Assembly: GCF_011764545.1 (NCBI RefSeq)
Contig: NZ_AP022870.1
Coordinates: 1,720,001 to 1,784,000 of the forward strand
Length of the DNA stretch: 64,000 bases
Origin: Phytohabitans flavus
GTDB lineage: Bacteria > Actinomycetota > Actinomycetes > Mycobacteriales > Micromonosporaceae
Direction of reading: 5' to 3'
Under the pieces are notes generated by a model that was not told the DNA's origin, did not search any database, and saw nothing but the letters and a program-made list of their open reading frames with translations. A program made the position numbers and the translations under genes. Below are positions 1-64,000 of this stretch, piece after piece; within the stretch, counting starts at the first letter, position 1, and each line of letters starts with the position of its first letter.

Positions 1-313
1 CGCGGCCAGCGCGAGGCCTGGGAAAGCTCGTTGTGCAGCGAGATGTCGTACTCGGCCGGGTACTCGGTGGAGGTCCAAACTCCATCTTGGACATTCGTGC
101 GCGGCGAGTTGCCGTGGTAGGCGTCGAAGGGATCGCCAAAGCAGGACACGACGTCGTGGAACTCGCCGGCGCTGGTCACCCGAGGCCGCGCAGCAGCACG
201 GCCCCGGTGTCCAGCAGCCGCTCGTCGATGTGGTCGCGCAGCGCGGCCACCCGTTCGCGGCGGTCCGCCGGGTCGGCGGGGTATGGCTCTTTCAGTACGG
301 CTATCTCGGTCAT
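1..313 (-). CDS. SyrP/TauD-like Fe(II)/2-oxoglutarate hydroxylase, N-terminal part (runs off the window, frame break)
   Basis: Partial gene; only about the first 104 codons lie inside the window. After MTEIAVLKEP the frame reads to AVLLRGLG and then stops at about 176-178. Restoring one base in the C run at 179-181 gives a continuous protein with the family hallmarks GNSPRT, TSTEYP and SLHNELS; the H-N-E triplet is the expected iron ligand pair. Family members such as SyrP hydroxylate an amino acid bound to an NRPS carrier, Asp in the SyrP case, which fits the Asp-coding A domain upstream. The ATG overlaps the MFS stop (ATGA at 310-313), so the two are co-translated. The break is probably a sequencing error; a true pseudogene cannot be excluded. 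Confidence 0.82.
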
Positions 314-1602
314 GCGGACGCCTGCACCGGGTCGGGGAGCTCCCTGAGCCGCGGCAGTGGCGAGACGGCCATGACCACGATCGGGATCAGCACGCCGATC
401 GCGAAGACCAGCAGGATCGGCCGCAAGCCGACCGCCGCGCCGAGGAAGCCGGCCGCGAGCGCGCCGAGCGGGGCGAGCCCGAGTGACAGGCCGCGGAACG
501 TGCCGACCACCCGGCCCTGCATGTCGTTGGGGGTCAGCACCTGGCGCAGCGAGGCCATGCCGACCTGCGCCATCGGGCCGGACATGCCGATCAGCAGTTG
601 CGCGCCGGCCAGCAGCCCCACCATCAGCCAGGTCGGCCCGCCGGCGAGCGGGATGAGCAGGAACGCGCCGTTGCCGAACACGGTGGCCCAGAACGCCGAC
701 GGGCCGGGGCCGACCATCTTGAGCAGCTTGAGCGACAGCAGCGAGCCGACCACCGCGCCGACGCCCAGGAAGCCCAGGGTGACGCCGATGACCGTGGTCG
801 ACAGGCCGAGGTGCTCCTTGAGGTAGAAGACGTACAGCGACTGGATCCCGGCCGTGAACGTCATGTAGCAGGCGCTGGCGATCAGCAGCGGGCGGATCAC
901 CGGCTGGGTCCACACCCACTTGAGGCCGTCCCGGATCGCGGTGAACAGCTTCGGCGGCTTGCCGCCGCCGTGCGGCGGCGGCTCCGGCTTGCGGATCAGC
1001 GCGCTGGTGAGCGCGCCGACCAGGTACGAGACGGCGTCGATCAGCATGACGGTCGCCGCGGAGAAGAAGGCGATCAGCAGGCCGGCGATGCCGGGGCCGC
1101 TGACCTGCGCGACCGACTGGCTGATCTGGAACCGGGCGTTGCCCTCGGGCAGCTGCCTGGAGTCGACCAGCGAGGGCAGGAACGCCTGGTTGGACACCTC
1201 GAAGAAGACGCCGAGGATGCCGGCGACCAGCACGATGCCGTACAGCCAGTAGATGGTCAGCGAGTCGGCGAAGAACAGCAGCGGGATCAGTCCGATCGCG
1301 ACGGCCCGCCCCAGGTCGGTGGCGATCATCGTGGGCCGGCGCCGCACCCGGTCGGCGAACACTCCGGCGAACAGGAACAGCACGAACGGGGCGCGGGCCA
1401 GCGCGCCGAGCACGCCCATCTGCTGAGCCGTCGCGTTGAGCAACTGCACGGCCACCAGCGGCATCGCCACGATGGTCACGTACGAGCCGAACACCGAAAG
1501 GCTCTGGCCACTCCACAGCTTGAGGAAGTCGCCGTTGCGCCACAGGCTCGGCGGTGCGTCGGGCTCCTTCGCGGGTGCTGCGACGTCAGTGGTCGAAACC
1601 AT
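310..1602 (-). CDS. MFS exporter (MFS_3 type)
   Basis: 430 residues with about 12 hydrophobic segments and an MFS-like loop between TM2 and TM3 (FADRVRRRPTM). It resembles the MFS_3 group (EntS-like) that often exports NRPS products, so its likely role is efflux of the peptide made by the neighbouring synthetases, with self-protection as a side effect. The ATG at 1602 has an AGGAGG site at 1613-1618 and lies 17 bases inside the end of the upstream NRPS gene. Its stop overlaps the hydroxylase start. Substrate is inferred from context only. Confidence 0.88.
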   Translation of the reverse strand: MVSTTDVAAPAKEPDAPPSLWRNGDFLKLWSGQSLSVFGSYVTIVAMPLVAVQLLNATAQQMGVLGALARAPFVLFLFAGVFADRVRRRPTMIATDLGRAVAIGLIPLLFFADSLTIYWLYGIVLVAGILGVFFEVSNQAFLPSLVDSRQLPEGNARFQISQSVAQVSGPGIAGLLIAFFSAATVMLIDAVSYLVGALTSALIRKPEPPPHGGGKPPKLFTAIRDGLKWVWTQPVIRPLLIASACYMTFTAGIQSLYVFYLKEHLGLSTTVIGVTLGFLGVGAVVGSLLSLKLLKMVGPGPSAFWATVFGNGAFLLIPLAGGPTWLMVGLLAGAQLLIGMSGPMAQVGMASLRQVLTPNDMQGRVVGTFRGLSLGLAPLGALAAGFLGAAVGLRPILLVFAIGVLIPIVVMAVSPLPRLRELPDPVQASA

Positions 1603-4600
1603 TGTCAGTCCACCTCCTGATCTGGTCGGCCATACCGGCCACGAGCGGTTCGTATACCGAGGTAAAGCGGGTTCCCGGGATCGGCGCGATGGCGAAGCGC
1701 CCGCTGACGACGGCGCGCCAGCCGAAGTCGTCGCCAGGGGTGATCTCGGGGTCCTCGGCCGGTTGCAGCAGCACGACGTCGCCGTCGTACGGCTCGTGCC
1801 GGTGGTGGCCGACCGCGTGGGCGGTCGACTTGAACACCCTGAGGTAGTGGCGGGCCTGGTCGAGGTCGGCCGTGTCCGGGCGCAGCCGGCGCTCGCGACC
1901 CGCGGCGGCCACCACGGCGGCCAGCCGCTCGTCGGTGGGCATGCTGCGCAGCTCGTCGAGGTCGACGCTCTCCAGGATGTCGACCCCGCCGGCGAGGGCG
2001 TGGATCATCAGGAACGTCTCGTCCTCCAGCGAGGAACGGACCACCGGCTCGTCCGCCGACGACCAGGTCGGGAAGACCAGCGGGACCTCCTCGCCCTCCG
2101 CCTTCAGCCGCCGGCCGATCTCCAGCGCGATGTTCCCACCGATGCAGAACCCACCCAGCAGGTACGGGCCGTGCGGCCGGACCTCCCGGATACGGCGGAC
2201 GTAGTCGTCCACCATCTCCTCGAGTGTCCAATGTGGCTCTTCGCCCTGGACGAGGCCGCGGGCCGGGATCGTGTAGACCGGCTGGTCGTCGCCGAGCCGT
2301 TCGGACAGCGGCCGGTAGCGGAAGACCTGCCCGCCGAGCGCATGCGACAGGAACAACGGCGGCCGGTCGCCGGTGGTACGGAGCGCGACCAGCGGGCCGC
2401 CGGCGCCCATGTGCTCGGGCCGGCGCAGCTCGGCGCCGAGCAGGCGGATGGTCGGCGCGGTGAGGACCGTGGTCACCGGCACCTCCTGGCCAAGCTCCGC
2501 CCGGATCCGCACTGCCAGCCGCAGGGCGAGCAAGGAGTGCCCACCGAGGGCGAAGAAGTCGTCGTCGATGCCGACGACGGGCAGACCGAGCAGGCGTTGC
2601 CAGATGGTCGCCAGCCGGGCCTCCACCTGGTCGCGCGGCTGCCGGAACGGCGGGCGCGGCGACGCATCCGGCTCCGGCAGCGCCGCCCGATCCAGCTTGC
2701 CGGTACGGGTGACGGGCAGCGCGTCCAGCGGCTGGAACCGGGTGGGCACCAGCGCCGGCGGCAGCAGCCCGGTCAGGTGCTCGCGCAGCTCGTCGACGGT
2801 CGGCGGCTTCGCCGGGTCGGCGGCTACCACGTAGGCGACCAGGTCGGCTCCGGCGGGGCCGGGCCGGGCGACCACCGCCGTGGTCCGGACCGCCGGGTGG
2901 CTGGACAGGGCCGCCTCGACCTCGCCCGGCTCGATCCGGATCCCGCGGACCTTGACCTGGTCGTCGGAGCGGCCGAGGTACTCGATCTCACCGTTGTCCA
3001 GCCAGCGCGACCGGTCACCGGTGCGGTACAGCCGCTGCCCGGGCTGGCCGTACGGGTCGGGGCGGAACCGGTCGGCGGTCCAGCCGGGCCGGCCCAGGTA
3101 GCCCTGGGCGAGCTGGACGCCGGCGATGCACAGCTCGCCCGGGGTGCCCACCGGAGCCTGCCGGCCGAGCGGGTCCAGGACGTACAGGCGTGTGTTGGCG
3201 ATCGGCGCCCCGATCGGCAGCGGCCGCTCGCCGGGCCGGCAGTGGTGCCAGCTCACGTCGACGGCGGCCTCGGTCGGGCCGTACAGGTTGTGCAGTTCGG
3301 TGCCGGGCAGCAGCTCCAGGACCCGGTCGGCGAGCCCAGGGGAGAGGGCTTCGCCCGAGCAGAAGATCCGGCGCAGCCCGCCCGCCCGGCCGACCGCCGC
3401 CACGTCCTCGACGAACGCCTCCAACATGGACGGTACGAAGTGGATGGTCGTGGCGCCGGACTCCTCGACCAGGCGGCCCAGGTAGTCGCTGTCACGGTGG
3501 CCGTCGGGCTCGGCGATGACGGTGGCGGCGCCGGCGGTCAGCGGCCAGCACAGCTCCCACACCGACACGTCGAAGCCGAACGGGGTCTTGTGCACGACCC
3601 GGTCGTCCGGTCCGAGCGGGAACTCCCGCTGCATCCACCGCAGCCGGTTGCCGATCGCGGCGTGGTCGACGACGACGCCCTTCGGCGTGCCGGTCGACCC
3701 GGACGTGTAGATCACGTAGGCCGGTGAGCGCCGCGGCGTCATCGGCCACACCGGCTTGTCCGGCCGGGCCGCGATCGCCGCCGCGTCGGTGTCCAGCAGC
3801 AGCTTGGCGCCGGGCACCAGGTCCTGCCACCGCGCCGTGGTGACGACCAGCCCGGCGCCGGCGCTCATCAGCTCCAGCCGGGCCTCCGGCAGTTCCGGGT
3901 CCAGCGGCAGGTACGCCGCACCGGCGGCGAGGATCGCGTGCACCGCGGTCAGCAGCTGCGGCCCGCGTTCGAGCAGCACGCCGACGGTCTGCCCGACCCG
4001 CACGCCGCGGGCGACCAGCTCGTGGGCCAGCCGGTTGACCTCGGCCACGAAGTCGCCGTAGCTGATCTCGGTGTGGCGCCAGACCAGGGCGGTGGCGGCC
4101 GGGGTGGCGGCGGCCTGGGCGGCCACCAGCTCCGGCACCGTCGCCCCGTCCGGCCACTGGGTCTCGGTGCTGTTCCAGCCCGCTTCCGGTGCCAGGCCGG
4201 CGGCGGTGAGCAGCCCGGCGCTCTCGCGCGGGTCGCCGTCCGGGTCGCCGGCCAGCGCGGCCAGCACCGCCTGGTACAGCGCGGCCAGCCGCTCGATCTG
4301 CTCGGCCGGGAACTCCAGCCGGTTGTAGGTCAGCCGCAGCCCGAGGCCGCCGGACCGGGTGCGGGAGAACCCGGCCGCGAACGGCAGGTTGGTCTGCTCG
4401 AAGAAGTCCTGCTCGACGATCTCGATCCGGCCGTCGCCGGGCAGCGCGTCGTACACGTGGAAGTCGCGGTAGTCGAAGAGGGTCTCGAACAGCCCGGACC
4501 GCCCGGCCACCCGCTGGATCTCGAACAGCGGGAACGCCCGGTGGTCGAGGATCGCCAGCTCCGCGTCGAACGTCGCGCGGACCAGCTCCCGCCAGGTCGG

Positions 4601-5572
4601 CTGGTCGACCCGTACCCGCACCGGCACCGAGTTGAGAAACAGGCCGAGCACCTGTTCGGCGGCCTCGTGCTCGGGCCGGCCGTGGGTGACCAGCCCGGTG
4701 GTGACGTCGACGGTCCCGCTGACCAGGCCGAGCGCGCGCAGGTGGGCGGCGAGCAGGATGGTACGGGTCGGCACCCGCAGCTGCCGGGCCAGCGCCGCCA
4801 CCTGCCGCACGGCCGCCTCGCCGACGGCGATCTCGACGGTGGCGGTGTCCTCGCCCTGCCCGGTCGGGTGGCCGGGCTGGCGGGGCAGCAGCGCCGGCTC
4901 GCCGTCGGCGGTGGCCGCCTCCCAGAACGCGGCCATCTCGGGCCCGGCGACCGCGGCCCGCTCGGCCGCGACGAAGTCCCGGAAGGTGACCGGCACCGAG
5001 GTCGCCGGCAGCGCCGTGCCGTCCAGGTGGGCGGCGTACCGCTGTAGCAGCTCGGTGGCGAGGGTGGCCACGCTCCAGCCGTCGAGGATCGCGTGGTGGA
5101 AGCTGAGCGTCAGCGCGACCTGGCCCGCCGGTAGCCGGTGCGCGAAGACCCGCAGCAGCGGCGGCGTCGACCAGTCGATCTGTTGCCGCTTCTCCTCCTC
5201 GCGCCAGGCCAGCAGCCGCTCCCGGCTCTCGCTCGGCCGGTACCCGGTCAGGTCGAACTCGGTCAGCGGCACCGTCACCGCCCGGTGCACCAGTTGCAGC
5301 GGCTCGGAAAAGTCCTTGAGGTTGAACGAGGTGCGCAGCACCGGGTGGCGGCTGGCGACCTCGGCCAGGGCGGCCCGCAGCGCCGGCCCGTCGTACCGGG
5401 TCCGGAGCGTCATCGTGTACAGGTCGTGGTAGGTGGCCGAGTCGGCCTGCAACTCGCTGTGATACAGCATGCCGGTCTGTAGGGCCGTGAGCGGGTACGC
5501 GTCCTCGGGCAGGTTGCCGTCCGCGGCCGGCGGCCGCTCGGTGCTGCCCGGGGGTGGCGCTGTCGTGGTCAT
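1586..5572 (-). CDS. NRPS termination module C-A(Ser)-T-TE with Cys-type thioesterase
   Basis: 1328 residues. C domain about 25-450 with HHAILDG at 159-165; A domain about 475-975 with YTSGSTGTPKG; carrier about 1000-1065 (FFALGGHSLL); thioesterase about 1085-1320. The specificity residues read by eye are D-V-W-H-F-S-L-V-D-(K), the code of the serine-activating EntF, so serine is the last monomer. The thioesterase nucleophile motif is GFCIG, with Cys1143 replacing the usual Ser. The position that normally holds the catalytic His (PGxHF) reads PGTRF, giving Arg1302. No epimerase is present. The ATG overlaps the stop of the upstream synthetase (ATGA), with GGAGG 9 bases before it. The product is released here; whether as acid, macrocycle or beta-lactone is not visible. 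Confidence 0.93.
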   Translation of the reverse strand: MTTTAPPPGSTERPPAADGNLPEDAYPLTALQTGMLYHSELQADSATYHDLYTMTLRTRYDGPALRAALAEVASRHPVLRTSFNLKDFSEPLQLVHRAVTVPLTEFDLTGYRPSESRERLLAWREEEKRQQIDWSTPPLLRVFAHRLPAGQVALTLSFHHAILDGWSVATLATELLQRYAAHLDGTALPATSVPVTFRDFVAAERAAVAGPEMAAFWEAATADGEPALLPRQPGHPTGQGEDTATVEIAVGEAAVRQVAALARQLRVPTRTILLAAHLRALGLVSGTVDVTTGLVTHGRPEHEAAEQVLGLFLNSVPVRVRVDQPTWRELVRATFDAELAILDHRAFPLFEIQRVAGRSGLFETLFDYRDFHVYDALPGDGRIEIVEQDFFEQTNLPFAAGFSRTRSGGLGLRLTYNRLEFPAEQIERLAALYQAVLAALAGDPDGDPRESAGLLTAAGLAPEAGWNSTETQWPDGATVPELVAAQAAATPAATALVWRHTEISYGDFVAEVNRLAHELVARGVRVGQTVGVLLERGPQLLTAVHAILAAGAAYLPLDPELPEARLELMSAGAGLVVTTARWQDLVPGAKLLLDTDAAAIAARPDKPVWPMTPRRSPAYVIYTSGSTGTPKGVVVDHAAIGNRLRWMQREFPLGPDDRVVHKTPFGFDVSVWELCWPLTAGAATVIAEPDGHRDSDYLGRLVEESGATTIHFVPSMLEAFVEDVAAVGRAGGLRRIFCSGEALSPGLADRVLELLPGTELHNLYGPTEAAVDVSWHHCRPGERPLPIGAPIANTRLYVLDPLGRQAPVGTPGELCIAGVQLAQGYLGRPGWTADRFRPDPYGQPGQRLYRTGDRSRWLDNGEIEYLGRSDDQVKVRGIRIEPGEVEAALSSHPAVRTTAVVARPGPAGADLVAYVVAADPAKPPTVDELREHLTGLLPPALVPTRFQPLDALPVTRTGKLDRAALPEPDASPRPPFRQPRDQVEARLATIWQRLLGLPVVGIDDDFFALGGHSLLALRLAVRIRAELGQEVPVTTVLTAPTIRLLGAELRRPEHMGAGGPLVALRTTGDRPPLFLSHALGGQVFRYRPLSERLGDDQPVYTIPARGLVQGEEPHWTLEEMVDDYVRRIREVRPHGPYLLGGFCIGGNIALEIGRRLKAEGEEVPLVFPTWSSADEPVVRSSLEDETFLMIHALAGGVDILESVDLDELRSMPTDERLAAVVAAAGRERRLRPDTADLDQARHYLRVFKSTAHAVGHHRHEPYDGDVVLLQPAEDPEITPGDDFGWRAVVSGRFAIAPIPGTRFTSVYEPLVAGMADQIRRWTDNGFDH

Positions 5573-8500
5573 GCTGCGTTACCTCCGAATAGGCGGGTCA
5601 TGATCGCCAGGTCGGCGCCGTCGACCAGTGCATAGGTGCCCGGTCGCGCGTCTGCCCGCGCCGGCTGGGCCGGGTCGCCGCCGCTGGTGGCCAGGGCGCC
5701 GGCCAGTCCCCGCACGGTGGGGTGCCGGTACAGGTCGCTGATCGCGGCCGGCAGGCCGGCTGCCCGGAGCCGGGCGATCACCTTCAGGCTGCGGATGGAG
5801 TCGCCGCCGAGGGCGAAGAAGTCGTCCTCGACGCTCACCGTCGCGGCGCCGAGCACAGCGCCCCAGACCTCGGCGACCGCCCGCTCGGTGTCGGTGCTCG
5901 CCGGTACGTGCGCCGCGCCCGCGCGCGGGTCGGGCGCCGGCAGCGCGGCCCGGTCCAGCTTGCCGTTGGCGGTCAGCGGCAGCTCTTCCAGCGGTACGTA
6001 CACCGCCGGCACCAGATGCTCGGGCAGCTGGCCGCGCAGCCGCTGGGCCAGTGCCGGGCCGTCCACCGTGCCGCCCTTTTCCGGCACGACGTAGGCGACC
6101 AGGCTCCGGCTGCCGTCCCGGGCCGCCGGCGCGAGCACCACGGCGGAGTGGACGGCCGCGTCCGCGGCGAGCGCGGCCTCGATCTCGCCCGGCTCGATCC
6201 GGAAGCCGCGCACCTTGACCTGGTGGTCGAGGCGGCCCAGGTAGTCGAGCTCGCCCTCGGGCAGCCAGCGGGCCAGGTCGCCGGTGCGGTACAGCCGGGC
6301 ACCCGGCGGGCCGTGCGGGTCGGGTACGAACCGCTCGGCGGTCAGCGCCGCCCGCCCCAGGTAGCCGCGGGCTAGCTGGACCCCGCCGATGCACAGCTCG
6401 CCGGGCGAGCCGACCGGCACCCGCTGCCCGGTGGCGTCGAGCACCTCGATCCGGGTGTTGGCGACCGGTCGCCCGATCGGCACCGCCGCCTCGCCGGCCA
6501 GGCAGGCGTGGTAGGTCACGTCGACGGCGGCCTCGGTCGGCCCGTACAGGTTGTGCAGCCCGAGCCCGGGCAGGGCGTCCAGGACGCGGGCCGCCAGGGC
6601 CGGGGCGAGCGCCTCGCCGGAGCAGAACATCAGCCGCAGGCTCGCCAGCCGCGCCGCCAGGTCCGGCTCCTCCATCACGGCGTCCAACATGGACGGTACG
6701 AAGTGGACGACGGTGACCCGCTGCTCGCCGGCGAGCCGGAGCAGGCGGTCCGGCGACCGCTGGTCACCGGGGTCGGCGACCACCATGGCGGCGCCGGTCA
6801 GCAGCGGCCAGCACAGCTCCCACACGGACACGTCGAAGCTGGCCGGCGTCTTGTGCAGCACCCGGTCGTCCGGCCCGATCGGGTAGGTGTCCTGCATCCA
6901 GGCCAGCCTGTTGGCGATGGCCCGGTGCGAGACCCCGACGCCCTTGGGGCGCCCGGTGGAGCCGGAGGTGTAGATGACGTACGCCAGCGAGTCCGGGTGG
7001 ATCACCAGCTCTGGTGCGGTGTCCGGCCGCGCCGCGATCGCCTCAGCCTCGGTGTCCAGGTGCACGGCGGTGGTGCCGGGCACCCGTACGGCCAGCGCGG
7101 CCGCGGTGACCACGGTGGTCGCGCCGGCGTCGGCCGCCATCAGCGCCAGCCGCTCCGGCGGGTAGTCCGGGTCGAGCGGCAGGTACGCCGCGCCGGCCGC
7201 CTGGATGGCGTGCAGCGCGACCACGAAGTCGATGCCGCGGGGCAGGCAGATGCCGACCACGCCGTCCGGCCGCACGCCGGCCTCGCGCAGGTGGTGGGCC
7301 AGGCGGTGCACCCGGGCCAGCAGCCCGGCGTAGGTGAGCCGGCCGGTACTCGCGACGAGCGCGTCCCGGTCCGGGGTGCGCGCCGCCTGCGCGGCGAGCC
7401 GCTCCGGCACGGTCCAGGCCGGCGGCGGCGCCTGGGTGGCGTTCCACCGCTCGATCCGGGCGACGTCGGGTGCGAGGTAGCCGGTGGCCGGGCGGGGATC
7501 GGCCCTCACGTCGCCGGCGATGGCGGCCAGCACCCGCAGGTGCAGGTCGCTGATCCGCGCGGCCTCCGCGGCGGTGAACTGGTCGCTGTCGTAGCGGACC
7601 TGGAGGGTGAGCGTGTCGCCGGCGCCGCGGATCAGGTTGACCGCGAACGGCACGTCGATCTGCTCGAAGAACCGGTACCCGGTCACCCGCAGCCGGTCGG
7701 CCGACGGCAGCGCCCGGTACACGTGGAAGTCGCGGTAGTCGAACAGCGTGTCGAAGACCGGGCCGCCACCGGCCAGCCGGTGGATGTCGACAAGCGGGAA
7801 GGCGCGGTGCGGGATCGCCGCCACCTCGGCCTCGTACACGCCGCGGATCAGCTCCGACCAACTGGGCCGGTCCACCCGTACCCGGATCGGGATGGTGTTG
7901 AGGAACATGCCCAGCACCCGCTCGCCGGCCTCGTGCCGGGGCGGCTGGAGGTGACCACCCCGGTGACCACGTCCGGGTCGCCGGTCAGCAGCGCGGTGGC
8001 CCGCAGGTGCGCGGCGAGCAGCACCGTGCGCAGCGGCACCCGGCTGGTGCGGGCGGCCTGGCCCAGGGCGGCGGCCACGCCGGCGTCCACCTCGGTGCGC
8101 AGGACGCCGACGGCGCCGACGATCCCGATGCCGGCGCCGTCGGCCGGCGCGAGGCGGGGGAGCCGGCCGCCCGGCGCGTCGGTGACGACCTCCCGCCAGA
8201 ACCCCTCGGACTCCGCCGACGAGCGGCGGGCCAACTCCTCGGCCACGAAGTCCCGGTACGCCGGCACGGGCGCGGCACCGGCCGGCTCGCTCCCACCCGC
8301 GTACCCGCGCAGCAGTTCGGTCGCCAGCGTGGCGACGCTCCAGCCGTCGAGGATCGCGTGGTGGAAGCTGAGCGTGAGCGCCTGCTCGTCGTCTGGCAGG
8401 CGGTGCAGGAAGACCCGCAGCAGCGGCGCCGCCGCCGGGTCGAACCGGTGGCGCTTCTCGGACTCCTCGAACGCGGCCAGCGCCGCCGTGGCGTCCGCCG

Positions 8501-11500
8501 CCGCCCGATGGTCCACTTCGGACACCGTGACGGTCGCTTCGGCGTGTACCACCTGTACCGGCTCGTCGAAGTCGCCCACGTGCAGCGAGGTACGCAGGAT
8601 CGGGTGGACGGCGGCCGCGCGGGCCAGCGCCCGCGCCAGGACGTCCGGCCGGTAGGCGGCGCCGGCCAGCCGCAGCGTGAACACGTCGTGGTAGGTGGCG
8701 CCGGAGCCGTCGAGTTCGTTGGCGAACAACATGCCGGTCTGGAGCGCGGTCAGCGGGTAGGCGTCCACAGCGGACGGCCACCGGGACCGCACCGCGTCGG
8801 CGACCGCCGAACCCAGCAGGTCGAACGGGACGGCCGGCGCGGTGTCGGCGGCCGGCCCCTCGGCCAGCGCGGCGGCCAGCTCCCGCACCGTCTGGTGCTC
8901 GAACAGCTGCGCCAGCTCCAGCCGGTAGCCGGCGTCGCGGAGCCGGGCGACCACCTTCAGCGCGCGGATCGAGTCGCCGCCGGCGCCGAAGAAGTCGTCC
9001 GCGGCACCGACCCGCTCCAGCCCGAGCACCGACTCCCAGACGCCGGCGACGGCGCGTTCGGCGGCCGTGGCAGGTGCCACGAACTGCGTGCCGGACTCGT
9101 CCGGGCCGGTATCGAGGACCGGCACCGACGGCAGCGCCGCACGGTCGAGCTTGCCGCTCGAGGTCAGCGGCAGCTCGGCGACCGCGTGCAGCACGGCCGG
9201 CACCAGGTGGGCGGGGAGCTGGCGGGCCAAGTGCTCGCGCAGCGCGCCGGGCGCGGGCGGATCGTCCGGGTCGGCCGGCACGACGTACCCGGCCAGGGTG
9301 TGGCCGGCGCCGGCGGCGAGCACGGTGACCGCGGCGGCCCGTACCGCCGGATGCCCGAGCAGCGCGGTCTCGATCTCGCCGGGCTCCACCCGCATGCCGC
9401 GGATCTTGACCTGGTCGTCGAGGCGGCCGTGGTACTCCAGCTCCCCGTCCGGCAGCCACCGGGCCAGGTCGCCGGTGCGGTAGAGCCGGCTGCCGGGTGG
9501 GCCGTACGGATCGGGGACGAACCGTTCAGCGGTCAGCGCCGGCCGCTTCAGGTACCCGTTGGCGAGCTGGACGCCGGCGATGCACAGCTCGCCGGGGACA
9601 CCGATCGGCGCCGGCCGGCCGTGCTGGTCGAGCACCCGCAGCTCGGTGTTGGTGATCGGCGCGCCGATCGGCACCCGGGGCTCGCCCGGCCGGCAGGCGT
9701 GCCAGGAGACGTCCACCGCGGCCTCGGTCGGCCCGTACAGGTTGTGCAGCCCGGCGTGCGGCAGGGCGGCCTGGCACCGGTCGGCCAGCGCGGGGGAGAG
9801 CGCCTCCCCGGAGCAGACGACCCGGCGCAGGGCCGGCAGCCGCTCGGCGAGTCCGGGCTCGTCCAGAAAGCTGTCCAACATGGAGGGTACGAAGTGGACG
9901 GTGGTGACCCGCTCGTCGGCGAGCAGGCCGGCGAGGTAGCCGGGGTCGCGGTGCCCGCCCGGTTCGGCGATCACCAGGGCGGCGCCGATCCGCAGCGGCC
10001 AGAACAGCTCCCACACCGACACGTCGAAGCCGGCCGGGTCTTGTGCAGTACCCGGTCCTCGCCGGGCCGCAGCGGGAAGGTCCGCTGCATCCAGGCCAGC
10101 CGGTTGGCGATCGCGCCGTGCGAGACGACCACGCCCTTCGGTGCGCCGGTGGAGCCGGAGGTGTAGATGACGTACGCCGGGGAGGCCGGGTGGACCGGCT
10201 CCGGGTCGACGTCGGGCGCCTCCGGCAGCTGCGCGCCGGCCAGCAGCGGGTCGACACCGGTACCGGCCAGCCGATCGGCGAGCGCGGCGGTGGTCACCAC
10301 CATGCGGACCTCGGAGTCGCGGCACTGGAAGGCGAGCCGGGCGGCCGGGTGTTCGGGGTCCAGCGGCAGGTACGCCGCGCCCGCGGCCTGGATCGCGTGC
10401 ACCGCGGTGACCAGCTCCGGGCCGCGTTCGAGCAGCACGGCCACCACGTCACCGGGGCGGGTGCCCCGGGCCCGCAGGGCGGCGGCCAGTCGGCGCACCC
10501 CGGCGGCGAAGTCGCGGTAGCTGGTCGGCTGTCCACGCCAGACCAGCGCGGGGGCGTCCGGGTGCGCCCGCGCCGCCGCCGCGACACCGGCCGGCACCGG
10601 GACGAACGGCTCCGGCGCGGCGGTGTCGTTCCACCGGTCGACCAGGGCCAGGTCCGCGCCGCCGGCCATGTCCAGCCGCGACACCGGCGTGTCCGGGTCG
10701 GCCAGCGCGGCCTCCAGCACGGCGGTGTAGTGCCCGGCCAGCCGCCGCATCGACGCCTCGTCGAACAGGTCGGTGCGGTACTCGACCGCGCCGCTGAGCC
10801 CGTCCGGCTGCCGCCACACGTACAGGGAGAGGTCGAACTTGGCGGTCGGGGTGCCGAACGGGCGCCAGGCCAGCTCGATGCCGTCCGAGCGCACCGCGGC
10901 CCGCTCGGTGTCCTCGACCGTGAACAGCGTCTGCACCAGCGGGGTGCCGCCCAGGTCGCGGCGCGGCCGCAGCTCCTCGACCAGGGCCTCGAACGGCACG
11001 TCCTGGTGGGCCAGCGCGTCCAGCGTGACCGAGCGGGCCCGGCGGACCAGCTCGCGGAAGCTGGGCTCGCCGGCGAGGTCGGCGCGCAGCACGAGTGTGT
11101 TGAGGAAGAAGCCGAGCAGCGACTGCACCTCCGGCCCGGAACGGGTGGAGACCGGGGTGCCGACGGCCAGGTCGCTCTGGCCGGTGTACCGGTGCAGCAC
11201 GGTCAGGTAGCCGGCCAGAAGCACCATGAACAGCGACGCGTTCTCGTCGACGCCGAAGGAGCGCAGCCGGTCGGCGGTCGCCGCCGGCACCTTGAAGGGG
11301 GCGAGCGCGCCGGCGGTGCCGCGGCGGGCCGGGCGGGGCCGGTCCGCCGGCACCGTCAGCTGCTCCGGCAGCCCGGCGAGCCGCTCCCGCCAGTACCGCA
11401 GCTGAGTCTCGCCCAGCTCCCCGGCGACCACCCGGTGCTGCCAGGCGGCGTAGTCGGCGTACTGGACCGGCAGCGCGGGCAGCGCCGCGGGCCGGCCGGC

Positions 11501-14500
11501 CCGCAGGGCGGCGTAGTGCTCGCCCAGCTCCCGGGCGAACAGGTCGGCCGACCAGGCGTCGTTGGCCACGTGGTGCACGGCGACCAGCAGCTGGTGCCGG
11601 CCGCCGGTCAGGCGCAGCAGCAGGGCCCGCAGCGGCGGCTCGACGGCGAGGTCGAAGCGCCGGTCCGCGTGCTCGCGCAGCAGGCCCTCGGCGTCGTCCG
11701 GCTCGGTCACCACCGTGAACGGCAGCTCCGCCTCGTCGCGGACGACCTGCCACAGTTCGCCGTCGCGGTCGACGAACTGGGTGCGTAGCAGCTCGTGCCG
11801 TTCGACGATCGCGGTCAGCGCGCGGCGCAGCAGCTCGACGTCGAGCGCGCCGTCGATCTCCAGGTACAGGCTGGTGTTGTAGACGGCGGCGCCGGTCTCC
11901 AACTGGTCCAGGAACCACAGCCGGCGCTGGCCGTACGAGGCCGGCAGCGGCGCGTCCCGCGGCACCGGCGTGATGGCCGGCAGCGTCAGCGCCTTGCGGC
12001 GGCGCTGCGCGACCTTCGCCGCGAGGCCGGCCACCGTCGGCTCCTCGAACACCGCGCGGACCGGCAGGGCGACGCCGAGGGCGGCCCGCAGCCGGGACAC
12101 CAGCTGGATGGCCAGCAGCGAGTGCCCGCCGAGGGCGAAGAAACCGTCGTGGCGGCCGATCGGCCCGTGGCCGAGCAGCGCGGTGAACAGCCCGGCGATC
12201 AGCTCCTCGGTGTCACCCACCGGCGCCTGCGTCGCGGGTCCGGCGCCGGCGCCGGCGGCGGTGCTGTCGGGGTCGGGGAGCCGGGCGTGGTCGACCTTGC
12301 CGTGCGCGGCGCGCGGCAGCTCGTCAAGTGCGACGAACGCCGCCGGGACCATGTGGTCGGGCAGCAACGCGGCGGCGAACGCCGGTAGGTCCACAGTAGA
12401 GCCGACGACGTAGGCGACCAGGCCCTGCGGGCGGGCGACGACGGCGCAGTCGACCACCCCGGGCGCCGCGGCGATAACCTGCCGCACCTCGCCCGGCTCG
12501 ACCCGGTAGCCACGGATCTTGACCTGGTCGTCGAGCCGGCCCAGGAACTCCAGCTCGCCGCCGGGCAGCCGGCGGGCCCGGTCGCCGGTGCGGTACAGCC
12601 GGGCGCCTGGCTGCCCGCCGAACGGGTCCGGGCGGAACCGGTCGGCGGTCAGCGCCGGCCGGCCCAGGTAGCCCCGGCTGACCGTGGCCCCGCCGAGCCA
12701 CAGCTCGCCGCAGACGGCGTCGGGTACCGGCTGGCCGTGCTCGTCCAGCACGTAGGCGGCGGCATGGGCCAGCGGCCGGCCCAGCGGCGTGGTGGTGCCC
12801 GCGTCGGCCGGGTCGGCGCCGGCGGCCAGGGCGACGGCGCCGACGGTGGTCTCGGTCGGGCCGTAGTGGTTGACGACCGCGCGTCCCTGCCGCAGGTCGC
12901 GGACCCACGCCCAGTCGGAGCCCTCGCCGCCGAGCACCAGGGTCCGCCGGGGCAGCAAGGCCGCCGGGTCGGGGCGGCCGGCCAGCAGCGCCCGCAGGTG
13001 CGACGGCGTGATCTTCATGAGGTCGACCCGGTGCCGGCGCAGGTAGTCGGCCAGCCCGTGCGGGTCGGTGGCCAGCTCGGTGACCAGGTGCAGGGTGCCG
13101 CCGGTCAGCAGCGCGCCGTAGAAAACGGTGGCGCCGAAGTCGAACACCAGCGACTGAAGCTGGGCGAAGGAGCGGCCGGGCGCGGTGTCCAGCAGCGGCC
13201 GGACCCCGTCGACGTACGCGGCCAGGTTGCGGTGCGCGACCCCGACGCCCTTGGGTTCCCCGGTCGACCCGGAGGTGTACGTGACGTACGCCAGCGCGTC
13301 TGGGTGCGGCCGACCCTCGGGCGCGTCCGGTGGCTGGGCGGCGATGCTGGCGGCGTCGCCGCGTAGGTCTACGGCGGGCAGGCCGTGTTCGTCGCGGCCC
13401 GATGCGGTCACCACGGCGACCGCGCCGGAGTCGGCGATCAGGCGGCGCAGCCGCTCGGGCGGGTTCTTCGGGTCCAGCGGCACGTACGCGGCGCCGGCCT
13501 TGAGCACCGCCAGCACCGCGACGGCCAGGTCGACGCCGCCGTCCACCAGCAGCGCCACCCGGGCGTCCGGCCGGATCGGCGCGACCCGCGCCAGGTGCCG
13601 GGCGAGCCGGTTGGCCCGCTCGTCCAGCGCCCGGTAGGTCAGCTGCTCGCCGGTGGCGTCGACGACAGCGGTCAGCTCGGGGTCGGCGGCCACCCGCTCG
13701 GCGAACATGTCGAGCACCGACGCGGGCGTGCCGGTCGCGACCGGGCCCGCCAGCAGCTGCCGCCGCTCGGCGGGGTCGAGCAGCGGCAGCCGGCCGATCG
13801 GGGTGTCGAGGTCGGCCAGGCCGGCCTCGAGCAGCCGCAGCAGCCGCTCGGTCAGGGCGGTCGCGGCCGCCTCGTCGAACATGTCCCGGCGGTACTCCAG
13901 CCGCCCGACGTAGCCGTCCGGCCGCTCGCCGAGGTCGACGAGCAGGTCCACCTTGGCGGTGCCGGTGCCGACGTCGTCGCTGACCACGCCGGGCAGCAGG
14001 TTGAACACCACCCGGTGCAGCGGCGACCCGCTGGCGTCGCGGTCCGGCGCCAGGGTCTTGACCAGGTGGTCGTACGGGACCTCCTGGTTGTCCAGCGCGT
14101 CGAGCACGGTGCCTCGGACCCGGTCGACAAGCTCGCCCAGCCCCGGGTCGCCGGCGCAGTCGACGCGCAGCACCAGCGTGTTGACGAACATGCCGATCAG
14201 CGGCGCCAGCTCCGGGCGGCCCCGGCCGGTGACCGGGGTGCCGATCAGCAGGTCGGTCTCGCCGGTGAGCCGGTGCAGCAGGGTGGCGAACCCGGCCAGC
14301 AGCACGGCGTACGGTGTGGCGCGGCGGGCCCGGGCCACCTCCCGCAGGCGGTGGCCGAGCGCGGGGGCAGCGCGAACATGACGTGCCCGCCGCGGTGCGG
14401 GCCGCCGTCGCGGTCGCGCCCGGCGCCCATCGCCGGCAGCCGTAGCGATGCGGGCAGGTCGGCGAGGACGCGTTGCCAGTACGCGATCTGGTCGTCGAGG

Positions 14501-15096
14501 TCGCCGCCAGCCATCCGCTCCCGCTGCCAGGCCGCGAAGTCGCCGTACTGTAGGGCCAGCTCCGGCAGGTCCGGTGTGGCACTACCGGCCCGCAGCGCCC
14601 GGTACGCCTCGCGCAGCTCGACGGTGAGGTTCTTCACCGAGGCGCCGTCGAAGACCGCGTGGTGCACGACGAACACCAGGTGGCAGTCGTCGTCGGAGAC
14701 CTGGATCAGCCGGGCCCGCCACAGCGGGGCGCGGTCCAGCGGGATCGGCGCGGTGCCGTCGGCCGAGGCGAGCGCCGAGGCCTCCGCCCGGCGCCGGTCC
14801 ACGGGCAGGCTACGCAGGTCGGTGTACCCGACCTCGACCGGCACCTCGGCGTGGACCAGCTGGGTGAGCTGGCCGTCGCGGGTGACCAGGCCGGTGCGCA
14901 GCGTCTCGTGCCGGGCGACGACCAGCTCGAGGGCGGCCCGGACCGCGGCGACGTCGACCGGGGCGCCCCGGGTGCCGAGTTCCACCCGGCACGGCAGGTT
15001 GTAGACGGCCAAGTCCGGTACCAGCTGGTTGAAGAACCACAGCCGCTCCTGAGCCGGCGACGCGGGCAGCGGGTAGGTGGCCGGGAGGGTCTCCAC
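5569..15096 (-). CDS. NRPS, three modules: C-A(Asp)-T-C-A(Ser)-T-C-A(Ser)-T (three apparent 1-base breaks)
   Basis: About 3176 residues once three single-base gaps are repaired, in G/C runs at 14363-14367, 10036-10038 and 7938-7941; each break falls inside a conserved domain that continues in the next frame. By-eye codes: module 1 D-F-T-K-V-G-H-V-G (Asp-like), module 2 D-V-W-H-V-S-L-V-D (Ser), module 3 D-V-W-H-F-S-L-V-D (Ser). C motifs are HHAVFDG, HHVANDA (last Gly changed to Ala) and HHAILDG. Carrier 1 is GGHSL, but carriers 2 and 3 are GGDSI, a form usual before epimerases, although no E domain is present. It starts with GTG at 15096, two bases after the mbtH-like gene, and ends in an ATGA overlap with the Ser-TE synthetase. 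Confidence 0.88.
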
Positions 15097-15098
15097 GG

Positions 15099-15293
15099 TC
15101 AGGCCTCACCCATCGCGACTCGCAGGCTGCGCGGGCGCATGTCGGTCCAGACCTCGTCGATGTGTGCCAGGCACCGGTCGCGGCTGCCGGCGAAGCCGGT
15201 GGCCTGCCAGCCGGCCGGTACCGGCGCGTCCTGCGCCCAGATCGAGAACTGCTCCTCGTCGTTGCGGACCACGAGGTACTCCTGCTCAGCCAT
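15099..15293 (-). CDS. MbtH-like NRPS chaperone
   Basis: 64 residues carrying the full family signature: NDEEQFSIW, PAGW, CLAHIDEVWTDMRPRSLR. MbtH proteins bind A domains and raise their solubility and activity; this one sits between the PKS and the first large NRPS and probably serves the Asp/Ser adenylation domains. The ATG overlaps the PKS stop as TGATG (15291-15295) and the stop is two bases before the NRPS GTG, so all three are co-translated. Confidence 0.95.
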   Translation of the reverse strand: MAEQEYLVVRNDEEQFSIWAQDAPVPAGWQATGFAGSRDRCLAHIDEVWTDMRPRSLRVAMGEA

Positions 15294-18200
15294 CAGGCCG
15301 TCCTTCCAGTCGTGGTGGTGCGGTCCGTGCGGGCCAGCACCGGGATCGCGTCGGCCTTCTGCTCGGCGCGCAGGGTTTCCACGTGGCCGGCCAGCGCCGC
15401 CACGGTCGGCATTTCGAAGATCGACCGCATCGGCAGCCGGACGCCCAGCTCCTTGCGGGCCATGGCGATGAACTGCACCGCGTTGAGCGAGTTGCCGCCG
15501 GCGTCGAAGAGGTCTTCGGTGACGCCGATGGGGCGGCCGAGCACCTCCGCCCAGATCCGGGCGACGCCGGCCTCCAGTTCGGTGCGCGGGGCGTCGAGGC
15601 TGCCCGCGCCGTTTCCGGCGGCGGCAGCGCCGGCCGCGCCGACGACCAGGTCCTCCTCGATCGTCTCCTGGGTGAGCCGGCGGGTGTCGGTGATGAGCCG
15701 GTGGATCGGCAGCACCGAGGCCACGACCTGCGGGCCGAGGTCGGCGCCGGCCAGCAGGCGGAAGCACTCCGCGCCCTCGGCCGGCCGCATCCGCACCGAC
15801 GGGTCGCCGCCGGCCTGGGTCTCCTGCTTGGCGGCGGCCGGTGCGGCGACCGCGGCCGCCGGTGTGCCGGCCCGCAGCTCGGCGGCGAACCGCTCGGCGT
15901 TGACCCGCCGGCTGGTGAACCGGCTGATCGTCACGATCTCCAGCCCGCTCTCGTCCAGCAGCGACAGGTCGGAGACCCGTACGTCGGCGTCGCCCTCGGG
16001 GTCGCGGTGGCGCAGGTGGGTCCAGAACCGGGCCGGCAGCGGGCCGCGGACCGTAACTCGGGCGAACCCGGCCGGCCAGTACGACCCGTCGCCGCCGAGG
16101 CCGGTCGCCTCGTCCAGCAGCGCCGGGTGCAGCACCCAGCGGTGCAGGTCGGCGGCGGTGGCGGTGCCCGCCTCCAGCAGGGCCAGCTCCTCGTTCTGTC
16201 CACCGTGGACGGTGCGCAGGTTGCCCCAGTGCGGGCCGGCTCGGTGCTCGTCGACGGCCTCGGCCACCAGCGAGCAGCGGGCCTTCACCGCTGCCAGGTC
16301 CACAAGGGAGGTACCGGCCGCGTCGACCCAGTGCGCGCTGCCCTCGGCGTGCGTGCGCCGGGCCTCGCCCACTTGGCTTCGCACCGTGAAGGCCAGACCG
16401 TCCGCAGTGGGCGCGAACTCCACCCGTACCTCCGCGACGCCGCCCTGGGGCACCGTCAGCGGCTCGCGCAGCACCACGTCGCGCAGCTCCACGGCCTGGC
16501 CGGGCGCTGGTGGCGTCGAGACGGCCTGGAACGCCTGCCGGGCCACCTCCAGGTGGCTGGTGCCGGGCAGCACCGGCACCCCACCCACCCGGTGCTCGTC
16601 GAGCAGCCAGTGGGTGGTGGCGACCGTGCCGCCGCACCAGTCCGGTTCGTCGCCGTCGCCGCCGTGCCGGGCGGTGAGCAGGTCGGAGTCGATCGGGGTA
16701 CGACGGTCGCCGCGCTGCAGGGCCCGGAACGCCGCCGGCGCCGCCACCTCGGCCGCCACGCCGACTTCCGACCAGCCGCCCCAGTTGACCGAGACGACCG
16801 GCGCCCGCCAGCCGTGGTCGCTGGCCGCGTAGGCGTCCAAGAACTGGTTGGCGGCGCAGTAGTCGACCTGGCCGAACCCGCCCGCCAGCGCGTACGCCGA
16901 GGAGCACAGCAGCACGAAGTCGAGCGGCAGGTCGCCGAAGACCGCGTGCAGCGCGAGCGTGCCGGCGACCTTCGGCCGGAGCACCTCCTCGGCGACCTCG
17001 CGGTCCTTCACCTCCGCCATGCCGCCACCGGGTACGCCGGCGGTGTGCACGATGCCGTCGAGCCGGCCGAACCGGTCCAGCGCCCGTTCGCGTACCGCCC
17101 GCAGGTCCGCCTCGTCGCTGACGTCGGCGGCCGCGACAAGTACCTGGCCGCCGGCCGCCTCCATCCGGCGGATCGCGGCGATGGCCCGGCTGACCCGGTG
17201 CGGTGTGCCAGGCGTGGCGAGGGCGGCGTCCCATTCCTCGCGCGGCGGCAGCGCGGTGCGGGAGACCAGCACCAGCCGCGCGCGTAGCCGGGTGGCGAGG
17301 TCTTCGGCGACGGTGCTGCCGATGCCGCCGAGCCCACCGGTGATCAGGTACGTGCCGCCCTCGCGCAGCCCGCCGGTCGCCGGGTCGGCCCGCACGGTCC
17401 CGGCCGGTACCGGCTGGAACTCCCGCTGCCAGCGGCGGCCGGCCCGGATCGCCACCACGCCCTCGACCGGCTCGGCGGACAACTCGGCGGCGAGTCGGGC
17501 GGCGTCGGCCGGCGTGGCGTGCGGCCAGGCGGCGGCCGGGTCGAGGTCGATGTGGCGGACGGCGAGCCACGGCAGCTCCAGCGGCACCACCCCGGCGATG
17601 CCGGCGACCGTGGCGTGCTGCGGGCACACCAGGTCCGAACCGGTCACGTCCTGGGTGCCGGCGGTGAGCGTGACAAGCTCCACGCCACCGTCCAGCCCGG
17701 CCCCGGCCAGCGCCTGGGTCAGGTTGAGCAGGCTGAAGAAGCCTCGGTCCTGTGCCTGCCAGCCGCGCGCGCCGTGGGTGTCCGACAGCGGCCAGGCGTG
17801 CACGATCCGCCTCGGCACACCGCCGCCGGCCAGGTCCGCCAGCAGCGCGTCGTAGTCGGCGCGGACCGCCGGCCGGATCGTGTAGCCGCCGTCGCCGTCG
17901 CGGGAGTACGCCGCCCCGGAGCGGACCAGGACGACCTCGGTGCCGTCTGGCAGCGGCCCCTCGGGCCGGTTCAGGTCGGCGAAGAGCAGGCACCGGCCCA
18001 GTGGCCGCGCCGGTGCGGCGGGCGGCAGCTGGCGCCAGGCGGGCACGGCGAACCACTGGTCCAGCGGGCGCCGCCGCTCGTCGTGCGCGACGTCGTCGAC
18101 GTGGTCGTCGGTGTCCGGCTTGACCCAGTGGTACGACCGCTCCCACGGATAGGTGGGCAGTGGCACGCGGCGCCCGGCCGGCCCGACCGCCGCCAGGTCG

Positions 18201-20785
18201 AGGGAGACGCCCGCGACCCACAGCTGGCCGGCCGTGCCGTACAGCGTCTCCACCTCGGACTTCTTCTCGCCGCGGTGCGGCAGGCTGGCCAGGGCGGTGA
18301 AGTCGCCGCCCTTGTGTAGCTTGGCCAGCCCGGCCAGCTGCCGGCCGGGTCCGCACTCGACCAGCTGCCAGGCGCCGCCCTCGATCAGGGTGTCCAGGCA
18401 GTCGGCGAAGCGCACCGGCTCGCGCAGGTGGCGGGCCCAGTACGACGGGTCGGTCGCCTCGGCGGCGGTGATCCAGGTGCCGGTGACGTTGGACAAGAAC
18501 GGCTGCGCCGGCGGCGTGAGCGGCACCTGCGCCACCACCGCCCGGAACGCGGCCAGGACCGGCTCCATCATCACCGAGTGGAACGCGTGCGAGGTGCGCA
18601 GCGCCCGGGCGCCGATCTCGTCGGCCGCCAGCTCCGCCGCCAGCTTCTCGATCGCCTCCGCCGGGCCGGCGACCACCGTGGCGCCGGGGCCGTTGACGGC
18701 CGCGACCGACACGTCGGCGGGCAGCCGGGGGCGCAGCTCGTCCTCGTCGAGCCGAACCGCGAGCATCTTGCCCGGCGGCATGCCCTGCATCAGGCGGCCT
18801 CGGGCGGCGACCACGCGCAGCGCGTCGGCCAGCTCGAAGACGCCGGCGACGGTCGCCGCCACGTACTCGCCGATGCTGTGCCCGACCATCGCGGCCGCGC
18901 CAAGGCCCCACGAGCGCCAGAGCCGGGCCAGGGCGTAGCAGACGGTGAACAGCGCCGGCTGGGCCAGCTCGGTGCGGCCCAGCTCCCGTTCGGCCTCCGC
19001 ACCGCCGTCGAGCAGGACCGTGCGCAGGTCCACGCCGGTCTCGGGCAGCAGCAGGTCGGCGCACTCGTCGACGGCCGCGCGGAAGACCGGCTCGGTCGCG
19101 TACAGCTGGGCGCCCATGCCCGCGTACTGCGCGCCCTGCCCGGAGAACATGAGCGCGACCCGCGGCGGGGTGGCCGGCGCGGTGCCGGCGCCGCGGCGGG
19201 TGGCGTTGCCGAGCGCGGTGGCGGCGGCGGCCGGGTCGCCGGCGACCACGGCCAGCCGGTGGGTGTGCTGGCGGCGGCCGACCCGCAGGGTGTACGACAC
19301 GTCGCGCAGGTCGGTCTCGCGCACCGCCTCCCAGGGGCCTCGGCCGGTGTCCTCGGTGAGGTGGGCGGCCAGCCGCCGGGCCGACTCGGCGAGCCCGGTT
19401 TCGGTGCGCGCGCTGAGCACGATCAGGTGCGCGGGGTGCGCCGGAGGCTCGGCCGGCCGGAGCACCGGGTCCGCCGCCGGCGGCTCGGCCATGACGATGT
19501 GGCCGTTGGTGCCGCCCATGCCGAACGAGCTGACCCCGGCCCGGCGCGGCGAGCCGTTCGCCTTCCACGGCGACAGCGCCGCGTTGACCCAGAACGGGCC
19601 CGGGTCGATGCGGGGGTTGAGCTTCTCGAAGTGCAGGGTGGGCGGGAGCAGCCCGTTCTCGATCGCGAGCACCACCTTGATCACGCTGGCGATGCCGGCC
19701 GCCGGCCCGAGGTGGCCGATGTTGGGCTTGACCGACCCGATCGCGCACCACGCCTCGCCGTCCGGGGCCGGGTCACGCCGGTACGCGGCGCCGAGCGCGG
19801 CCAGCTCGATCGGGTCGCCCAGTTCGGTGCCGGTGCCGTGCGCCTCGACGTAGGTGATCGTCGTCGGGTCGACGCCGGCCACGCCGAGCGCCTGGGCGAT
19901 GACCGCGGTCTGGCCCTGCTGGCTCGGCGAGGTGTACCCGGCCCGGTCGGCGCCGTCGTTGTTGATCGCGTTGCCGAGCACGACGGCCCGGACGTGGTCG
20001 CCGTCGCGCAGTGCCGCCGACAGTGGCTTGAGCAGCACCATCCCGCCGCCGTTGCCCCAGATGGTGCCTTCGGCCGCGGCGTCGAAGGTGCGGATGTGGC
20101 CGTCCGAGGAGTGCACACCGCCCTCGGCGTACACGTAGCCCCAGCCCAGTGGCAGGTCCACACTGGCCGCACCGGTCAGCGCCATGTCGCACTCGCCGGC
20201 CCGCAGCGCCTCGCAGGCCAGGTGCAATGTGACCAGCGCGGTGGAGCAGGCGGTGCCGACCGACAGGCTGGGGCCGCGCAGGTCGAGCTGGTACGACAGG
20301 AACGTGCTCAGGAACGCGGGGTGGGTGTTGACCGCGACGGCCAGCTCACCGGCCCCGTTGAAGATCCGGCGGTTGCGGCGCACGTTGCGCCACTCGTAGC
20401 TGGCGTCGCCGCAGCCCACGTACACGCCGATGTCGCCCCGGTAGCGGGTGGCGTCGTAGCCCGCATCCTCCAGTGTGGTGTGTGCCAGCTCCAGCAGCAG
20501 CCGGTGCTGCGGGTCGCGCAGCTCCGCCTCCCGGGGCGACATGCCGAAGTAGGCGGCGTCGAAGTACTCGTAGTCGTCGAGGTAGGCCGCGGCCGGTACG
20601 AAGGCGGGGTCGGACAGCATGCTCTCCGGCACGCCGAACGCCGCCTGCTCGGCCAGCGTGGTCGTCTTGATCGACTCCACGCCGTTGACCAGGTTCTGCC
20701 AGAACTGGCCGGCGTCGCGGGCGCCGGGCAGCCGGCAGGCCAGTCCGATGATCGCGATCGGCTCCACGTCCGGGTCGTCGGTCAT
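15293..20785 (-). CDS. Type I PKS module KS-AT-KR-DH-ACP
   Basis: 1830 residues. KS 1-430 with Cys180 (GTACSTA), His316 (EAHGTGT) and His358 (NIGHL); AT about 540-850 with GHSIGEY (Ser637) and the malonyl-type motif HAFH at 733-736; KR about 1145-1340 with GGLGGIG, Ser1295/1296 and Tyr1309-x3-Asn1313; DH-like region from about 1390 with H1398-x3-G-x4-P and a later LLDEATG; carrier about 1740-1815 (AGGNSLN). One round of extension with malonyl-CoA, keto reduction and dehydration would insert an unsaturated C2 unit. The DH lies after the KR, not between AT and KR as usual. The ATG overlaps the NRPS stop (ATGA at 20782-20785). Confidence 0.92.
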   Translation of the reverse strand: MTDDPDVEPIAIIGLACRLPGARDAGQFWQNLVNGVESIKTTTLAEQAAFGVPESMLSDPAFVPAAAYLDDYEYFDAAYFGMSPREAELRDPQHRLLLELAHTTLEDAGYDATRYRGDIGVYVGCGDASYEWRNVRRNRRIFNGAGELAVAVNTHPAFLSTFLSYQLDLRGPSLSVGTACSTALVTLHLACEALRAGECDMALTGAASVDLPLGWGYVYAEGGVHSSDGHIRTFDAAAEGTIWGNGGGMVLLKPLSAALRDGDHVRAVVLGNAINNDGADRAGYTSPSQQGQTAVIAQALGVAGVDPTTITYVEAHGTGTELGDPIELAALGAAYRRDPAPDGEAWCAIGSVKPNIGHLGPAAGIASVIKVVLAIENGLLPPTLHFEKLNPRIDPGPFWVNAALSPWKANGSPRRAGVSSFGMGGTNGHIVMAEPPAADPVLRPAEPPAHPAHLIVLSARTETGLAESARRLAAHLTEDTGRGPWEAVRETDLRDVSYTLRVGRRQHTHRLAVVAGDPAAAATALGNATRRGAGTAPATPPRVALMFSGQGAQYAGMGAQLYATEPVFRAAVDECADLLLPETGVDLRTVLLDGGAEAERELGRTELAQPALFTVCYALARLWRSWGLGAAAMVGHSIGEYVAATVAGVFELADALRVVAARGRLMQGMPPGKMLAVRLDEDELRPRLPADVSVAAVNGPGATVVAGPAEAIEKLAAELAADEIGARALRTSHAFHSVMMEPVLAAFRAVVAQVPLTPPAQPFLSNVTGTWITAAEATDPSYWARHLREPVRFADCLDTLIEGGAWQLVECGPGRQLAGLAKLHKGGDFTALASLPHRGEKKSEVETLYGTAGQLWVAGVSLDLAAVGPAGRRVPLPTYPWERSYHWVKPDTDDHVDDVAHDERRRPLDQWFAVPAWRQLPPAAPARPLGRCLLFADLNRPEGPLPDGTEVVLVRSGAAYSRDGDGGYTIRPAVRADYDALLADLAGGGVPRRIVHAWPLSDTHGARGWQAQDRGFFSLLNLTQALAGAGLDGGVELVTLTAGTQDVTGSDLVCPQHATVAGIAGVVPLELPWLAVRHIDLDPAAAWPHATPADAARLAAELSAEPVEGVVAIRAGRRWQREFQPVPAGTVRADPATGGLREGGTYLITGGLGGIGSTVAEDLATRLRARLVLVSRTALPPREEWDAALATPGTPHRVSRAIAAIRRMEAAGGQVLVAAADVSDEADLRAVRERALDRFGRLDGIVHTAGVPGGGMAEVKDREVAEEVLRPKVAGTLALHAVFGDLPLDFVLLCSSAYALAGGFGQVDYCAANQFLDAYAASDHGWRAPVVSVNWGGWSEVGVAAEVAAPAAFRALQRGDRRTPIDSDLLTARHGGDGDEPDWCGGTVATTHWLLDEHRVGGVPVLPGTSHLEVARQAFQAVSTPPAPGQAVELRDVVLREPLTVPQGGVAEVRVEFAPTADGLAFTVRSQVGEARRTHAEGSAHWVDAAGTSLVDLAAVKARCSLVAEAVDEHRAGPHWGNLRTVHGGQNEELALLEAGTATAADLHRWVLHPALLDEATGLGGDGSYWPAGFARVTVRGPLPARFWTHLRHRDPEGDADVRVSDLSLLDESGLEIVTISRFTSRRVNAERFAAELRAGTPAAAVAAPAAAKQETQAGGDPSVRMRPAEGAECFRLLAGADLGPQVVASVLPIHRLITDTRRLTQETIEEDLVVGAAGAAAAGNGAGSLDAPRTELEAGVARIWAEVLGRPIGVTEDLFDAGGNSLNAVQFIAMARKELGVRLPMRSIFEMPTVAALAGHVETLRAEQKADAIPVLARTDRTTTTGRTA

Positions 20786-23700
20786 GATGTTGCTCCCCTC
20801 AGGTCTGCGCGGGCGGTGCGGCGGGCGCGGCGGCGCCGCTCCATACCGCGCTTGACGCCCCGGTCGAGTTGGCCTTCTTCGCTTCCGCCGTCCAGGTGGG
20901 CCGCGAGCGCGCGGACCGTGGGGCAGCGAAACAGGTCGATGACCGGTACCTCCCGGCCGAGTGCGCGGCCGAGCTGTGCGGCGGCGGCGACCGCCGCCAT
21001 CGAGTGGCCGCCGGCCTCGAAGAAGTTGTCGGTGGCGGCGAGCGTCGGGCGCACCAGCACGGTGCGCCAGATGCCGGCGATCAGCCGCTCGGTCGCGGTC
21101 GCCGGGTCCTCGGTGGCGCCGGGGCCACCCCGGTGCGGCGCGACCGCCGCCAGCGCCGCCCGGTCCACCTTGCCGTTGGTGGTCAGCGGCAGCTGCGGCA
21201 GCAGCGCGACGTCGGCGGGCGCGGCGTGGTCGCCGAGGTGGGCGCGGACGTGGGCGAGCAGCTCGCCGGTGCGGACCCCGGTGCGGGCCGGCACCACGAA
21301 CGCCCGCAGGGTGCGCTCGGCGCCGTCGCCAGCGGTGATGACCGCGGCCCGGGCGACGCCGGGGTGCGCCGTCAGCACCGACTCGACCTCGCCCAGCTCG
21401 ACCCGGAAGCCACGGATCTTGACCTGGTCGTCGGAGCGCCCGGCCAGCACCACCGTGCCGTCCGGCCGAAACCGGCCCAGGTCGCCGGTGCGGTACAGCC
21501 GGTCGTCGGCGCCGTCCGGGTCGGGCGGGGTGCCGAACCGGTCCGCCGGCTCGGCGGCCAGGTACCGGCTGCGGATCACGACGTCGCCGAGCTCGCCCAC
21601 GGCGGCCGGTGCGCCGTTGCGGTCGAGCACCAGCAGCCGCGCCCCGTCGATGCCCTGGCCGACCGGCACCGGGTGCTGGTCGCCGGCACCCGGCCCGGGC
21701 GGCACCTCGTACCAGGCCTGCCCCTGCGGGGTCTCGGTGGCGCCGTACATGTTGGCGACCCGGGTGGCCGGGGCGAGCCGGCGCAGCGCGGCCACGTCGC
21801 CATAGCGGAGCTGGTCGCCGCCGACCACGACAAGCCGCAGCCGGGGCAGGGCCGCGGCGGCCGGGGCGGCGTCGGCCAGGAGCCGGGCCAGCTGCGGGGT
21901 CAGGTGCGCCACCGTCACCCGCTGTTCGGCCAGCCAGGCCAGCAACCGCGCCGGGTCGCGCAGCAGCTCCTGCTCCGGTACGCACAGCCGCGCGCCGAGC
22001 ACCAGCGGCGTGAACACGTCGCGCAGCGCCGGGTCGTGGCCGAGCCCGGCCAGCAGGGCGAACCGGTCGTCGGCCCCGATGCCGGACGTCGCGGGGTACC
22101 AGTCGAGGAAGTGCGCCAGCGGCCGCTCCGGCGCGGCGACGAGCGTGGGCTCGCCGGTGGTGCCGGAGGTCAGCGAAAGGTAGCCGCGTCCGCCAGCCGG
22201 CACCGCGTACAGCTCGCCGTCCGCCCCGGCCGGCGCGTCGGCCACGTCGATCAGCAGGCGAGGGGCGGCGGCGCGCAGCTGCCGTTCCCGGGCGGCCGGC
22301 GGAAGCGCCGCGTCCAGCACCAGCCAGCGGGCACCGGTGGCCAGGACGCCGAGCAGCACCGCCGGCAGCCGCACGTCACGGGCGGCGAGCACGGCCACCG
22401 TCTGCCCGGCGGTGACCCCGGCGTCGCGGACCACCCCCGCGGTGCCGGCGGCGTGTGCCAGCAGCTCACGGTAGGTCAGCCGGCCGCCGGCACCTTCGGC
22501 GACGACCGTGTCCGGCCGGGCCTCGGCCCGCTCCCGGATCCGCTCGACAAGGCCGGGGCCGTGCCAGGGGGCCGGCAGCGGCTCCCAGCCCGGCAGGCCG
22601 CTGTCCGGCGGGCGCGACGTCGCCGCGCCGACCGGCCGGTCCGGGTCGGCGCAGAGCCGCTCCAGCAGGTGTACGTAGCCGGCCAGCAGCGCCTCGATCC
22701 GCGCCGCGTCGTACAGGTCTGGGTTGTAGGCGGCGCGCAGGGCGTACCCGGTCGCGTCCTCGTCGACGTAGAGGGTCAGGTCGAACAGCGAGCCGGGCAG
22801 CACCGGCGTGATCGGCCGCGCGTCGACTCCGGACAGCTCCAGCCGGTGGCCGGTGAATCCGTACATGTTGAACAGCACCTGCACGACCGGGTTGCGGGAC
22901 AGGTCGCGGGCGCCGCCGCCGGCCTGCACCAGCCGGTCCAGGGCCAGGTCGGGGTGGGCCAGCGCGGCGGAGATCTCGTCGCGGCAGCGCTGTACGTGGC
23001 TGGCGAAGCCATCGTCGTCACGGACTGTCAGCCGCAGCGGCATGACTTGCACGAAGCAGCCGATGGTCGGTTCGAAGGCGGCGTGCCGGCGGTCCGCGAG
23101 CGGCGTGCCGACGATCAGGTCGCGCTGCCCGGTCAGCCGGCGCAGCTGCTGGCCGAACGCGGCGAGCAGCACCGCGAACGGGGTCGCGCCGGCCTCGGCG
23201 GCCAGCGCCCGGATCCGCGCGACGGTCTCCGGGCGCAGCCGGGCCTGTGCGTCGGCGCCGCGGAAGGTCTGCACCGGCGGCCGCGACCGGTCCCGGGGCA
23301 GGTCGAGCACGAGCGGCGCGCCGGCCAGGTGCTCGGTCCACCAGGCCCGGTCGCGGTCGGCGGCACCCGTGCGCCCCTCCAGCCAGGCCACGTAGTCGGC
23401 GAAGCCGGCCGGTGGCTCCCACGCCGGTCCGTCCGCGCCGGTGGCCCGCCGGTACCCGCGGGCCAGGTCACGGTAGAGCACGCCCCACGACCAGCCGTCG
23501 AAGACGATGTGGTGCACGGTGACGGCGAGGATGTGCTCCTGCGGTGAGAGCCGGATCAGCCGCGCCCTCCACAGTGGACCGCCAGCCAGGTCGAACGGGG
23601 TACGCGCGGTCGCGTCCAGCAGCTGCTCGACTTCCGGCCCGCCGAGGCCGGTGCGGTCGGTGTACTCGAAGGGGAGGTCGCCGGGCGGGTCGACGACGAC

Positions 23701-25666
23701 CCGGGGCACCCCGCCCGTCTGCGGCACCCGCCAGCGCAGCGCCTCCTGCCGGTCGGCCAGCATCTCCAGCGCCGCCCGCAGCGCCGGCACGTCCAGGGGT
23801 CCGTGCAGCCGTTCGGCCAGGGCGATGTTGTGGGCGGCGGTGCCGGGGGTGAGCTGCTCGACGAACCACATCTGGCGCTGGGCCGCCGACAGCGCCGGCG
23901 CCGAGCCGGTCGGCACCGCGTCGTCGGTCAGCGGCGGCGCGGCGGCGACCCGTTCGGCGAGCCCGGCCACCGTCCCGCCCCGGTAGACGTCCTCGATCGA
24001 GACCTCCCGGCCGGTGCCCGGGCGCAGCGCCGCGACCAGCCGCATGGCCAGCAGCGAGTGGCCGCCGGCGCCGATGAACTCGGTGTCCGGTGCCGGCGGT
24101 GCGGACTCGAACACCCGCGCCCAGGTCGCGGTGACGGCCGCCAGCACACCCCGGCCGGCGGGGCTCCGGCGCGGGAGTGTCGGCCCGATCCGGCAGGGCG
24201 CGGTTGCGAAGCGCCGCGAGATCCACCTTGCCGGACAGGTTGAGGGGCAGTTGGGGGAGGCGTACCACCTCGGTCGGGGCCATGTAGCCGGGCATCCGGT
24301 GCAGGCAGTGCTCGCGCAGCTCGGCCACGTCCGGCGCGTGCGCCGGCGTCAGGTACGCCACCAGGTGCTTGACTCCGCCGCGCTCGGCGACGTCGACGAC
24401 CGCGTGGTGCACCCGGGGGTGGGCGCGCACCACGGTCTCCACCTCGCCGATCTCGACCCGCTGCCCCTGGATCTTCACCTGCCGGTCGAGCCGGCCGAGG
24501 TAGGCGATCGTGCCGTCGGGCTCCAGCCGCACCAGGTCGCCGGTGCGGTAGAGGCGGGCGCCGGGCACCGGGCCGAACGGGTCGGGTACGAAAGCGGTGG
24601 CGGTCTGCGCCGGCCGGCCGTGGTAGCCGCGGGCCAGCTGCGGGCCGCCGACACACAGCTCGCCGGCGACCCCGGGCGGGCACGGGCGCAGCCGCTCGTC
24701 CAGCACGTACGCGTCGCAGCCGGGCAGCGGGGTGCCGATCGGCAGCGGCCGGTCCCAGGCGCCGGTCAGTTCGCCGCCGACCACGATCACGGTGGTCTCG
24801 GTCGGCCCGTACCAGTTGTGGAAGCGCTTGGTCGGCGGCGCGGACCAGCGGTGTACCTGTTCCGGGCCGCACGGCTCGCCGGCCGAGAACAGGTCGGCCA
24901 GGTCGGGTAGCTGATCCGGGTCGAGCAGCGGTAGCACCGCCGGCGGCAGCATGGCCGAGGTGACCCGGTGCTCGCGAAGGAACCGCTGAAGCCGCACCGG
25001 GTCGACCCGGTCGGCGTCCGGCACCAGCGCCACCGAGGCGCCCCGGGCCAGCGGTAGGAGCAGGTCGAAGACCGAGGTGTCGAAGCCGAGCGAGGCGAAC
25101 CCGGCGCTGCGACCTCCGTTCAGTGGCCGGTGCAGCGCGGCGGCCTCGCCGAACGCGGTGACGTTGCGGTGGCTGACCACCACGCCCTTGGGCACGCCGG
25201 TCGAGCCGGAGGTGTAGAGCACGTAGGCGCTGTTGTCCGGCCGCACCTGGCCGGTCCACTGTGGAATCGGACCGGCCGGGGCGCCGAGCGGTATGTCGAG
25301 CAGGCGCAGGCCGGCGTCGGCGAGCAGGTCGCGGCCGGTGGCGTCGACCACGACGGCGCCGATCCGCGCATCGGCCAGGATCGTGTCGAGCCGCCGCCGC
25401 GGGTGGTTGGGGTCGAGCGGCACGTACGCGCCGCCGGCCAGCATGATGCCGAGCACGGCGACCGGCAGCCCGATGCCGCGGGTGGCGCAGATGCCGACCC
25501 GCACCTCCGGTCCCACGCCGGCGGCCCGCAGCCGCGCGGCGAGCAGTGCGGCGGCGCCGACCAGCTCCCGGTACGTCAGCCGGTGCTCCCACTGCACGAC
25601 CGCGTCGGCGTCCGGAGTGGACCGGGCCTGCGCGAGCACCAGCTCCGGCAGGGTCGCGGCGCTCAT
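20782..25666 (-). CDS. NRPS starter synthetase A-T-C-A-T (one apparent 1-base break)
   Basis: About 1627 residues after removal of one extra base in the C run at 24149-24152; the two frames then join as RRPG-VLAAVTATW just before carrier 1. The protein begins directly with an A domain (YTSGSTGVPKG), so it loads the chain. A1 residues read D-T-F-M-F-A-W-V-I, which I cannot assign. The C domain has HHIVFDG. The second A domain is atypical: its A3 motif is TSGTTGEPT, without the usual Lys, and the core reads GHDPALRDVF, with a code near D-P-R-H-V-G-M-Q-G. It ends with a carrier (FFEAGGHSM) and a basic helical tail (RRRRARRTAR) that may dock to the PKS. The start at 25666 overlaps the LanB-like stop (TGATG). 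Confidence 0.88.
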
Positions 25667-28023
25667 CACAGGTCCTCCACGCGGGTCGCGGGCAACTCGG
25701 GATCGCGGATCTGGAGCCGGAGCTCGGAGATGTACCGGTGGCCGTCCGCGTCCGGCACCCAGGCCTGGCTCGCGTCGGGCAGCATCTCCGTGATCACGAC
25801 CGACACCTGCTCGCCGCTCTCCAGGCGTGCCGAGCGCAGCGCGCTGGCCAGCGACGCGATGTACAGCGGGCTGGTCAGGTCGGCGAACATCGGCTTGGTC
25901 TCGGTGCCGATCTTGACGAACACCTGGTCCGGCAGGCCGAGCTTGCGGGCCCAGGCACGGGCCGCGAGGTACCGCTCGGCGTCGCCGACGGCCCACGCCA
26001 GCCGGCAGTCGGCGATCGTGGTCCGCCAGGTCTCCCGGGCGACGACCATGTCGTCCAGCACCAGCCGCGGGGTGTGCGCGTCGGCGCCGGCCAGCTTGAA
26101 CACATCGACGGCCACCTCGGCCAGCAGCCGGTCGAAGACCTCCAGCAGCGGCCAGGCGCGGCCGTCCGGCGCGGTCACCTCCAGCCGGCCATCCTGCTCC
26201 GACACGAGCAGGGCGCTGATCGGCACCAGCCGGTCCGGGTCGGCGCCCGGCGCCGCGGCGAAGCCGAGCTGCGGATCGCGCAGGTCCTCCAGGGCGAACG
26301 CCAGCCGGGTGGTGTACCTCGGCCAGACCAGCGGCAGCAGCGGCAGCATCCGGTCGGGGCCAAGGTCCTCGCGGAGCGCGGCGGTCAGCGCGGCGGGGTC
26401 GGGGTGCGCGCCGACGAACACGCCACAGGCGTTGGTGGCCCAGGCGACGTGCATCTCGCCGAGCACCGCGGTGAACTCGCCGCGGCCGACGGCCTCGGCG
26501 CTCTCGGCGCAGATCTGCAGGTCGGGACTGTGGATCCGGCCGGCCGACCAGCCCGGACGGTCGGCGGGAAACAGCTCCTCGACGGTCGGGCCGAGCCCGG
26601 AGGTCGAGACCCGCACCACCCGGTCACCGCCGCCGCCCGGCGACGCCGCGTCGAGTCCGAACAGGACGGCCCACCGCTTGGTCAGGTCGGCGGCGACCGC
26701 CTCGGCCGGCCGGGTGGCGGTGCCGTAGAACAGCCCCTGGGCCAGGTACCAGAGCTGGCCCAGCGGCACCTGCGGCGAGCCCTGCTCGGCCGCGAGGTCC
26801 TGGTACAGCTCGGTCAGCGCGTCCAGATAGGACGCGGCGACGGCGGCGGTGACCCACCGGGCGGCCCGCAGCACCACGTCCAGCGGCGCGGCGATCGCGG
26901 TGAGCACCGGCCCGCCGATCTCGACGTCCAGGTCGCGGACGGTGTCCTCCCAGCACAGGCCGCGGCCGGCGTACGTCTGGCCGGCGCTGCGGCCCGGCTC
27001 CTGCCCGGTGACGGCGGTGAACTCGGCGTCGAGGGCGGCCAGTGCGGCCAGCAGCGCGTCCGGGTCACCGGCCGCCGCGGCGACGGCGTCGCGGGCCCGG
27101 CACAGCCGGTCCAGCCCGGCCAGCGCGGCGTCGCGCAGCGCCGGGTCGCCGATCGCGGCCAGCCGGTCGCGCAGCACGTCCTCGGCGTCGAGGCGCACCG
27201 GCACGTCCAGCGTCCAGCGCAGGACGCCGCGCCGGGCGAGCTGATCGAGCAGCGTGTACACCTCTTCCTCGGTGCGGGTGGCCGATCCCGGGTCGGCGGC
27301 CATCGCGGCGGCGATCCACTCGGCGGTGTGCCGGCCGTCGCAGCGGGCCAGCAGGTCGGCCTCGCCCGCGGACAGCTCCGCCGGCGGCCGGATCGGGTCG
27401 AGCAGCCGCCGGCCCGGCGCCAGTGCCAGGTGCGGCTGTAGCGCCGGCGGCAGGTACCGCCGCACCCGGCGGTCCCGCATGACGTGGTCGGCGTACGCGG
27501 CCAGTGCCCAGTGCTCCAGGTAGACCCGCCGCCGCCGGAGGAGACCGTGGCCGGGCCGGGTGTTCGACGCAGGGCCGTCGGCGTCGACTCCGGCCCAGCA
27601 CACGGGGCCGAAGAAGCCGATGGTCTCGGCTTTCGCGCAGTACCGCTGCCAGTAACGGGCGATGATGCGTTCGCGTTCGCGGTGTTTGCGGTCGCGCCGC
27701 GGGGTCGGGCCGGCCGCGGCCACCCCGTCGAGCGCGCGCAGCACCGAGCGGGCCTGCCAGGTGACCGCCTCGCGGAAGCGGGGGTCGGTGGCGATGGCGT
27801 GTACGGTCGCCGAGCCGCGGGCGAGCGCCCCGGCGAGGGCCCGGTCGAGCGCGCCGCGGTCGGCCCGCCCGTCCAGGTGGGCGTCGGCGACCAGGGCCAG
27901 GTCGGGGGCGGAGAGCTGGGTCAGGCCGCCGGCCGGGAAGCCGGCGGTGCGCAGCAGCCCCTGCCGCCACACCTGCCAGACAGTGCCGGGCAGCGCTGTC
28001 AGGTGGGCCGGGACGCCGGTCAC
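25666..28023 (-). CDS. LanB-like / PEARL-like protein (lantibiotic dehydratase N-terminal family)
   Basis: 785 residues. The segment KAETIGFFGPVCWAGVD (about 128-144) corresponds to the R-x-TPFG-type motif of LanB N-domains. The C-terminal part has the LanB pattern LGLPDQVFVKIGTETKPMF followed by DLTSPLYIASL. In LanB and the related peptide aminoacyl-tRNA ligases this domain uses aminoacyl-tRNA, either to glutamylate Ser/Thr or to add an amino acid to a peptide. The length fits the short form without the C-terminal elimination (SpaB_C) domain. It starts with GTG at 28023 in a GTGA overlap with the thioesterase and is coupled to the starter NRPS. No peptide precursor is visible in the operon, so its substrate may be a carrier-bound amino acid or chain; that is inference. 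Confidence 0.75.
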   Translation of the reverse strand: MTGVPAHLTALPGTVWQVWRQGLLRTAGFPAGGLTQLSAPDLALVADAHLDGRADRGALDRALAGALARGSATVHAIATDPRFREAVTWQARSVLRALDGVAAAGPTPRRDRKHRERERIIARYWQRYCAKAETIGFFGPVCWAGVDADGPASNTRPGHGLLRRRRVYLEHWALAAYADHVMRDRRVRRYLPPALQPHLALAPGRRLLDPIRPPAELSAGEADLLARCDGRHTAEWIAAAMAADPGSATRTEEEVYTLLDQLARRGVLRWTLDVPVRLDAEDVLRDRLAAIGDPALRDAALAGLDRLCRARDAVAAAAGDPDALLAALAALDAEFTAVTGQEPGRSAGQTYAGRGLCWEDTVRDLDVEIGGPVLTAIAAPLDVVLRAARWVTAAVAASYLDALTELYQDLAAEQGSPQVPLGQLWYLAQGLFYGTATRPAEAVAADLTKRWAVLFGLDAASPGGGGDRVVRVSTSGLGPTVEELFPADRPGWSAGRIHSPDLQICAESAEAVGRGEFTAVLGEMHVAWATNACGVFVGAHPDPAALTAALREDLGPDRMLPLLPLVWPRYTTRLAFALEDLRDPQLGFAAAPGADPDRLVPISALLVSEQDGRLEVTAPDGRAWPLLEVFDRLLAEVAVDVFKLAGADAHTPRLVLDDMVVARETWRTTIADCRLAWAVGDAERYLAARAWARKLGLPDQVFVKIGTETKPMFADLTSPLYIASLASALRSARLESGEQVSVVITEMLPDASQAWVPDADGHRYISELRLQIRDPELPATRVEDL

Positions 28024-28796
28024 CGGTACACCGGCGGACGTGCGGCCGCGCCGTCGGTGACGGCGCTCAGGTCGGCGGCGAGCAGCGCGGCCAGCTCGGT
28101 CAGGCAGGTGCGGGTGAAGAAGTGGTCGCCCGGCAGGGTGTACAGGGCGAAGCCGGCGGCCGCCTGGCGCGACCAGCCGGCCATCCGGTCCGGGGTAGCC
28201 TGCGGGTCGGTGGCGCCGGCGAGGGCCACGACCGGCACGGTCAGCGGCGGCTCCGGCCGGAAGCGGTACTCGTGCAGCCAGCGGAAGTCGGCGCGCAGCA
28301 CCGGCAGCAGCAGCTCCCGCAGCTCGGGCAGGTCGCGCAGCTCGGTGGGGGCGCCGATGCCGTCGATCAGGGCGGCGAGGAACGCCCCGTCGGGCAGCTC
28401 GACGGCCCGGGCGAGGGGGACCGGCTCGTCAGGTGGCACGGCGGCGGCGACGTAGAGCCGCTCGGGCGGCCGGGCGCCGAGCCGGCGAAGCTCGCGGACG
28501 ACGTCGAAGCCGAGCCGGGCGCCGAGGCTGTGCCCGTAGACGGCGTAGGGGCGGTCGACCCGTTCGGCGATGGCGGCCGCGATCGCCGGCGGGGAGAGGT
28601 CGATGGGTTCGGCGATGCGGTCCTCGCGCCCGGGCAGCCGTACCGGTGCGATCTCGATCTCGGTGGGGAAGGCTGCCCGCCAGTCGTGGAACATGCTCGC
28701 TCCGCCGCCGCTGTACGGCAGGCAGAACAGGACGCATCCGGCTTCCGGCCGGTTGCCGGCGCGGGCGAACCATCGTTGGGCCTGACCTGTTGTCAT
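28020..28796 (-). CDS. Type II thioesterase
   Basis: 258 residues, alpha/beta-hydrolase fold with nucleophile motif YGHSLGA and catalytic His in LPGDHFF. Stand-alone thioesterases of this size clear misprimed or stalled acyl groups from carrier domains. Two or more assembly-line genes follow in the same operon, which fits. The ATG overlaps the SARP stop (ATGA, 28793-28796) and the stop overlaps the LanB-like GTG. Confidence 0.93.
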   Translation of the reverse strand: MTTGQAQRWFARAGNRPEAGCVLFCLPYSGGGASMFHDWRAAFPTEIEIAPVRLPGREDRIAEPIDLSPPAIAAAIAERVDRPYAVYGHSLGARLGFDVVRELRRLGARPPERLYVAAAVPPDEPVPLARAVELPDGAFLAALIDGIGAPTELRDLPELRELLLPVLRADFRWLHEYRFRPEPPLTVPVVALAGATDPQATPDRMAGWSRQAAAGFALYTLPGDHFFTRTCLTELAALLAADLSAVTDGAAARPPVYR

Positions 28797-29688
28797 CGGC
28801 TACTCCCGTTGTGGCGACCGCTGTCACGGTGTTTTCTATCGACCGCCGCTAACCCCTCGATCTGTTCCAGAGGGGCACCGAGGTAAGGGACCAATGAGGT
28901 TTGGCTGATTTCTCGCTGCGGCGCCAGTTCGTGTCCCGACCGCAGCTGGCGAAACAGTTCCTCGGTCGCCGGCTCCGGCACCGCGTCGAACTCGCGGCGC
29001 AGGATCTCGCGGCAAAGCCGGTACTGGCTCATCGCCTGGGCGCGCTGGCCGAGCCGGGCGTGGCAGACCATGACCATGCGGTGCCCGTCCTCGCGGCACG
29101 GGTCGCGCGACAGCAGCCGCTGGCCGTGGTACAGCGCCCGCAGGTACTCGGCCCGCAGGAGGTGGTGCTCGGCCAGCCGGGCCAGGACGTTGAGGTAGAC
29201 CCCGCGCAGCCGCTCCCGTTCGATCAGCACCGACAGGTCGGTGTCGCCTGGGCACAGGTCCCCGCGGTACAGCTCGATCGCCTGCTCGTAAGCGGTGACC
29301 GCCGCGGCGGTGTCGCCGGCCCGCGAGGCCCGCTCCCCCGGGCGACGCCGCCGGTGAAGCGCAGCGTGTCGACGTCGATGCCGGTCGAGACGTCGAGCCG
29401 GTACCCCTCCTCGGTGCGCAGCAGCGGCGGCCCGGTCAGCGCGTCGCCGAGCAGCCGGCGCAGCCCGTGCACCAGCGTGTTCAGCGACTGGCCGGCCCGT
29501 TCCGGATCGGTGCCCGGCCAGAGCGCCTCGACCAGGCCGGCCCGGCTCGCCTGCTGGCGGTCGTCGAGCGCGAGCGTGACCAGCAACTGTTTGATCTTGC
29601 CGCCGCGCCGCAGCGGCACCGGCCGGCCGTTCTTGACCAGCTGGAAATCGCCGAAGAGGCAGACGAGGACCGGGGCGGCGGGTCTCAT
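28793..29688 (-). CDS. SARP-family transcriptional activator (small type; one apparent 1-base break)
   Basis: About 298 residues once a missing base in the C run at 29335-29339 is restored. The N-terminal winged helix (LRRGGKIKQLLVTLAL, RAGLVEALWPG, TLVHGLRRLLG) is followed by a BTAD domain (HHLLRAEYLRALYHGQRLL). Members of this family activate antibiotic operons by binding direct heptamer repeats. It lies third from the promoter, three bases after the GNAT gene, and is coupled to the thioesterase, so it probably drives its own operon. The frame break falls between DNA-binding and BTAD domains and would truncate the protein if real. Confidence 0.85.
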
Positions 29689-29691
29689 CGC

Positions 29692-30222
29692 TCAGGCCGC
29701 CGGTCGTACGTCACATCGGATCACCGAGTAGAGGACCTGGTTTCGCCAGGAGCCGCGGTGGAAGTAACAGCCGCGCAGCACCCCCTCGCGCTGGAACCCC
29801 ACCCGCTCCAGTGACCTCTGCTCGGCGAAGTTCTCCTCGTCGGTCAGCGCCTCCAGACGGTTGGCGGTGGTGTAGTCGAACAGGTAGTCGACCAGGAGCC
29901 GCTGCGCCGCCGTGCCAAGCCCGTGGCCCCGGTACTCCGGGAGCAGGGCGATGCCGATCTCGAAGCAGCCGCCGATAGGGCCGCTGCGGCGGGTAGAGCG
30001 GTAGCTCACCACGCCCGCGGCGCTGCCGTCGGCCGCGGCCACGGCGAGTGCCGTGAGGTCGGGGCCGACGTAACCGTCCTTCTCCCACCGCCGCCGCCGG
30101 ATGTGTGGGTCGATGAAACCGATCCACTCGAACTCACCGACCGCCTCCGGATCGGTGCACAGCCGGTCCAGGAATTGCAGATCCTCTTCCAGGAAAGCGC
30201 GCAGCGAAACCTTGCCGTCCAT
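29692..30222 (-). CDS. GNAT-family N-acetyltransferase (RimJ/RimL-like)
   Basis: 176 residues with the acetyl-CoA motif LPEYRGHGLGTAAQ and the C-terminal ENFAEQRSLERVGF element of the RimJ/RimL-like group. It is the first gene of the long operon, with an AGGGGAG site before the ATG at 30222. It could acetylate the product, a precursor or a cellular target as self-protection; nothing in the sequence decides between these. Confidence 0.85.
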   Translation of the reverse strand: MDGKVSLRAFLEEDLQFLDRLCTDPEAVGEFEWIGFIDPHIRRRRWEKDGYVGPDLTALAVAAADGSAAGVVSYRSTRRSGPIGGCFEIGIALLPEYRGHGLGTAAQRLLVDYLFDYTTANRLEALTDEENFAEQRSLERVGFQREGVLRGCYFHRGSWRNQVLYSVIRCDVRPAA

Positions 30223-30242
30223 CAGCTCCCCTTGTGCCGTCT

Positions 30243-30258
30243 GCGTAATCGCGTAATC
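30243..30258. repeat. Tandem octamer GCGTAATC x2
   Basis: Two perfect adjacent copies of GCGTAATC (30243-30250 and 30251-30258) lie in the leader of the NRPS operon, 20 bases upstream of the GNAT ATG. A related core (TGATTAC) occurs twice on the other strand at 30371 and 30404. A regulator-binding role is possible but unproven. Confidence 0.4.
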
Positions 30259-30323
30259 GCGCGGGCGGTGATCCCCGATGTGTGCACCGGTCGCCGCTGC
30301 GTGGTGGGGACGCTACTTTTCGG

Positions 30324-30359
30324 CGTCGTTCGATGTCTTCCGCAGGACATCGAACGACG
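30324..30359. promoter_or_regulatory. Perfect 14-bp inverted repeat upstream of the NRPS operon
   Basis: CGTCGTTCGATGTC and its exact complement GACATCGAACGACG are separated by 8 bases (30338-30345). The element lies between the NRPS operon and the divergent LuxR-type regulator. It could be a dimeric operator for one of the regulators or an RNA hairpin in the leader. No T-run follows, so a simple terminator is less likely. Confidence 0.6.
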
Positions 30360-30370
30360 TCTCCGTGACC

Positions 30371-30410
30371 TGATTACTTTGGTGGCGTCGCTCGTCGTCG
30401 TGGTGATTAC
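30371..30410. promoter_or_regulatory. Direct repeat TGATTAC, 33 bp apart (candidate activator site)
   Basis: TGATTAC occurs at 30371-30377 and 30404-30410; the 33-base interval is three helical turns. SARP activators bind direct heptamers on one helix face, usually at 11 or 22 bp spacing, so this is a candidate but imperfect match. The position, between divergent regulator and operon, is suitable. Confidence 0.3.
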
Positions 30411-30572
30411 CGCAGGCGGTCTGACCTGCGGTGGCCTGCGGGGTTCAACGCCGTCCAGTCGTTCGTCAATCGATGTCCAGTGCGCTCGGTTACGATCCGC
30501 TCACACAAGCGGGAGGAGGTGGCCGCCTTCGCCCGCGTCGCGGCCGACGGGACCCGGGAGCACGGTGGACGA

Positions 30573-31238
30573 ATGATGCTGCGCATCCTGATCTGTGACA
30601 GACTTCAGGTGGTTCGCAACGGGTTACGCGCGTTGTTGGAGCCCGAGCCCGACATCGAGGTGGTCGACACCACCGAGAGTGGCCCGCACGCGATCACGCT
30701 GGCCCGCACCGCCCGCCCGGACGTGATCGTCACCGGTCTCGATCTGGCCGACCTCAGCGGTGCCGAGCTGATCCGCCAGCTGGCCCGGCTGGAGCGCGGC
30801 CCGGTACCCCGCATGATCGTGTATTCGATGGCCGACACCGACGACGCCGTCAGCGAGGCGCTGCGGGCCGGCGCGAGCGGCGTGCTCACCAGCACCACCG
30901 GCCGGCAGGAGCTGGCGTACGCCATCCGGACGGTGGCCAGCGGCGAGGCGATGCTGGCGCCCGCGGTGGCCCGGCGCCTCGTCGACTGGTTCCGCCGGCG
31001 GGACACCCCGCCCGAGGCGCCGCTCGACGAAATCGTCGAGACGCTGACACCGCGCGAGCGGGAGGTGCTGTTGCTGCTCGCTCAGGGCATGCGGCCGCAG
31101 GACATCGCCGGCAAGCTGTTCATCGGGGTCACGACCGTCCGTACGCACATCTACCGGCTGCGCGGCAAGCTCGACCTCGAGGACCGCGCCCAGCTCGTGT
31201 CCTTCGCGTACCGGGCGGGGCTGATGCGCTCGGCCTGA
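30573..31238 (+). CDS. LuxR/NarL-type regulator with degenerate receiver
   Basis: 221 residues: receiver-like domain 1-125 and C-terminal LuxR helix-turn-helix (LTPREREVLLLLAQG, VTTVRTHIYRLRGKL). The receiver has lost its phosphorylation residues. The usual acidic pair reads CDR, the phospho-acceptor position is Gly55 (PDVIVTG) and the conserved Lys position reads LTST. It therefore probably works without phosphorylation, perhaps by ligand binding, as known for atypical regulators of antibiotic clusters. The start was placed at the ATG pair 30573/30576 because homology begins there. It is divergent from the NRPS operon and probably controls it. It is convergent with the radical SAM gene, only one base between stops. 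Confidence 0.85.
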   Translation: MMLRILICDRLQVVRNGLRALLEPEPDIEVVDTTESGPHAITLARTARPDVIVTGLDLADLSGAELIRQLARLERGPVPRMIVYSMADTDDAVSEALRAGASGVLTSTTGRQELAYAIRTVASGEAMLAPAVARRLVDWFRRRDTPPEAPLDEIVETLTPREREVLLLLAQGMRPQDIAGKLFIGVTTVRTHIYRLRGKLDLEDRAQLVSFAYRAGLMRSA

Positions 31239-31239
31239 G

Positions 31240-33159
31240 TCACCGCCCGCCGATCGCGGGCAGCGCCAGCGCGAGGGCCTGCGAACCGTCGAGCAGCATC
31301 AGCCCGCGCCGCGCGAACTCGGCGAAGACCTCCCGGACCGCCTCCGCCGGCAGCCGGCCGCCCAGCCTCTCGGACACCGCCGCCGCCGTCGTTGGGCGGT
31401 CGCTACAGGCCAGGTAGATCTCGGCGAGGGTGCCGCGGAAGGCGTACGTGCCCTCGTTCTCCGGGTCGCGGCCGTCGAAGATCTGCAGGAAGCCGGGCGC
31501 CGACCGGTAGGTGAGGACCGGCCGCCGCTCGGAGTCCCACTCGGCCTGCCAGGCCCGGACCGCCCGGCCGAGCTCCTCGTACGCGGTCTGCGGCAACGGA
31601 TCGACCGGGTCGTACTCGAAGAAGTAGGCGGCCCGCTCGAGGTCCACCCCGCTCGGATAGACGTAGCGGTAGCTGAGCTCCGGCGACCGCGAGCGCAGCG
31701 GGAAGGCGGCCTTGTCGGTGTACAGCGGGCTGAAGCGCTCCAGCCAAAGCCGGCCGGCGTTGCGCGGCGGCTGCAGGTGCCGCAGGTGCGGCACCATCGC
31801 GGCCTGGTCGGCGTAGTGCTCCGCGGTCTCGCCGGGAAAGCCCCACAGCAGGTTCCACGCCACGTCGACGCCGTAGTAGTGCGCCCACCGGAGCAGGTTG
31901 ACGTTCTGGACGGCGGTGACGCCCTTGCGCATGAGGCGGAGCACGTCGGTGCTCAGCGACTCCAGGCCTGGCTGGATCCGCCGCAGTCCGGCCAGCGCCA
32001 TGAGCTTGACCTGCTCGCGGGTGAGGTTGGCCTTGACCTCGTAGAAGAACTCGTACCCGGCCTCCGCGTCGATCAGGGCAGGGAAGAGCCGCTTGAGGTA
32101 GGCCGGGTCGAGGATGTTGTCGACCGCCTCGAAGCGAAAGCCGCCGTACCGCCCCGCCTGCCGCCCCAACTCGTCGAGCACCCGTCCCGGCGACTTGGCC
32201 CGGAACGCCATCGTCGTGCCGTTGAGCCCGCAGAAGGTGCAGTGGTGCTTGGCCCCCCACCAGCAGCCTCGGGCCGCCTCGAACGGGATCCAGATGTTGC
32301 GGCCACTCTGTCTGGGCAGCAGCGAGAGGTCCTCGGCGCGGGTGAAGTACTCGGCGTAGTCCGGCGCGGGCAGGCCGTCGAGGTGGGGCAGCGGCGGCGC
32401 GGCCGGCGTGGCCACCACCGAGCCGCCCTCCCGCCGGGCGACACCGGGCACGGCGCCGGGATCGGTGCCGGCGGCGAGCGCGGACAGCAGCCGGGGAAAG
32501 GCGACGTCGCCCTCGCCGATGACCGCGAAGTCGACACAGTCGACCGAGCGGACCAGCTCCAGCCCCATCTCGCCGTCGAAGTTGGCCCCGCCGAACACCG
32601 TGACCAGCTCCGGCCAGCGCCGCTTCAACCGGCGGGCCAGCGCGAACGAGGCCGCGTTCTGCTGGAACGTGCAGCTGAAACCCACCACGCGTGCCTCGCC
32701 CCACGGAACCGTGTCGACAAGTGCGTCCAGATAGGACGGTATGTCGTGGTCGCGGGTGTGTCGCAACCGGTCCCGCACTTCGTCTGGCGAGTCGACGAGG
32801 TGCCCGAGCTCGTCGGCGAACTCGTCGAGCAGCTTGCCCTCGGGATCGGGGGCGGCGTCGCCGAAGGCCGCGACCGAGAACAGCCACTCACCGACCATCC
32901 GGCCCCGGTGCTCGGAGAACCCGCCGTAGTACTCGGCGCCGATCCGGGCCGCGAGGTCGAGGTTCGCGTGCAGCGTACGGACCGGGAAGCCGTGCTCCTC
33001 GGCGATCGCCTTGAGCAGGCCGAGCTGGATCGACGGGCGGTAGATGCCCATGAACGGCATCGAGACCAGCACGACGGGCCAGGCCGAGTGCCGAGCCCGA
33101 GCGGCGGGATCCGGCCGGTGCGCGAACGGCGCTTCGACGATCGGCAGGGTGGCGGACAC
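31240..33159 (-). CDS. RiPP-maturation radical SAM protein (cobalamin-binding type)
   Basis: 639 residues. A B12-binding-like N-terminal half (about 25-230, FGGANFDGEMG) precedes a radical SAM core with the 4Fe4S motif C-x7-C-x2-C in RGCWWGAKHHCTFCGLNG. That spacing and context match the 'RiPP maturation radical SAM protein 1' family. Members are thought to modify ribosomal peptides, often by C-methylation at unactivated carbons. It starts with GTG at 33159, five bases after a 102-residue ORF that is the obvious candidate substrate. The same family occurs again at 42657-44552. Confidence 0.88.
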   Translation of the reverse strand: MSATLPIVEAPFAHRPDPAARARHSAWPVVLVSMPFMGIYRPSIQLGLLKAIAEEHGFPVRTLHANLDLAARIGAEYYGGFSEHRGRMVGEWLFSVAAFGDAAPDPEGKLLDEFADELGHLVDSPDEVRDRLRHTRDHDIPSYLDALVDTVPWGEARVVGFSCTFQQNAASFALARRLKRRWPELVTVFGGANFDGEMGLELVRSVDCVDFAVIGEGDVAFPRLLSALAAGTDPGAVPGVARREGGSVVATPAAPPLPHLDGLPAPDYAEYFTRAEDLSLLPRQSGRNIWIPFEAARGCWWGAKHHCTFCGLNGTTMAFRAKSPGRVLDELGRQAGRYGGFRFEAVDNILDPAYLKRLFPALIDAEAGYEFFYEVKANLTREQVKLMALAGLRRIQPGLESLSTDVLRLMRKGVTAVQNVNLLRWAHYYGVDVAWNLLWGFPGETAEHYADQAAMVPHLRHLQPPRNAGRLWLERFSPLYTDKAAFPLRSRSPELSYRYVYPSGVDLERAAYFFEYDPVDPLPQTAYEELGRAVRAWQAEWDSERRPVLTYRSAPGFLQIFDGRDPENEGTYAFRGTLAEIYLACSDRPTTAAAVSERLGGRLPAEAVREVFAEFARRGLMLLDGSQALALALPAIGGR

Positions 33160-33164
33160 GGCGC

Positions 33165-33473
33165 TCAGGCGACCAGGCCGATGTCTCTCCGATACACGTT
33201 GCTGCGCTCGTCGCCGGGGGTGAACGCCTCGGCGAACTGGGCCTGGATGCTGTCGAGGTCGTTGGCTGCCTGAGTGGCGGCCGTACCAGAGCCGGCTTGG
33301 TCGACCGAGCCTGTGGCGGTGTCGGCGACGCCGAGGACGATGCCGGAGAGCACGGCGGCCGCCAGGATCCGCTTGAGCAGCCGGCGCTCACTGGCGCTCA
33401 ACTGGGATTCAAGCCCGTGTAGCTTGTGCGCCAGGCTCTCCGCATCGCTTTGGCCAGCGTCTACATCAGGCAC
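33165..33473 (-). CDS. Candidate RiPP precursor peptide (102 aa)
   Basis: A GTG start at 33473 with a strong GGGAGG site at 33481-33486. The peptide has an acidic, helical N-terminus, a hydrophobic stretch (LAAAVLSGIVLGVAD, about 37-51) and a C-terminus FTPGDERSNVYRRDIGLVA. It lies immediately before, and probably in one transcript with, the radical SAM maturase, and I recognise no other domain. Size, position and lack of enzyme motifs suggest a precursor; the hydrophobic stretch leaves room for a small membrane protein instead. Confidence 0.6.
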   Translation of the reverse strand: MPDVDAGQSDAESLAHKLHGLESQLSASERRLLKRILAAAVLSGIVLGVADTATGSVDQAGSGTAATQAANDLDSIQAQFAEAFTPGDERSNVYRRDIGLVA

Positions 33474-33579
33474 GAAAACCTCCCGATTTTGCCCGACAGC
33501 AATCGACAGGCATTATGCCAGGACATCGGCCCACGTATCGATTGTGGATCGTCAACTCCGCCAATATATATAGCTGGCT

Positions 33580-36480
33580 TCAACAGGCGATGGCCGCATC
33601 CGCACGGTGGAGCTTGGCCCGGATCCCGCTCGCGTCGGGGTGGCCGAACGGGTCGAGGATGTCCAGGGCCTCCTGCCAGGCGAGGCGGGCGGCGTCCACC
33701 TCGCCGGCCGCCTGTTGCACGTCGCCGAGGTTGTTGAGCGCGCTGGCCTCGAAGTACCGGTAGCCGACCTTGCGCCGCAGGTCGAGCGCGCGCTGATAGC
33801 AGAGGATGGCCCGCTGGCGGTGGCCCTGGAGGTTGTAGATGTAGCCGAGGCTGTCCCAGGCATGCGACTCGCCCATCTCGTCGCCGGCCGCCTGGTAGAG
33901 ATCCAGCGCCCCCTGGCAGTAGGCGAAGGCGTCCTGGTAGCCGCCGAGGTGGGCGTGGTACCAGCCGACCGCGTTGCAGGCGCCGGCCAGCCCGGACCGC
34001 TCACCGGCGGCGCGGAATATCCCGGCGGCCTGCTCCGCGTGGCCCAGCGCCGCCCGGTGCTGCCCGCGCCGCTCGCGGACGAGGGCCAGGTTGAGATGGA
34101 TCCGCCCCTGCCCACACTCGTCGCCGAGCTCCCGGTACAGGTCGAGGGCCTCCAGCAGGTGGGTCTCCGCGTCGTCGCGCCCCAACCAGAGCTGGAAGTG
34201 GCCCAGCCGCCGGTGGGCGTGGGCACGCACCCACCGGTCGTCCAACCGCTCGCCGGCAAGCAGCGCGGCGCCCTGCACGGCGGCCAGGTCGTGCCAGAGC
34301 CCGCGGCGCTCGAGGAAGGTCGTCATGGCCCAGGCGAGCTGCCAGGTGTGCGCGTCGAAGCCGGCGGCCGCCGCGGCCTCCACAGCGGCGAGCAGCACGG
34401 CGTGCTCGCCGGTCAACCAGGACAGCGCCTGTTCCTGGCCGGCCAGCGCCTCCAGGGCGACGCCGGGCTGCGGCGGCGCCAGCGTGATCGGCTCCCGGTG
34501 CGGGTCGATCAGCCGGTCGGCGGCGTACGCCGTGTGCACCCAGTGGTTGAGCAGCCGGTGCAGGGCGGCGCGCCGGCTCGGCTCCGGGTCGAAGGTGTGC
34601 ACCAGCTCCATCGCGTAGCTTCGCAGCAGGTCGTGCCGGACGTACCGGCCAGGGCTGTGCTCGGTGATCAGGTTTGCGCGGACCAGCTCGGCCAGCACGG
34701 GCCGTACCTGCGCCGTGGACATGCCGTCGAGGCTGGCCGCGGTCGGTACCGTGATCTCCGGGCCGGGGTGGAGCCCGAGCAGGCGGAACAGCCGGGCGGC
34801 CGTTGGCGTCAGCGCGTGGTACGACCAGGAGAAAACGGTGCGTACGTCGATGGTGGGGTCGTCGCCGGTCAACGCGTCCAGCCCGCCGCCGGCCAGCCGC
34901 AGCTGCTCGGCGAGCGTGGCGAGCGTGGAATCGGGGTGGGTGGCCGCGCGGGCCGCCACGATCGCGATGGCCAGGGGCAGTCCCGCGCACAGGGTGATGA
35001 TCTCGTCGGCCGCGCCCGGGTGGGCGGCCACCCGGTCCGGGCCGAGCCGGCCGACCAGCAGCGCCCGCGCCTCGACCGGCGAGAGCAGGTTGAGCGTGAC
35101 CGGGTGCGCCCCGTCGGCCGCGACCAGGCTGGTGAGATGGTTGCGGCTGGTCACCAGCACCAGGCAGCCGGGTGAGCCGGGCAGCAGCGGCCGTACCTGC
35201 TCGGCGTCGCGGGCGTTGTCGAGCAGCACCAGGACCCGCCGGTCCGCGAGCAGGCTCCGGTACAGGGCGGTCTGCGCGTGCGGGCTGGCCGGGATGCGAT
35301 CGGCCGGCACACCGAACGCTTCGAGGAAGCCCCGGACCGCCTCGGCGGCGCTCATCACCGACCCGCTGGGGTCGAACCCGCGCAGGTTGACGTAGAGCTG
35401 CCCATCCGGAAACCGGTGGCGCACCTGGTGGGCGAAGTGCACGGCCAGCGCGGTCTTGCCGACCCCGGCGGTGCCGGACACGGCCGAGATGACGACGGCC
35501 TTGGCCCGGCCGCTGGTCATGTTTTCCAGCAGGTCGTCCAGCTTTCGCATGTGGCGCTCGCGGCCGGTGAACGGCGCGACGTCGGCCGGCAGCTGCGAGG
35601 GCACCGGATGCTCGGGCACCGCAGTGGACTTCGCCGCCGCGACCGGTGGCTCGTCCTCCTTGATCAGCGCCGTGTGGGCGGCGACCAACTCCGGACCCGG
35701 GTCGATGCCGAGCACCTCGGCCAGCCGGCGGCGGATCTCCTCGTACGCCAGGAACGCCTGGGCCCGCCGCCCGGCCGCCTGGTAGCCGCGGATCAGGCGG
35801 GCCTGTGCCGCCTCGTCCAGCGGCTGCTCGGCCGCCGCCTGTTCGAGCACGGGCAGGGCGTCGCGGGCGGCGTTGGTGGCGATCATCAGCTCGCCATAGC
35901 GGGCCAGCGCCGCGCGCCGCTCCTCCGCCAGCGCCACCACCTTTGGGTGGCTGGCGAGCATGGGGATGTCGGCCAGCGGGCTGCCGTGCCAGAGCCGCAG
36001 CGCCTCGCCGAGATGCGCCGCGGCCAGGCCCGGGTCACCGGACTGGTGCGCGCCGGCCGCGGTCACGGTCAGGTGGCGGAAGCGCACCAGGTCCAGGGCG
36101 CCCTCTGGCAGCCGCAGCGCGTACCCGTCGCCGACGCTGGGCAGGATCGCGCTCGGGGTACGGGGCGGCCGGCCCGGCTCCAGCAGCCGGCGCAGGTGCT
36201 TGACGCAGGTCTGGATCACGTTCGCCGCGCTCGGCGGGGGAGTGTCACCCCACAGCGCGTCAACGAGCTCGGCCCGCGACAGCGGCTGGCCGCAGGCCAG
36301 CGCCAGCAGGCCGAGGAGCGCGCGCTGACCGACCCGGCCCAGGTCGAGTGGCTCCTCGTCGCGCCAGGCGCGCACCGGACCGAGAACCTGGATCCGCAAG
36401 GCGACCACTCCGTCCACACGTCCGACCCACGTGTCCGTCCATTGACGATCACCCGTCCGGGCGGGCGACCGGTCTGGCAT
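33580..36480 (-). CDS. AfsR-like regulator: SARP + NB-ARC ATPase + TPR
   Basis: Up to 966 residues. An OmpR-type winged helix (VGQRALLGLLAL, ELVDALWG) and BTAD domain occupy about 25-275; an NB-ARC ATPase (GTAGVGKTALAVHFA, VLVLLDNARD, LVTSRNHL) about 310-620; and TPR repeats (DSLGYIYNLQGHRQRAIL, ALNNLGDVQQAAGEVDAA) fill the C-terminus. AfsR-type proteins activate secondary metabolism in response to an input sensed by the NTPase/TPR part. Homology begins near residue 27, so the GTG at 36408 may be the true start. The 106 bases before the candidate precursor suggest an independent promoter for that unit. Confidence 0.9.
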   Translation of the reverse strand: MPDRSPARTGDRQWTDTWVGRVDGVVALRIQVLGPVRAWRDEEPLDLGRVGQRALLGLLALACGQPLSRAELVDALWGDTPPPSAANVIQTCVKHLRRLLEPGRPPRTPSAILPSVGDGYALRLPEGALDLVRFRHLTVTAAGAHQSGDPGLAAAHLGEALRLWHGSPLADIPMLASHPKVVALAEERRAALARYGELMIATNAARDALPVLEQAAAEQPLDEAAQARLIRGYQAAGRRAQAFLAYEEIRRRLAEVLGIDPGPELVAAHTALIKEDEPPVAAAKSTAVPEHPVPSQLPADVAPFTGRERHMRKLDDLLENMTSGRAKAVVISAVSGTAGVGKTALAVHFAHQVRHRFPDGQLYVNLRGFDPSGSVMSAAEAVRGFLEAFGVPADRIPASPHAQTALYRSLLADRRVLVLLDNARDAEQVRPLLPGSPGCLVLVTSRNHLTSLVAADGAHPVTLNLLSPVEARALLVGRLGPDRVAAHPGAADEIITLCAGLPLAIAIVAARAATHPDSTLATLAEQLRLAGGGLDALTGDDPTIDVRTVFSWSYHALTPTAARLFRLLGLHPGPEITVPTAASLDGMSTAQVRPVLAELVRANLITEHSPGRYVRHDLLRSYAMELVHTFDPEPSRRAALHRLLNHWVHTAYAADRLIDPHREPITLAPPQPGVALEALAGQEQALSWLTGEHAVLLAAVEAAAAAGFDAHTWQLAWAMTTFLERRGLWHDLAAVQGAALLAGERLDDRWVRAHAHRRLGHFQLWLGRDDAETHLLEALDLYRELGDECGQGRIHLNLALVRERRGQHRAALGHAEQAAGIFRAAGERSGLAGACNAVGWYHAHLGGYQDAFAYCQGALDLYQAAGDEMGESHAWDSLGYIYNLQGHRQRAILCYQRALDLRRKVGYRYFEASALNNLGDVQQAAGEVDAARLAWQEALDILDPFGHPDASGIRAKLHRADAAIAC

Positions 36481-36878
36481 AACGGTTCACTGAAACTCCT
36501 CAATGCTCCAACGATTGGCATATTGTCGATCGGGTGATATCTGCTGCCGATCCGGCCGGCACAGTCTGGAGTTTCGGGCATCCGCGCCGGTAGCGGCGGC
36601 GTCACTGAGCTGGGCGTCGATGTCCGTGCTCCCTCCGGTACGCGTTTTTCTGTACCTCCGCCCCGGCCGGAATCCGCATTCCGGGATCGGCCGGGCAGCG
36701 GTTGGGGGTCAACGTGGTCGCGTTCTGTGTGTGGGTGTTCGGGCGTGGCCGCGTACGAGTGGCAGGAAGACGTCGATACCGTGCCACGCTCCGCCTCGGT
36801 TCTGGGCAGGGTTTGGACCGGTAGGCTTTGTGTGCGCTGCGACGCCGTGTTCGACGGCTGGTCAGCGGACGATCTGTC
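36481..36878. other. Divergent intergenic region between two large regulators
   Basis: About 400 bases between the AfsR-like gene and the BTAD/AAA gene. The stretch next to the AfsR-like start (36490-36540) is locally AT-richer than its surroundings and should hold its promoter. I see no convincing gene, strong inverted repeat or clear -35/-10 pair. Confidence 0.5.
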
Positions 36879-39800
36879 ATGTTCTCGGGGGTCGGCGTGG
36901 CCTTGCCAGTTCATCCGGTCCGGCCTGACGACGAGGGGCGGCCGGTCGGTGGCGTTGGCTTGCGCCTGCAGGTCCTCGGCCCGTTACGGGTGTGGCGGGA
37001 CGGTGTCGAGCTGGATACCGGTCCCCGGCAGCAGGCGTATCTGCTGGCCTTGCTGCTGGCTCAGGTGGGCAGGCCGATCAGCGCGAGCGCGTTGATCGAT
37101 CTGATCTGGGGCGACGATGTTCCCAGCAGCGCGCTCAACGTCATCCAAAAGTACGTCGGGGCGTTGCGGCGGCTGCTCGAACCCGCGGTCCCTTCCCGTG
37201 GAACCGGCTCATACCTGCACCGCCGCGGCAACGCCTACCTGTTCACGGCGCCTTCGGGCATGTTGGACCTGGTCGCCTTCCGGGAGCTCGTCGAGACCGC
37301 GAAAGAGGCCCTCGCACAGCATCGTCACGAAACGGCGCTTGATCGCTACATCGAAGCGCTCGGCCTGTGGCAGGGCCGTGCGGGCAGCGGATTCACGCAT
37401 GGGCCGACCGCGTTGCCGATCTTCGCGGCCCTCGACGACGAGTTCCACGCCGCGTGCGCTGCGGCGGCCGAACTGGCGATGTCGCTGCGCCGGCCGGTGC
37501 CTGTGCTGCCGGCGGTGCGGCTGGCCGCATCGATGGCGCCGTTCCATGAACCGGTGCAGGCCAGCCTCATTGCCATCCTCGGGGCTGCGGGACGCCGTGC
37601 GGAGGCACTGTCGGCGTTCCGCACGGTCAGAGACTGCCTTGCCGACGAGCTCGGTGTCGAGCCCGGCCCGGCGCTGCAGGCCGCATATCTGCAGGTACTG
37701 GCGCAGCCTGCGACGTCGTCGGTCGTGACGGGTGCGGACGTCGGGGGTGCCGCCGCGTCGGCGCGAGCGGCGGCTGGGCTGGTCGGCCGGGCCGAGGAGC
37801 TCGCCGTCCTGCGGCAAGCCGTCGAGATGGCACTGACCGGCCGCTCGGCGCTCGCCATCGTCGAAGGCGAACCGGGCGTGGGCAAGACCCGCCTGCTGCA
37901 GGAGACCGCCGTTGAGGCGAGCCAGCTCGGCCAGTTTGTGGTCTGGGGTTCCTGCTTGGAAGGTGATGGAACACCGTCGATGTGGCCGTGGGAGCAGGCT
38001 CTTCGTCCGATCCTCGACAGCCTGCCGCCGCCGTTGCGGGAGAAATGGCTCGCCAGTGATCTCGGCGGTCTCCTCGAACCGCGAAACGACAGCGCGGCCG
38101 CGCCGACGGTTCCTGACAGCGGTGCCCAGTTCCGCCTGCTCGAACAGGTCGTCACCGTCGTCGGGCTGGCCTCGGCGCAGCGGCCCACGCTACTGATCCT
38201 CGATGATCTCCAATGGGCTGACACCGCCTCGCTCCAGCTGTTCGGCCACCTCGCGGCCCGGCTACCCGCCGGCACGGTGATCATCGGCGCGCTCCGTGAT
38301 CGCGCACCCGTACCCGGCTCTGACTTGTCGCGGGTCTTGGCCGCGGCCAGTCGGCTGCCGGATCACCGCAGGATCCGGCTCGGCCCGCTCGGCTTGACCG
38401 AGGTGACCGAGCTCATCCGTCGCGAAATCGGCCAGGACCCGGGCGCTGATGTCGCCCGCGGCGTCCATACCCGTACGGCCGGCAATCCGTTCTTTGTCCG
38501 GGAGCTGTCCCGGCTCCTGAGCGACGGCGGCTCGCTGCGCGACGGCGAGGCGGCAGTGCCGGCCGGGGTACCGGCCACCGTACGAGACGTGGTCCGCGAC
38601 CGGATGGCCGGTCTCGACGACAGCGCTCGCGACCTGCTGCATGTCGCCGCGCTCATCGGCCGCGACGTGGACCTCGCCCTGCTCGCCGCCGCAGGCGGCG
38701 TCGACGTCGCGGACTGTCTCGAACGCCTCGAACCGCTGCAGGCGCTCGGTCTGCTGGAAACCAAGCCGGAAAGCCCGCACTCGCTACGGTTCGCGCACGA
38801 CCTGGTCCGCGAGTCGGTCACCGAGACCACGACGCGGCAGCAGACCGTCCACCTGCATCTGCTAGTCGCCGACGCCCTCGAACGCATCCATGTGGACGAC
38901 GAGTCTGTCGCCGAACGCCTCGCCTACCACCTCTGGGCCGCCGGCCCGCTCGCCGACCCGGCTCGCACCGCGCAGGCACTGGCCCGTGCTGGCCGCCGTG
39001 CGGCGACCAAGCTCGCGTTCGCGGCCGCCGCTCGGCACCTGGAATCGGCCGCCCAGATCGCGCGCACGGCCGGCCTGCGGGACCTGGAGCTGTCGGTGCT
39101 GTCACTGCTCACCCTTGTTGCCAGCAGGCACGCGGGATACGGCGGTTCGACGTTTGACCTGCTGGAGCGGGCCGAGTACCTGGCCCGCATGCTCGGCCGC
39201 GAGACGCAGGCCGTCCACTTTCTGTTCGTTCGGATGGTCGGGGCCTACACCTCGATCGAGAAGGACCGTGGGAGGTGGGCTCGCCGAGTGTACGAGCAAG
39301 GACAGGCGTCCGCCGACCCGATCGTCCAGGCGTACGGTCGGCATGCCTGGGGCTTGTACCAGTGGGACATCGGCAACATCGGCGAGGCGTACCGCTTCTT
39401 CAGCGAGCAAGGCCACACCAGCCCGCGCCATGGTGCCGGCGACCGCGGACCGTGGAAGGTGCCGAATGAACGGATCGGTTGGCTGGCCGTGATCACCGCG
39501 CTGCACGGCGATGTCGAGACGGCACGGTCCGCGATCGACAAGGCGTACCTGGCCGACGAAGACCTGTTTGCGATGTCGGCCTGGGCCTACTACCACACCA
39601 TGGCGGCCTCGATGGCCGGTGACGCGCCATGGGTGATGCGGGCGGCCGAGCGGTGGATCGCGGCCGGCGCCGACCGCTCCGGCGTCGCGCAGGAGCACTA
39701 CATCTGGCTGGACTGGCACTGGGCCTGTGCAATCACCGGCGACGACCCGGCCGGCAAGGCGGCAGAGGCCGAACAGCTCCTGGCCGCGACCCTCCTCGAC

Positions 39801-40115
39801 CCGCCGCGATGGGGCATCGCATACCACTACGGACTGATCGCCGAGATGTGGCTGGCCGCCGACATGACCGACGCGGCCGCAACCGCCCTCGACCGAGCCG
39901 ACCAGGCCCTCACGACCTACGGCCAACGTTTCGCCGAAGGGCTCCTGCTGTTGCTGCGCGCGCGCCTGCTGCACGCCCGCGGCGAACCCGTCGACGTCGT
40001 GCGAGCCGCCGCCGAAGCAGCCCGCGCCCGATCGGACGAACGCGGGGCCCACCTCTTCGCGCGCCGCTCCGAGCGGTTCCTGGCCGAAATCGACCAGCAA
40101 TCGCCGGACATTTGA
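36879..40115 (+). CDS. BTAD-domain regulator with AAA ATPase (SARP-MalT-like hybrid)
   Basis: About 1078 residues from the ATG at 36879, chosen because homology starts at LRLQVLGPLRVW; the frame is open further upstream. Order: winged helix (PRQQAYLLALLLAQ, ALIDLIWGDD), BTAD domain to about 300, AAA ATPase with EGEPGVGKTRLL (Walker A) and LLILDDLQWAD (Walker B), then a long TPR-like helical region. There is no LuxR helix-turn-helix at the C-terminus, so DNA binding rests on the N-terminal domain. It is divergent from the AfsR-like gene and may control region 2 or region 3. Target genes are unknown. Confidence 0.85.
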   Translation: MFSGVGVALPVHPVRPDDEGRPVGGVGLRLQVLGPLRVWRDGVELDTGPRQQAYLLALLLAQVGRPISASALIDLIWGDDVPSSALNVIQKYVGALRRLLEPAVPSRGTGSYLHRRGNAYLFTAPSGMLDLVAFRELVETAKEALAQHRHETALDRYIEALGLWQGRAGSGFTHGPTALPIFAALDDEFHAACAAAAELAMSLRRPVPVLPAVRLAASMAPFHEPVQASLIAILGAAGRRAEALSAFRTVRDCLADELGVEPGPALQAAYLQVLAQPATSSVVTGADVGGAAASARAAAGLVGRAEELAVLRQAVEMALTGRSALAIVEGEPGVGKTRLLQETAVEASQLGQFVVWGSCLEGDGTPSMWPWEQALRPILDSLPPPLREKWLASDLGGLLEPRNDSAAAPTVPDSGAQFRLLEQVVTVVGLASAQRPTLLILDDLQWADTASLQLFGHLAARLPAGTVIIGALRDRAPVPGSDLSRVLAAASRLPDHRRIRLGPLGLTEVTELIRREIGQDPGADVARGVHTRTAGNPFFVRELSRLLSDGGSLRDGEAAVPAGVPATVRDVVRDRMAGLDDSARDLLHVAALIGRDVDLALLAAAGGVDVADCLERLEPLQALGLLETKPESPHSLRFAHDLVRESVTETTTRQQTVHLHLLVADALERIHVDDESVAERLAYHLWAAGPLADPARTAQALARAGRRAATKLAFAAAARHLESAAQIARTAGLRDLELSVLSLLTLVASRHAGYGGSTFDLLERAEYLARMLGRETQAVHFLFVRMVGAYTSIEKDRGRWARRVYEQGQASADPIVQAYGRHAWGLYQWDIGNIGEAYRFFSEQGHTSPRHGAGDRGPWKVPNERIGWLAVITALHGDVETARSAIDKAYLADEDLFAMSAWAYYHTMAASMAGDAPWVMRAAERWIAAGADRSGVAQEHYIWLDWHWACAITGDDPAGKAAEAEQLLAATLLDPPRWGIAYHYGLIAEMWLAADMTDAAATALDRADQALTTYGQRFAEGLLLLLRARLLHARGEPVDVVRAAAEAARARSDERGAHLFARRSERFLAEIDQQSPDI

Positions 40116-40295
40116 TCGCGCGCTGGACGCGGGAGTCAGCCGCCGACGTGCGCGGCAGCGGCCAGGATCGCCTCGATTGGGCTTCGCCCCGCGCCCGATC
40201 CCCGGGTCACCGTCACGGCGTCCTAGCCCAGGCCACGCAAGTCTTGCTCTGACGTGGCGAGTCTTCCTCGATCCGACATCGTCGGAACGTCATCG

Positions 40296-40664
40296 TCACC
40301 TGTCAGCCCGGCGAAGCATCGCGTCTGTCTCGGGATCTTGCATGAGCTCCCGAACCTCCTGCGCGCAGCGGCAAGCGCCGGCAATCTTGGCCGCCCACGT
40401 CAGCGCCTCCTCGCGTGTGGCCACGTCGACGACCACGAACCCGCCGATGACCTCCTTGGTCTCCGGGTAAGGGCCGTCGGTGATCATCCCGTCCGTGGCC
40501 ACGACGCTCGCCCTCTGGCGTTCGAGTCCAGCGCCGAACACAAACACGCCAGCGTTCACGGCCTCCTGGATCACCGCGTGCGAGGCCTTGCCCACGTCGG
40601 GCCAATCCTCGTCGGGGATGTGGTCCATCGCGCCGTCATTGAACGAGATCAAGTACCGCGTCAT
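40296..40664 (-). CDS. YCII/DGPF-family protein
   Basis: 122 residues from ATG 40664 (AAGGGAG nine bases upstream; longer in-frame extension lacks homology). Features are MTRYLISFNDGAM, TDGPYPETKEVIGGF and the DVATREEALTWAAKI helix, typical of the DGPF branch of the YCII family, small dimeric alpha/beta proteins. These genes often sit beside ECF sigma factors, but none is present here. Convergent with the BTAD/AAA gene. Function unknown. Confidence 0.85.
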   Translation of the reverse strand: MTRYLISFNDGAMDHIPDEDWPDVGKASHAVIQEAVNAGVFVFGAGLERQRASVVATDGMITDGPYPETKEVIGGFVVVDVATREEALTWAAKIAGACRCAQEVRELMQDPETDAMLRRADR

Positions 40665-41328
40665 CCCATGACTCCCTTCTCCCAGCGGCCTCGTCCAGCC
40701 GCCTCTTGCCTGTTCTACGCACGACCCGCCCCGGATCCGACGCAAATGCCAGGAGAATTCTCACGGGTCTCCGCCGCTCGGCAACAGCGGGCGTCAAGTC
40801 GTCCGTGTTCGCGGGGTCGTGGCCGCCGCCACCGGCCACGAATAGTCCCACACAGTCATCCGCCGCTGATCGCGCACGGGACAAACTGCGGCGTCGGCGT
40901 GCTGGAGTGGCTGGTCGAGCAAGGCGCCGTGCATGACCTCGGCGGGCGGCGCAACCTACCACGGGTGTGGAGGGTGCGCGAATTGAACGGCCTCTTGCAG
41001 ATACCTGCAATCTCTTAACGACGGCGGTCCGGATACCGCCGTCGTGCTGCGTGTCCGCGTGATCGATGATCTTGGAAACCGAATTTGCGCCGCAATACGT
41101 CGTTCACCATATGAAGGAGCTGTATCTATTGATGTTATGAGTGTTGACGCGATGCGGACCGGTGTGGGAGCTTGAGGAAGCGAAAGCATATGGCCCGACC
41201 TGTGGTTCCATGCGGTGACATCGACGCCTGCGAATACCAAGGTCCTGCCGTATGCGGATACCCAAGTTCTGGTCGCGCCGCCGAAAGCGTGTCGGCGACG
41301 GTTCGTGCTGAATGGAGGGGGGCTCGCC
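40665..41328. other. Leader region of the biarylitide-type operon; several small overlapping ORFs
   Basis: No confident gene over 660 bases. The interval 41078-41150 is locally AT-rich and probably carries the promoter and start of the transcript. Three small frames deserve note: a 25-codon frame from GTG 41141 to TGA 41218; a 43-codon frame from GTG 41215 that overlaps it as GTGA and ends in MRYIH; and a 74-codon frame from ATG 41190 (GAGGAA upstream) to 41414 in a third frame. None shows recognised homology. Confidence 0.5.
41314..41322 (+). promoter_or_regulatory. Strong ribosome binding site of the MRYIH minigene
   Basis: GGAGGGGGG, with GGAGG at 41314-41318 ending 10 bases before ATG 41329. 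It is the best Shine-Dalgarno match in the leader and is what marks the five-codon ORF as translated. Confidence 0.75.
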
Positions 41329-41346
41329 ATGCGTTACATCCACTGA
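41329..41346 (+). CDS. bytA: bytA-type pentapeptide RiPP precursor MRYIH
   Basis: Five codons, ATG-CGT-TAC-ATC-CAC-TGA, reading MRYIH, far too short for ordinary gene finders. Biarylitide precursors are leaderless or near-leaderless pentapeptides of the M-x-Y-x-H pattern (MRYYH, MRYLH), encoded just upstream of a P450 that crosslinks Tyr3 to the residue at position 5; the tripeptide YxH is the core. Here the minigene has a strong ribosome binding site and the P450 starts 93 bases downstream on the same strand. The same codons also form the end of a 43-codon frame starting at GTG 41215, so a longer precursor ending in the same core is an alternative, but that start has no ribosome binding site. 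Confidence 0.85.
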   Translation: MRYIH

Positions 41347-41439
41347 CAGGTCAGGGCGTTGCGGCCATCCGGCGTGCCGGCTGGCCGCAGCGACGCCCGG
41401 TTCGAAGCGCGTAGCTCACCTCGGGAAGGGATGTGCCCT

Positions 41440-42660
41440 GTGACAGGAATGGGCCGCACGGCGGTGGGGGACCCGGTCTACGATCCGCTGGCGCCGGCCG
41501 TGATCGCCGATCCCCATCCGTATTATCGGCGGCTTCGCGAGGCGAATCCGGTCTATTGGCACGCGGCGCTGGACTCATGGGTGGTTACGGGATATCGGCA
41601 GTGTCGCCAGGTCCTTGGGGACACGACAAACTTCGGATCTGATTTCCGTCGAATAGGAATGGATATCCCGGAGGCGCGGCTGAGCGTGCAGTCGCTGGAC
41701 CCGCCTGAGCACGCCGATATTCGACACCTGCTGGTGGCGGCACTGCACGAACGGTCGCCGGCGGCGATGCGGCGCGAGGTTTCGACGATCGCCCGCAGCG
41801 GCATTTCCGCACTCACCGAGCGAGCGGGCACGGTCGACCTGGTCAGCGCGTTCGCCCGTCCAGTGGCCCTACGGACGATCTGCGCCTATCTGGGTATCGA
41901 CGCGCCGGATGGTTCGTCGTTCGAGGCGTGCTCCAACGCGATCGTGCGGAGCATGGACGCCGGCCTCGACCCGGACCGGGCCGAGCCCGGCGACCGGGCC
42001 CGCGCCGAGCTGAGCGCGCTGATCACCGACCAGCTACGCACGGCCGACGACCGGGGTTTCGTCGGCCTGGCCCGCGAGGCCGCCCGCCAGCGCGACGTGC
42101 CGGCGGCGGTGCTGGCCAACTCCCTGCGCGCGGTCCTGCACGCCGGCTACGAGTCGGTCAGCCGGCTGCTTGGCGGTGTGCTGGCCCGACTCGTCGGGGA
42201 CCCGGATCTGCTGGCGGCCGCCGAGACGCCGCCCCTGGTCGATGCGCTGGTCGACGAGACCATCCGACTCGACGGGCCGGTGCAGGCCGACGCTCGGGCA
42301 TGCGTAACCGATTGCCTGGTCGGCGAGCAACCCGTCCGGCGCGGCGACGTCTTGGTGCTGTTTCTGGCGGCGGCCAACCGCGACCCGGAGGTGTTCACCG
42401 CCCCCGACACCGTCGACCTGACCCGGGCCCGAGGCACCCACCTCGCGTTCGGGCGCGGCGCGCACGCGTGCCTCGGCGCCGCGCTGGCAACACTCCAACT
42501 GCGGGAGGTGCTGATCGGGCTGCAAGCCGCCGGGGTGGGGTTCGTCCCGTCCGGCGCGACGACGTACGAGCCGACGGCCACGCTTCGGGGGGTGGCGCGG
42601 CTGCCCGTATTGGTGCGGGCCCCAGGCCGGCTGCCCAACGCGACAGGGAGCCAACCGTGA
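41440..42660 (+). CDS. bytO: Cytochrome P450, biarylitide crosslinking type
   Basis: 406 residues from GTG 41440, preferred because GGGAAGG lies 10 bases before it (ATG at 41431 or 41449 are alternatives). P450 marks: I-helix AGYES, K-helix ETIRL, and heme-binding FGRGAHACLG with the Cys ligand. Biarylitide P450s install a C-N or C-C bond between Tyr and His/Tyr/Trp of the pentapeptide. The preceding MRYIH minigene makes Tyr3-His5 the expected site. The stop overlaps the next gene's GTG (GTGA at 42657-42660). Confidence 0.9.
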   Translation: MTGMGRTAVGDPVYDPLAPAVIADPHPYYRRLREANPVYWHAALDSWVVTGYRQCRQVLGDTTNFGSDFRRIGMDIPEARLSVQSLDPPEHADIRHLLVAALHERSPAAMRREVSTIARSGISALTERAGTVDLVSAFARPVALRTICAYLGIDAPDGSSFEACSNAIVRSMDAGLDPDRAEPGDRARAELSALITDQLRTADDRGFVGLAREAARQRDVPAAVLANSLRAVLHAGYESVSRLLGGVLARLVGDPDLLAAAETPPLVDALVDETIRLDGPVQADARACVTDCLVGEQPVRRGDVLVLFLAAANRDPEVFTAPDTVDLTRARGTHLAFGRGAHACLGAALATLQLREVLIGLQAAGVGFVPSGATTYEPTATLRGVARLPVLVRAPGRLPNATGSQP

Positions 42661-44552
42661 AGATCATCCTGACCGCGATGCCGTGGCACGGGCTGGAGAC
42701 CGCGTCGCTGCCACTGGGCATCCTCAAGTCCTGCGCCGAGCGGTGCCGGGCACGCCACGACGTGGTCGACCACTACGCCAACCTCGACTGGGCCGATCTG
42801 TTGCTGGCGGAGAGCGGCGGCGACATCACACCCGAGGACTACGACTACATCGCGAACGTGGGCGTTTGGCACTCCATCGGCGAGTGGGTGTTCGCCGGGG
42901 CCCTGTACGACGATCCACAGTGGCGGTATCAGCAGTTCCTGTCCTATCTGAGCGCGCGCCGGGTCGACCCGGGCAGGTCGCTCCAGATGCGGCCGTACGC
43001 GGACCGATTCGTCGACGCGACCGTGGCGTACCTGCTCGGTCAGGCGCCGGACGTCGTCGGGTTCACCACGACCTTCTCCCAAAACGCGGCCTCACTCGCC
43101 GTGGCGCGACGACTCAAGCGGCACCGCCCCGACCTGCCGGTGGTGTTCGGCGGCGGTAACTGCGAGGGGCCGATGGGCGACGCGATCAGCCGCAACTTCA
43201 GGTTCGTCGACTACGTGGTCAGCGGCGAAGGCGAACACGCCTTCGTGGCCCTGCTCGACGCCTTGGACAGCGGCGGTTCCGTCGCCGGGGTGCCGGGCCT
43301 GCGCTGGTACGACGAGGACGGAAAGCAACAGGTGAACCCGCCCGGAGCGACGGTGCCCATGACCCTGGTGCCTCGGCCGGACTACGCCCGCTGGCAGCAG
43401 GCGTTCACCGAGAGCCGGGTGGGCGCGCTGGTGCGTCCGCAGCTGACGCTGGAGGCGGCCCGGGGCTGCTGGTGGGGGGAGAAGCACCACTGCACCTTCT
43501 GCGGTCTCAACGGCACGAGCATGGCGTTTCGCGCCAAGCCCGCCGCAGAGTTCTTCGACGACCTACGCGACATGGTCGCGCGGCACCGGATCCTCGACGT
43601 GGTGATGGTGGACAACATCATGAGCCGCGACTACTTCACCGAGTTGCTGCCGCGGCTGCGGACCCTCGACTGGGATGTGACGATCCGCTACGAGGTCAAG
43701 GCGAACCTGCGCACAGACCAGCTGGCGCTGCTGTCCGACGCCGGGGTGCGGCACATCCAACCGGGGATCGAGAGCCTCAGCAGCCGCGTGCTGCAGCTGA
43801 TGGAAAAGGGCGTGCACGCCACGCAGAACATCCAGGTCCTGCGGGACGCCGACGACCACGGCCTCACCGTCGACTGGAACATCCTCTACGGCTTCCCGGG
43901 AGAGACCGAGGAGGACTACGCCGAGATCATCGCTCAACTGGGCGCGCTGGTACATCTGCAACCACCGGCCGGGATCACCCGCATCCTCCTGGAGCGGTTC
44001 AGCCCGTACTTCGAGCGTCCCGAACTCGGTTTCTCCTGGCGTCGGCCCGCCGAGCAGTACGACCACGTGTACGACCTGCCGCGGGACGAGCTGCACGACC
44101 TGGCATACCAGTTCGAAGGAACACCGAAGGGTCTGCGGGGCGAGCCGGAGCGGATGCTGTGTGAGGGCGTGCACGCCTGGCACGACCGGCACGCGGGCAG
44201 CAGCCTGGTGGCCACACCGGTGCCGGCAGGGCTGCTGGTCCGCGACCGGCGGCAGGGCTGGCCGGAGCGGGAGTACGTGGTCGAGGCGCCCGGGGCGCTC
44301 GCCGCGCTGACCGCCACGCGGAGCCCGCGCTCCACCACCGCCGTGCTCGACCTGATCGCCGCCGCCGACGGCACCGACCAGGCGGCGGCGCGTGCGGTGC
44401 TGGACCGGCTGCGAGTCGACGGTCTGGTCTTCGAGGAGGGCGGCCGGCTCGTCGCCCTGGTCACAGGATCGGTGCCGCTGCGGCCGGAGGTGACGGCCGC
44501 TGTTTCGGCCGAGCCGGTCGCAGCCGGTGCCGACGCCGGGGGTGCGCCATGA
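42657..44552 (+). CDS. RiPP-maturation radical SAM protein (cobalamin-binding type), second copy
   Basis: 631 residues. N-terminal cobalamin-binding-like region (about 1-220; GFTTTFSQNAASLAVARRL, FGGGNCEG), radical SAM core with RGCWWGEKHHCTFCGLNG (C-x7-C-x2-C), and a C-terminal winged-helix-like tail. The same family as the maturase at 31240-33159, with shared motifs IQPGLESLS/IQPGIESLS and GFPGET. Being co-translated with the P450, it probably acts on the same pentapeptide, for example by C-methylation; the site is unknown. Minimal biarylitide clusters do not contain such an enzyme. The stop overlaps the next ATG (ATGA). Confidence 0.88.
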   Translation: MKIILTAMPWHGLETASLPLGILKSCAERCRARHDVVDHYANLDWADLLLAESGGDITPEDYDYIANVGVWHSIGEWVFAGALYDDPQWRYQQFLSYLSARRVDPGRSLQMRPYADRFVDATVAYLLGQAPDVVGFTTTFSQNAASLAVARRLKRHRPDLPVVFGGGNCEGPMGDAISRNFRFVDYVVSGEGEHAFVALLDALDSGGSVAGVPGLRWYDEDGKQQVNPPGATVPMTLVPRPDYARWQQAFTESRVGALVRPQLTLEAARGCWWGEKHHCTFCGLNGTSMAFRAKPAAEFFDDLRDMVARHRILDVVMVDNIMSRDYFTELLPRLRTLDWDVTIRYEVKANLRTDQLALLSDAGVRHIQPGIESLSSRVLQLMEKGVHATQNIQVLRDADDHGLTVDWNILYGFPGETEEDYAEIIAQLGALVHLQPPAGITRILLERFSPYFERPELGFSWRRPAEQYDHVYDLPRDELHDLAYQFEGTPKGLRGEPERMLCEGVHAWHDRHAGSSLVATPVPAGLLVRDRRQGWPEREYVVEAPGALAALTATRSPRSTTAVLDLIAAADGTDQAAARAVLDRLRVDGLVFEEGGRLVALVTGSVPLRPEVTAAVSAEPVAAGADAGGAP

Positions 44553-45094
44553 CCGCCGGGCCGGCAACTGCGTCGACCGGTGCCGCGCCGAGCGCGCACC
44601 AGTCGGTGCGCATCGCCGACCGGGTACGCCTGGACGGCACCGACCCCGACGCCCTGTCCCAGGTGCGGGCGCTCCGCGAGGCGGCCGCGCTGGCCACCAC
44701 TGTGGACTGGGCGGTCGACCTGCCGCCCGGGCTGCCGGTGTGGACGCTGACCCACCTGCCTCCGCCACGGGAAGCGACCGGGCTCACCCCGGTCGAACTA
44801 CAGGAGTGGCGGCATCGCTACCGGTACGGCCTGTGCTACTACCGCCGCGGCCCGGACTTCGTGGTGGTCCACGACGACCGCCGCGAGCCGGCGACCCGGC
44901 GGGTCGTCACCGACCAGGCCGCCGTCGAGGCGCTCGCCACGCTGCGCCTGCCGCAACTCCCCGATGTGCTGCCGCCGGCGGTGCGGGCCGTGCTGCCCGC
45001 CTTGCACCGGCACGGTCTGATCCTGCGGCTGGGCGGCCAGGTACTCACCCTGCCGTGGCGTCCGACTCGTTGGCCCGTCCCCTGCACCCTGTGA
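44549..45094 (+). CDS. DUF5825-like protein, partner of the radical SAM enzyme
   Basis: 181 residues, no signal peptide or membrane segment. Recognisable features are a helical segment LSQVRALREAAALATTVDW, a central YRYGLCYYRRGPDFVVVHD and a C-terminal PAVRAVLPALHRHGLILRL. I associate this pattern with DUF5825, found beside radical SAM RiPP maturases, but this is from memory. Overlapping ATGA with the maturase suggests a direct partner, perhaps a substrate-presenting or recognition protein. Confidence 0.6.
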   Translation: MTAGPATASTGAAPSAHQSVRIADRVRLDGTDPDALSQVRALREAAALATTVDWAVDLPPGLPVWTLTHLPPPREATGLTPVELQEWRHRYRYGLCYYRRGPDFVVVHDDRREPATRRVVTDQAAVEALATLRLPQLPDVLPPAVRAVLPALHRHGLILRLGGQVLTLPWRPTRWPVPCTL

Positions 45095-45110
45095 AGAACC
45101 GGAGGGCACC

Positions 45111-46601
45111 ATGTCCAGTTCCACCACAGCCCCGCGCCACCACTGGCGCCGGCTGGCCGGGCTCGTCGGCGTGCTGTCGCTGTTCGTCGCCACGATGACC
45201 GCCGGCGGCGCCGCGCAGGCGGCGCCTGGTCCAGCGGCGGATTCAGCTGGGTCGCCGTTGGCCGACCGGTTGGCGTCCGCGGTCACCGGTGCCGACGTCT
45301 ACCGTCACCTGGCGGCGTTGCAGGCCATCGCTGACGCCAGCGGCGGTGACCGGGGCTACAACCGGATCGGGTTCACCCGCTCCGCGCGGTACGTGAGCAC
45401 GCAGTTGCGGGCGGCCGGCTACCGGGTGACAGAACAGACCGTGCCCTACACCGATTTCGCGATCGACACCGAGAGGCTGGCGGTCACCGGCGCGGGCGGT
45501 GGCGGCCTGCCGGTGTTGATGATGCGGTTCACCCCGTCCACCTCGCCGGGAGGCATCGACGCGCCACTGGCGACGCCGCCCGCGGGGCGCACCGGCTGCG
45601 ACCCGGCCGACTACACCGGGGTCGCCGTCACCGGGAAGATCGTGGTGCTGGCCCGCGCCGATTGCGGGTACACCCGCCAGCAACAGGTCGCCGCCGGGCT
45701 CGGTGCGCGCGCGGTGCTGCTGTACTACGCCACGCCGTCGCCCGAGAACATCTACCGGTTCATCGCGTTCACCCCGGCGGACTTCACCATCCCCACCGCT
45801 TCCGTGTCGCAGCGCGACGGCGAGCGGCTGGCACGCGCGGCGAGCGCCGGTACCGTCCGCGCGCACCTGGCATTGCAGGCCCGTTCCGTGCCACGCACCA
45901 CGGTCAACCTGGTGGCCGAGACCACGGGCGGCGACCCGGACGACGTCGTGCTGGTCGGCGCGCACCTCGACAGCGTCACCGAGGGACCGGGCATCAACGA
46001 CAACGGGTCCACCGCCGCGACCGTCCTTCAGGTCGCGCTGGAGCTGGCCGGCACCCAGGACGCGGTACCCAACAAGGTGCGGTTTGTGTGGTGGGGTGCG
46101 GAGGAGCTGGTCAACATCGGCTCGGAGTACTACGTCGCCAACCTCTCCGCCGCCGAGCGGCAGCGCATCGCGGCCGTGCTGAACGGGGAGCTGATCGCCT
46201 CACCCAACTATGGCCGTTTCGTCTGGGACCCAGGTACCGGCGGCTCACACGTCATCGCCAACGCCTTCGCCGCGTACTTCGACACGCACGCGCTGCCCTA
46301 CGAGCGGACCAGCCCCGACTCGGTGGGCTCCGATCACCTGGCGTTCCAGGCCGTGGGCATCCCGGTGGGCGGCATCGACGGCGGCTCGATCGGGATCAAG
46401 ACCCCCGCGCAGCAGGCGCTCTTCGGCGGCCGGGCCGGGCAGCTGTTCGACCACTGCTACCACCAGCCCTGCGACGCCACCGCCACGATCAACCGGCAGG
46501 CCCTCGACGCCAACGCGCCCGCCCTGGCGTGGGTGCTCGGGCGGCTCGCCACCGACGTCACCGACGTACGTGCGGCTACCACGCCGGGAGCCCCGCGGTG
46601 A
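45111..46601 (+). CDS. Secreted M28-family metallopeptidase with PA domain
   Basis: 496 residues with a signal peptide (RRLAGLVGVLSLFVATMTAG, cleavage near AQA-AP). A protease-associated insert (about 120-250) precedes the M28 catalytic core: GAHLDSVTEGPGINDNGS (His and Asp ligands), WWGAEELV (catalytic Glu) and DSVGSDHLAF (last His). M28 enzymes are mostly aminopeptidases. Inside a RiPP operon it could trim the N-terminal Met-Arg of MRYIH outside the cell to give the tripeptide, although such trimming is usually left to housekeeping proteases. GGAGG lies just before the ATG. Confidence 0.85.
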   Translation: MSSSTTAPRHHWRRLAGLVGVLSLFVATMTAGGAAQAAPGPAADSAGSPLADRLASAVTGADVYRHLAALQAIADASGGDRGYNRIGFTRSARYVSTQLRAAGYRVTEQTVPYTDFAIDTERLAVTGAGGGGLPVLMMRFTPSTSPGGIDAPLATPPAGRTGCDPADYTGVAVTGKIVVLARADCGYTRQQQVAAGLGARAVLLYYATPSPENIYRFIAFTPADFTIPTASVSQRDGERLARAASAGTVRAHLALQARSVPRTTVNLVAETTGGDPDDVVLVGAHLDSVTEGPGINDNGSTAATVLQVALELAGTQDAVPNKVRFVWWGAEELVNIGSEYYVANLSAAERQRIAAVLNGELIASPNYGRFVWDPGTGGSHVIANAFAAYFDTHALPYERTSPDSVGSDHLAFQAVGIPVGGIDGGSIGIKTPAQQALFGGRAGQLFDHCYHQPCDATATINRQALDANAPALAWVLGRLATDVTDVRAATTPGAPR

Positions 46602-47386
46602 CGTCGAACCAGGTGATGACCCCCGACACCGCCGCGGTCGAGAAGGACGGGTACGCCGACGTCGCCGGCATCTACGACCTGTTCGCCGCCGCGCAGGGCG
46701 ACGACGCGCTGCCCCGGGTGCCGGCGTTCGCCGCGCTGGCACAGCCCGGAACGCGGGTACTCGACGTGGGTGCCGGCACCGGACGGGTCGCGCTTGCCGT
46801 CGCCGAGCGCCAGGCCCACGTGTGGTGCGTGGAGCCCTCCGCGAGCATGCGCAGCGCGCTGCTGGCAAAGCTCGCCGACCGGCGCCCGCTCTGGCCGTAC
46901 CTGACGGTCACCGCCGGCAGCGCACCAGGACTCGAGATCACCGGCGTCTTCGACTACGCCTACCTCGCCGGCTCGCTGCAGTTCCTCAGTGCCACCGACC
47001 GGCGCCGGACCTTCGCCGAGCTCGCCGCGCACCTGCGACCCGGCGCACCGCTGGCGCTGGACATGGTGGAGGCCAAGCCCGCCGTGCCACAGGTGGGCCC
47101 GACCGAGACGGTGGTCGCCGAAGCCGAGGCCGGCCGGTGCCGGTACCAGCTGTCGGTGACCGTCCTCGCGGCCACGGACGACTCGGCCGACATTTTCTAC
47201 CGCTACGTCGCCGAGTGCGACGGACGCCGGTCGGTGCACCAGATGCGGCGACACCGGTACGTGCACCGCCTCGCCGACGTCCGGGCCGACCTCATCGCCG
47301 CCGGTTTCTCCCCGGCCACAGCGACCGGCGGCGCCTCCCAACCGCCCGATCCGACTGAGCCGCTCGTCGCATGGAGGAACCAATGA
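46598..47386 (+). CDS. Class I SAM-dependent methyltransferase
   Basis: 262 residues from GTG 46598, which overlaps the peptidase stop (GTGA) and has GGGAG upstream; the first ATG is six codons later. SAM-binding motif RVLDVGAGTGRVALA, acidic loop CVEPSASM, and the post-II element FDYAYLAGSLQFL. Within this operon an N-methylation of the short peptide is plausible: a methylated biarylitide (myxarylin) is known from a cluster with a methyltransferase. O- or side-chain methylation is equally possible from sequence. Confidence 0.85.
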   Translation: MTSNQVMTPDTAAVEKDGYADVAGIYDLFAAAQGDDALPRVPAFAALAQPGTRVLDVGAGTGRVALAVAERQAHVWCVEPSASMRSALLAKLADRRPLWPYLTVTAGSAPGLEITGVFDYAYLAGSLQFLSATDRRRTFAELAAHLRPGAPLALDMVEAKPAVPQVGPTETVVAEAEAGRCRYQLSVTVLAATDDSADIFYRYVAECDGRRSVHQMRRHRYVHRLADVRADLIAAGFSPATATGGASQPPDPTEPLVAWRNQ

Positions 47387-48395
47387 CCGCCGCCACGACC
47401 ACCGCTTCGGAAACCTCCACCGGCCTGCCCGCGGCCGCACGGCTTGCCGCCACGTTCGACCCCGACCGGCTGCGGGCCGAGCTGACCGCGTTGACCAGAG
47501 ACGACTGGCGGCGGCAGCGCACCTACTCGGAGGACGGTGCCAGCGAGGAGTACGCCGCGGACTGGCGGGTGCTGCCGCTACGCAGCCCCGGCGGTGACGA
47601 ACGGCGCACCGACGCCGGCGGGCCCGGGCCGCTGCCCTTCGCGGCCACGTCCTGGCTGGCCCGGGCCCCCTACCTCGCGGAAATCATCGAGTCCGTGCCT
47701 ACCAGCGTGCGGGCCGCCCGGCTGATGTCGCTGGCGCCCGGAGCCAGCGTCGAGACACATCGGGACACACCGCTTGGCTTCCCGTACGGCATGCTGCGCC
47801 TGCACGTGCCGATCGTGACCAACGACGGCGCGATCCTCGTGCTCGACGGCGAGGTGCACCGCTGGCAACCCGGCACCTTCTGGTACGGGGACTTCTCACG
47901 CCCCCACTCCATCGCCAACACCGGCACCAGCAACCGGGTACACCTCGTCATCGACTGCGCGATTACGCGGCCGCTGTTCGACCTGTTCCCCCGGGCTTCG
48001 TCGACGCGCTCGGGGTCGCCGACGTGCTGTTCGAACGGCCGGAGATCCCCCTGGCGCTGCCCGAACGGGCGACGTTCCGGTGCGCGTTCGCCCTGCCCGA
48101 GGACTTCGGCCACTGGTCCGGTGAGGCGTTCGGCGATCGGCCCTCGGACACCGCCGACCGGCGGGCGACGGTGGAGGAACAGCCCAACGGCCTGGTCCTC
48201 GACGATGGCACAGCCAGCGCGCCGATCGCCTTGGTACATGTCGGCGGCGGCGAGTTCCGCCTACAGGGGTGGACCGACGAACGCAGCCTGCATCTCGACC
48301 GCCACCGCCGCGTGGCCCGGTTCATCATCCGCACTGGCTCGTCCTGGCAGGTCACCGAACGCGAAACGACACCGTTGCCAGCCTCCCACCGGTGA
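47383..48395 (+). CDS. Aspartyl/asparaginyl beta-hydroxylase family protein (one apparent 1-base break)
   Basis: About 337 residues once a missing base in the C run at 47988-47992 is restored; frames then join as DLFP-PGFVDALGVADVLFERP. The cupin core shows iron ligands in ETHRDTP and RPHSIANTG and a 2-oxoglutarate Arg in NRVHLVID, matching Asp_Arg_Hydrox. The C-terminal half (about 210-337) has no recognised domain. The ATG overlaps the methyltransferase stop (ATGA) with GGAGG five bases before it. It likely hydroxylates the peptide product, perhaps at the Ile or His position; this is inference from context. Confidence 0.82.
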
Positions 48396-48414
48396 GCGGC
48401 GGATCCCCATCGCC

Positions 48415-49761
48415 GTGGCGCTGTCCCCCGCACCCGTAACGGTTACCGGCCAGCGCCGGGCAACGTTCGGAATCGTCGCCGTCGTATCACTGGTGGCCTT
48501 CGAGGCATTCGCCGTCATCACCGCGTTGCCGGCCGCCCTCGCCGACCTGGGCGCCATTGCCGCATACGGTCCGGCTTTCGGCGTCTACCTGACCGCGTCG
48601 CTGTTCGCCAGTGTCATCTGCGGGGCGGCCGTCGACCGGCGGGGTCCGCTGCCACCGTTCATCGGCGGGGCCGTCGCCTTCGCCGCCGGATCGCTCCTGG
48701 TCGGTCTCGCACCGACGGCCGCGGCCCTGCTGACCGGGCGCGCCGCACAAGGACTCGGCGCCGGCCTGCTGGTGGTGGTCCTCTACGTTCTCGCCGCCCG
48801 CCGATTCCCGCCGACGGCCCGCCCGGCGGTGTTCGCCGCGATGGCCAGCGCGTGGGTGGTGCCTTCGATCGCCGGCCCGCCGATCGCCGCGCTCATCACG
48901 GTGCACGCCGGCTGGCGCTGGATCTTCGCCGCCGTCCCGCTCGCCCTAGCCCCGGCCATCGCCGTGCTGCTGCCGCACGTGCGCTCCTGCGGAGGCCCAC
49001 CGCCGGACCAGGATGACCCGGTCCGGTTTTCGCGGATCGCAGGGCTGGCGGCTGGCACCGCCGCCGGCGGGGTGGTGCTTCAGTACGCGATGACCGCGCG
49101 GTCGCCCGTCGTGATGTTCGGCTGCGGCGCGGTCGCCGTCGGCGTGCTCGCGGCCACGGTGCCCCGGCTGCTCCCGCCCGGCACATTGCGTGCCCGGCCC
49201 GGCCTACCGGCCCTCGTGCTGCTCCGCGGCGTACTGGCCGGAGCGTTCTTCGGCACGGAGATCCTGCTGCCGCTCATGCTCGTCCGCGAACGCGGTGCGA
49301 GCGCCGTCGTTGCCGGCCTGGTCCTGGCGTCGGGTTCGGTGGGCTGGGCGGTCGGCTCCTGGCTACAGGCCCGGCCTGCGTACCGTCAGTCGGCGCGGAC
49401 GCTGCCGGCTGCCGGTTGTCTGCTCCTGGCTGCCGGCATTCTCGCCGCCGCGGCCGGCCTCAGCGACCGGCTGCCGCCAGCGGCCATCGCTACTGGTTGG
49501 CTTCTCGCGGGAGTCGGCATGGGCGCCGGAATGACCGCGGTAAACCGCCACGCGCTGGAAGCGGCGCCGCCCGCGCGGCACGGTGGGACATCCAGTGCGC
49601 TGCAGGTCAGCGACGGCCTCGCCAGCACGCTGACCACCGGCCTGTGCGCCGCGATCGTCACCACCTGGGCGGCCGCACCCGCCGTGCGCTTCCACACCGC
49701 GTTTCTGGTCATGGCTGGGCTTGCTATCGCGGGCACCGTGGTCGCGGCGCGTCAGGCGTAG
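48415..49761 (+). CDS. MFS transporter
   Basis: 448 residues with about 12-14 hydrophobic segments; motif A region (CGAAVDRRGPLPPFIGG) and a GxxxGPPIAA-like stretch (VVPSIAGPPIAAL) typical of drug:H+ antiporters. It is last in the biarylitide-type operon, before a strong terminator, and probably exports the modified peptide. Start GTG 48415 is the first in-frame start before the first membrane helix and lacks a strong ribosome binding site. Confidence 0.8.
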   Translation: MALSPAPVTVTGQRRATFGIVAVVSLVAFEAFAVITALPAALADLGAIAAYGPAFGVYLTASLFASVICGAAVDRRGPLPPFIGGAVAFAAGSLLVGLAPTAAALLTGRAAQGLGAGLLVVVLYVLAARRFPPTARPAVFAAMASAWVVPSIAGPPIAALITVHAGWRWIFAAVPLALAPAIAVLLPHVRSCGGPPPDQDDPVRFSRIAGLAAGTAAGGVVLQYAMTARSPVVMFGCGAVAVGVLAATVPRLLPPGTLRARPGLPALVLLRGVLAGAFFGTEILLPLMLVRERGASAVVAGLVLASGSVGWAVGSWLQARPAYRQSARTLPAAGCLLLAAGILAAAAGLSDRLPPAAIATGWLLAGVGMGAGMTAVNRHALEAAPPARHGGTSSALQVSDGLASTLTTGLCAAIVTTWAAAPAVRFHTAFLVMAGLAIAGTVVAARQA

Positions 49762-49796
49762 AGGGGCCTGCGACCCGGGGTGGTCGCAGGCCCCTC
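49761..49796. terminator. Bidirectional hairpin terminator
   Basis: A perfect 15-bp stem, GAGGGGCCTGCGACC (49761-49775) and GGTCGCAGGCCCCTC (49782-49796), with a 6-base loop. It lies exactly between the convergent stops of the MFS gene and the MMPL gene and should end both transcripts. It lacks a clear T-run, as is common in actinomycetes. Confidence 0.85.
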
Positions 49797-49807
49797 GGGT
49801 GGGCGCG

Positions 49808-52024
49808 TCAGCGCCCGGCCGGAGTGAGCTCCTGGGGCCGGTCGGACGAGGACGGGCCGGCGGTCTCGTCCATCCCGACCCGCTCGTGCAGGCGGCGGGC
49901 CCAGGCCGGGGCCCACCAGTTGAGCCTGCCGGCGAGCTTCATCAGGGCCGGCACCAGGGTCGCCCGGACGATGAAGGCGTCGATCAGGACCGCGATGCCC
50001 AGGCCCAGGCCGAACATCTTCATGAACGTGATCCCGCTGACCGCGAACGCGAAGAACGTGATCGACAGGACCAGCGCCGCCGCGGTGACGATGCGGCCGG
50101 TCTTGGCGATGCCGGTGACGATCGCGCGGTGGTTGTCGCCGGTACGGTCATACGCCTCCTTGATGCGGGCGAGCAGGAAGACCTCGTAGTCCATGGACAG
50201 GCCGAACGCGACCGCGAACATGAGCAGCGGCATCGCGGTGTCGGTGAACCCGGTGGCGGTGAACCCCAGCAGGCCGGCGAGGTTGCCGTCCTGGAAGATC
50301 CAGACCATGAGGCCGAGCATGGCCGTCAGGTTGAGGGTGTTGAGGGCGATCGCCTTCAGCGGTACGAGCACGCTGCCGAACATCAGGAAGAGCAGGACGA
50401 ACGTCGCGACCGCGATCCAGATGGTGGCCCAGGGCGCGGTGGAGAAGATGGCCGACTTGGTGTCGACGAGCCGGGCGGCACTCCCGCCGACGAGCGCCTC
50501 GAACGGCGCGGCGATGTCCCGTACGTCGTGGACCAGCTCCTGCGCCTCCTCCGAGATCGGTCGCACCGACGGCACGATCTCGAACCACTCGCCGGCGTCG
50601 GTGGCGTACTGCTGGGACTGCCCGGTCGGCTCGCCGACCCGCTGGCCGCCGGTCCAGGTGCCGCGGGCAGTGTGGACCTCGGCCACGTTGTCCACCTTGG
50701 ACACCGCTGCCGCGTACGTGTCGACGTCGGCGCTGTTCGGCGAGCCGGCGATCACGACGGGGAACGCCTCGGCGGCGAACCCGAACTCGTTCTGGGCCTT
50801 CTCGGTGGCGATCCGCGCCGGGCTGTCGGCGGGGAGTACGCGGGCGTCGGGGTTGCCGAACTGGATGTTGAAGAACGGGATGCTCAGCAGCAACAGCAGC
50901 ACCATCACGGCGGCGGTGACCAGACGGGGGCGGCGGAGCACCCGCTGAGCGACGGCCGCCCACTGCCGGGACTCGCTGCCTGCCTGGCGCCGCATACCGG
51001 GCAGGCGCCACGCATTGACCCGGTGGCCGAGCAGCCTGAGCAGTGCGGGGAGCGTGACGACCGCGGAGAGCACGGCGACCAGCACCACGCCGACGCCGGC
51101 GTAGGCGAACGAGCGCAGGAAGAACAGCGGGAAGACGACGAGCGCCATCAGCGCCACGGCCACGGTGACCCCGGAGAAGACCACGGTACGGCCGGCGGAC
51201 TCCACGGTGCGGATGACCGCCTGGTCGGGCCCCCAGCCGGCGTCCAGCTCCTCCCGGAAGCGGGAGACCATGAGCAGCGAGTAGTCGATGGCCAGGCCGA
51301 GGCCGAGCGCGGTGACGAGGTTGATGGAGAACACCGAGACGGAGGTGAACTGCGCGGTCCCCCAGAGCACGAAGAACGCCCCGAAGGTCGCCGCGCCGCC
51401 GACGACGAGCGGCAGCAGGGCCGCCACGACGCCGCGGAACACCAGCAGGAGCAGCAGCAGCGTCAGCGGGATCGCGATCGACTCGGCGAGCGTCAGGTCT
51501 TCCTCCAGGCCGGTGCCGATCGCCTCACCGATGGCCGCCGGGCCACCGACCTCGACCGTCAGCGGGCCGCGGTCGCGGGTGAGCTCCTCGCGGACCCGTG
51601 CGGCCGTCGCGTTCGCGTCCTCGTCGTCGCCGGCCGCGTGGGCGAGCAGCATCGCCGACGACCCGTTGTCCGAGCGCAGGGACGGTGGTTTGCCGGCCTG
51701 CCAGTACGACGTCACCTCGTCGATGCCCTCGACGGCGGCGAGCTTCTCGGACAGGGCGGTGCCGGCCGCGGTCGCCTCTGGGGAGTCGACGTCGCCGGCG
51801 TTCGGGGTGACGACGACCAGGAGGTTGGGCGAGGCGGCGCCGAGGTCGTGTTCGAGGAGCTGGCTGGCCCGCGCGGAGTCGGAGTCTGGGTCCTCGAAGC
51901 CACCGGACGCCAGGCTGCCGAACACCCCGACACCGAGGATCACGGTCACGACGAACGCGACAAGTGAGCCGAACAGGACCAGTTTGGTGCGTCCCGCGAC
52001 GAGTCTGCCGAGCGCGGTGAACAT
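49808..52024 (-). CDS. MMPL-family RND transporter
   Basis: 738 residues from ATG 52024, which has AAGGAGG before it (the frame is open to 52090 without a better site). Two symmetrical halves each carry a periplasmic loop and a membrane core with family motifs GLAIDYSLLMVSRFREEL and GLSMDYEVFLLARIKEAYD, the buried Asp being the proton relay. Actinomycete MMPL proteins export lipids, siderophores or drugs. It is divergent from a histidine kinase/response regulator pair, which probably controls it in response to envelope stress. Confidence 0.92.
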   Translation of the reverse strand: MFTALGRLVAGRTKLVLFGSLVAFVVTVILGVGVFGSLASGGFEDPDSDSARASQLLEHDLGAASPNLLVVVTPNAGDVDSPEATAAGTALSEKLAAVEGIDEVTSYWQAGKPPSLRSDNGSSAMLLAHAAGDDEDANATAARVREELTRDRGPLTVEVGGPAAIGEAIGTGLEEDLTLAESIAIPLTLLLLLLVFRGVVAALLPLVVGGAATFGAFFVLWGTAQFTSVSVFSINLVTALGLGLAIDYSLLMVSRFREELDAGWGPDQAVIRTVESAGRTVVFSGVTVAVALMALVVFPLFFLRSFAYAGVGVVLVAVLSAVVTLPALLRLLGHRVNAWRLPGMRRQAGSESRQWAAVAQRVLRRPRLVTAAVMVLLLLLSIPFFNIQFGNPDARVLPADSPARIATEKAQNEFGFAAEAFPVVIAGSPNSADVDTYAAAVSKVDNVAEVHTARGTWTGGQRVGEPTGQSQQYATDAGEWFEIVPSVRPISEEAQELVHDVRDIAAPFEALVGGSAARLVDTKSAIFSTAPWATIWIAVATFVLLFLMFGSVLVPLKAIALNTLNLTAMLGLMVWIFQDGNLAGLLGFTATGFTDTAMPLLMFAVAFGLSMDYEVFLLARIKEAYDRTGDNHRAIVTGIAKTGRIVTAAALVLSITFFAFAVSGITFMKMFGLGLGIAVLIDAFIVRATLVPALMKLAGRLNWWAPAWARRLHERVGMDETAGPSSSDRPQELTPAGR

Positions 52025-52213
52025 GACTACCTCCTTCGCGGCCCGGTCCGTCCGGACGCCTGGCGATGAAGTTAGGAGTCGACGGGCCACGATGTCGTCG
52101 GAGCGCGGTGCCGCACGTGGCGCGTCCGTGGGCTGGTGACGAAGCGCTTTCTCCTACCACGGGAGGAGGTGGGTGGGCACCGCGGTCGGAACCGTCCGGA
52201 CCGGCGGCTGACT

Positions 52214-52219
52214 TATATT
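52214..52219 (+). promoter_or_regulatory. -10 element of a probably leaderless kinase transcript
   Basis: TATATT lies six bases before the ATG at 52226, so transcription would start at or next to the ATG. This matches actinomycete leaderless promoters and explains why no ribosome binding site precedes that ATG. No clear -35 is visible. Confidence 0.45.
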
Positions 52220-52225
52220 CCGGGC

Positions 52226-53335
52226 ATGCCCCCACTGCTGCGCGACGGCGACGAGTTCGTGATCGGGGCGGCCCTGCTGGGCACCGGCTTCGGGGTGCTC
52301 AACCTCGCGTACACCCTGCGGTGGGGTTGGATCCTGGCGCTGGTGATGCTGCCGGCGCTGATCGCGCGGGCCTGCTGGCGGTCGATGCCGGGCTGGCTCC
52401 TGCTCGCGTGGGTCACGATCCCCACCGTCATCGGCGACTCGCTGGTCGTCACGCAGACCCCGTACATGGTGGTCATCACCGCGCTCGCGGTGGTCGCGGC
52501 GGGGCGCAAGGGGCGGGCCGACGTCGTGGCGATGGGCCTGTGCCTGCTGTCGCCGTTCCTGATCTGGTGGTTTACGACCAACGACTGGAACAGGCGGATC
52601 GGCGCCTGGCTCTGGTTCGGCGGGCTGCTGATCGGCTGGGGGTTCGGCCACGTGGTCCGGCAGCAGTGGATGCTGATCGACGAGCTCGACCGCACCCGCA
52701 CTAGGCTGGCTGAGACGGCCGTCGCCGAGGACCGCCAGCGCATCGCCCGTGACCTGCACGACCTTGTGGGGCACAGCTTCAGCGTCGTACTCCTGCACCT
52801 CTCCGGGGCACGCATGATCCTCTCGTCCTCGCCCGCCGAGGCCGAGGAAGCTCTGCGACAGGCCGAGGCGGTGGGCCGCAAGGGCATGGACGAGCTGCGC
52901 CAGGCGCTGATGCTGATGCACCAGGGCGCGCACGTCACCGCTCCGATCGAGCCAGGCGAGCTGGACCGCATGCTCGACAAGTACCGTGACGCCGGTATGC
53001 GCATCGACATCGACGTCGCCGGCGACATGGACGGCGTATCGGCAGCCCCTCGCATTGTCCTCCACGACGTGCTGCGCGAGGCTCTCACCAACGTGGCCAA
53101 GCACGCCCGCTCGCCAGAGGCGACGGTCCGGATCGGGGTTGAGCGCGACAGGGTGACGGTGCGGGTGGCGAGCGAGCTCGGCACGAGCTCCGCCAACGGT
53201 GGCTCCGGCATGGGGCTGGCCGGGCTCGAGCACCGGGTCGCCGCCATCGATGGCACCTTCGAGGCCCAGCCGGACGCCGGGCACTGGGTGGTCCAGGCCC
53301 GCCTTCCCCGCCGCCTCACCGGAGCGTCCGCGTGA
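52226..53335 (+). CDS. Sensor histidine kinase (NarL-system type)
   Basis: 369 residues from ATG 52226; an in-frame GTG at 52136 would add 30 residues without homology. About five N-terminal membrane helices, then HisKA_3 with the phospho-His in RIARDLHDLVGHSF and an HATPase domain (ALTNVAKHA N-box, GSGMGLAGLEHRV G-box). It would phosphorylate the response regulator encoded next, with which its stop overlaps (GTGA). It is divergent from the MMPL transporter. Confidence 0.9.
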   Translation: MPPLLRDGDEFVIGAALLGTGFGVLNLAYTLRWGWILALVMLPALIARACWRSMPGWLLLAWVTIPTVIGDSLVVTQTPYMVVITALAVVAAGRKGRADVVAMGLCLLSPFLIWWFTTNDWNRRIGAWLWFGGLLIGWGFGHVVRQQWMLIDELDRTRTRLAETAVAEDRQRIARDLHDLVGHSFSVVLLHLSGARMILSSSPAEAEEALRQAEAVGRKGMDELRQALMLMHQGAHVTAPIEPGELDRMLDKYRDAGMRIDIDVAGDMDGVSAAPRIVLHDVLREALTNVAKHARSPEATVRIGVERDRVTVRVASELGTSSANGGSGMGLAGLEHRVAAIDGTFEAQPDAGHWVVQARLPRRLTGASA

Positions 53336-53985
53336 TCCGGGTCCTCCTGGTCGACGACCAGCCGATGGTGCGCGCTGGCCTCGCGCTGATCCTGCGCAGC
53401 CAGCCCGACATCCAGGTCGTCGGCGAATGCAACGACGGCAGCGAGGTCGTCCAGGCCGTGGCCGCGCATGCCCCCACCGTCGTCTGCATGGACGTACGCA
53501 TGCCGGGCACCGACGGCGTCGAGGCGACCCGCCTGGTACGTGCCGCTAGCGGGCCACCGGTCTGCATCCTCACCACGTTCGGCGATGAGGAGGTGCTCTG
53601 GTCGGCCGTCGACGCCGGCGCCGCAGGCTTCGAGCTCAAGTCCGCGACGCCGGAAAACCTCATCGAGGCGGTACGCACTGTCGCGGCCGGCGGCACCTGG
53701 ATCGACGGCACGCTGCTCGGTCCGATCCTCGACTCGTACCGGCAGGTCGCCCGGCCGCCGGTACGAAAGGACGGACGCCTCGACGCGCTCACCGACCGCG
53801 AGCTCGACGTGCTGCGCCTGATGGCCCGCGGCGCCTCCAACCGCGAGATCGCCGAACAGCTCTTCCTCGCCGAGACCACCGTGAAGACCCACGTCGGCGC
53901 GCTCTTCCACAAGCTCGGTGCCCGCGACCGCGCCGCCGCCATCGTCTTCGCCTACGACGCCGGCCTGGTCCGCCCCCAACCCTGA
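53332..53985 (+). CDS. NarL/LuxR-family response regulator
   Basis: 217 residues from GTG 53332. The receiver is complete: acidic pair in LLVDDQPMV, phospho-acceptor Asp in VVCMDVRMPG, conserved Lys in FELKSATPE. The C-terminal LuxR helix-turn-helix reads LTDRELDVLRLMARG and AETTVKTHVGALFHKLG. It is coupled to the kinase and likely regulates the divergent MMPL gene. A hairpin terminator follows. Confidence 0.92.
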   Translation: MIRVLLVDDQPMVRAGLALILRSQPDIQVVGECNDGSEVVQAVAAHAPTVVCMDVRMPGTDGVEATRLVRAASGPPVCILTTFGDEEVLWSAVDAGAAGFELKSATPENLIEAVRTVAAGGTWIDGTLLGPILDSYRQVARPPVRKDGRLDALTDRELDVLRLMARGASNREIAEQLFLAETTVKTHVGALFHKLGARDRAAAIVFAYDAGLVRPQP

Positions 53986-54021
53986 CCAGACTGGCAGCCG
54001 GCCGGTCCTGATAGGACGAAG

Positions 54022-54047
54022 GGGCCGGCCCCTTGTGGGGTCGGCCC
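54022..54047. terminator. Hairpin terminator between convergent genes
   Basis: GGGCCGGCCCC (54022-54032) and GGGGTCGGCCC (54037-54047) pair over 11 bp with one G-T wobble around a TTGT loop, followed by TTGTCGTTT. It separates the response regulator from the convergent C39-like gene. Confidence 0.75.
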
Positions 54048-54067
54048 TTGTCGTTTGGTGTGGATGG

Positions 54068-54724
54068 TTAGGAGGTGGAGTAGCCGCGGGTGGCGATCCA
54101 GTCGGCGAGGTTGTCGACGCTGATGTGGTAGGAGGCCTGGTCGGGGTTGGCGGAGTCGGCGATGGTGACGGTCTTGCCGTTGTCGTGGTAGCCGACGACG
54201 CTGATGTAGTGGCCGCCTTCGTAGGAGTGGCTGACGCCGTCGGTGTCGGTGGTGGTGCCGGCGATGTTGGCGACCACGGCGCGGCCTTCGTCGACGGTGC
54301 GGACGACGTCGGTGCGTAGCTTGTCGGTCTGCTTGTCGTCGGCGTTGCTGTCGCGGATCTCTACCGACTTGTAGGCGTCGGTCTTGCCGGTTTCCTTGTT
54401 CAGGACCGGGGTGATGTCGTTGATGCTGTTGGTGCCGGCCTCGGTGGTGCCCATTTGTTTGGCCATGGTGTTGACGTCGATGTTCTTGCCCTGCACGGAG
54501 AGGGCGTTGCGGGTGGCGGCGGGGCCGCAGTAGTAGAAGTTCGGCTGGGCCTCGTAGCGCACGTTCAGTTCCCGCTCGCTGGTCGGCTTGCGGTCGGTCT
54601 GCACCTGCGCGGCCTGCGCGGCGGGGGCGGCGTGGGCGGCGACGGCGGGGCCGGCGATGCCGCCGGCGGTGGCGGCGATACCGGTAGCGGTGAGGGCGAT
54701 CTTGCGCATGATGTCGGTACGCAT
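54068..54724 (-). CDS. Secreted C39-like papain-fold protein
   Basis: 218 residues from ATG 54724, chosen because it begins the signal peptide (MRTDIMRKIALTATGIAATA, cleavage near AHA-AP). The catalytic Cys is in NFYYCGPAATRNAL, the His in GGHYISVVGYHD and the acid in IADSANPD, the C39-like (Peptidase_C39_2) pattern. Substrate unknown; extracellular. Codon usage leans on GTG/GTC repeats but looks native. It stands alone between a terminator and a tandem-repeat region. Confidence 0.85.
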   Translation of the reverse strand: MRTDIMRKIALTATGIAATAGGIAGPAVAAHAAPAAQAAQVQTDRKPTSERELNVRYEAQPNFYYCGPAATRNALSVQGKNIDVNTMAKQMGTTEAGTNSINDITPVLNKETGKTDAYKSVEIRDSNADDKQTDKLRTDVVRTVDEGRAVVANIAGTTTDTDGVSHSYEGGHYISVVGYHDNGKTVTIADSANPDQASYHISVDNLADWIATRGYSTS

Positions 54725-54825
54725 GGTGAGTTCACGCCTTCCGTTGGGGATACACGGCATGCACGCGCCCGGGGGACGCGGATGCCATGCGAAAAGGGGG
54801 AAAGTCTTCGGGGGATCGTCGGCGG

Positions 54826-55020
54826 CCCTGGGGGCCTGCTCAGACGCGCGGAGGATGTAAACGATCCGCGGTGGCGGGTGATTCCCGCGGCCCTGGGGGC
54901 CTGCTCAGACGTGCGGAGGATGTAACGATCCGCGGCGGCGGGTGATTCCCGCGGCCCGGGGGCCTGCTGCTCAGACGTGCGGGGGATGTAACCGTCCGCG
55001 GTGGCGGGTGATTCCCGCCG
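54826..55020. repeat. Three tandem copies of a 64-66 bp GC-rich unit
   Basis: Units at about 54826-54890, 54891-54954 and 54955-55020 share CTGGGGGCCTGCTCAGACG, GGAGGATGTAA and CGGGTGATTCCCGC blocks with a few substitutions. Each unit also holds short dyads around CCGCGG. It lies upstream of the C39-like gene, on the promoter side. Noncoding; role unknown. Confidence 0.8.
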
Positions 55021-55505
55021 GGCGGGGGCCCGTCTGATGGCGGGCCAGGTGCGCAACCCGGGCTGGTGGCGGCCGGGGTTTCGGCGTGCGGCCATGTACA
55101 ACCGGCCGGCGACCCGGATCCATTCCCGGGCCGGGGGTGCGGGCCGCGGCATCGGGTGATGGCGACCCGCATGTCCCGTATGTGAGGTCTGTGATGGCAA
55201 TGTGGGGGAACCCGAGCGGGTCTTCCGGGGCCGCGGGCGTCGCCTGCCGCGTCGCCGGCCTGGGCCCGACGGGTCGCTCAGGCGGGTCCACGGACCCGCC
55301 CGTCACCGCCCCGAGGGCGACGCCCGACGGGGCCTTCGGGCACCTTGTGCGGCGCTCCGTCCAACCCCTTCGACATGTACCACAAATGCGGCAACGGCCA
55401 TGAGAGCGCCCGATAGGTGGCAAATACCGTGCCAGAGGGATGTCGACCTTTGATACACCAACCGCCAACGTGTCGGGACCGCCACCGAAACTTCCGGCCA
55501 TCGAT
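55021..55505. other. Intergenic stretch without a recognisable gene
   Basis: 485 GC-rich bases between the tandem repeat and the TetR gene stop. Open frames on both strands here show no homology, no good ribosome binding site and no normal protein composition. I see nothing else definable. Confidence 0.5.
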
Positions 55506-56099
55506 CTAGGAGGGCTCCTCGAAGCGCCGAATAAGCTCGCCGACGCTGCGCAGGCTGCCGCGCACCCGCCGGCTCCACTGCTCCTCGCCGAGGAGGATGA
55601 CCGCCTCACCGCCCAGAAACGACAAGCCGATCAGAGCCGCGAGGTCGCCGGCTGTGAAGGGACCGAGCGAACCGAACCGGGCCTCCGCCTCGCACGCCAC
55701 CTCTTCCAGCACGGTGAACCACGCGTTGAGCATCGCCACGACCTGACGCCCGAGCGCCTGGTCGGACCAGCCGGCGGCCATCATCTCCTGAAGCACCCGC
55801 ACGTATCCCGAGGCGAGGTCGTCCTCCAGGAAATCGCACGCCTGCTCGTAGCGCTTCCACAGCGGGGTCTCCGTGCCGTACATGTGGCGCTGGCGCTCGA
55901 CCAGCCGAGCGTTCTCCCGCTCGAGCAACGCGAGGATCAGGCCCTGTTTGCCGCCGAAGTGGTAGTGAATCTGGCTGAGCGGCACGCCAGCCAGGTCGGC
56001 GACCCGCCTGGTGGAGAGCGCCGCATAGCCGTCGGTGAGCAAACCGGACCGCGCGGCCTGCAGGATCCGGTCCGCCGTCTCACCGCTTCGTTCCGCCAT
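55506..56099 (-). CDS. TetR-family repressor
   Basis: 197 residues. N-terminal helix-turn-helix TRRVADLAGVPLSQIHYHFG followed by an all-helical ligand domain with no clear ligand signature. ATG 56099 has GGGAG upstream. It is divergent from an MddA-like methyltransferase gene, and the 105-base gap holds two copies of the same 16-bp palindrome. It therefore very probably represses itself and the methyltransferase/hydrolase-glycosyltransferase pair. Confidence 0.9.
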   Translation of the reverse strand: MAERSGETADRILQAARSGLLTDGYAALSTRRVADLAGVPLSQIHYHFGGKQGLILALLERENARLVERQRHMYGTETPLWKRYEQACDFLEDDLASGYVRVLQEMMAAGWSDQALGRQVVAMLNAWFTVLEEVACEAEARFGSLGPFTAGDLAALIGLSFLGGEAVILLGEEQWSRRVRGSLRSVGELIRRFEEPS

Positions 56100-56131
56100 C
56101 GCGTGCTCCCGCCGCCAATTTCCGACACTTG

Positions 56132-56147
56132 TCGGTCGCTCGACCGA
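56132..56147. promoter_or_regulatory. TetR operator 1
   Basis: TCGGTCGCTCGACCGA: perfect inverted halves TCGGTCG/CGACCGA with a CT spacer. Located near the TetR start in the divergent gap. Confidence 0.8.
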
Positions 56148-56166
56148 ATGCTAGCGTCCCACCTTA

Positions 56167-56182
56167 TCGGTCGGTCGACCGA
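56167..56182. promoter_or_regulatory. TetR operator 2
   Basis: TCGGTCGGTCGACCGA: identical half-sites to operator 1 with a GT spacer, 35 bases further on and 22 bases before the GTG of the methyltransferase, so binding would block its promoter. Confidence 0.8.
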
Positions 56183-56204
56183 ACGGTACGGTAGGGGGGT
56201 AGAT

Positions 56205-56972
56205 GTGATTCGCCGCGCATCGGTGCTGGCGTACGGGCTTGTGGCGTACGCCCTGTTTATCGGAGTACTGCTCTACACAGTCGGCTTTCTCGCCGGCGTG
56301 GGCGTGCCCAAAGACGTCGACGACGGCCCGGCTGGCCCGGCTTGGCGAGCGGTGCTCGTTGATCTGTTGCTGCTCGGCGCGTTCGCCGTCCAGCACAGCG
56401 TGATGGCACGACCCTGGTTCAAGCGATGGTGGACGCGGATAGTCCCGCCAGCGATCGAGCGCAGCACGTACGTGCTGGCGGCCAGCCTCGTCGTGGCGTT
56501 GCTGCTATGGCAGTGGCGCCCGCTGCCGGACCAGGTCTGGTCGGTGGAGGCCACCTGGGCGCGGTCACTGCTCTGGGCCGGGTACGGGCTGGGCTGGGGC
56601 GTCCTGCTGCTCAGCACGTTCCTGATCGGTCACTTCGACCTATTCGGGCTGCGGCAGGTGCTGGCCCGGGCCAGCGATCGCAGCTACGCGGAGCCCGGCT
56701 TTCGCGAGCCGCTGCTCTACCGGCTGGTCCGGCACCCGCTCATGGTCGGCTTCCTGATCGCCTTCTGGGTCACGCCCGACATGAGCGCCGGACGGCTGCT
56801 GTTCGCCGCCGTGGCCACGGGCTACATCCTCGTCGCCGTGCGGCTTGAGGAGCACGACCTGCGTCGCCAGCTCGGCGAGCCGTACGAGAGGTATCTGGCG
56901 CGGGTGCCGCGCTTCGTGCCACGCCCTAGCGCGCTCGCCAGGAGGCAGCGGCATGCACGCCAGGCGGGCTGA
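56205..56972 (+). CDS. mddA: MddA-like methanethiol S-methyltransferase (ICMT/NnrU fold)
   Basis: 255 residues from GTG 56205 with a G-rich site just upstream. About five membrane helices; motifs AVQHSVMARPWFKRWWTR, VPPAIERSTYV, HFDLFGLRQV and YRLVRHPLMVGFLIAFW, then LEEHDLRRQLGEPYERY. This matches the MddA family, which methylates methanethiol to dimethyl sulfide with SAM in the membrane. Substrate may differ in this protein. Under TetR control by position; the next gene starts 20 bases inside its end. Confidence 0.78.
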   Translation: MIRRASVLAYGLVAYALFIGVLLYTVGFLAGVGVPKDVDDGPAGPAWRAVLVDLLLLGAFAVQHSVMARPWFKRWWTRIVPPAIERSTYVLAASLVVALLLWQWRPLPDQVWSVEATWARSLLWAGYGLGWGVLLLSTFLIGHFDLFGLRQVLARASDRSYAEPGFREPLLYRLVRHPLMVGFLIAFWVTPDMSAGRLLFAAVATGYILVAVRLEEHDLRRQLGEPYERYLARVPRFVPRPSALARRQRHARQAG

Positions 56973-59097
56973 CACCGAAGGCTTCGTCGAGCACCTCGGC
57001 GTCAAAATCCACTACGAGGTACATGGATCGGGCGGGCCTACCCTCCTCCTGCTGCCGACATGGACGATCGTCCACAAGCGATTCTGGAAGCTCCAGGTGC
57101 CTTACCTGGCCCGACATTTCCGGGTCGTCATGTACGACGGTCCTGGCAACGGGCAGTCCGACCGGCCGCTCACACCTGCGGCATACGAACAGTCGGCGCA
57201 GGTGGCGTACGCGCTCGCCGTCCTGGACACCACCGGCACCGACCGGGCCGTCGTCGTCGGGCTGTCGCGGGCCGCCTCCTGGGCGCTGGAGCTGGCCGCC
57301 GAGCACCCGTCGCGAGTACACGGGACCATCGTCGTCGGCGCGGCGGTCCCGCTCGCGTCGCGCGACCCGGTGCGCGCCGCGCACATGTCGCTGACCGGGC
57401 CCGCGCCGCAGCTCGAACCGTCGTCGGTGCCGGCGCTCGGCACCGACCCCGGCGAGCACTGGGCGAAGTACAACCGCGAGTACTGGCTGGAGCACTACGA
57501 GGACTTCCTCTGGTTCTTCTTTGGACAGTGCTTCAGCGAGGCGCACTCCACCAAACCCACAGAGGATGCGGTCGGTTGGGGCCTGGAGACGGCCGGCGCG
57601 GTACTCGTCGCAGAGTCGGCCGCGTCTTTCCCCAAGCGGGAGACCGTCGAAGGTTGGTGCGCGCGCATCGCCACGCCGGTGCTGGCCATCCACGGCGACG
57701 ACGACCGCGTGATACCGCTGCGCTGCGGCGAGCGGGTCGCCGAGCTGTCCGGCGGCGAGCTGGTGGTGCTGGAGGGCGCCGGCCACATCCCGATGGCCCG
57801 CGATCCGGTCCGGATCAACCTGCTGATCCGCGCGTTCGCCGAGCGGTTTCGCCCGCCGACGCCGGCCCGCCGCACGTGGACCCGCTGGGACCGGCGGCGC
57901 AAGCGGGTGCTCTACCTGTGCTCGCCGATCGGGCTGGGACACGCGCGGCGCGACCTGGCCATCGCCCGCGAGCTGCGTGAGCGCCACCCGGATACGCGGG
58001 TCGACTGGCTGACCCAGCATCCGGTGACGCGGTTGCTCGACGACGCCGGCGAGCACGTCCATCCGGCGAGCCGGTGGCTGGTCAACGAGTCCCAGCACAT
58101 CGAGAGCGAGGCGGGCGAGCACGACCTGCACTGCTTCCAGGCGCTGCGCCGGATGGACGAGATCCTGCTGTCGAACTTCATGGTGTTCCGAGACGTGGTC
58201 ACCGAAGAGCAGTACGACCTGGTCATCGGCGACGAGGCCTGGGACGTCGACCACTTCCTGCACGAAAACCCGGAGCTCAAACGATTCGCCTACGCCTGGC
58301 TGACCGACTTCGTCGGCTACCTGCCGATGCCCGACGGCGGCGAGCGGGAGGCGCTCGTCGCGGCCGACTACAACGCCGAGATGATCGGCCACATCGCCCG
58401 CTTCCCGCGATTGCGCGACCGGGCGGTGTACATCGGCGACCCGGACGACATCGTGGCGGACCGTTTCGGCCGCGACCTGCCACTGATTCGCGAGTGGACC
58501 CAGGCCCACTACGACTTCGCCGGGTACGTCACCGGCTTCGACCCCGGCGACTACGCCGACCGCGCGGCACTGCGGGCGGAGCTCGGCTACCGGCCCGGCG
58601 AGCGGGTCTGCGTCGTGACCGCTGGCGGCTCCGGCGTCGGCACCGACCTGTTGCGCCGCGTCATGGACGCCTTCCCGGAGGCGTCCCGCCGCGTCGCCGG
58701 CCTGCGGATGATCGTGGTCACCGGTCCCCGCATCGACCCGGCTTCGCTCCCCACCGGCCACGGCTTGGAAGTCCGGCCGTACGTGCCGGACCTGCACCGT
58801 CACCTCGCGGCCTGCGACCTGGCGGTCGTGCAGGGCGGCCTGACAACGTGCATGGAGCTGACCGCTACCAGCCGGCCGTTCATCTACGTGCCACTACGCC
58901 ACCACTTCGAGCAGAACTTCCACGTAGCGCACCGGCTCCGCCGCCACGGCGCGGGCCGGCAACTCGACTTCGCCGACCTCACCCCCGACTCGCTCGCCGA
59001 CGCGATCACCGCTGAGATAGGCCGCGAGGTCCGATACCGTCCCGTCTCCACCGACGGCGCCGCCCGCGCGGCCGCACTGCTCTCCGACCTCCTGTGA
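56953..59097 (+). CDS. Fusion: alpha/beta hydrolase + GT-B glycosyltransferase-like domain
   Basis: 714 residues from ATG 56953 (AGGAGG seven bases before). Residues 1-300 are an alpha/beta hydrolase with nucleophile VVGLSRAAS, acid in HGDDDRVIP and His in GAGHIPMARDP. Residues 315-714 begin KRVLYLCSPIGLGHARRD and continue to TAGGSGVGTDLLRR and VVQGGLTTCMELTA, the layout of MurG/UGT-like GT-B enzymes. A linker (PPTPARRTWTRWDRRR) joins them. It may attach or process a glycosylated lipid or natural product. Co-transcribed with the MddA-like gene; substrate unknown. Confidence 0.82.
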   Translation: MHARRADTEGFVEHLGVKIHYEVHGSGGPTLLLLPTWTIVHKRFWKLQVPYLARHFRVVMYDGPGNGQSDRPLTPAAYEQSAQVAYALAVLDTTGTDRAVVVGLSRAASWALELAAEHPSRVHGTIVVGAAVPLASRDPVRAAHMSLTGPAPQLEPSSVPALGTDPGEHWAKYNREYWLEHYEDFLWFFFGQCFSEAHSTKPTEDAVGWGLETAGAVLVAESAASFPKRETVEGWCARIATPVLAIHGDDDRVIPLRCGERVAELSGGELVVLEGAGHIPMARDPVRINLLIRAFAERFRPPTPARRTWTRWDRRRKRVLYLCSPIGLGHARRDLAIARELRERHPDTRVDWLTQHPVTRLLDDAGEHVHPASRWLVNESQHIESEAGEHDLHCFQALRRMDEILLSNFMVFRDVVTEEQYDLVIGDEAWDVDHFLHENPELKRFAYAWLTDFVGYLPMPDGGEREALVAADYNAEMIGHIARFPRLRDRAVYIGDPDDIVADRFGRDLPLIREWTQAHYDFAGYVTGFDPGDYADRAALRAELGYRPGERVCVVTAGGSGVGTDLLRRVMDAFPEASRRVAGLRMIVVTGPRIDPASLPTGHGLEVRPYVPDLHRHLAACDLAVVQGGLTTCMELTATSRPFIYVPLRHHFEQNFHVAHRLRRHGAGRQLDFADLTPDSLADAITAEIGREVRYRPVSTDGAARAAALLSDLL

Positions 59098-59401
59098 CCA
59101 AAACGGTGTAATGGTCATGGACCCGCCAACCGACGCCCGGCCGCGCCGGCCAGCATTCTCAGCGACGCGACCGAGCGCGACCTCATGACGGTCTGCGAGG
59201 AGCGAACCGGCTCGACGGCGCGAGGCCTGGCCGCCGGCACAGCACGTATCGAGGCAAAACAGCCACAGGCGGAAACCTGACGACGCTCAACACCGAGACA
59301 GATGCCACTAACCAATGAACATCCGGATCTGTCGATGCGAGTAGCTTCCGTTCGCGGTTGCCCTCGTATCGGCGGTGGCCTTCGTGATGTCTGCCCCGGT
59401 C
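59098..59401. other. Gap between convergent genes, possible degraded coding remnant
   Basis: 304 bases with no full gene. One plus frame (about 59152-59280) reads LSDATERDLMTVCEERTG, faintly like the end of an IstB-type transposition protein, but it has no start and the similarity is too weak to call. Confidence 0.35.
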
Positions 59402-62400
59402 CTAAGTGACTACGCCCTCATCCGTGAGTTGTGCAAGCAGTCCTCGATTCCCTGCCGCACCTTTGCGAATGAGTTGCCCCACGGAGTCACTCCAATCGCC
59501 GATTGTGAGGGCGGTCCCCAAGAGTTTCCGGGATCGGGCTTCGAACGATTGGGCGGCTAGTTCTGTGAGCGCATACGCCTGCAGGTGCGGGTAGGGGATG
59601 GTGTGAGCGATCCGCTCGGCCCGGTCGTGGTGGCCGGCCTGCGCGAGCGCCGTGGCCAGTGCGGCCAACACCTGCGCCTGCTGGTTCGGGTCGGTGATGG
59701 TGTGGGCGATCTGCTCGGCCCGGTCGGCCAAGCCGGTTGCCCGGTCGTAGTGGCCGGCCTGCGCGAGCACCCTGGCCAGTGCGGCCAACACCAGCGCCTG
59801 CTGGGTCGGGTTGGTGATGGTGTGGGCGATCTGCTCGGCCCGGTCGTGGTGGCCGGCCTGTGCGAAGGCTGGGGCCAGTGCGGTCGGCATCCACGCCTGC
59901 TGGTTCCGGTCGGTGATGGTGTGGGCGATCTGCTCGGCCTGGTCGGCTAAGCCGGTTGCACGGTCGTGGTGGCCGGCCTGTGCGAGCGCCGTGGCCAGTG
60001 CGGCCAACACCTGCGCCTGCTGGTTCGGGTCGGTGATGGTGTGGGCGATCTGCTCGGCCTGGTCGGCTAAGCCGGTTGCACGGTCGTGGTGGCCGGCCTG
60101 TGCGAGCGCCGTGGCCAGTGCGGCCAACACCTGCGCCTGCTGGTTCGGGTCGGTGATGGTGTGGGCGATCTGCTCGGCCTGGTCGGCTAAGCCGGTTGCA
60201 CGGTCGTGGTGGCCGGCCTGTGCGAGCGCCGTGGCCAGTGCGGCCAACACCTGCGCCTGCTGGTTCGGGTCGGTGATGGTGCGGGCGATCTGCTCGGCCC
60301 GGTCGTGGTGGCCGGCCTGCGCGAGCGCCGTGGCCAGATCAGTCAACGCCTGCGCCTGCTGGTACGGGTCGGTGATAGTGCGGGCGATCTGCTCGGCCTG
60401 GTCGGCTAAGCCGGTTGCGTGATCGTGGTGGCCGGCCTGTGCGAGCGCCGTGGCCAGATCAGTCAACGCCTGCGCCTGCTCGTGCGGGTCGGTGATGGTG
60501 TGAGCGACCTGCTCGGCCCGGTCGTGGTGGCCAGCCTGTGCGAGCGCTGTGGCCAGTGCGGCCAACACCAGCGCCTGCAGGTACGAGTTGGGGATGGTGT
60601 GAGCGACCTGCTCGGCCCGGTCGTGGTGGCCGGCCTGCGCGAGCGCCCTGGCCAGTGCGGCCAACACCTGCGCCTGCTGGTTCGGGTCGGTGAAGGTGTG
60701 GGCGATCTGCTCGGCCTGGTCGGCTAAGCCGGTTGCCCGGTCGTGGTGGCCGGCCTGCGCGAGCGCTGCGGCCAGTGCGGTCAGTGCCCGCGCCTGCTCG
60801 TGCGGGTCGGTGATGGTGCGGGCGATCTGCTCGGCCCGGTCGTGGTGGCCGGCCTGTGCGAAGGCTGAGGCCAGTGCGGTCGGCATCCGCGCCTGCCGGG
60901 TCGGGTCGGTGATGGTGTGGGCGATCTGCTCGGCCCGGTCGGCTAAGCCGGTTGCACGGTCGTAGTGGCCGGCCTGCGCGAGCGCCGTGGCCAGTGCGGC
61001 CAACACCTGCGCCTGCTCGTACGGGTCGGTGAAAGTGCGGGCGATCTGCTCGGCCCGGTCGGCTAAGCCGGTTGCACGGTCGTAGTGGCCGGCCTGCGCG
61101 AGCGCTGTGGCCAGTGCGGCCAGCGCCTGCGTCTGCACGCGCGGGTTGGTGATGGTGTGAGCGATCTGCTCGGCCCGGTCGTGGTGGCCGGCCTGCGCGA
61201 GCGCCGTCGCCAGATCAGTCAACGCCTGCGCCTGCCCGTACGGGTTGGTGATGGTGCGGGCGATCTGCTCGGCCCGATCGAGGTCGCCCGCCTGCGCGAG
61301 CGCCGTGGCCAGCGGGGCCAACACCTGCGCCTGCCTGTACGGGTCGGTGATGGTGCGGGCGATCTGCTCGGCCCGATCGGCCAGGCGTGTAACCCGGTCG
61401 TGGTCGCTTGCCTGGCCGACCGCTGCGGCCAGTGTGGACAACGCCTGCGCTTGCTCGTTCAAGTCGGTGATGGTGTGGACGATCTGCTCGGCCTGGTCGG
61501 CTAGACCTACGGCCCGGCTGTAGTCGCCGGTCTTCGCCGCTGCTGTCACCAGCGCGGTCAGGGCCTGTGCCTGCCGGTTCGGGTCGGTGATGGCGTTGGT
61601 GAGGGCTTCGGCGCGGGTGGTGTGGCCGAGGGTGGCCCATACGGCGGGTAGGTCGGTGGGGATGTTGGCGTTGCGGTCGGCGAGGGTGGTGCGGCGCACG
61701 CAGAGGCGGGCGAGGGCGTAGAGGTCTGGCTCGGTGGCCTGAAGGTGGCGGTCTTGGAGGGTGCGGATTTCGGTGAGGGCGGCGGTGTCGCCGCCGGTGA
61801 TGTCGAGCATGCGGTCGTGTCGGCGTGGGTCGACGGCGAGGTGGAGCATGCGTTCGAGGTCGTGTTGGTCGGTGAGCATCTGGAAGTAGCCGTGCAACGC
61901 ATACGCGGGTGTGCCGGGCGGCCATCGGCGTTGTCGATAGCTGTCGATCCATTGGTGGATCTTGTCCCGGTAGACGGTGACCAGTTTGCCGAGGCGTTGC
62001 TCAGCGTGCGCGCGGAGAGTCTCGTGGGCGAACAGGAACAGCTGCCGCTGTTGGGTGAGGGCGTAGTCGGCGCGGCCAGCGAGGGTCCGGCCGCAGACGC
62101 CGTCGAGCATGCCTTCGACCTCGAAGGCGGCCAGGCCGGTCAGTTCTTCCAGTTCGGACAGTGTTAGTCCGCCGCCGCTGGCGGTGATGACACCGACCAG
62201 TTCCCGCTGCCGGACGTCGCCGGCCAGCAGTTCGTCGAGCTCCCGTTTGGCGAGGTAAGCGGTCTGCTGGGCGTGCTCCGACGGGGCGAGTGGGCGGCGG
62301 CGGCAGGCTCGGATGGGGTGGTCCGGGGGTACGTCGCCGGGGATTGGTGGGTGGGGGCGGCCGGCCAGGATGATCCGCATCCCGTGTGCGGGTTGTTTGG

Positions 62401-63715
62401 GTAGTTGGGAGGCGATGCTCGGGATCCCGGATCCTGGGCGGCCGCCGTGGTCCTCGTCCAGGCCGTCGACCACGAGCACCAGCCGCTGCCCGCGTTGTTC
62501 GGCTTGGGCTGCGGCGGTGTCCAGCAGGTCCCGCCGGTACGTGTCCCGCTGGCCCGGCGGCAGCGAACCGGGTAGGTCCTGTCCGGTCAGGGTAGACAGC
62601 TGTTCCAGCAGGGCGTCGGTGAACGCGTTCGAGTCCGCTTGGGCGGCGAGCCGTCCGGTCACGAAGAACGACACCACCCGCACCCCAGCGGGCGGGTTGA
62701 GGACGAAGGTGGACATCAGCGCGGACTTTCCCGCCCACGGCGGCGCCTGCCACCACACATACGCCTCGTCCACACCACCACCAGCCGCCGGGGTGGTACA
62801 GAAGTCGGCCAACTCCGCCAACTCCTGCTCCCGCCCGAGCGCGCCACCGACAGGTGCAATATCGCGTACCTGCTGCACATACCGGGACCTGGCACCCCAA
62901 CCAGTCGTTGCAGCCGTACCGGCAGCGTCTTGACCGCCAGCGACCGCTCGCTGGCGGGCCAGGTTCCGGGCGATGGCGATCCGGGCGCCGAGCCCGCGGT
63001 CACGCATGTCCGGTTCGGGCAGCGACTTGGCGATCAGCGCCTGGCGCAGGTGGGCGTACAGCGTGCCGACGTCCAAAACAGACGGTCCGTCTTCCAGCCC
63101 CGTGCTCAGCAGTCGAATCAGCTCACCGGTGAACGCCGTGTACCGCTCACCCTCCGGCGCCAATGCCTGCCGGGTCGCGGTCGTCGCGGTCAGCACGCAG
63201 GTATCGGCGATCGCGAACCGGGCGCCCAGATCTGATGCGGCCATCGCCCGCTGATGCGCCATCCCGCTGTAGCAACAATCGATGATCACCAGCTTGCGGC
63301 GGGCCTTGGACCGGCGTACCGCCCGCCGGACCTGCTCGAACGGCAGTGCCGTATACGAGGCCTGCCGTGCTACCGAGGTCGGCAACGCAAGATACAGGTC
63401 GCTTTCACCGTCCTCATCCGGCAGACCATGACCCGCGTAGTACACGACCAACGCATCCTCAGCCTGGCCCGCGACCGCAGTCAGTCGATCGATCACGAAC
63501 CGGGCCGGCTCGCCCGCCTTCTTCAGCTCCACCTCGCCGAGCACGGTCAGATTGCTCTCCGGCAGCCCCCACACCTGCGGCCGAGTCAACGCCTGCCCCA
63601 ACCCGACCAGATTGTTCCGCACTGCGGGAAGGGCATGCAGACTCGCGTACTCGGCAACGCCCATCAGGACCACCCGCGACGACGCCGGGTCCGGAAGATC
63701 CGCGAAAACCTCCAC
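59402..63715 (-). CDS. Caspase-like peptidase + STAND NTPase + helical repeats (conflict-system protein)
   Basis: 1437 residues, GTG start. Caspase-like (C14) domain about 10-260 with the dyad His in VVYYAGHGLPD and Cys in LVIIDCCYSG. P-loop NTPase about 290-560 with Walker A APPWAGKS and Walker B LVLVVDGLDED. A linking region follows, and then from about 740 some 19 TPR-like repeats of 40 or 33 residues, the longer form beginning AGHHDRATGLADQAEQIAHT. In known bacterial caspase-NTPase proteins the repeats sense a trigger and activate the protease to kill or arrest the cell. The start overlaps the stop of the small protein upstream by one base (TAGTG). Confidence 0.88.
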   Translation of the reverse strand: MEVFADLPDPASSRVVLMGVAEYASLHALPAVRNNLVGLGQALTRPQVWGLPESNLTVLGEVELKKAGEPARFVIDRLTAVAGQAEDALVVYYAGHGLPDEDGESDLYLALPTSVARQASYTALPFEQVRRAVRRSKARRKLVIIDCCYSGMAHQRAMAASDLGARFAIADTCVLTATTATRQALAPEGERYTAFTGELIRLLSTGLEDGPSVLDVGTLYAHLRQALIAKSLPEPDMRDRGLGARIAIARNLARQRAVAGGQDAAGTAATTGWGARSRYVQQVRDIAPVGGALGREQELAELADFCTTPAAGGGVDEAYVWWQAPPWAGKSALMSTFVLNPPAGVRVVSFFVTGRLAAQADSNAFTDALLEQLSTLTGQDLPGSLPPGQRDTYRRDLLDTAAAQAEQRGQRLVLVVDGLDEDHGGRPGSGIPSIASQLPKQPAHGMRIILAGRPHPPIPGDVPPDHPIRACRRRPLAPSEHAQQTAYLAKRELDELLAGDVRQRELVGVITASGGGLTLSELEELTGLAAFEVEGMLDGVCGRTLAGRADYALTQQRQLFLFAHETLRAHAEQRLGKLVTVYRDKIHQWIDSYRQRRWPPGTPAYALHGYFQMLTDQHDLERMLHLAVDPRRHDRMLDITGGDTAALTEIRTLQDRHLQATEPDLYALARLCVRRTTLADRNANIPTDLPAVWATLGHTTRAEALTNAITDPNRQAQALTALVTAAAKTGDYSRAVGLADQAEQIVHTITDLNEQAQALSTLAAAVGQASDHDRVTRLADRAEQIARTITDPYRQAQVLAPLATALAQAGDLDRAEQIARTITNPYGQAQALTDLATALAQAGHHDRAEQIAHTITNPRVQTQALAALATALAQAGHYDRATGLADRAEQIARTFTDPYEQAQVLAALATALAQAGHYDRATGLADRAEQIAHTITDPTRQARMPTALASAFAQAGHHDRAEQIARTITDPHEQARALTALAAALAQAGHHDRATGLADQAEQIAHTFTDPNQQAQVLAALARALAQAGHHDRAEQVAHTIPNSYLQALVLAALATALAQAGHHDRAEQVAHTITDPHEQAQALTDLATALAQAGHHDHATGLADQAEQIARTITDPYQQAQALTDLATALAQAGHHDRAEQIARTITDPNQQAQVLAALATALAQAGHHDRATGLADQAEQIAHTITDPNQQAQVLAALATALAQAGHHDRATGLADQAEQIAHTITDPNQQAQVLAALATALAQAGHHDRATGLADQAEQIAHTITDRNQQAWMPTALAPAFAQAGHHDRAEQIAHTITNPTQQALVLAALARVLAQAGHYDRATGLADRAEQIAHTITDPNQQAQVLAALATALAQAGHHDRAERIAHTIPYPHLQAYALTELAAQSFEARSRKLLGTALTIGDWSDSVGQLIRKGAAGNRGLLAQLTDEGVVT
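59602..61530. repeat. In-gene tandem repeats, 120-bp and 99-bp units
   Basis: About 19 head-to-tail units coding the helical repeats. The 99-bp form lacks the seven codons for TGLADQA. Units at 59941-60060, 60061-60180 and the first ~100 bases of 60181-60300 are identical at the DNA level, which points to recent duplication or gene conversion. Confidence 0.9.
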
Positions 63716-63972
63716 TATCCCGCTATCTCCCGCGCATCAGCAGCATCCGTCTCTTCCGCATCCTCGCCGGCGGCGGTGAGAGCGTCAACGACCCGCCGTA
63801 CCTCATCCGGCCCCAAGCCCTCAACCGTCACCGCCACCTCGCCAACCTGGAGCCGGATAACCGGCAGCACCGGCCGCGGCCGAGAATCCCGCCACGCCAG
63901 GAACGACACCACCAGGCTCCCCAACCCAAGGCTGTTGGCCACGATGGCCTGGATGACCTCGAACCCACCCAT
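63715..63972 (-). CDS. Small membrane protein, partner of the caspase/STAND protein (EACC1-like)
   Basis: 85 residues: one membrane helix near the N-terminus (IVANSLGLGSLVVSFLAW), then VIRLQVGEVAVTVEGLGPD and an acidic helical tail. The strand-helix pattern after the helix resembles the small 'effector-associated constant component' proteins coupled to NTPase conflict systems, but the match is by eye. Overlap with the caspase gene by one base indicates fixed stoichiometry. It may anchor or gate the large protein. Confidence 0.6.
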   Translation of the reverse strand: MGGFEVIQAIVANSLGLGSLVVSFLAWRDSRPRPVLPVIRLQVGEVAVTVEGLGPDEVRRVVDALTAAGEDAEETDAADAREIAG

Positions 63973-64000
63973 CGTCGACCCGGAACTGGACGGCTCGAAC

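Follow-up and report, generated by a model that had tools for sequence, protein, structure and literature searches.

The locus examined here raises the question whether a five-codon gene for the peptide MRYIH and the cytochrome P450 gene behind it form a biarylitide pair of the bytA/bytO type and, if so, whether a bare cross-linked Tyr-Ile-His is its end product. A window of 64,000 nucleotides from Phytohabitans flavus (the whole stretch of DNA analysed) was used for the analysis. The features found around the minigene are listed in Table 1.

Table 1. Features identified at the MRYIH locus, with positions counted from the first base of the window.
Feature	Position	Strand	Basis and remarks
Shine-Dalgarno GGAGG	41314..41318	+	Sequence; ten bases ahead of the minigene start
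bytA-type minigene, 18 bp, MRYIH	41329..41346	+	Sole MxYxH five-codon ORF of the window; counterparts beside 16/16 close P450 relatives
RNA hairpin	41354..41397	+	14-position helix, 41359-41372 with 41377-41390; one U-C mismatch here; GCGGCC/GGCCGC core
bytO-type cytochrome P450, 406 aa, P450Blt-like	41440..42660	+	Homology, structure matches, tree
B12-binding radical-SAM C-methyltransferase (TIGR03975)	42657..44552	+	Start overlaps P450 stop by 4 bases (GTGA); CX7CX2C motif
DUF5825 partner protein (PF19142)	44549..45094	+	90.5 bits (cut-off 25); start overlaps radical-SAM stop by 4 bases (ATGA)
M28 aminopeptidase with PA domain (PF04389 and PF02225), signal-peptide-like N-terminus	45111..46601	+	Homology; candidate for Met-Arg removal
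Class I methyltransferase, weakly like daptide methyltransferase	46616..47386	+	Homology; relatives in L121 (54%) and seven other minigene loci
Aspartyl/asparaginyl beta-hydroxylase family protein (PF05118)	47383..48395	+	Frame interrupted near 47985-48024
MFS transporter (PF07690)	48415..49761	+	Homology; final gene of the apparent operon

The MRYIH minigene

Inspection of the DNA confirmed what the sequence-only reading had described: the codons ATG CGT TAC ATC CAC TGA (41329-41346) encode MRYIH, GGAGG lies 10 bases upstream and, 93 bases after the minigene stop, a P450 begins on the same strand with GTG at 41440. Biarylitide precursors are five-codon genes of the form M-x-Y-x-[H/Y/W] with a ribosome-binding site, and MRYIH has this form. 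A search of both strands of the window for five-codon M-x-[YW]-x-[HYW] ORFs with an ATG or GTG start revealed exactly one, whether or not a ribosome-binding site was required. A total of 37 MxYxH five-codon ORFs with a Shine-Dalgarno sequence were found in the 952,428 bases of 50 loci that had been fetched via the window's P450, and all 37 adjoin a P450 of at least 43% identity. The peptide itself recurs in loci L006, L007, L010 and L120, so the window is not unique in this respect; it was absent from the published papers searched. A scan for sigma-70 promoters found none (0.2 expected). Chance occurrence of the minigene was considered and excluded by the single ORF in the window together with the recurrence of minigenes beside the P450s of relatives.

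The P450 and its relatives

A longer ORF with a TTG start runs from 41359 and is unlikely to mark the true start of the P450, since alignments to homologues of known structure begin near residue 6 when counted from the 41440 start. Among solved structures the P450 comes closest to 8u3n, 8u2m and 8ukz (580-585 bits); RufO (8spp, 9duj) scores 279 bits. Excerpts of PMC12186263 identify 8u2m as P450Blt, and a protein of Micromonospora sp. MW-13 (locus L001) contains the compared segment of its chain. The window P450 is 70% identical to P450Blt, a demonstrated Tyr-His cross-linker, which forms a C-N link according to PMC12951456. The I-helix is identical in the two proteins (LRAVLHAGYES) and differs in RufO (VRAFFHAGFEV). 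It includes A231, H234 and E238, which PMC10929621 names as specificity residues, and all three of these cross-linking active-site residues are thus present in the window P450.

A tree of 74 P450s, from which four near-duplicates and the short L034 had been left out, placed the window with L064 (99/93), both with Micromonospora sequences including that of MW-13 in a six-row clade that holds P450Blt (100/97), and this clade within a group of 17 rows (100/99). RufO was placed elsewhere, with L138, L071, L072 and L075. The phylogeny therefore sets the P450 inside the biarylitide P450Blt clade and away from RufO, and neither the I-helix nor the clade of RufO was found for it. On the strength of these likenesses the P450 is predicted to join Tyr3 to His5 of MRYIH, and the cross-link would probably be a C-N bond, as expected from the link that P450Blt makes (PMC12951456, in part). 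A search of plasmids gave two records, both under 41%, and led nowhere.

Recurrence of the minigene beside related P450s

For this comparison a minigene was counted when an M-x-[YW]-x-[HYW] ORF with a Shine-Dalgarno sequence lay on the strand of the P450 and within 2.5 kb of it. The genome_contigs search returned 55 loci for the P450; the 50 with a P450 match were used and L051-L055 (partial matches) were dropped. A further 25 loci came from whole genomes, where matches occurred in 20 of the 354 genomes of the family and in 9 of the 394 of the class, the own genome included; contigs already covered as L001, L002, L003 and L011 were excluded from this set. Among genome_contigs relatives, whose pattern search favours close relatives and whose counts are not whole-family counts, the minigene was present in 11/11 loci at 58% identity or above, in 24/24 at 43-46% and in 0/15 at 26-31%. 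Among whole-genome relatives it was present in 5/5 loci at 58% or above and in 15/20 at 32-45%. Two of the five whole-genome loci counted as having no minigene (L154 and L155) carry an MSYDH ORF on the opposite strand.

Both checks proposed with the sequence-only reading, on minigenes near homologous P450s and on phylogeny, thus support the claim that MRYIH is a biarylitide-type precursor, with a minigene beside 16 of the 16 P450 relatives of at least 58% identity and beside none of the 15 P450s at 26-31%, and with the P450 in the P450Blt clade. The pair in the window is almost certainly a biarylitide bytA/bytO pair, a known kind.

An RNA hairpin between minigene and P450

Folding z-scores were computed for the 60 bases that follow the stop codon of the last minigene copy at each locus. 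They revealed a hairpin at loci of the upstream type, in which the minigene precedes the P450, with z at or below -2 in 24/24 and at or below -3 in 19/24. The hairpin was weaker at downstream-type minigenes (15/32 and 10/32). The corresponding counts were 7/68 and 4/68 after other genes of the clusters and 9/279 and 0/279 at random places. The window taken by itself gives a z of -3.07 over 60 bases and of no more than -1.58 in strength over 90. Two loci hold arrays of minigenes, three copies in L004 and two in L014, and in both the strong hairpin follows the last copy only.

An alignment of 15 of the 17 P450Blt-clade sequences (L121 and L146 were excluded for poor alignment) kept the 14 pairs in 97.1% of cells, and 8 of the 14 pairs change on both sides. 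In the shuffle control 0/500 reached any of five measures; the sequences are related and the structure was drawn on these same sequences, so this count is not a probability. No structure slid along the alignment exceeded 45.3% paired cells or a covariation score of 0.078, versus 0.470 for the structure proposed, and slide +1 has five pairs changed on both sides. The covariance model R1, searched against the window and 44 loci, recovered its 15 training sites. Beyond these, only their reverse strands and a site far from the minigene (L008, 18801-18842, both strands) fell below E 0.01. No minigene hairpin outside the training set was found in the window and these 44 loci, L121 and L146 being undetected, which suggests that only this P450 clade has the GCGGCC form and that the hairpins of other clades are unlike it. 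Rfam gave no match in 41200-41500.

Lantibiotic operons have stem-loops after their precursor genes. For the present hairpin we infer a role as an attenuator or as a protector of the mRNA 3' end, which would leave more precursor mRNA than enzyme mRNA. It is fairly unlikely that the hairpin is instead merely a DNA operator or a full terminator. In favour of that reading, the palindrome has an almost invariant GCGGCC core to which a protein could bind at the DNA level, the covariance model hits its own sites on the reverse strand as well, and operons can end in GC-rich hairpins; against this, the inner stem stays paired across many differing sequences, the position between minigene and P450 is kept in all 24 upstream-type loci, and the two tandem arrays have it after the last copy only. 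The intrinsic-terminator scan does not report the hairpin either, which indicates that it has no T run of the kind the scan demands.

The radical-SAM/DUF5825 pair and the operon

The P450 and radical-SAM genes share GTGA, the radical-SAM and DUF5825 genes share ATGA, and the methyltransferase and hydroxylase genes again share ATGA, while short gaps separate the remaining downstream genes. These 4-base overlaps and short gaps place P450, radical-SAM and DUF5825 in one apparent operon. The radical-SAM protein belongs to the TIGR03975 family (559.8 bits, cut-off 281.85), has a B12-binding domain (PF02310, 40.0, cut-off 32.1) and carries CX7CX2C at residue 271, the cysteines of which presumably bind the cluster. 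According to PMC12257519, amino acids are C-methylated by a homologous pair of B12 radical-SAM and DUF5825 proteins on the route to clavusporins.

A search for the same pair at other loci, the window uncounted, found it in 1/16 P450 relatives of at least 58% identity and in 1/55 minigene loci. Both counts refer to L009 from Streptacidiphilus fuscans, where a fused radical-SAM-DUF5825 protein is followed by an MRYVH minigene and then a P450. In Micromonospora rubida (L114) the radical-SAM (70%), DUF5825 (51%) and M28 (61%) genes are consecutive and in the order of the window. In the bases directly before its radical-SAM gene there are matches to the N-terminal part of biarylitide P450s and, more faintly, to their C-terminal end (best E 2.3e-8 and 0.003), nothing of the middle is left, and no minigene was found in 20 kb; to judge from these matches, the M. 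rubida pair sits behind a decayed biarylitide P450. The link between radical-SAM and biarylitide genes rests on two intact clusters and this decayed one.

Relatives of the radical-SAM protein number 1,830 at E <=1e-100, and nine reach 60% identity among the best 120 of these 1,830. Among the matches listed for 354 family genomes, only that of M. rubida exceeds 55%, the own copy aside. In a tree of 52 rows, 49 of them picked from the same best 120, the window groups with M. rubida and Cryptosporangium in a clade of nine rows (100/100) and a different clade holds L009, so the association with a biarylitide P450 likely arose at least twice.

Our analysis suggests that the radical-SAM pair probably acts on the same pentapeptide, MRYIH. 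In an alternative account, cross-linked YIH is all that minigene, P450 and M28 produce, with the radical-SAM/DUF5825 pair serving some other, unlinked precursor. Consistent with that account, 15 of the 16 relatives at 58% or above have no such pair, and radical-SAM family relatives at about 42-52% occur in stretches of 4.5-4.9 kb that hold no minigene. We nevertheless regard it as unlikely: the overlaps tie the genes together, the order of P450 remnant, radical-SAM, DUF5825 and M28 recurs in M. rubida and the pair stands beside an MRYVH minigene in L009, and at 40100-41450 the plus strand offers just one other ORF of 3-70 codons that has a good ribosome-binding site, a GTG ORF at 40480 antisense to the YCII gene.

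As to the reaction on MRYIH, methylation of carbon is the outcome that we favour by a little. A second cross-link or another oxidation, like those of PbsB and BipD in biphenomycin-type pathways, is improbable here. Excerpts of PMC12257519 and PMC12707348 do describe B12 radical-SAM enzymes that make cross-links, also between aromatic residues; yet the match to the C-methyltransferase family is far above its cut-off, a DUF5825 partner marks the methylating pair of the clavusporins (PMC12257519, in part), and the sole aromatic residues of MRYIH, Tyr and His, would both be taken by the P450. The predicted structure of DUF5825 is poor (pLDDT 49.9), and on how the radical-SAM protein would bind a five-residue substrate no evidence was found in this model.

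The sequence-only reading had taken a Tyr-Ile-His cyclic tripeptide to be what the pair makes. The bytA/bytO pairing stands; the bare ring as end product is probably incomplete, because the operon goes on with genes for a B12 radical-SAM protein, DUF5825, a peptidase, a methyltransferase and a hydroxylase.

Peptidase and further tailoring genes

An M28 gene was found on the strand of the P450 and within 6 kb in 13/16 P450 relatives of at least 58% identity, P450Blt's own locus included, where the M28 match begins about 120 bases past the matched P450 end. It was found in 3/24 loci at 43-46%, in 16/55 minigene loci overall and in 1/20 loci that have no minigene. The loci at 58% or above that have none are L009, L011 and L121, and the large MKYWH group has none either. 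The N-termini are signal-peptide-like as judged by eye, and among proteins of known structure the peptidase is related to keratinase KP1 and to aminopeptidases such as 1cp7. None of the biarylitide papers listed by a literature search showed an M28, and the term does not occur in the main text of PMC12951456. We infer that this peptidase removes Met and Arg from the precursor. Excerpts of PMC12951456 place the N-methylation of myxarylin after leader removal, an order with which a secreted M28 conflicts.

The methyltransferase matches Methyltransf_25 and scores 59.1 bits on the daptide methyltransferase profile, below the cut-off of 175. Homologues of it lie near 8/55 minigene loci and those of the hydroxylase near 9/55 (one on the opposite strand), which suggests that such genes are part of the biarylitide repertoire. 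L121 holds the closest methyltransferase (54%) and the sole MFS match (51%) among minigene loci. In relatives, L125 and L130 among them, a single frame spans both halves of the hydroxylase. The assembly consists of a single contig, is 89.03% complete and has NRPS domains scattered over overlapping partial ORFs, and for these reasons a sequencing error is possible at the break in the hydroxylase frame. In Saccharothrix, expression together with hydroxylase and amidinotransferase yielded the ring only and not their modifications, as stated in section 12 of PMC13417212; this result counts against a tailoring reading of the operon.

The neighbouring NRPS/PKS cluster

The same window contains an NRPS/PKS cluster with thioesterase, Lant_dehydr_N, NRPS and PKS at about 1.6-28.8 kb. 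Of 61 genomes searched, 14 others gave a Lant_dehydr match, and this core recurs in the best three of them, G075, G094 and G317; in the 80, 40 and 40 kb examined there no P450, radical-SAM, DUF5825 or M28 match was found at E 1e-10. It therefore looks like a separate, neighbouring cluster, and NRPS supply as the main reading was ruled out on the same ground. Nitric oxide synthase (PF02898) was not matched in the own genome (0/1, 89% complete), and the control detected it in 2/14; rufomycin-type nitration by the P450 was ruled out by this absence and by the P450Blt-type I-helix. That the P450 modifies Tyr3 and a peptidase then releases this altered residue to supply the NRPS/PKS at 1.6-28 kb, much as rufomycin uses MRYLH for a P450-modified tyrosine (PMC12186263, in part), is highly improbable in spite of the cluster nearby, given the missing synthase, an I-helix that is not of RufO type and a core that recurs with none of the genes in question.

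Comparison with known systems and proposed pathway

The P450Blt cluster of Micromonospora sp. MW-13 (L001; PDB 8u2m) resembles the window in its upstream 18-bp minigene, its P450 (70%) with the same I-helix, its hairpin and an M28 of 74% identity directly downstream of the P450. It differs in encoding MRYLH instead of MRYIH, and no match to the radical-SAM, DUF5825, methyltransferase or hydroxylase was found in the 21 kb examined. The rufomycin RufO pathway shares an MRYLH pentapeptide, a related P450, an aminopeptidase and a nearby NRPS; RufO, however, nitrates with NO synthase, and the I-helix of the window is of the cross-linking type. According to the relevant parts of PMC13417212, the biarylitide YVH cluster of Saccharothrix variisporea has an MRYVH minigene, a P450 and a hydroxylase that bears the same family name; unlike the window it has an amidinotransferase, radical-SAM goes unmentioned in those parts, and its cross-link is C-C as against C-N for P450Blt. 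The terms 'radical SAM', 'methyltransferase', 'peptidase' and 'protease' do not occur in the main text of that paper. The clavusporin pair comes from the same two families and works on another precursor (PMC12257519, in part). Myxarylin shares a pentapeptide, a cross-linking P450 and an extra methyltransferase; its leader, however, is likely cut by a prolyl oligopeptidase, and radical-SAM and M28 are not named for the cluster in excerpts of PMC12951456.

Sequence, gene order, homology, phylogeny, recurrence and covariation are the basis on which we propose the chemical steps, their order and the part played by the hairpin. The 18-bp gene would supply MRYIH, and the P450 would join Tyr3 and His5, probably through C-N. 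The B12 radical-SAM protein and DUF5825 would jointly C-methylate the pentapeptide, either before or after cross-linking, with the Ile4 side chain as the likeliest site. Methyltransferase and hydroxylase may add another methyl and a hydroxyl, the latter with its frame interrupted in the assembly. M28 would strip Met and Arg, halting at the cross-linked Tyr, and the MFS protein would export the product. We consider it likely that the locus is a biarylitide operon of this kind, in which the P450 cross-links MRYIH, the radical-SAM pair, methyltransferase, hydroxylase and M28 process it further and the hairpin regulates; the product is likely more elaborate than known biarylitides. More tentatively, and with rather less than balanced confidence, we propose in full that the B12 radical-SAM protein and DUF5825 C-methylate a P450-ringed five-residue peptide, giving a cross-linked C-methylated tripeptide from what would be the smallest ribosomal substrate of any radical-SAM maturase, that the minigenes end in a dedicated RNA hairpin, and that the P450Blt branch has a secreted M28 of its own.

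Significance

Beyond the bytA/bytO pair, this study identifies a putative tailoring operon with radical-SAM/DUF5825, an M28 beside P450Blt-type relatives and a covarying hairpin after the minigene. The hairpin constitutes a second sequence signal for locating 18-bp genes that annotation misses. The M28 beside the P450 offers a dedicated peptidase where the characterised biarylitide clusters are said, in the part of PMC12951456 that treats them, to have none. Should MRYIH prove to be the substrate of the radical-SAM pair, it would become possible to test directly how a peptide whose leader has at most two residues is recognised. Biarylitides have so far had no activity in various assays, and at least one isolated biarylitide is suspected to be an unfinished intermediate (PMC13417212, section 12); an operon that brings in several further maturases is a promising place in which to seek a finished biarylitide.

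Biarylitide loci in Micromonospora relatives

In Micromonospora rubida, a decayed biarylitide P450 gene (locus L114) is followed by an intact-looking set of radical SAM, DUF5825 and M28 genes, and an intact MRYLH-P450-M28 set is present on a different contig (locus L002). The genome of Micromonospora sp. MW-13 contains a second biarylitide locus, L130, which encodes MRYWH together with a methyltransferase and a hydroxylase.

Other features of the window

Positions of the additional features
Feature	Sequence	Positions	Strand	Remark
Lant_dehydr_N protein	window	25666-28023	-	inside NRPS/PKS cluster
Second TIGR03975 radical-SAM enzyme of the window	window	31240-33159	-	641.1 bits
Large protein with caspase domain of EACC1-associated type	window	59402-63715	-	
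Decayed biarylitide P450, M. rubida	L114	11024-11214		both ends retained, middle missing

The region 33100-33700, beside the second TIGR03975 gene, contains no short ORF that is preceded by a good ribosome-binding site, and a DUF5825 gene was not noticed next to this enzyme. The core of the NRPS/PKS cluster holding the Lant_dehydr_N gene is shared by three other genomes (G075, G094 and G317), and a 47% copy of the Lant_dehydr_N protein is encoded in the P. flavus genome just beyond the window edge. The hydroxylase gene of the minigene locus carries a frame shift at 47985-48024, and NRPS ORFs elsewhere in the window are partial and overlapping; together these observations suggest that the assembly of the window contains indel errors.

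Radical-SAM loci with distant P450s

Analysis of five radical-SAM loci (L090, L095, L108, L112 and L113) revealed distant P450 matches (28-34%) near the radical-SAM gene in all five and DUF5825 in four. No minigene was found in these loci, which possibly represent another P450-bearing peptide family.
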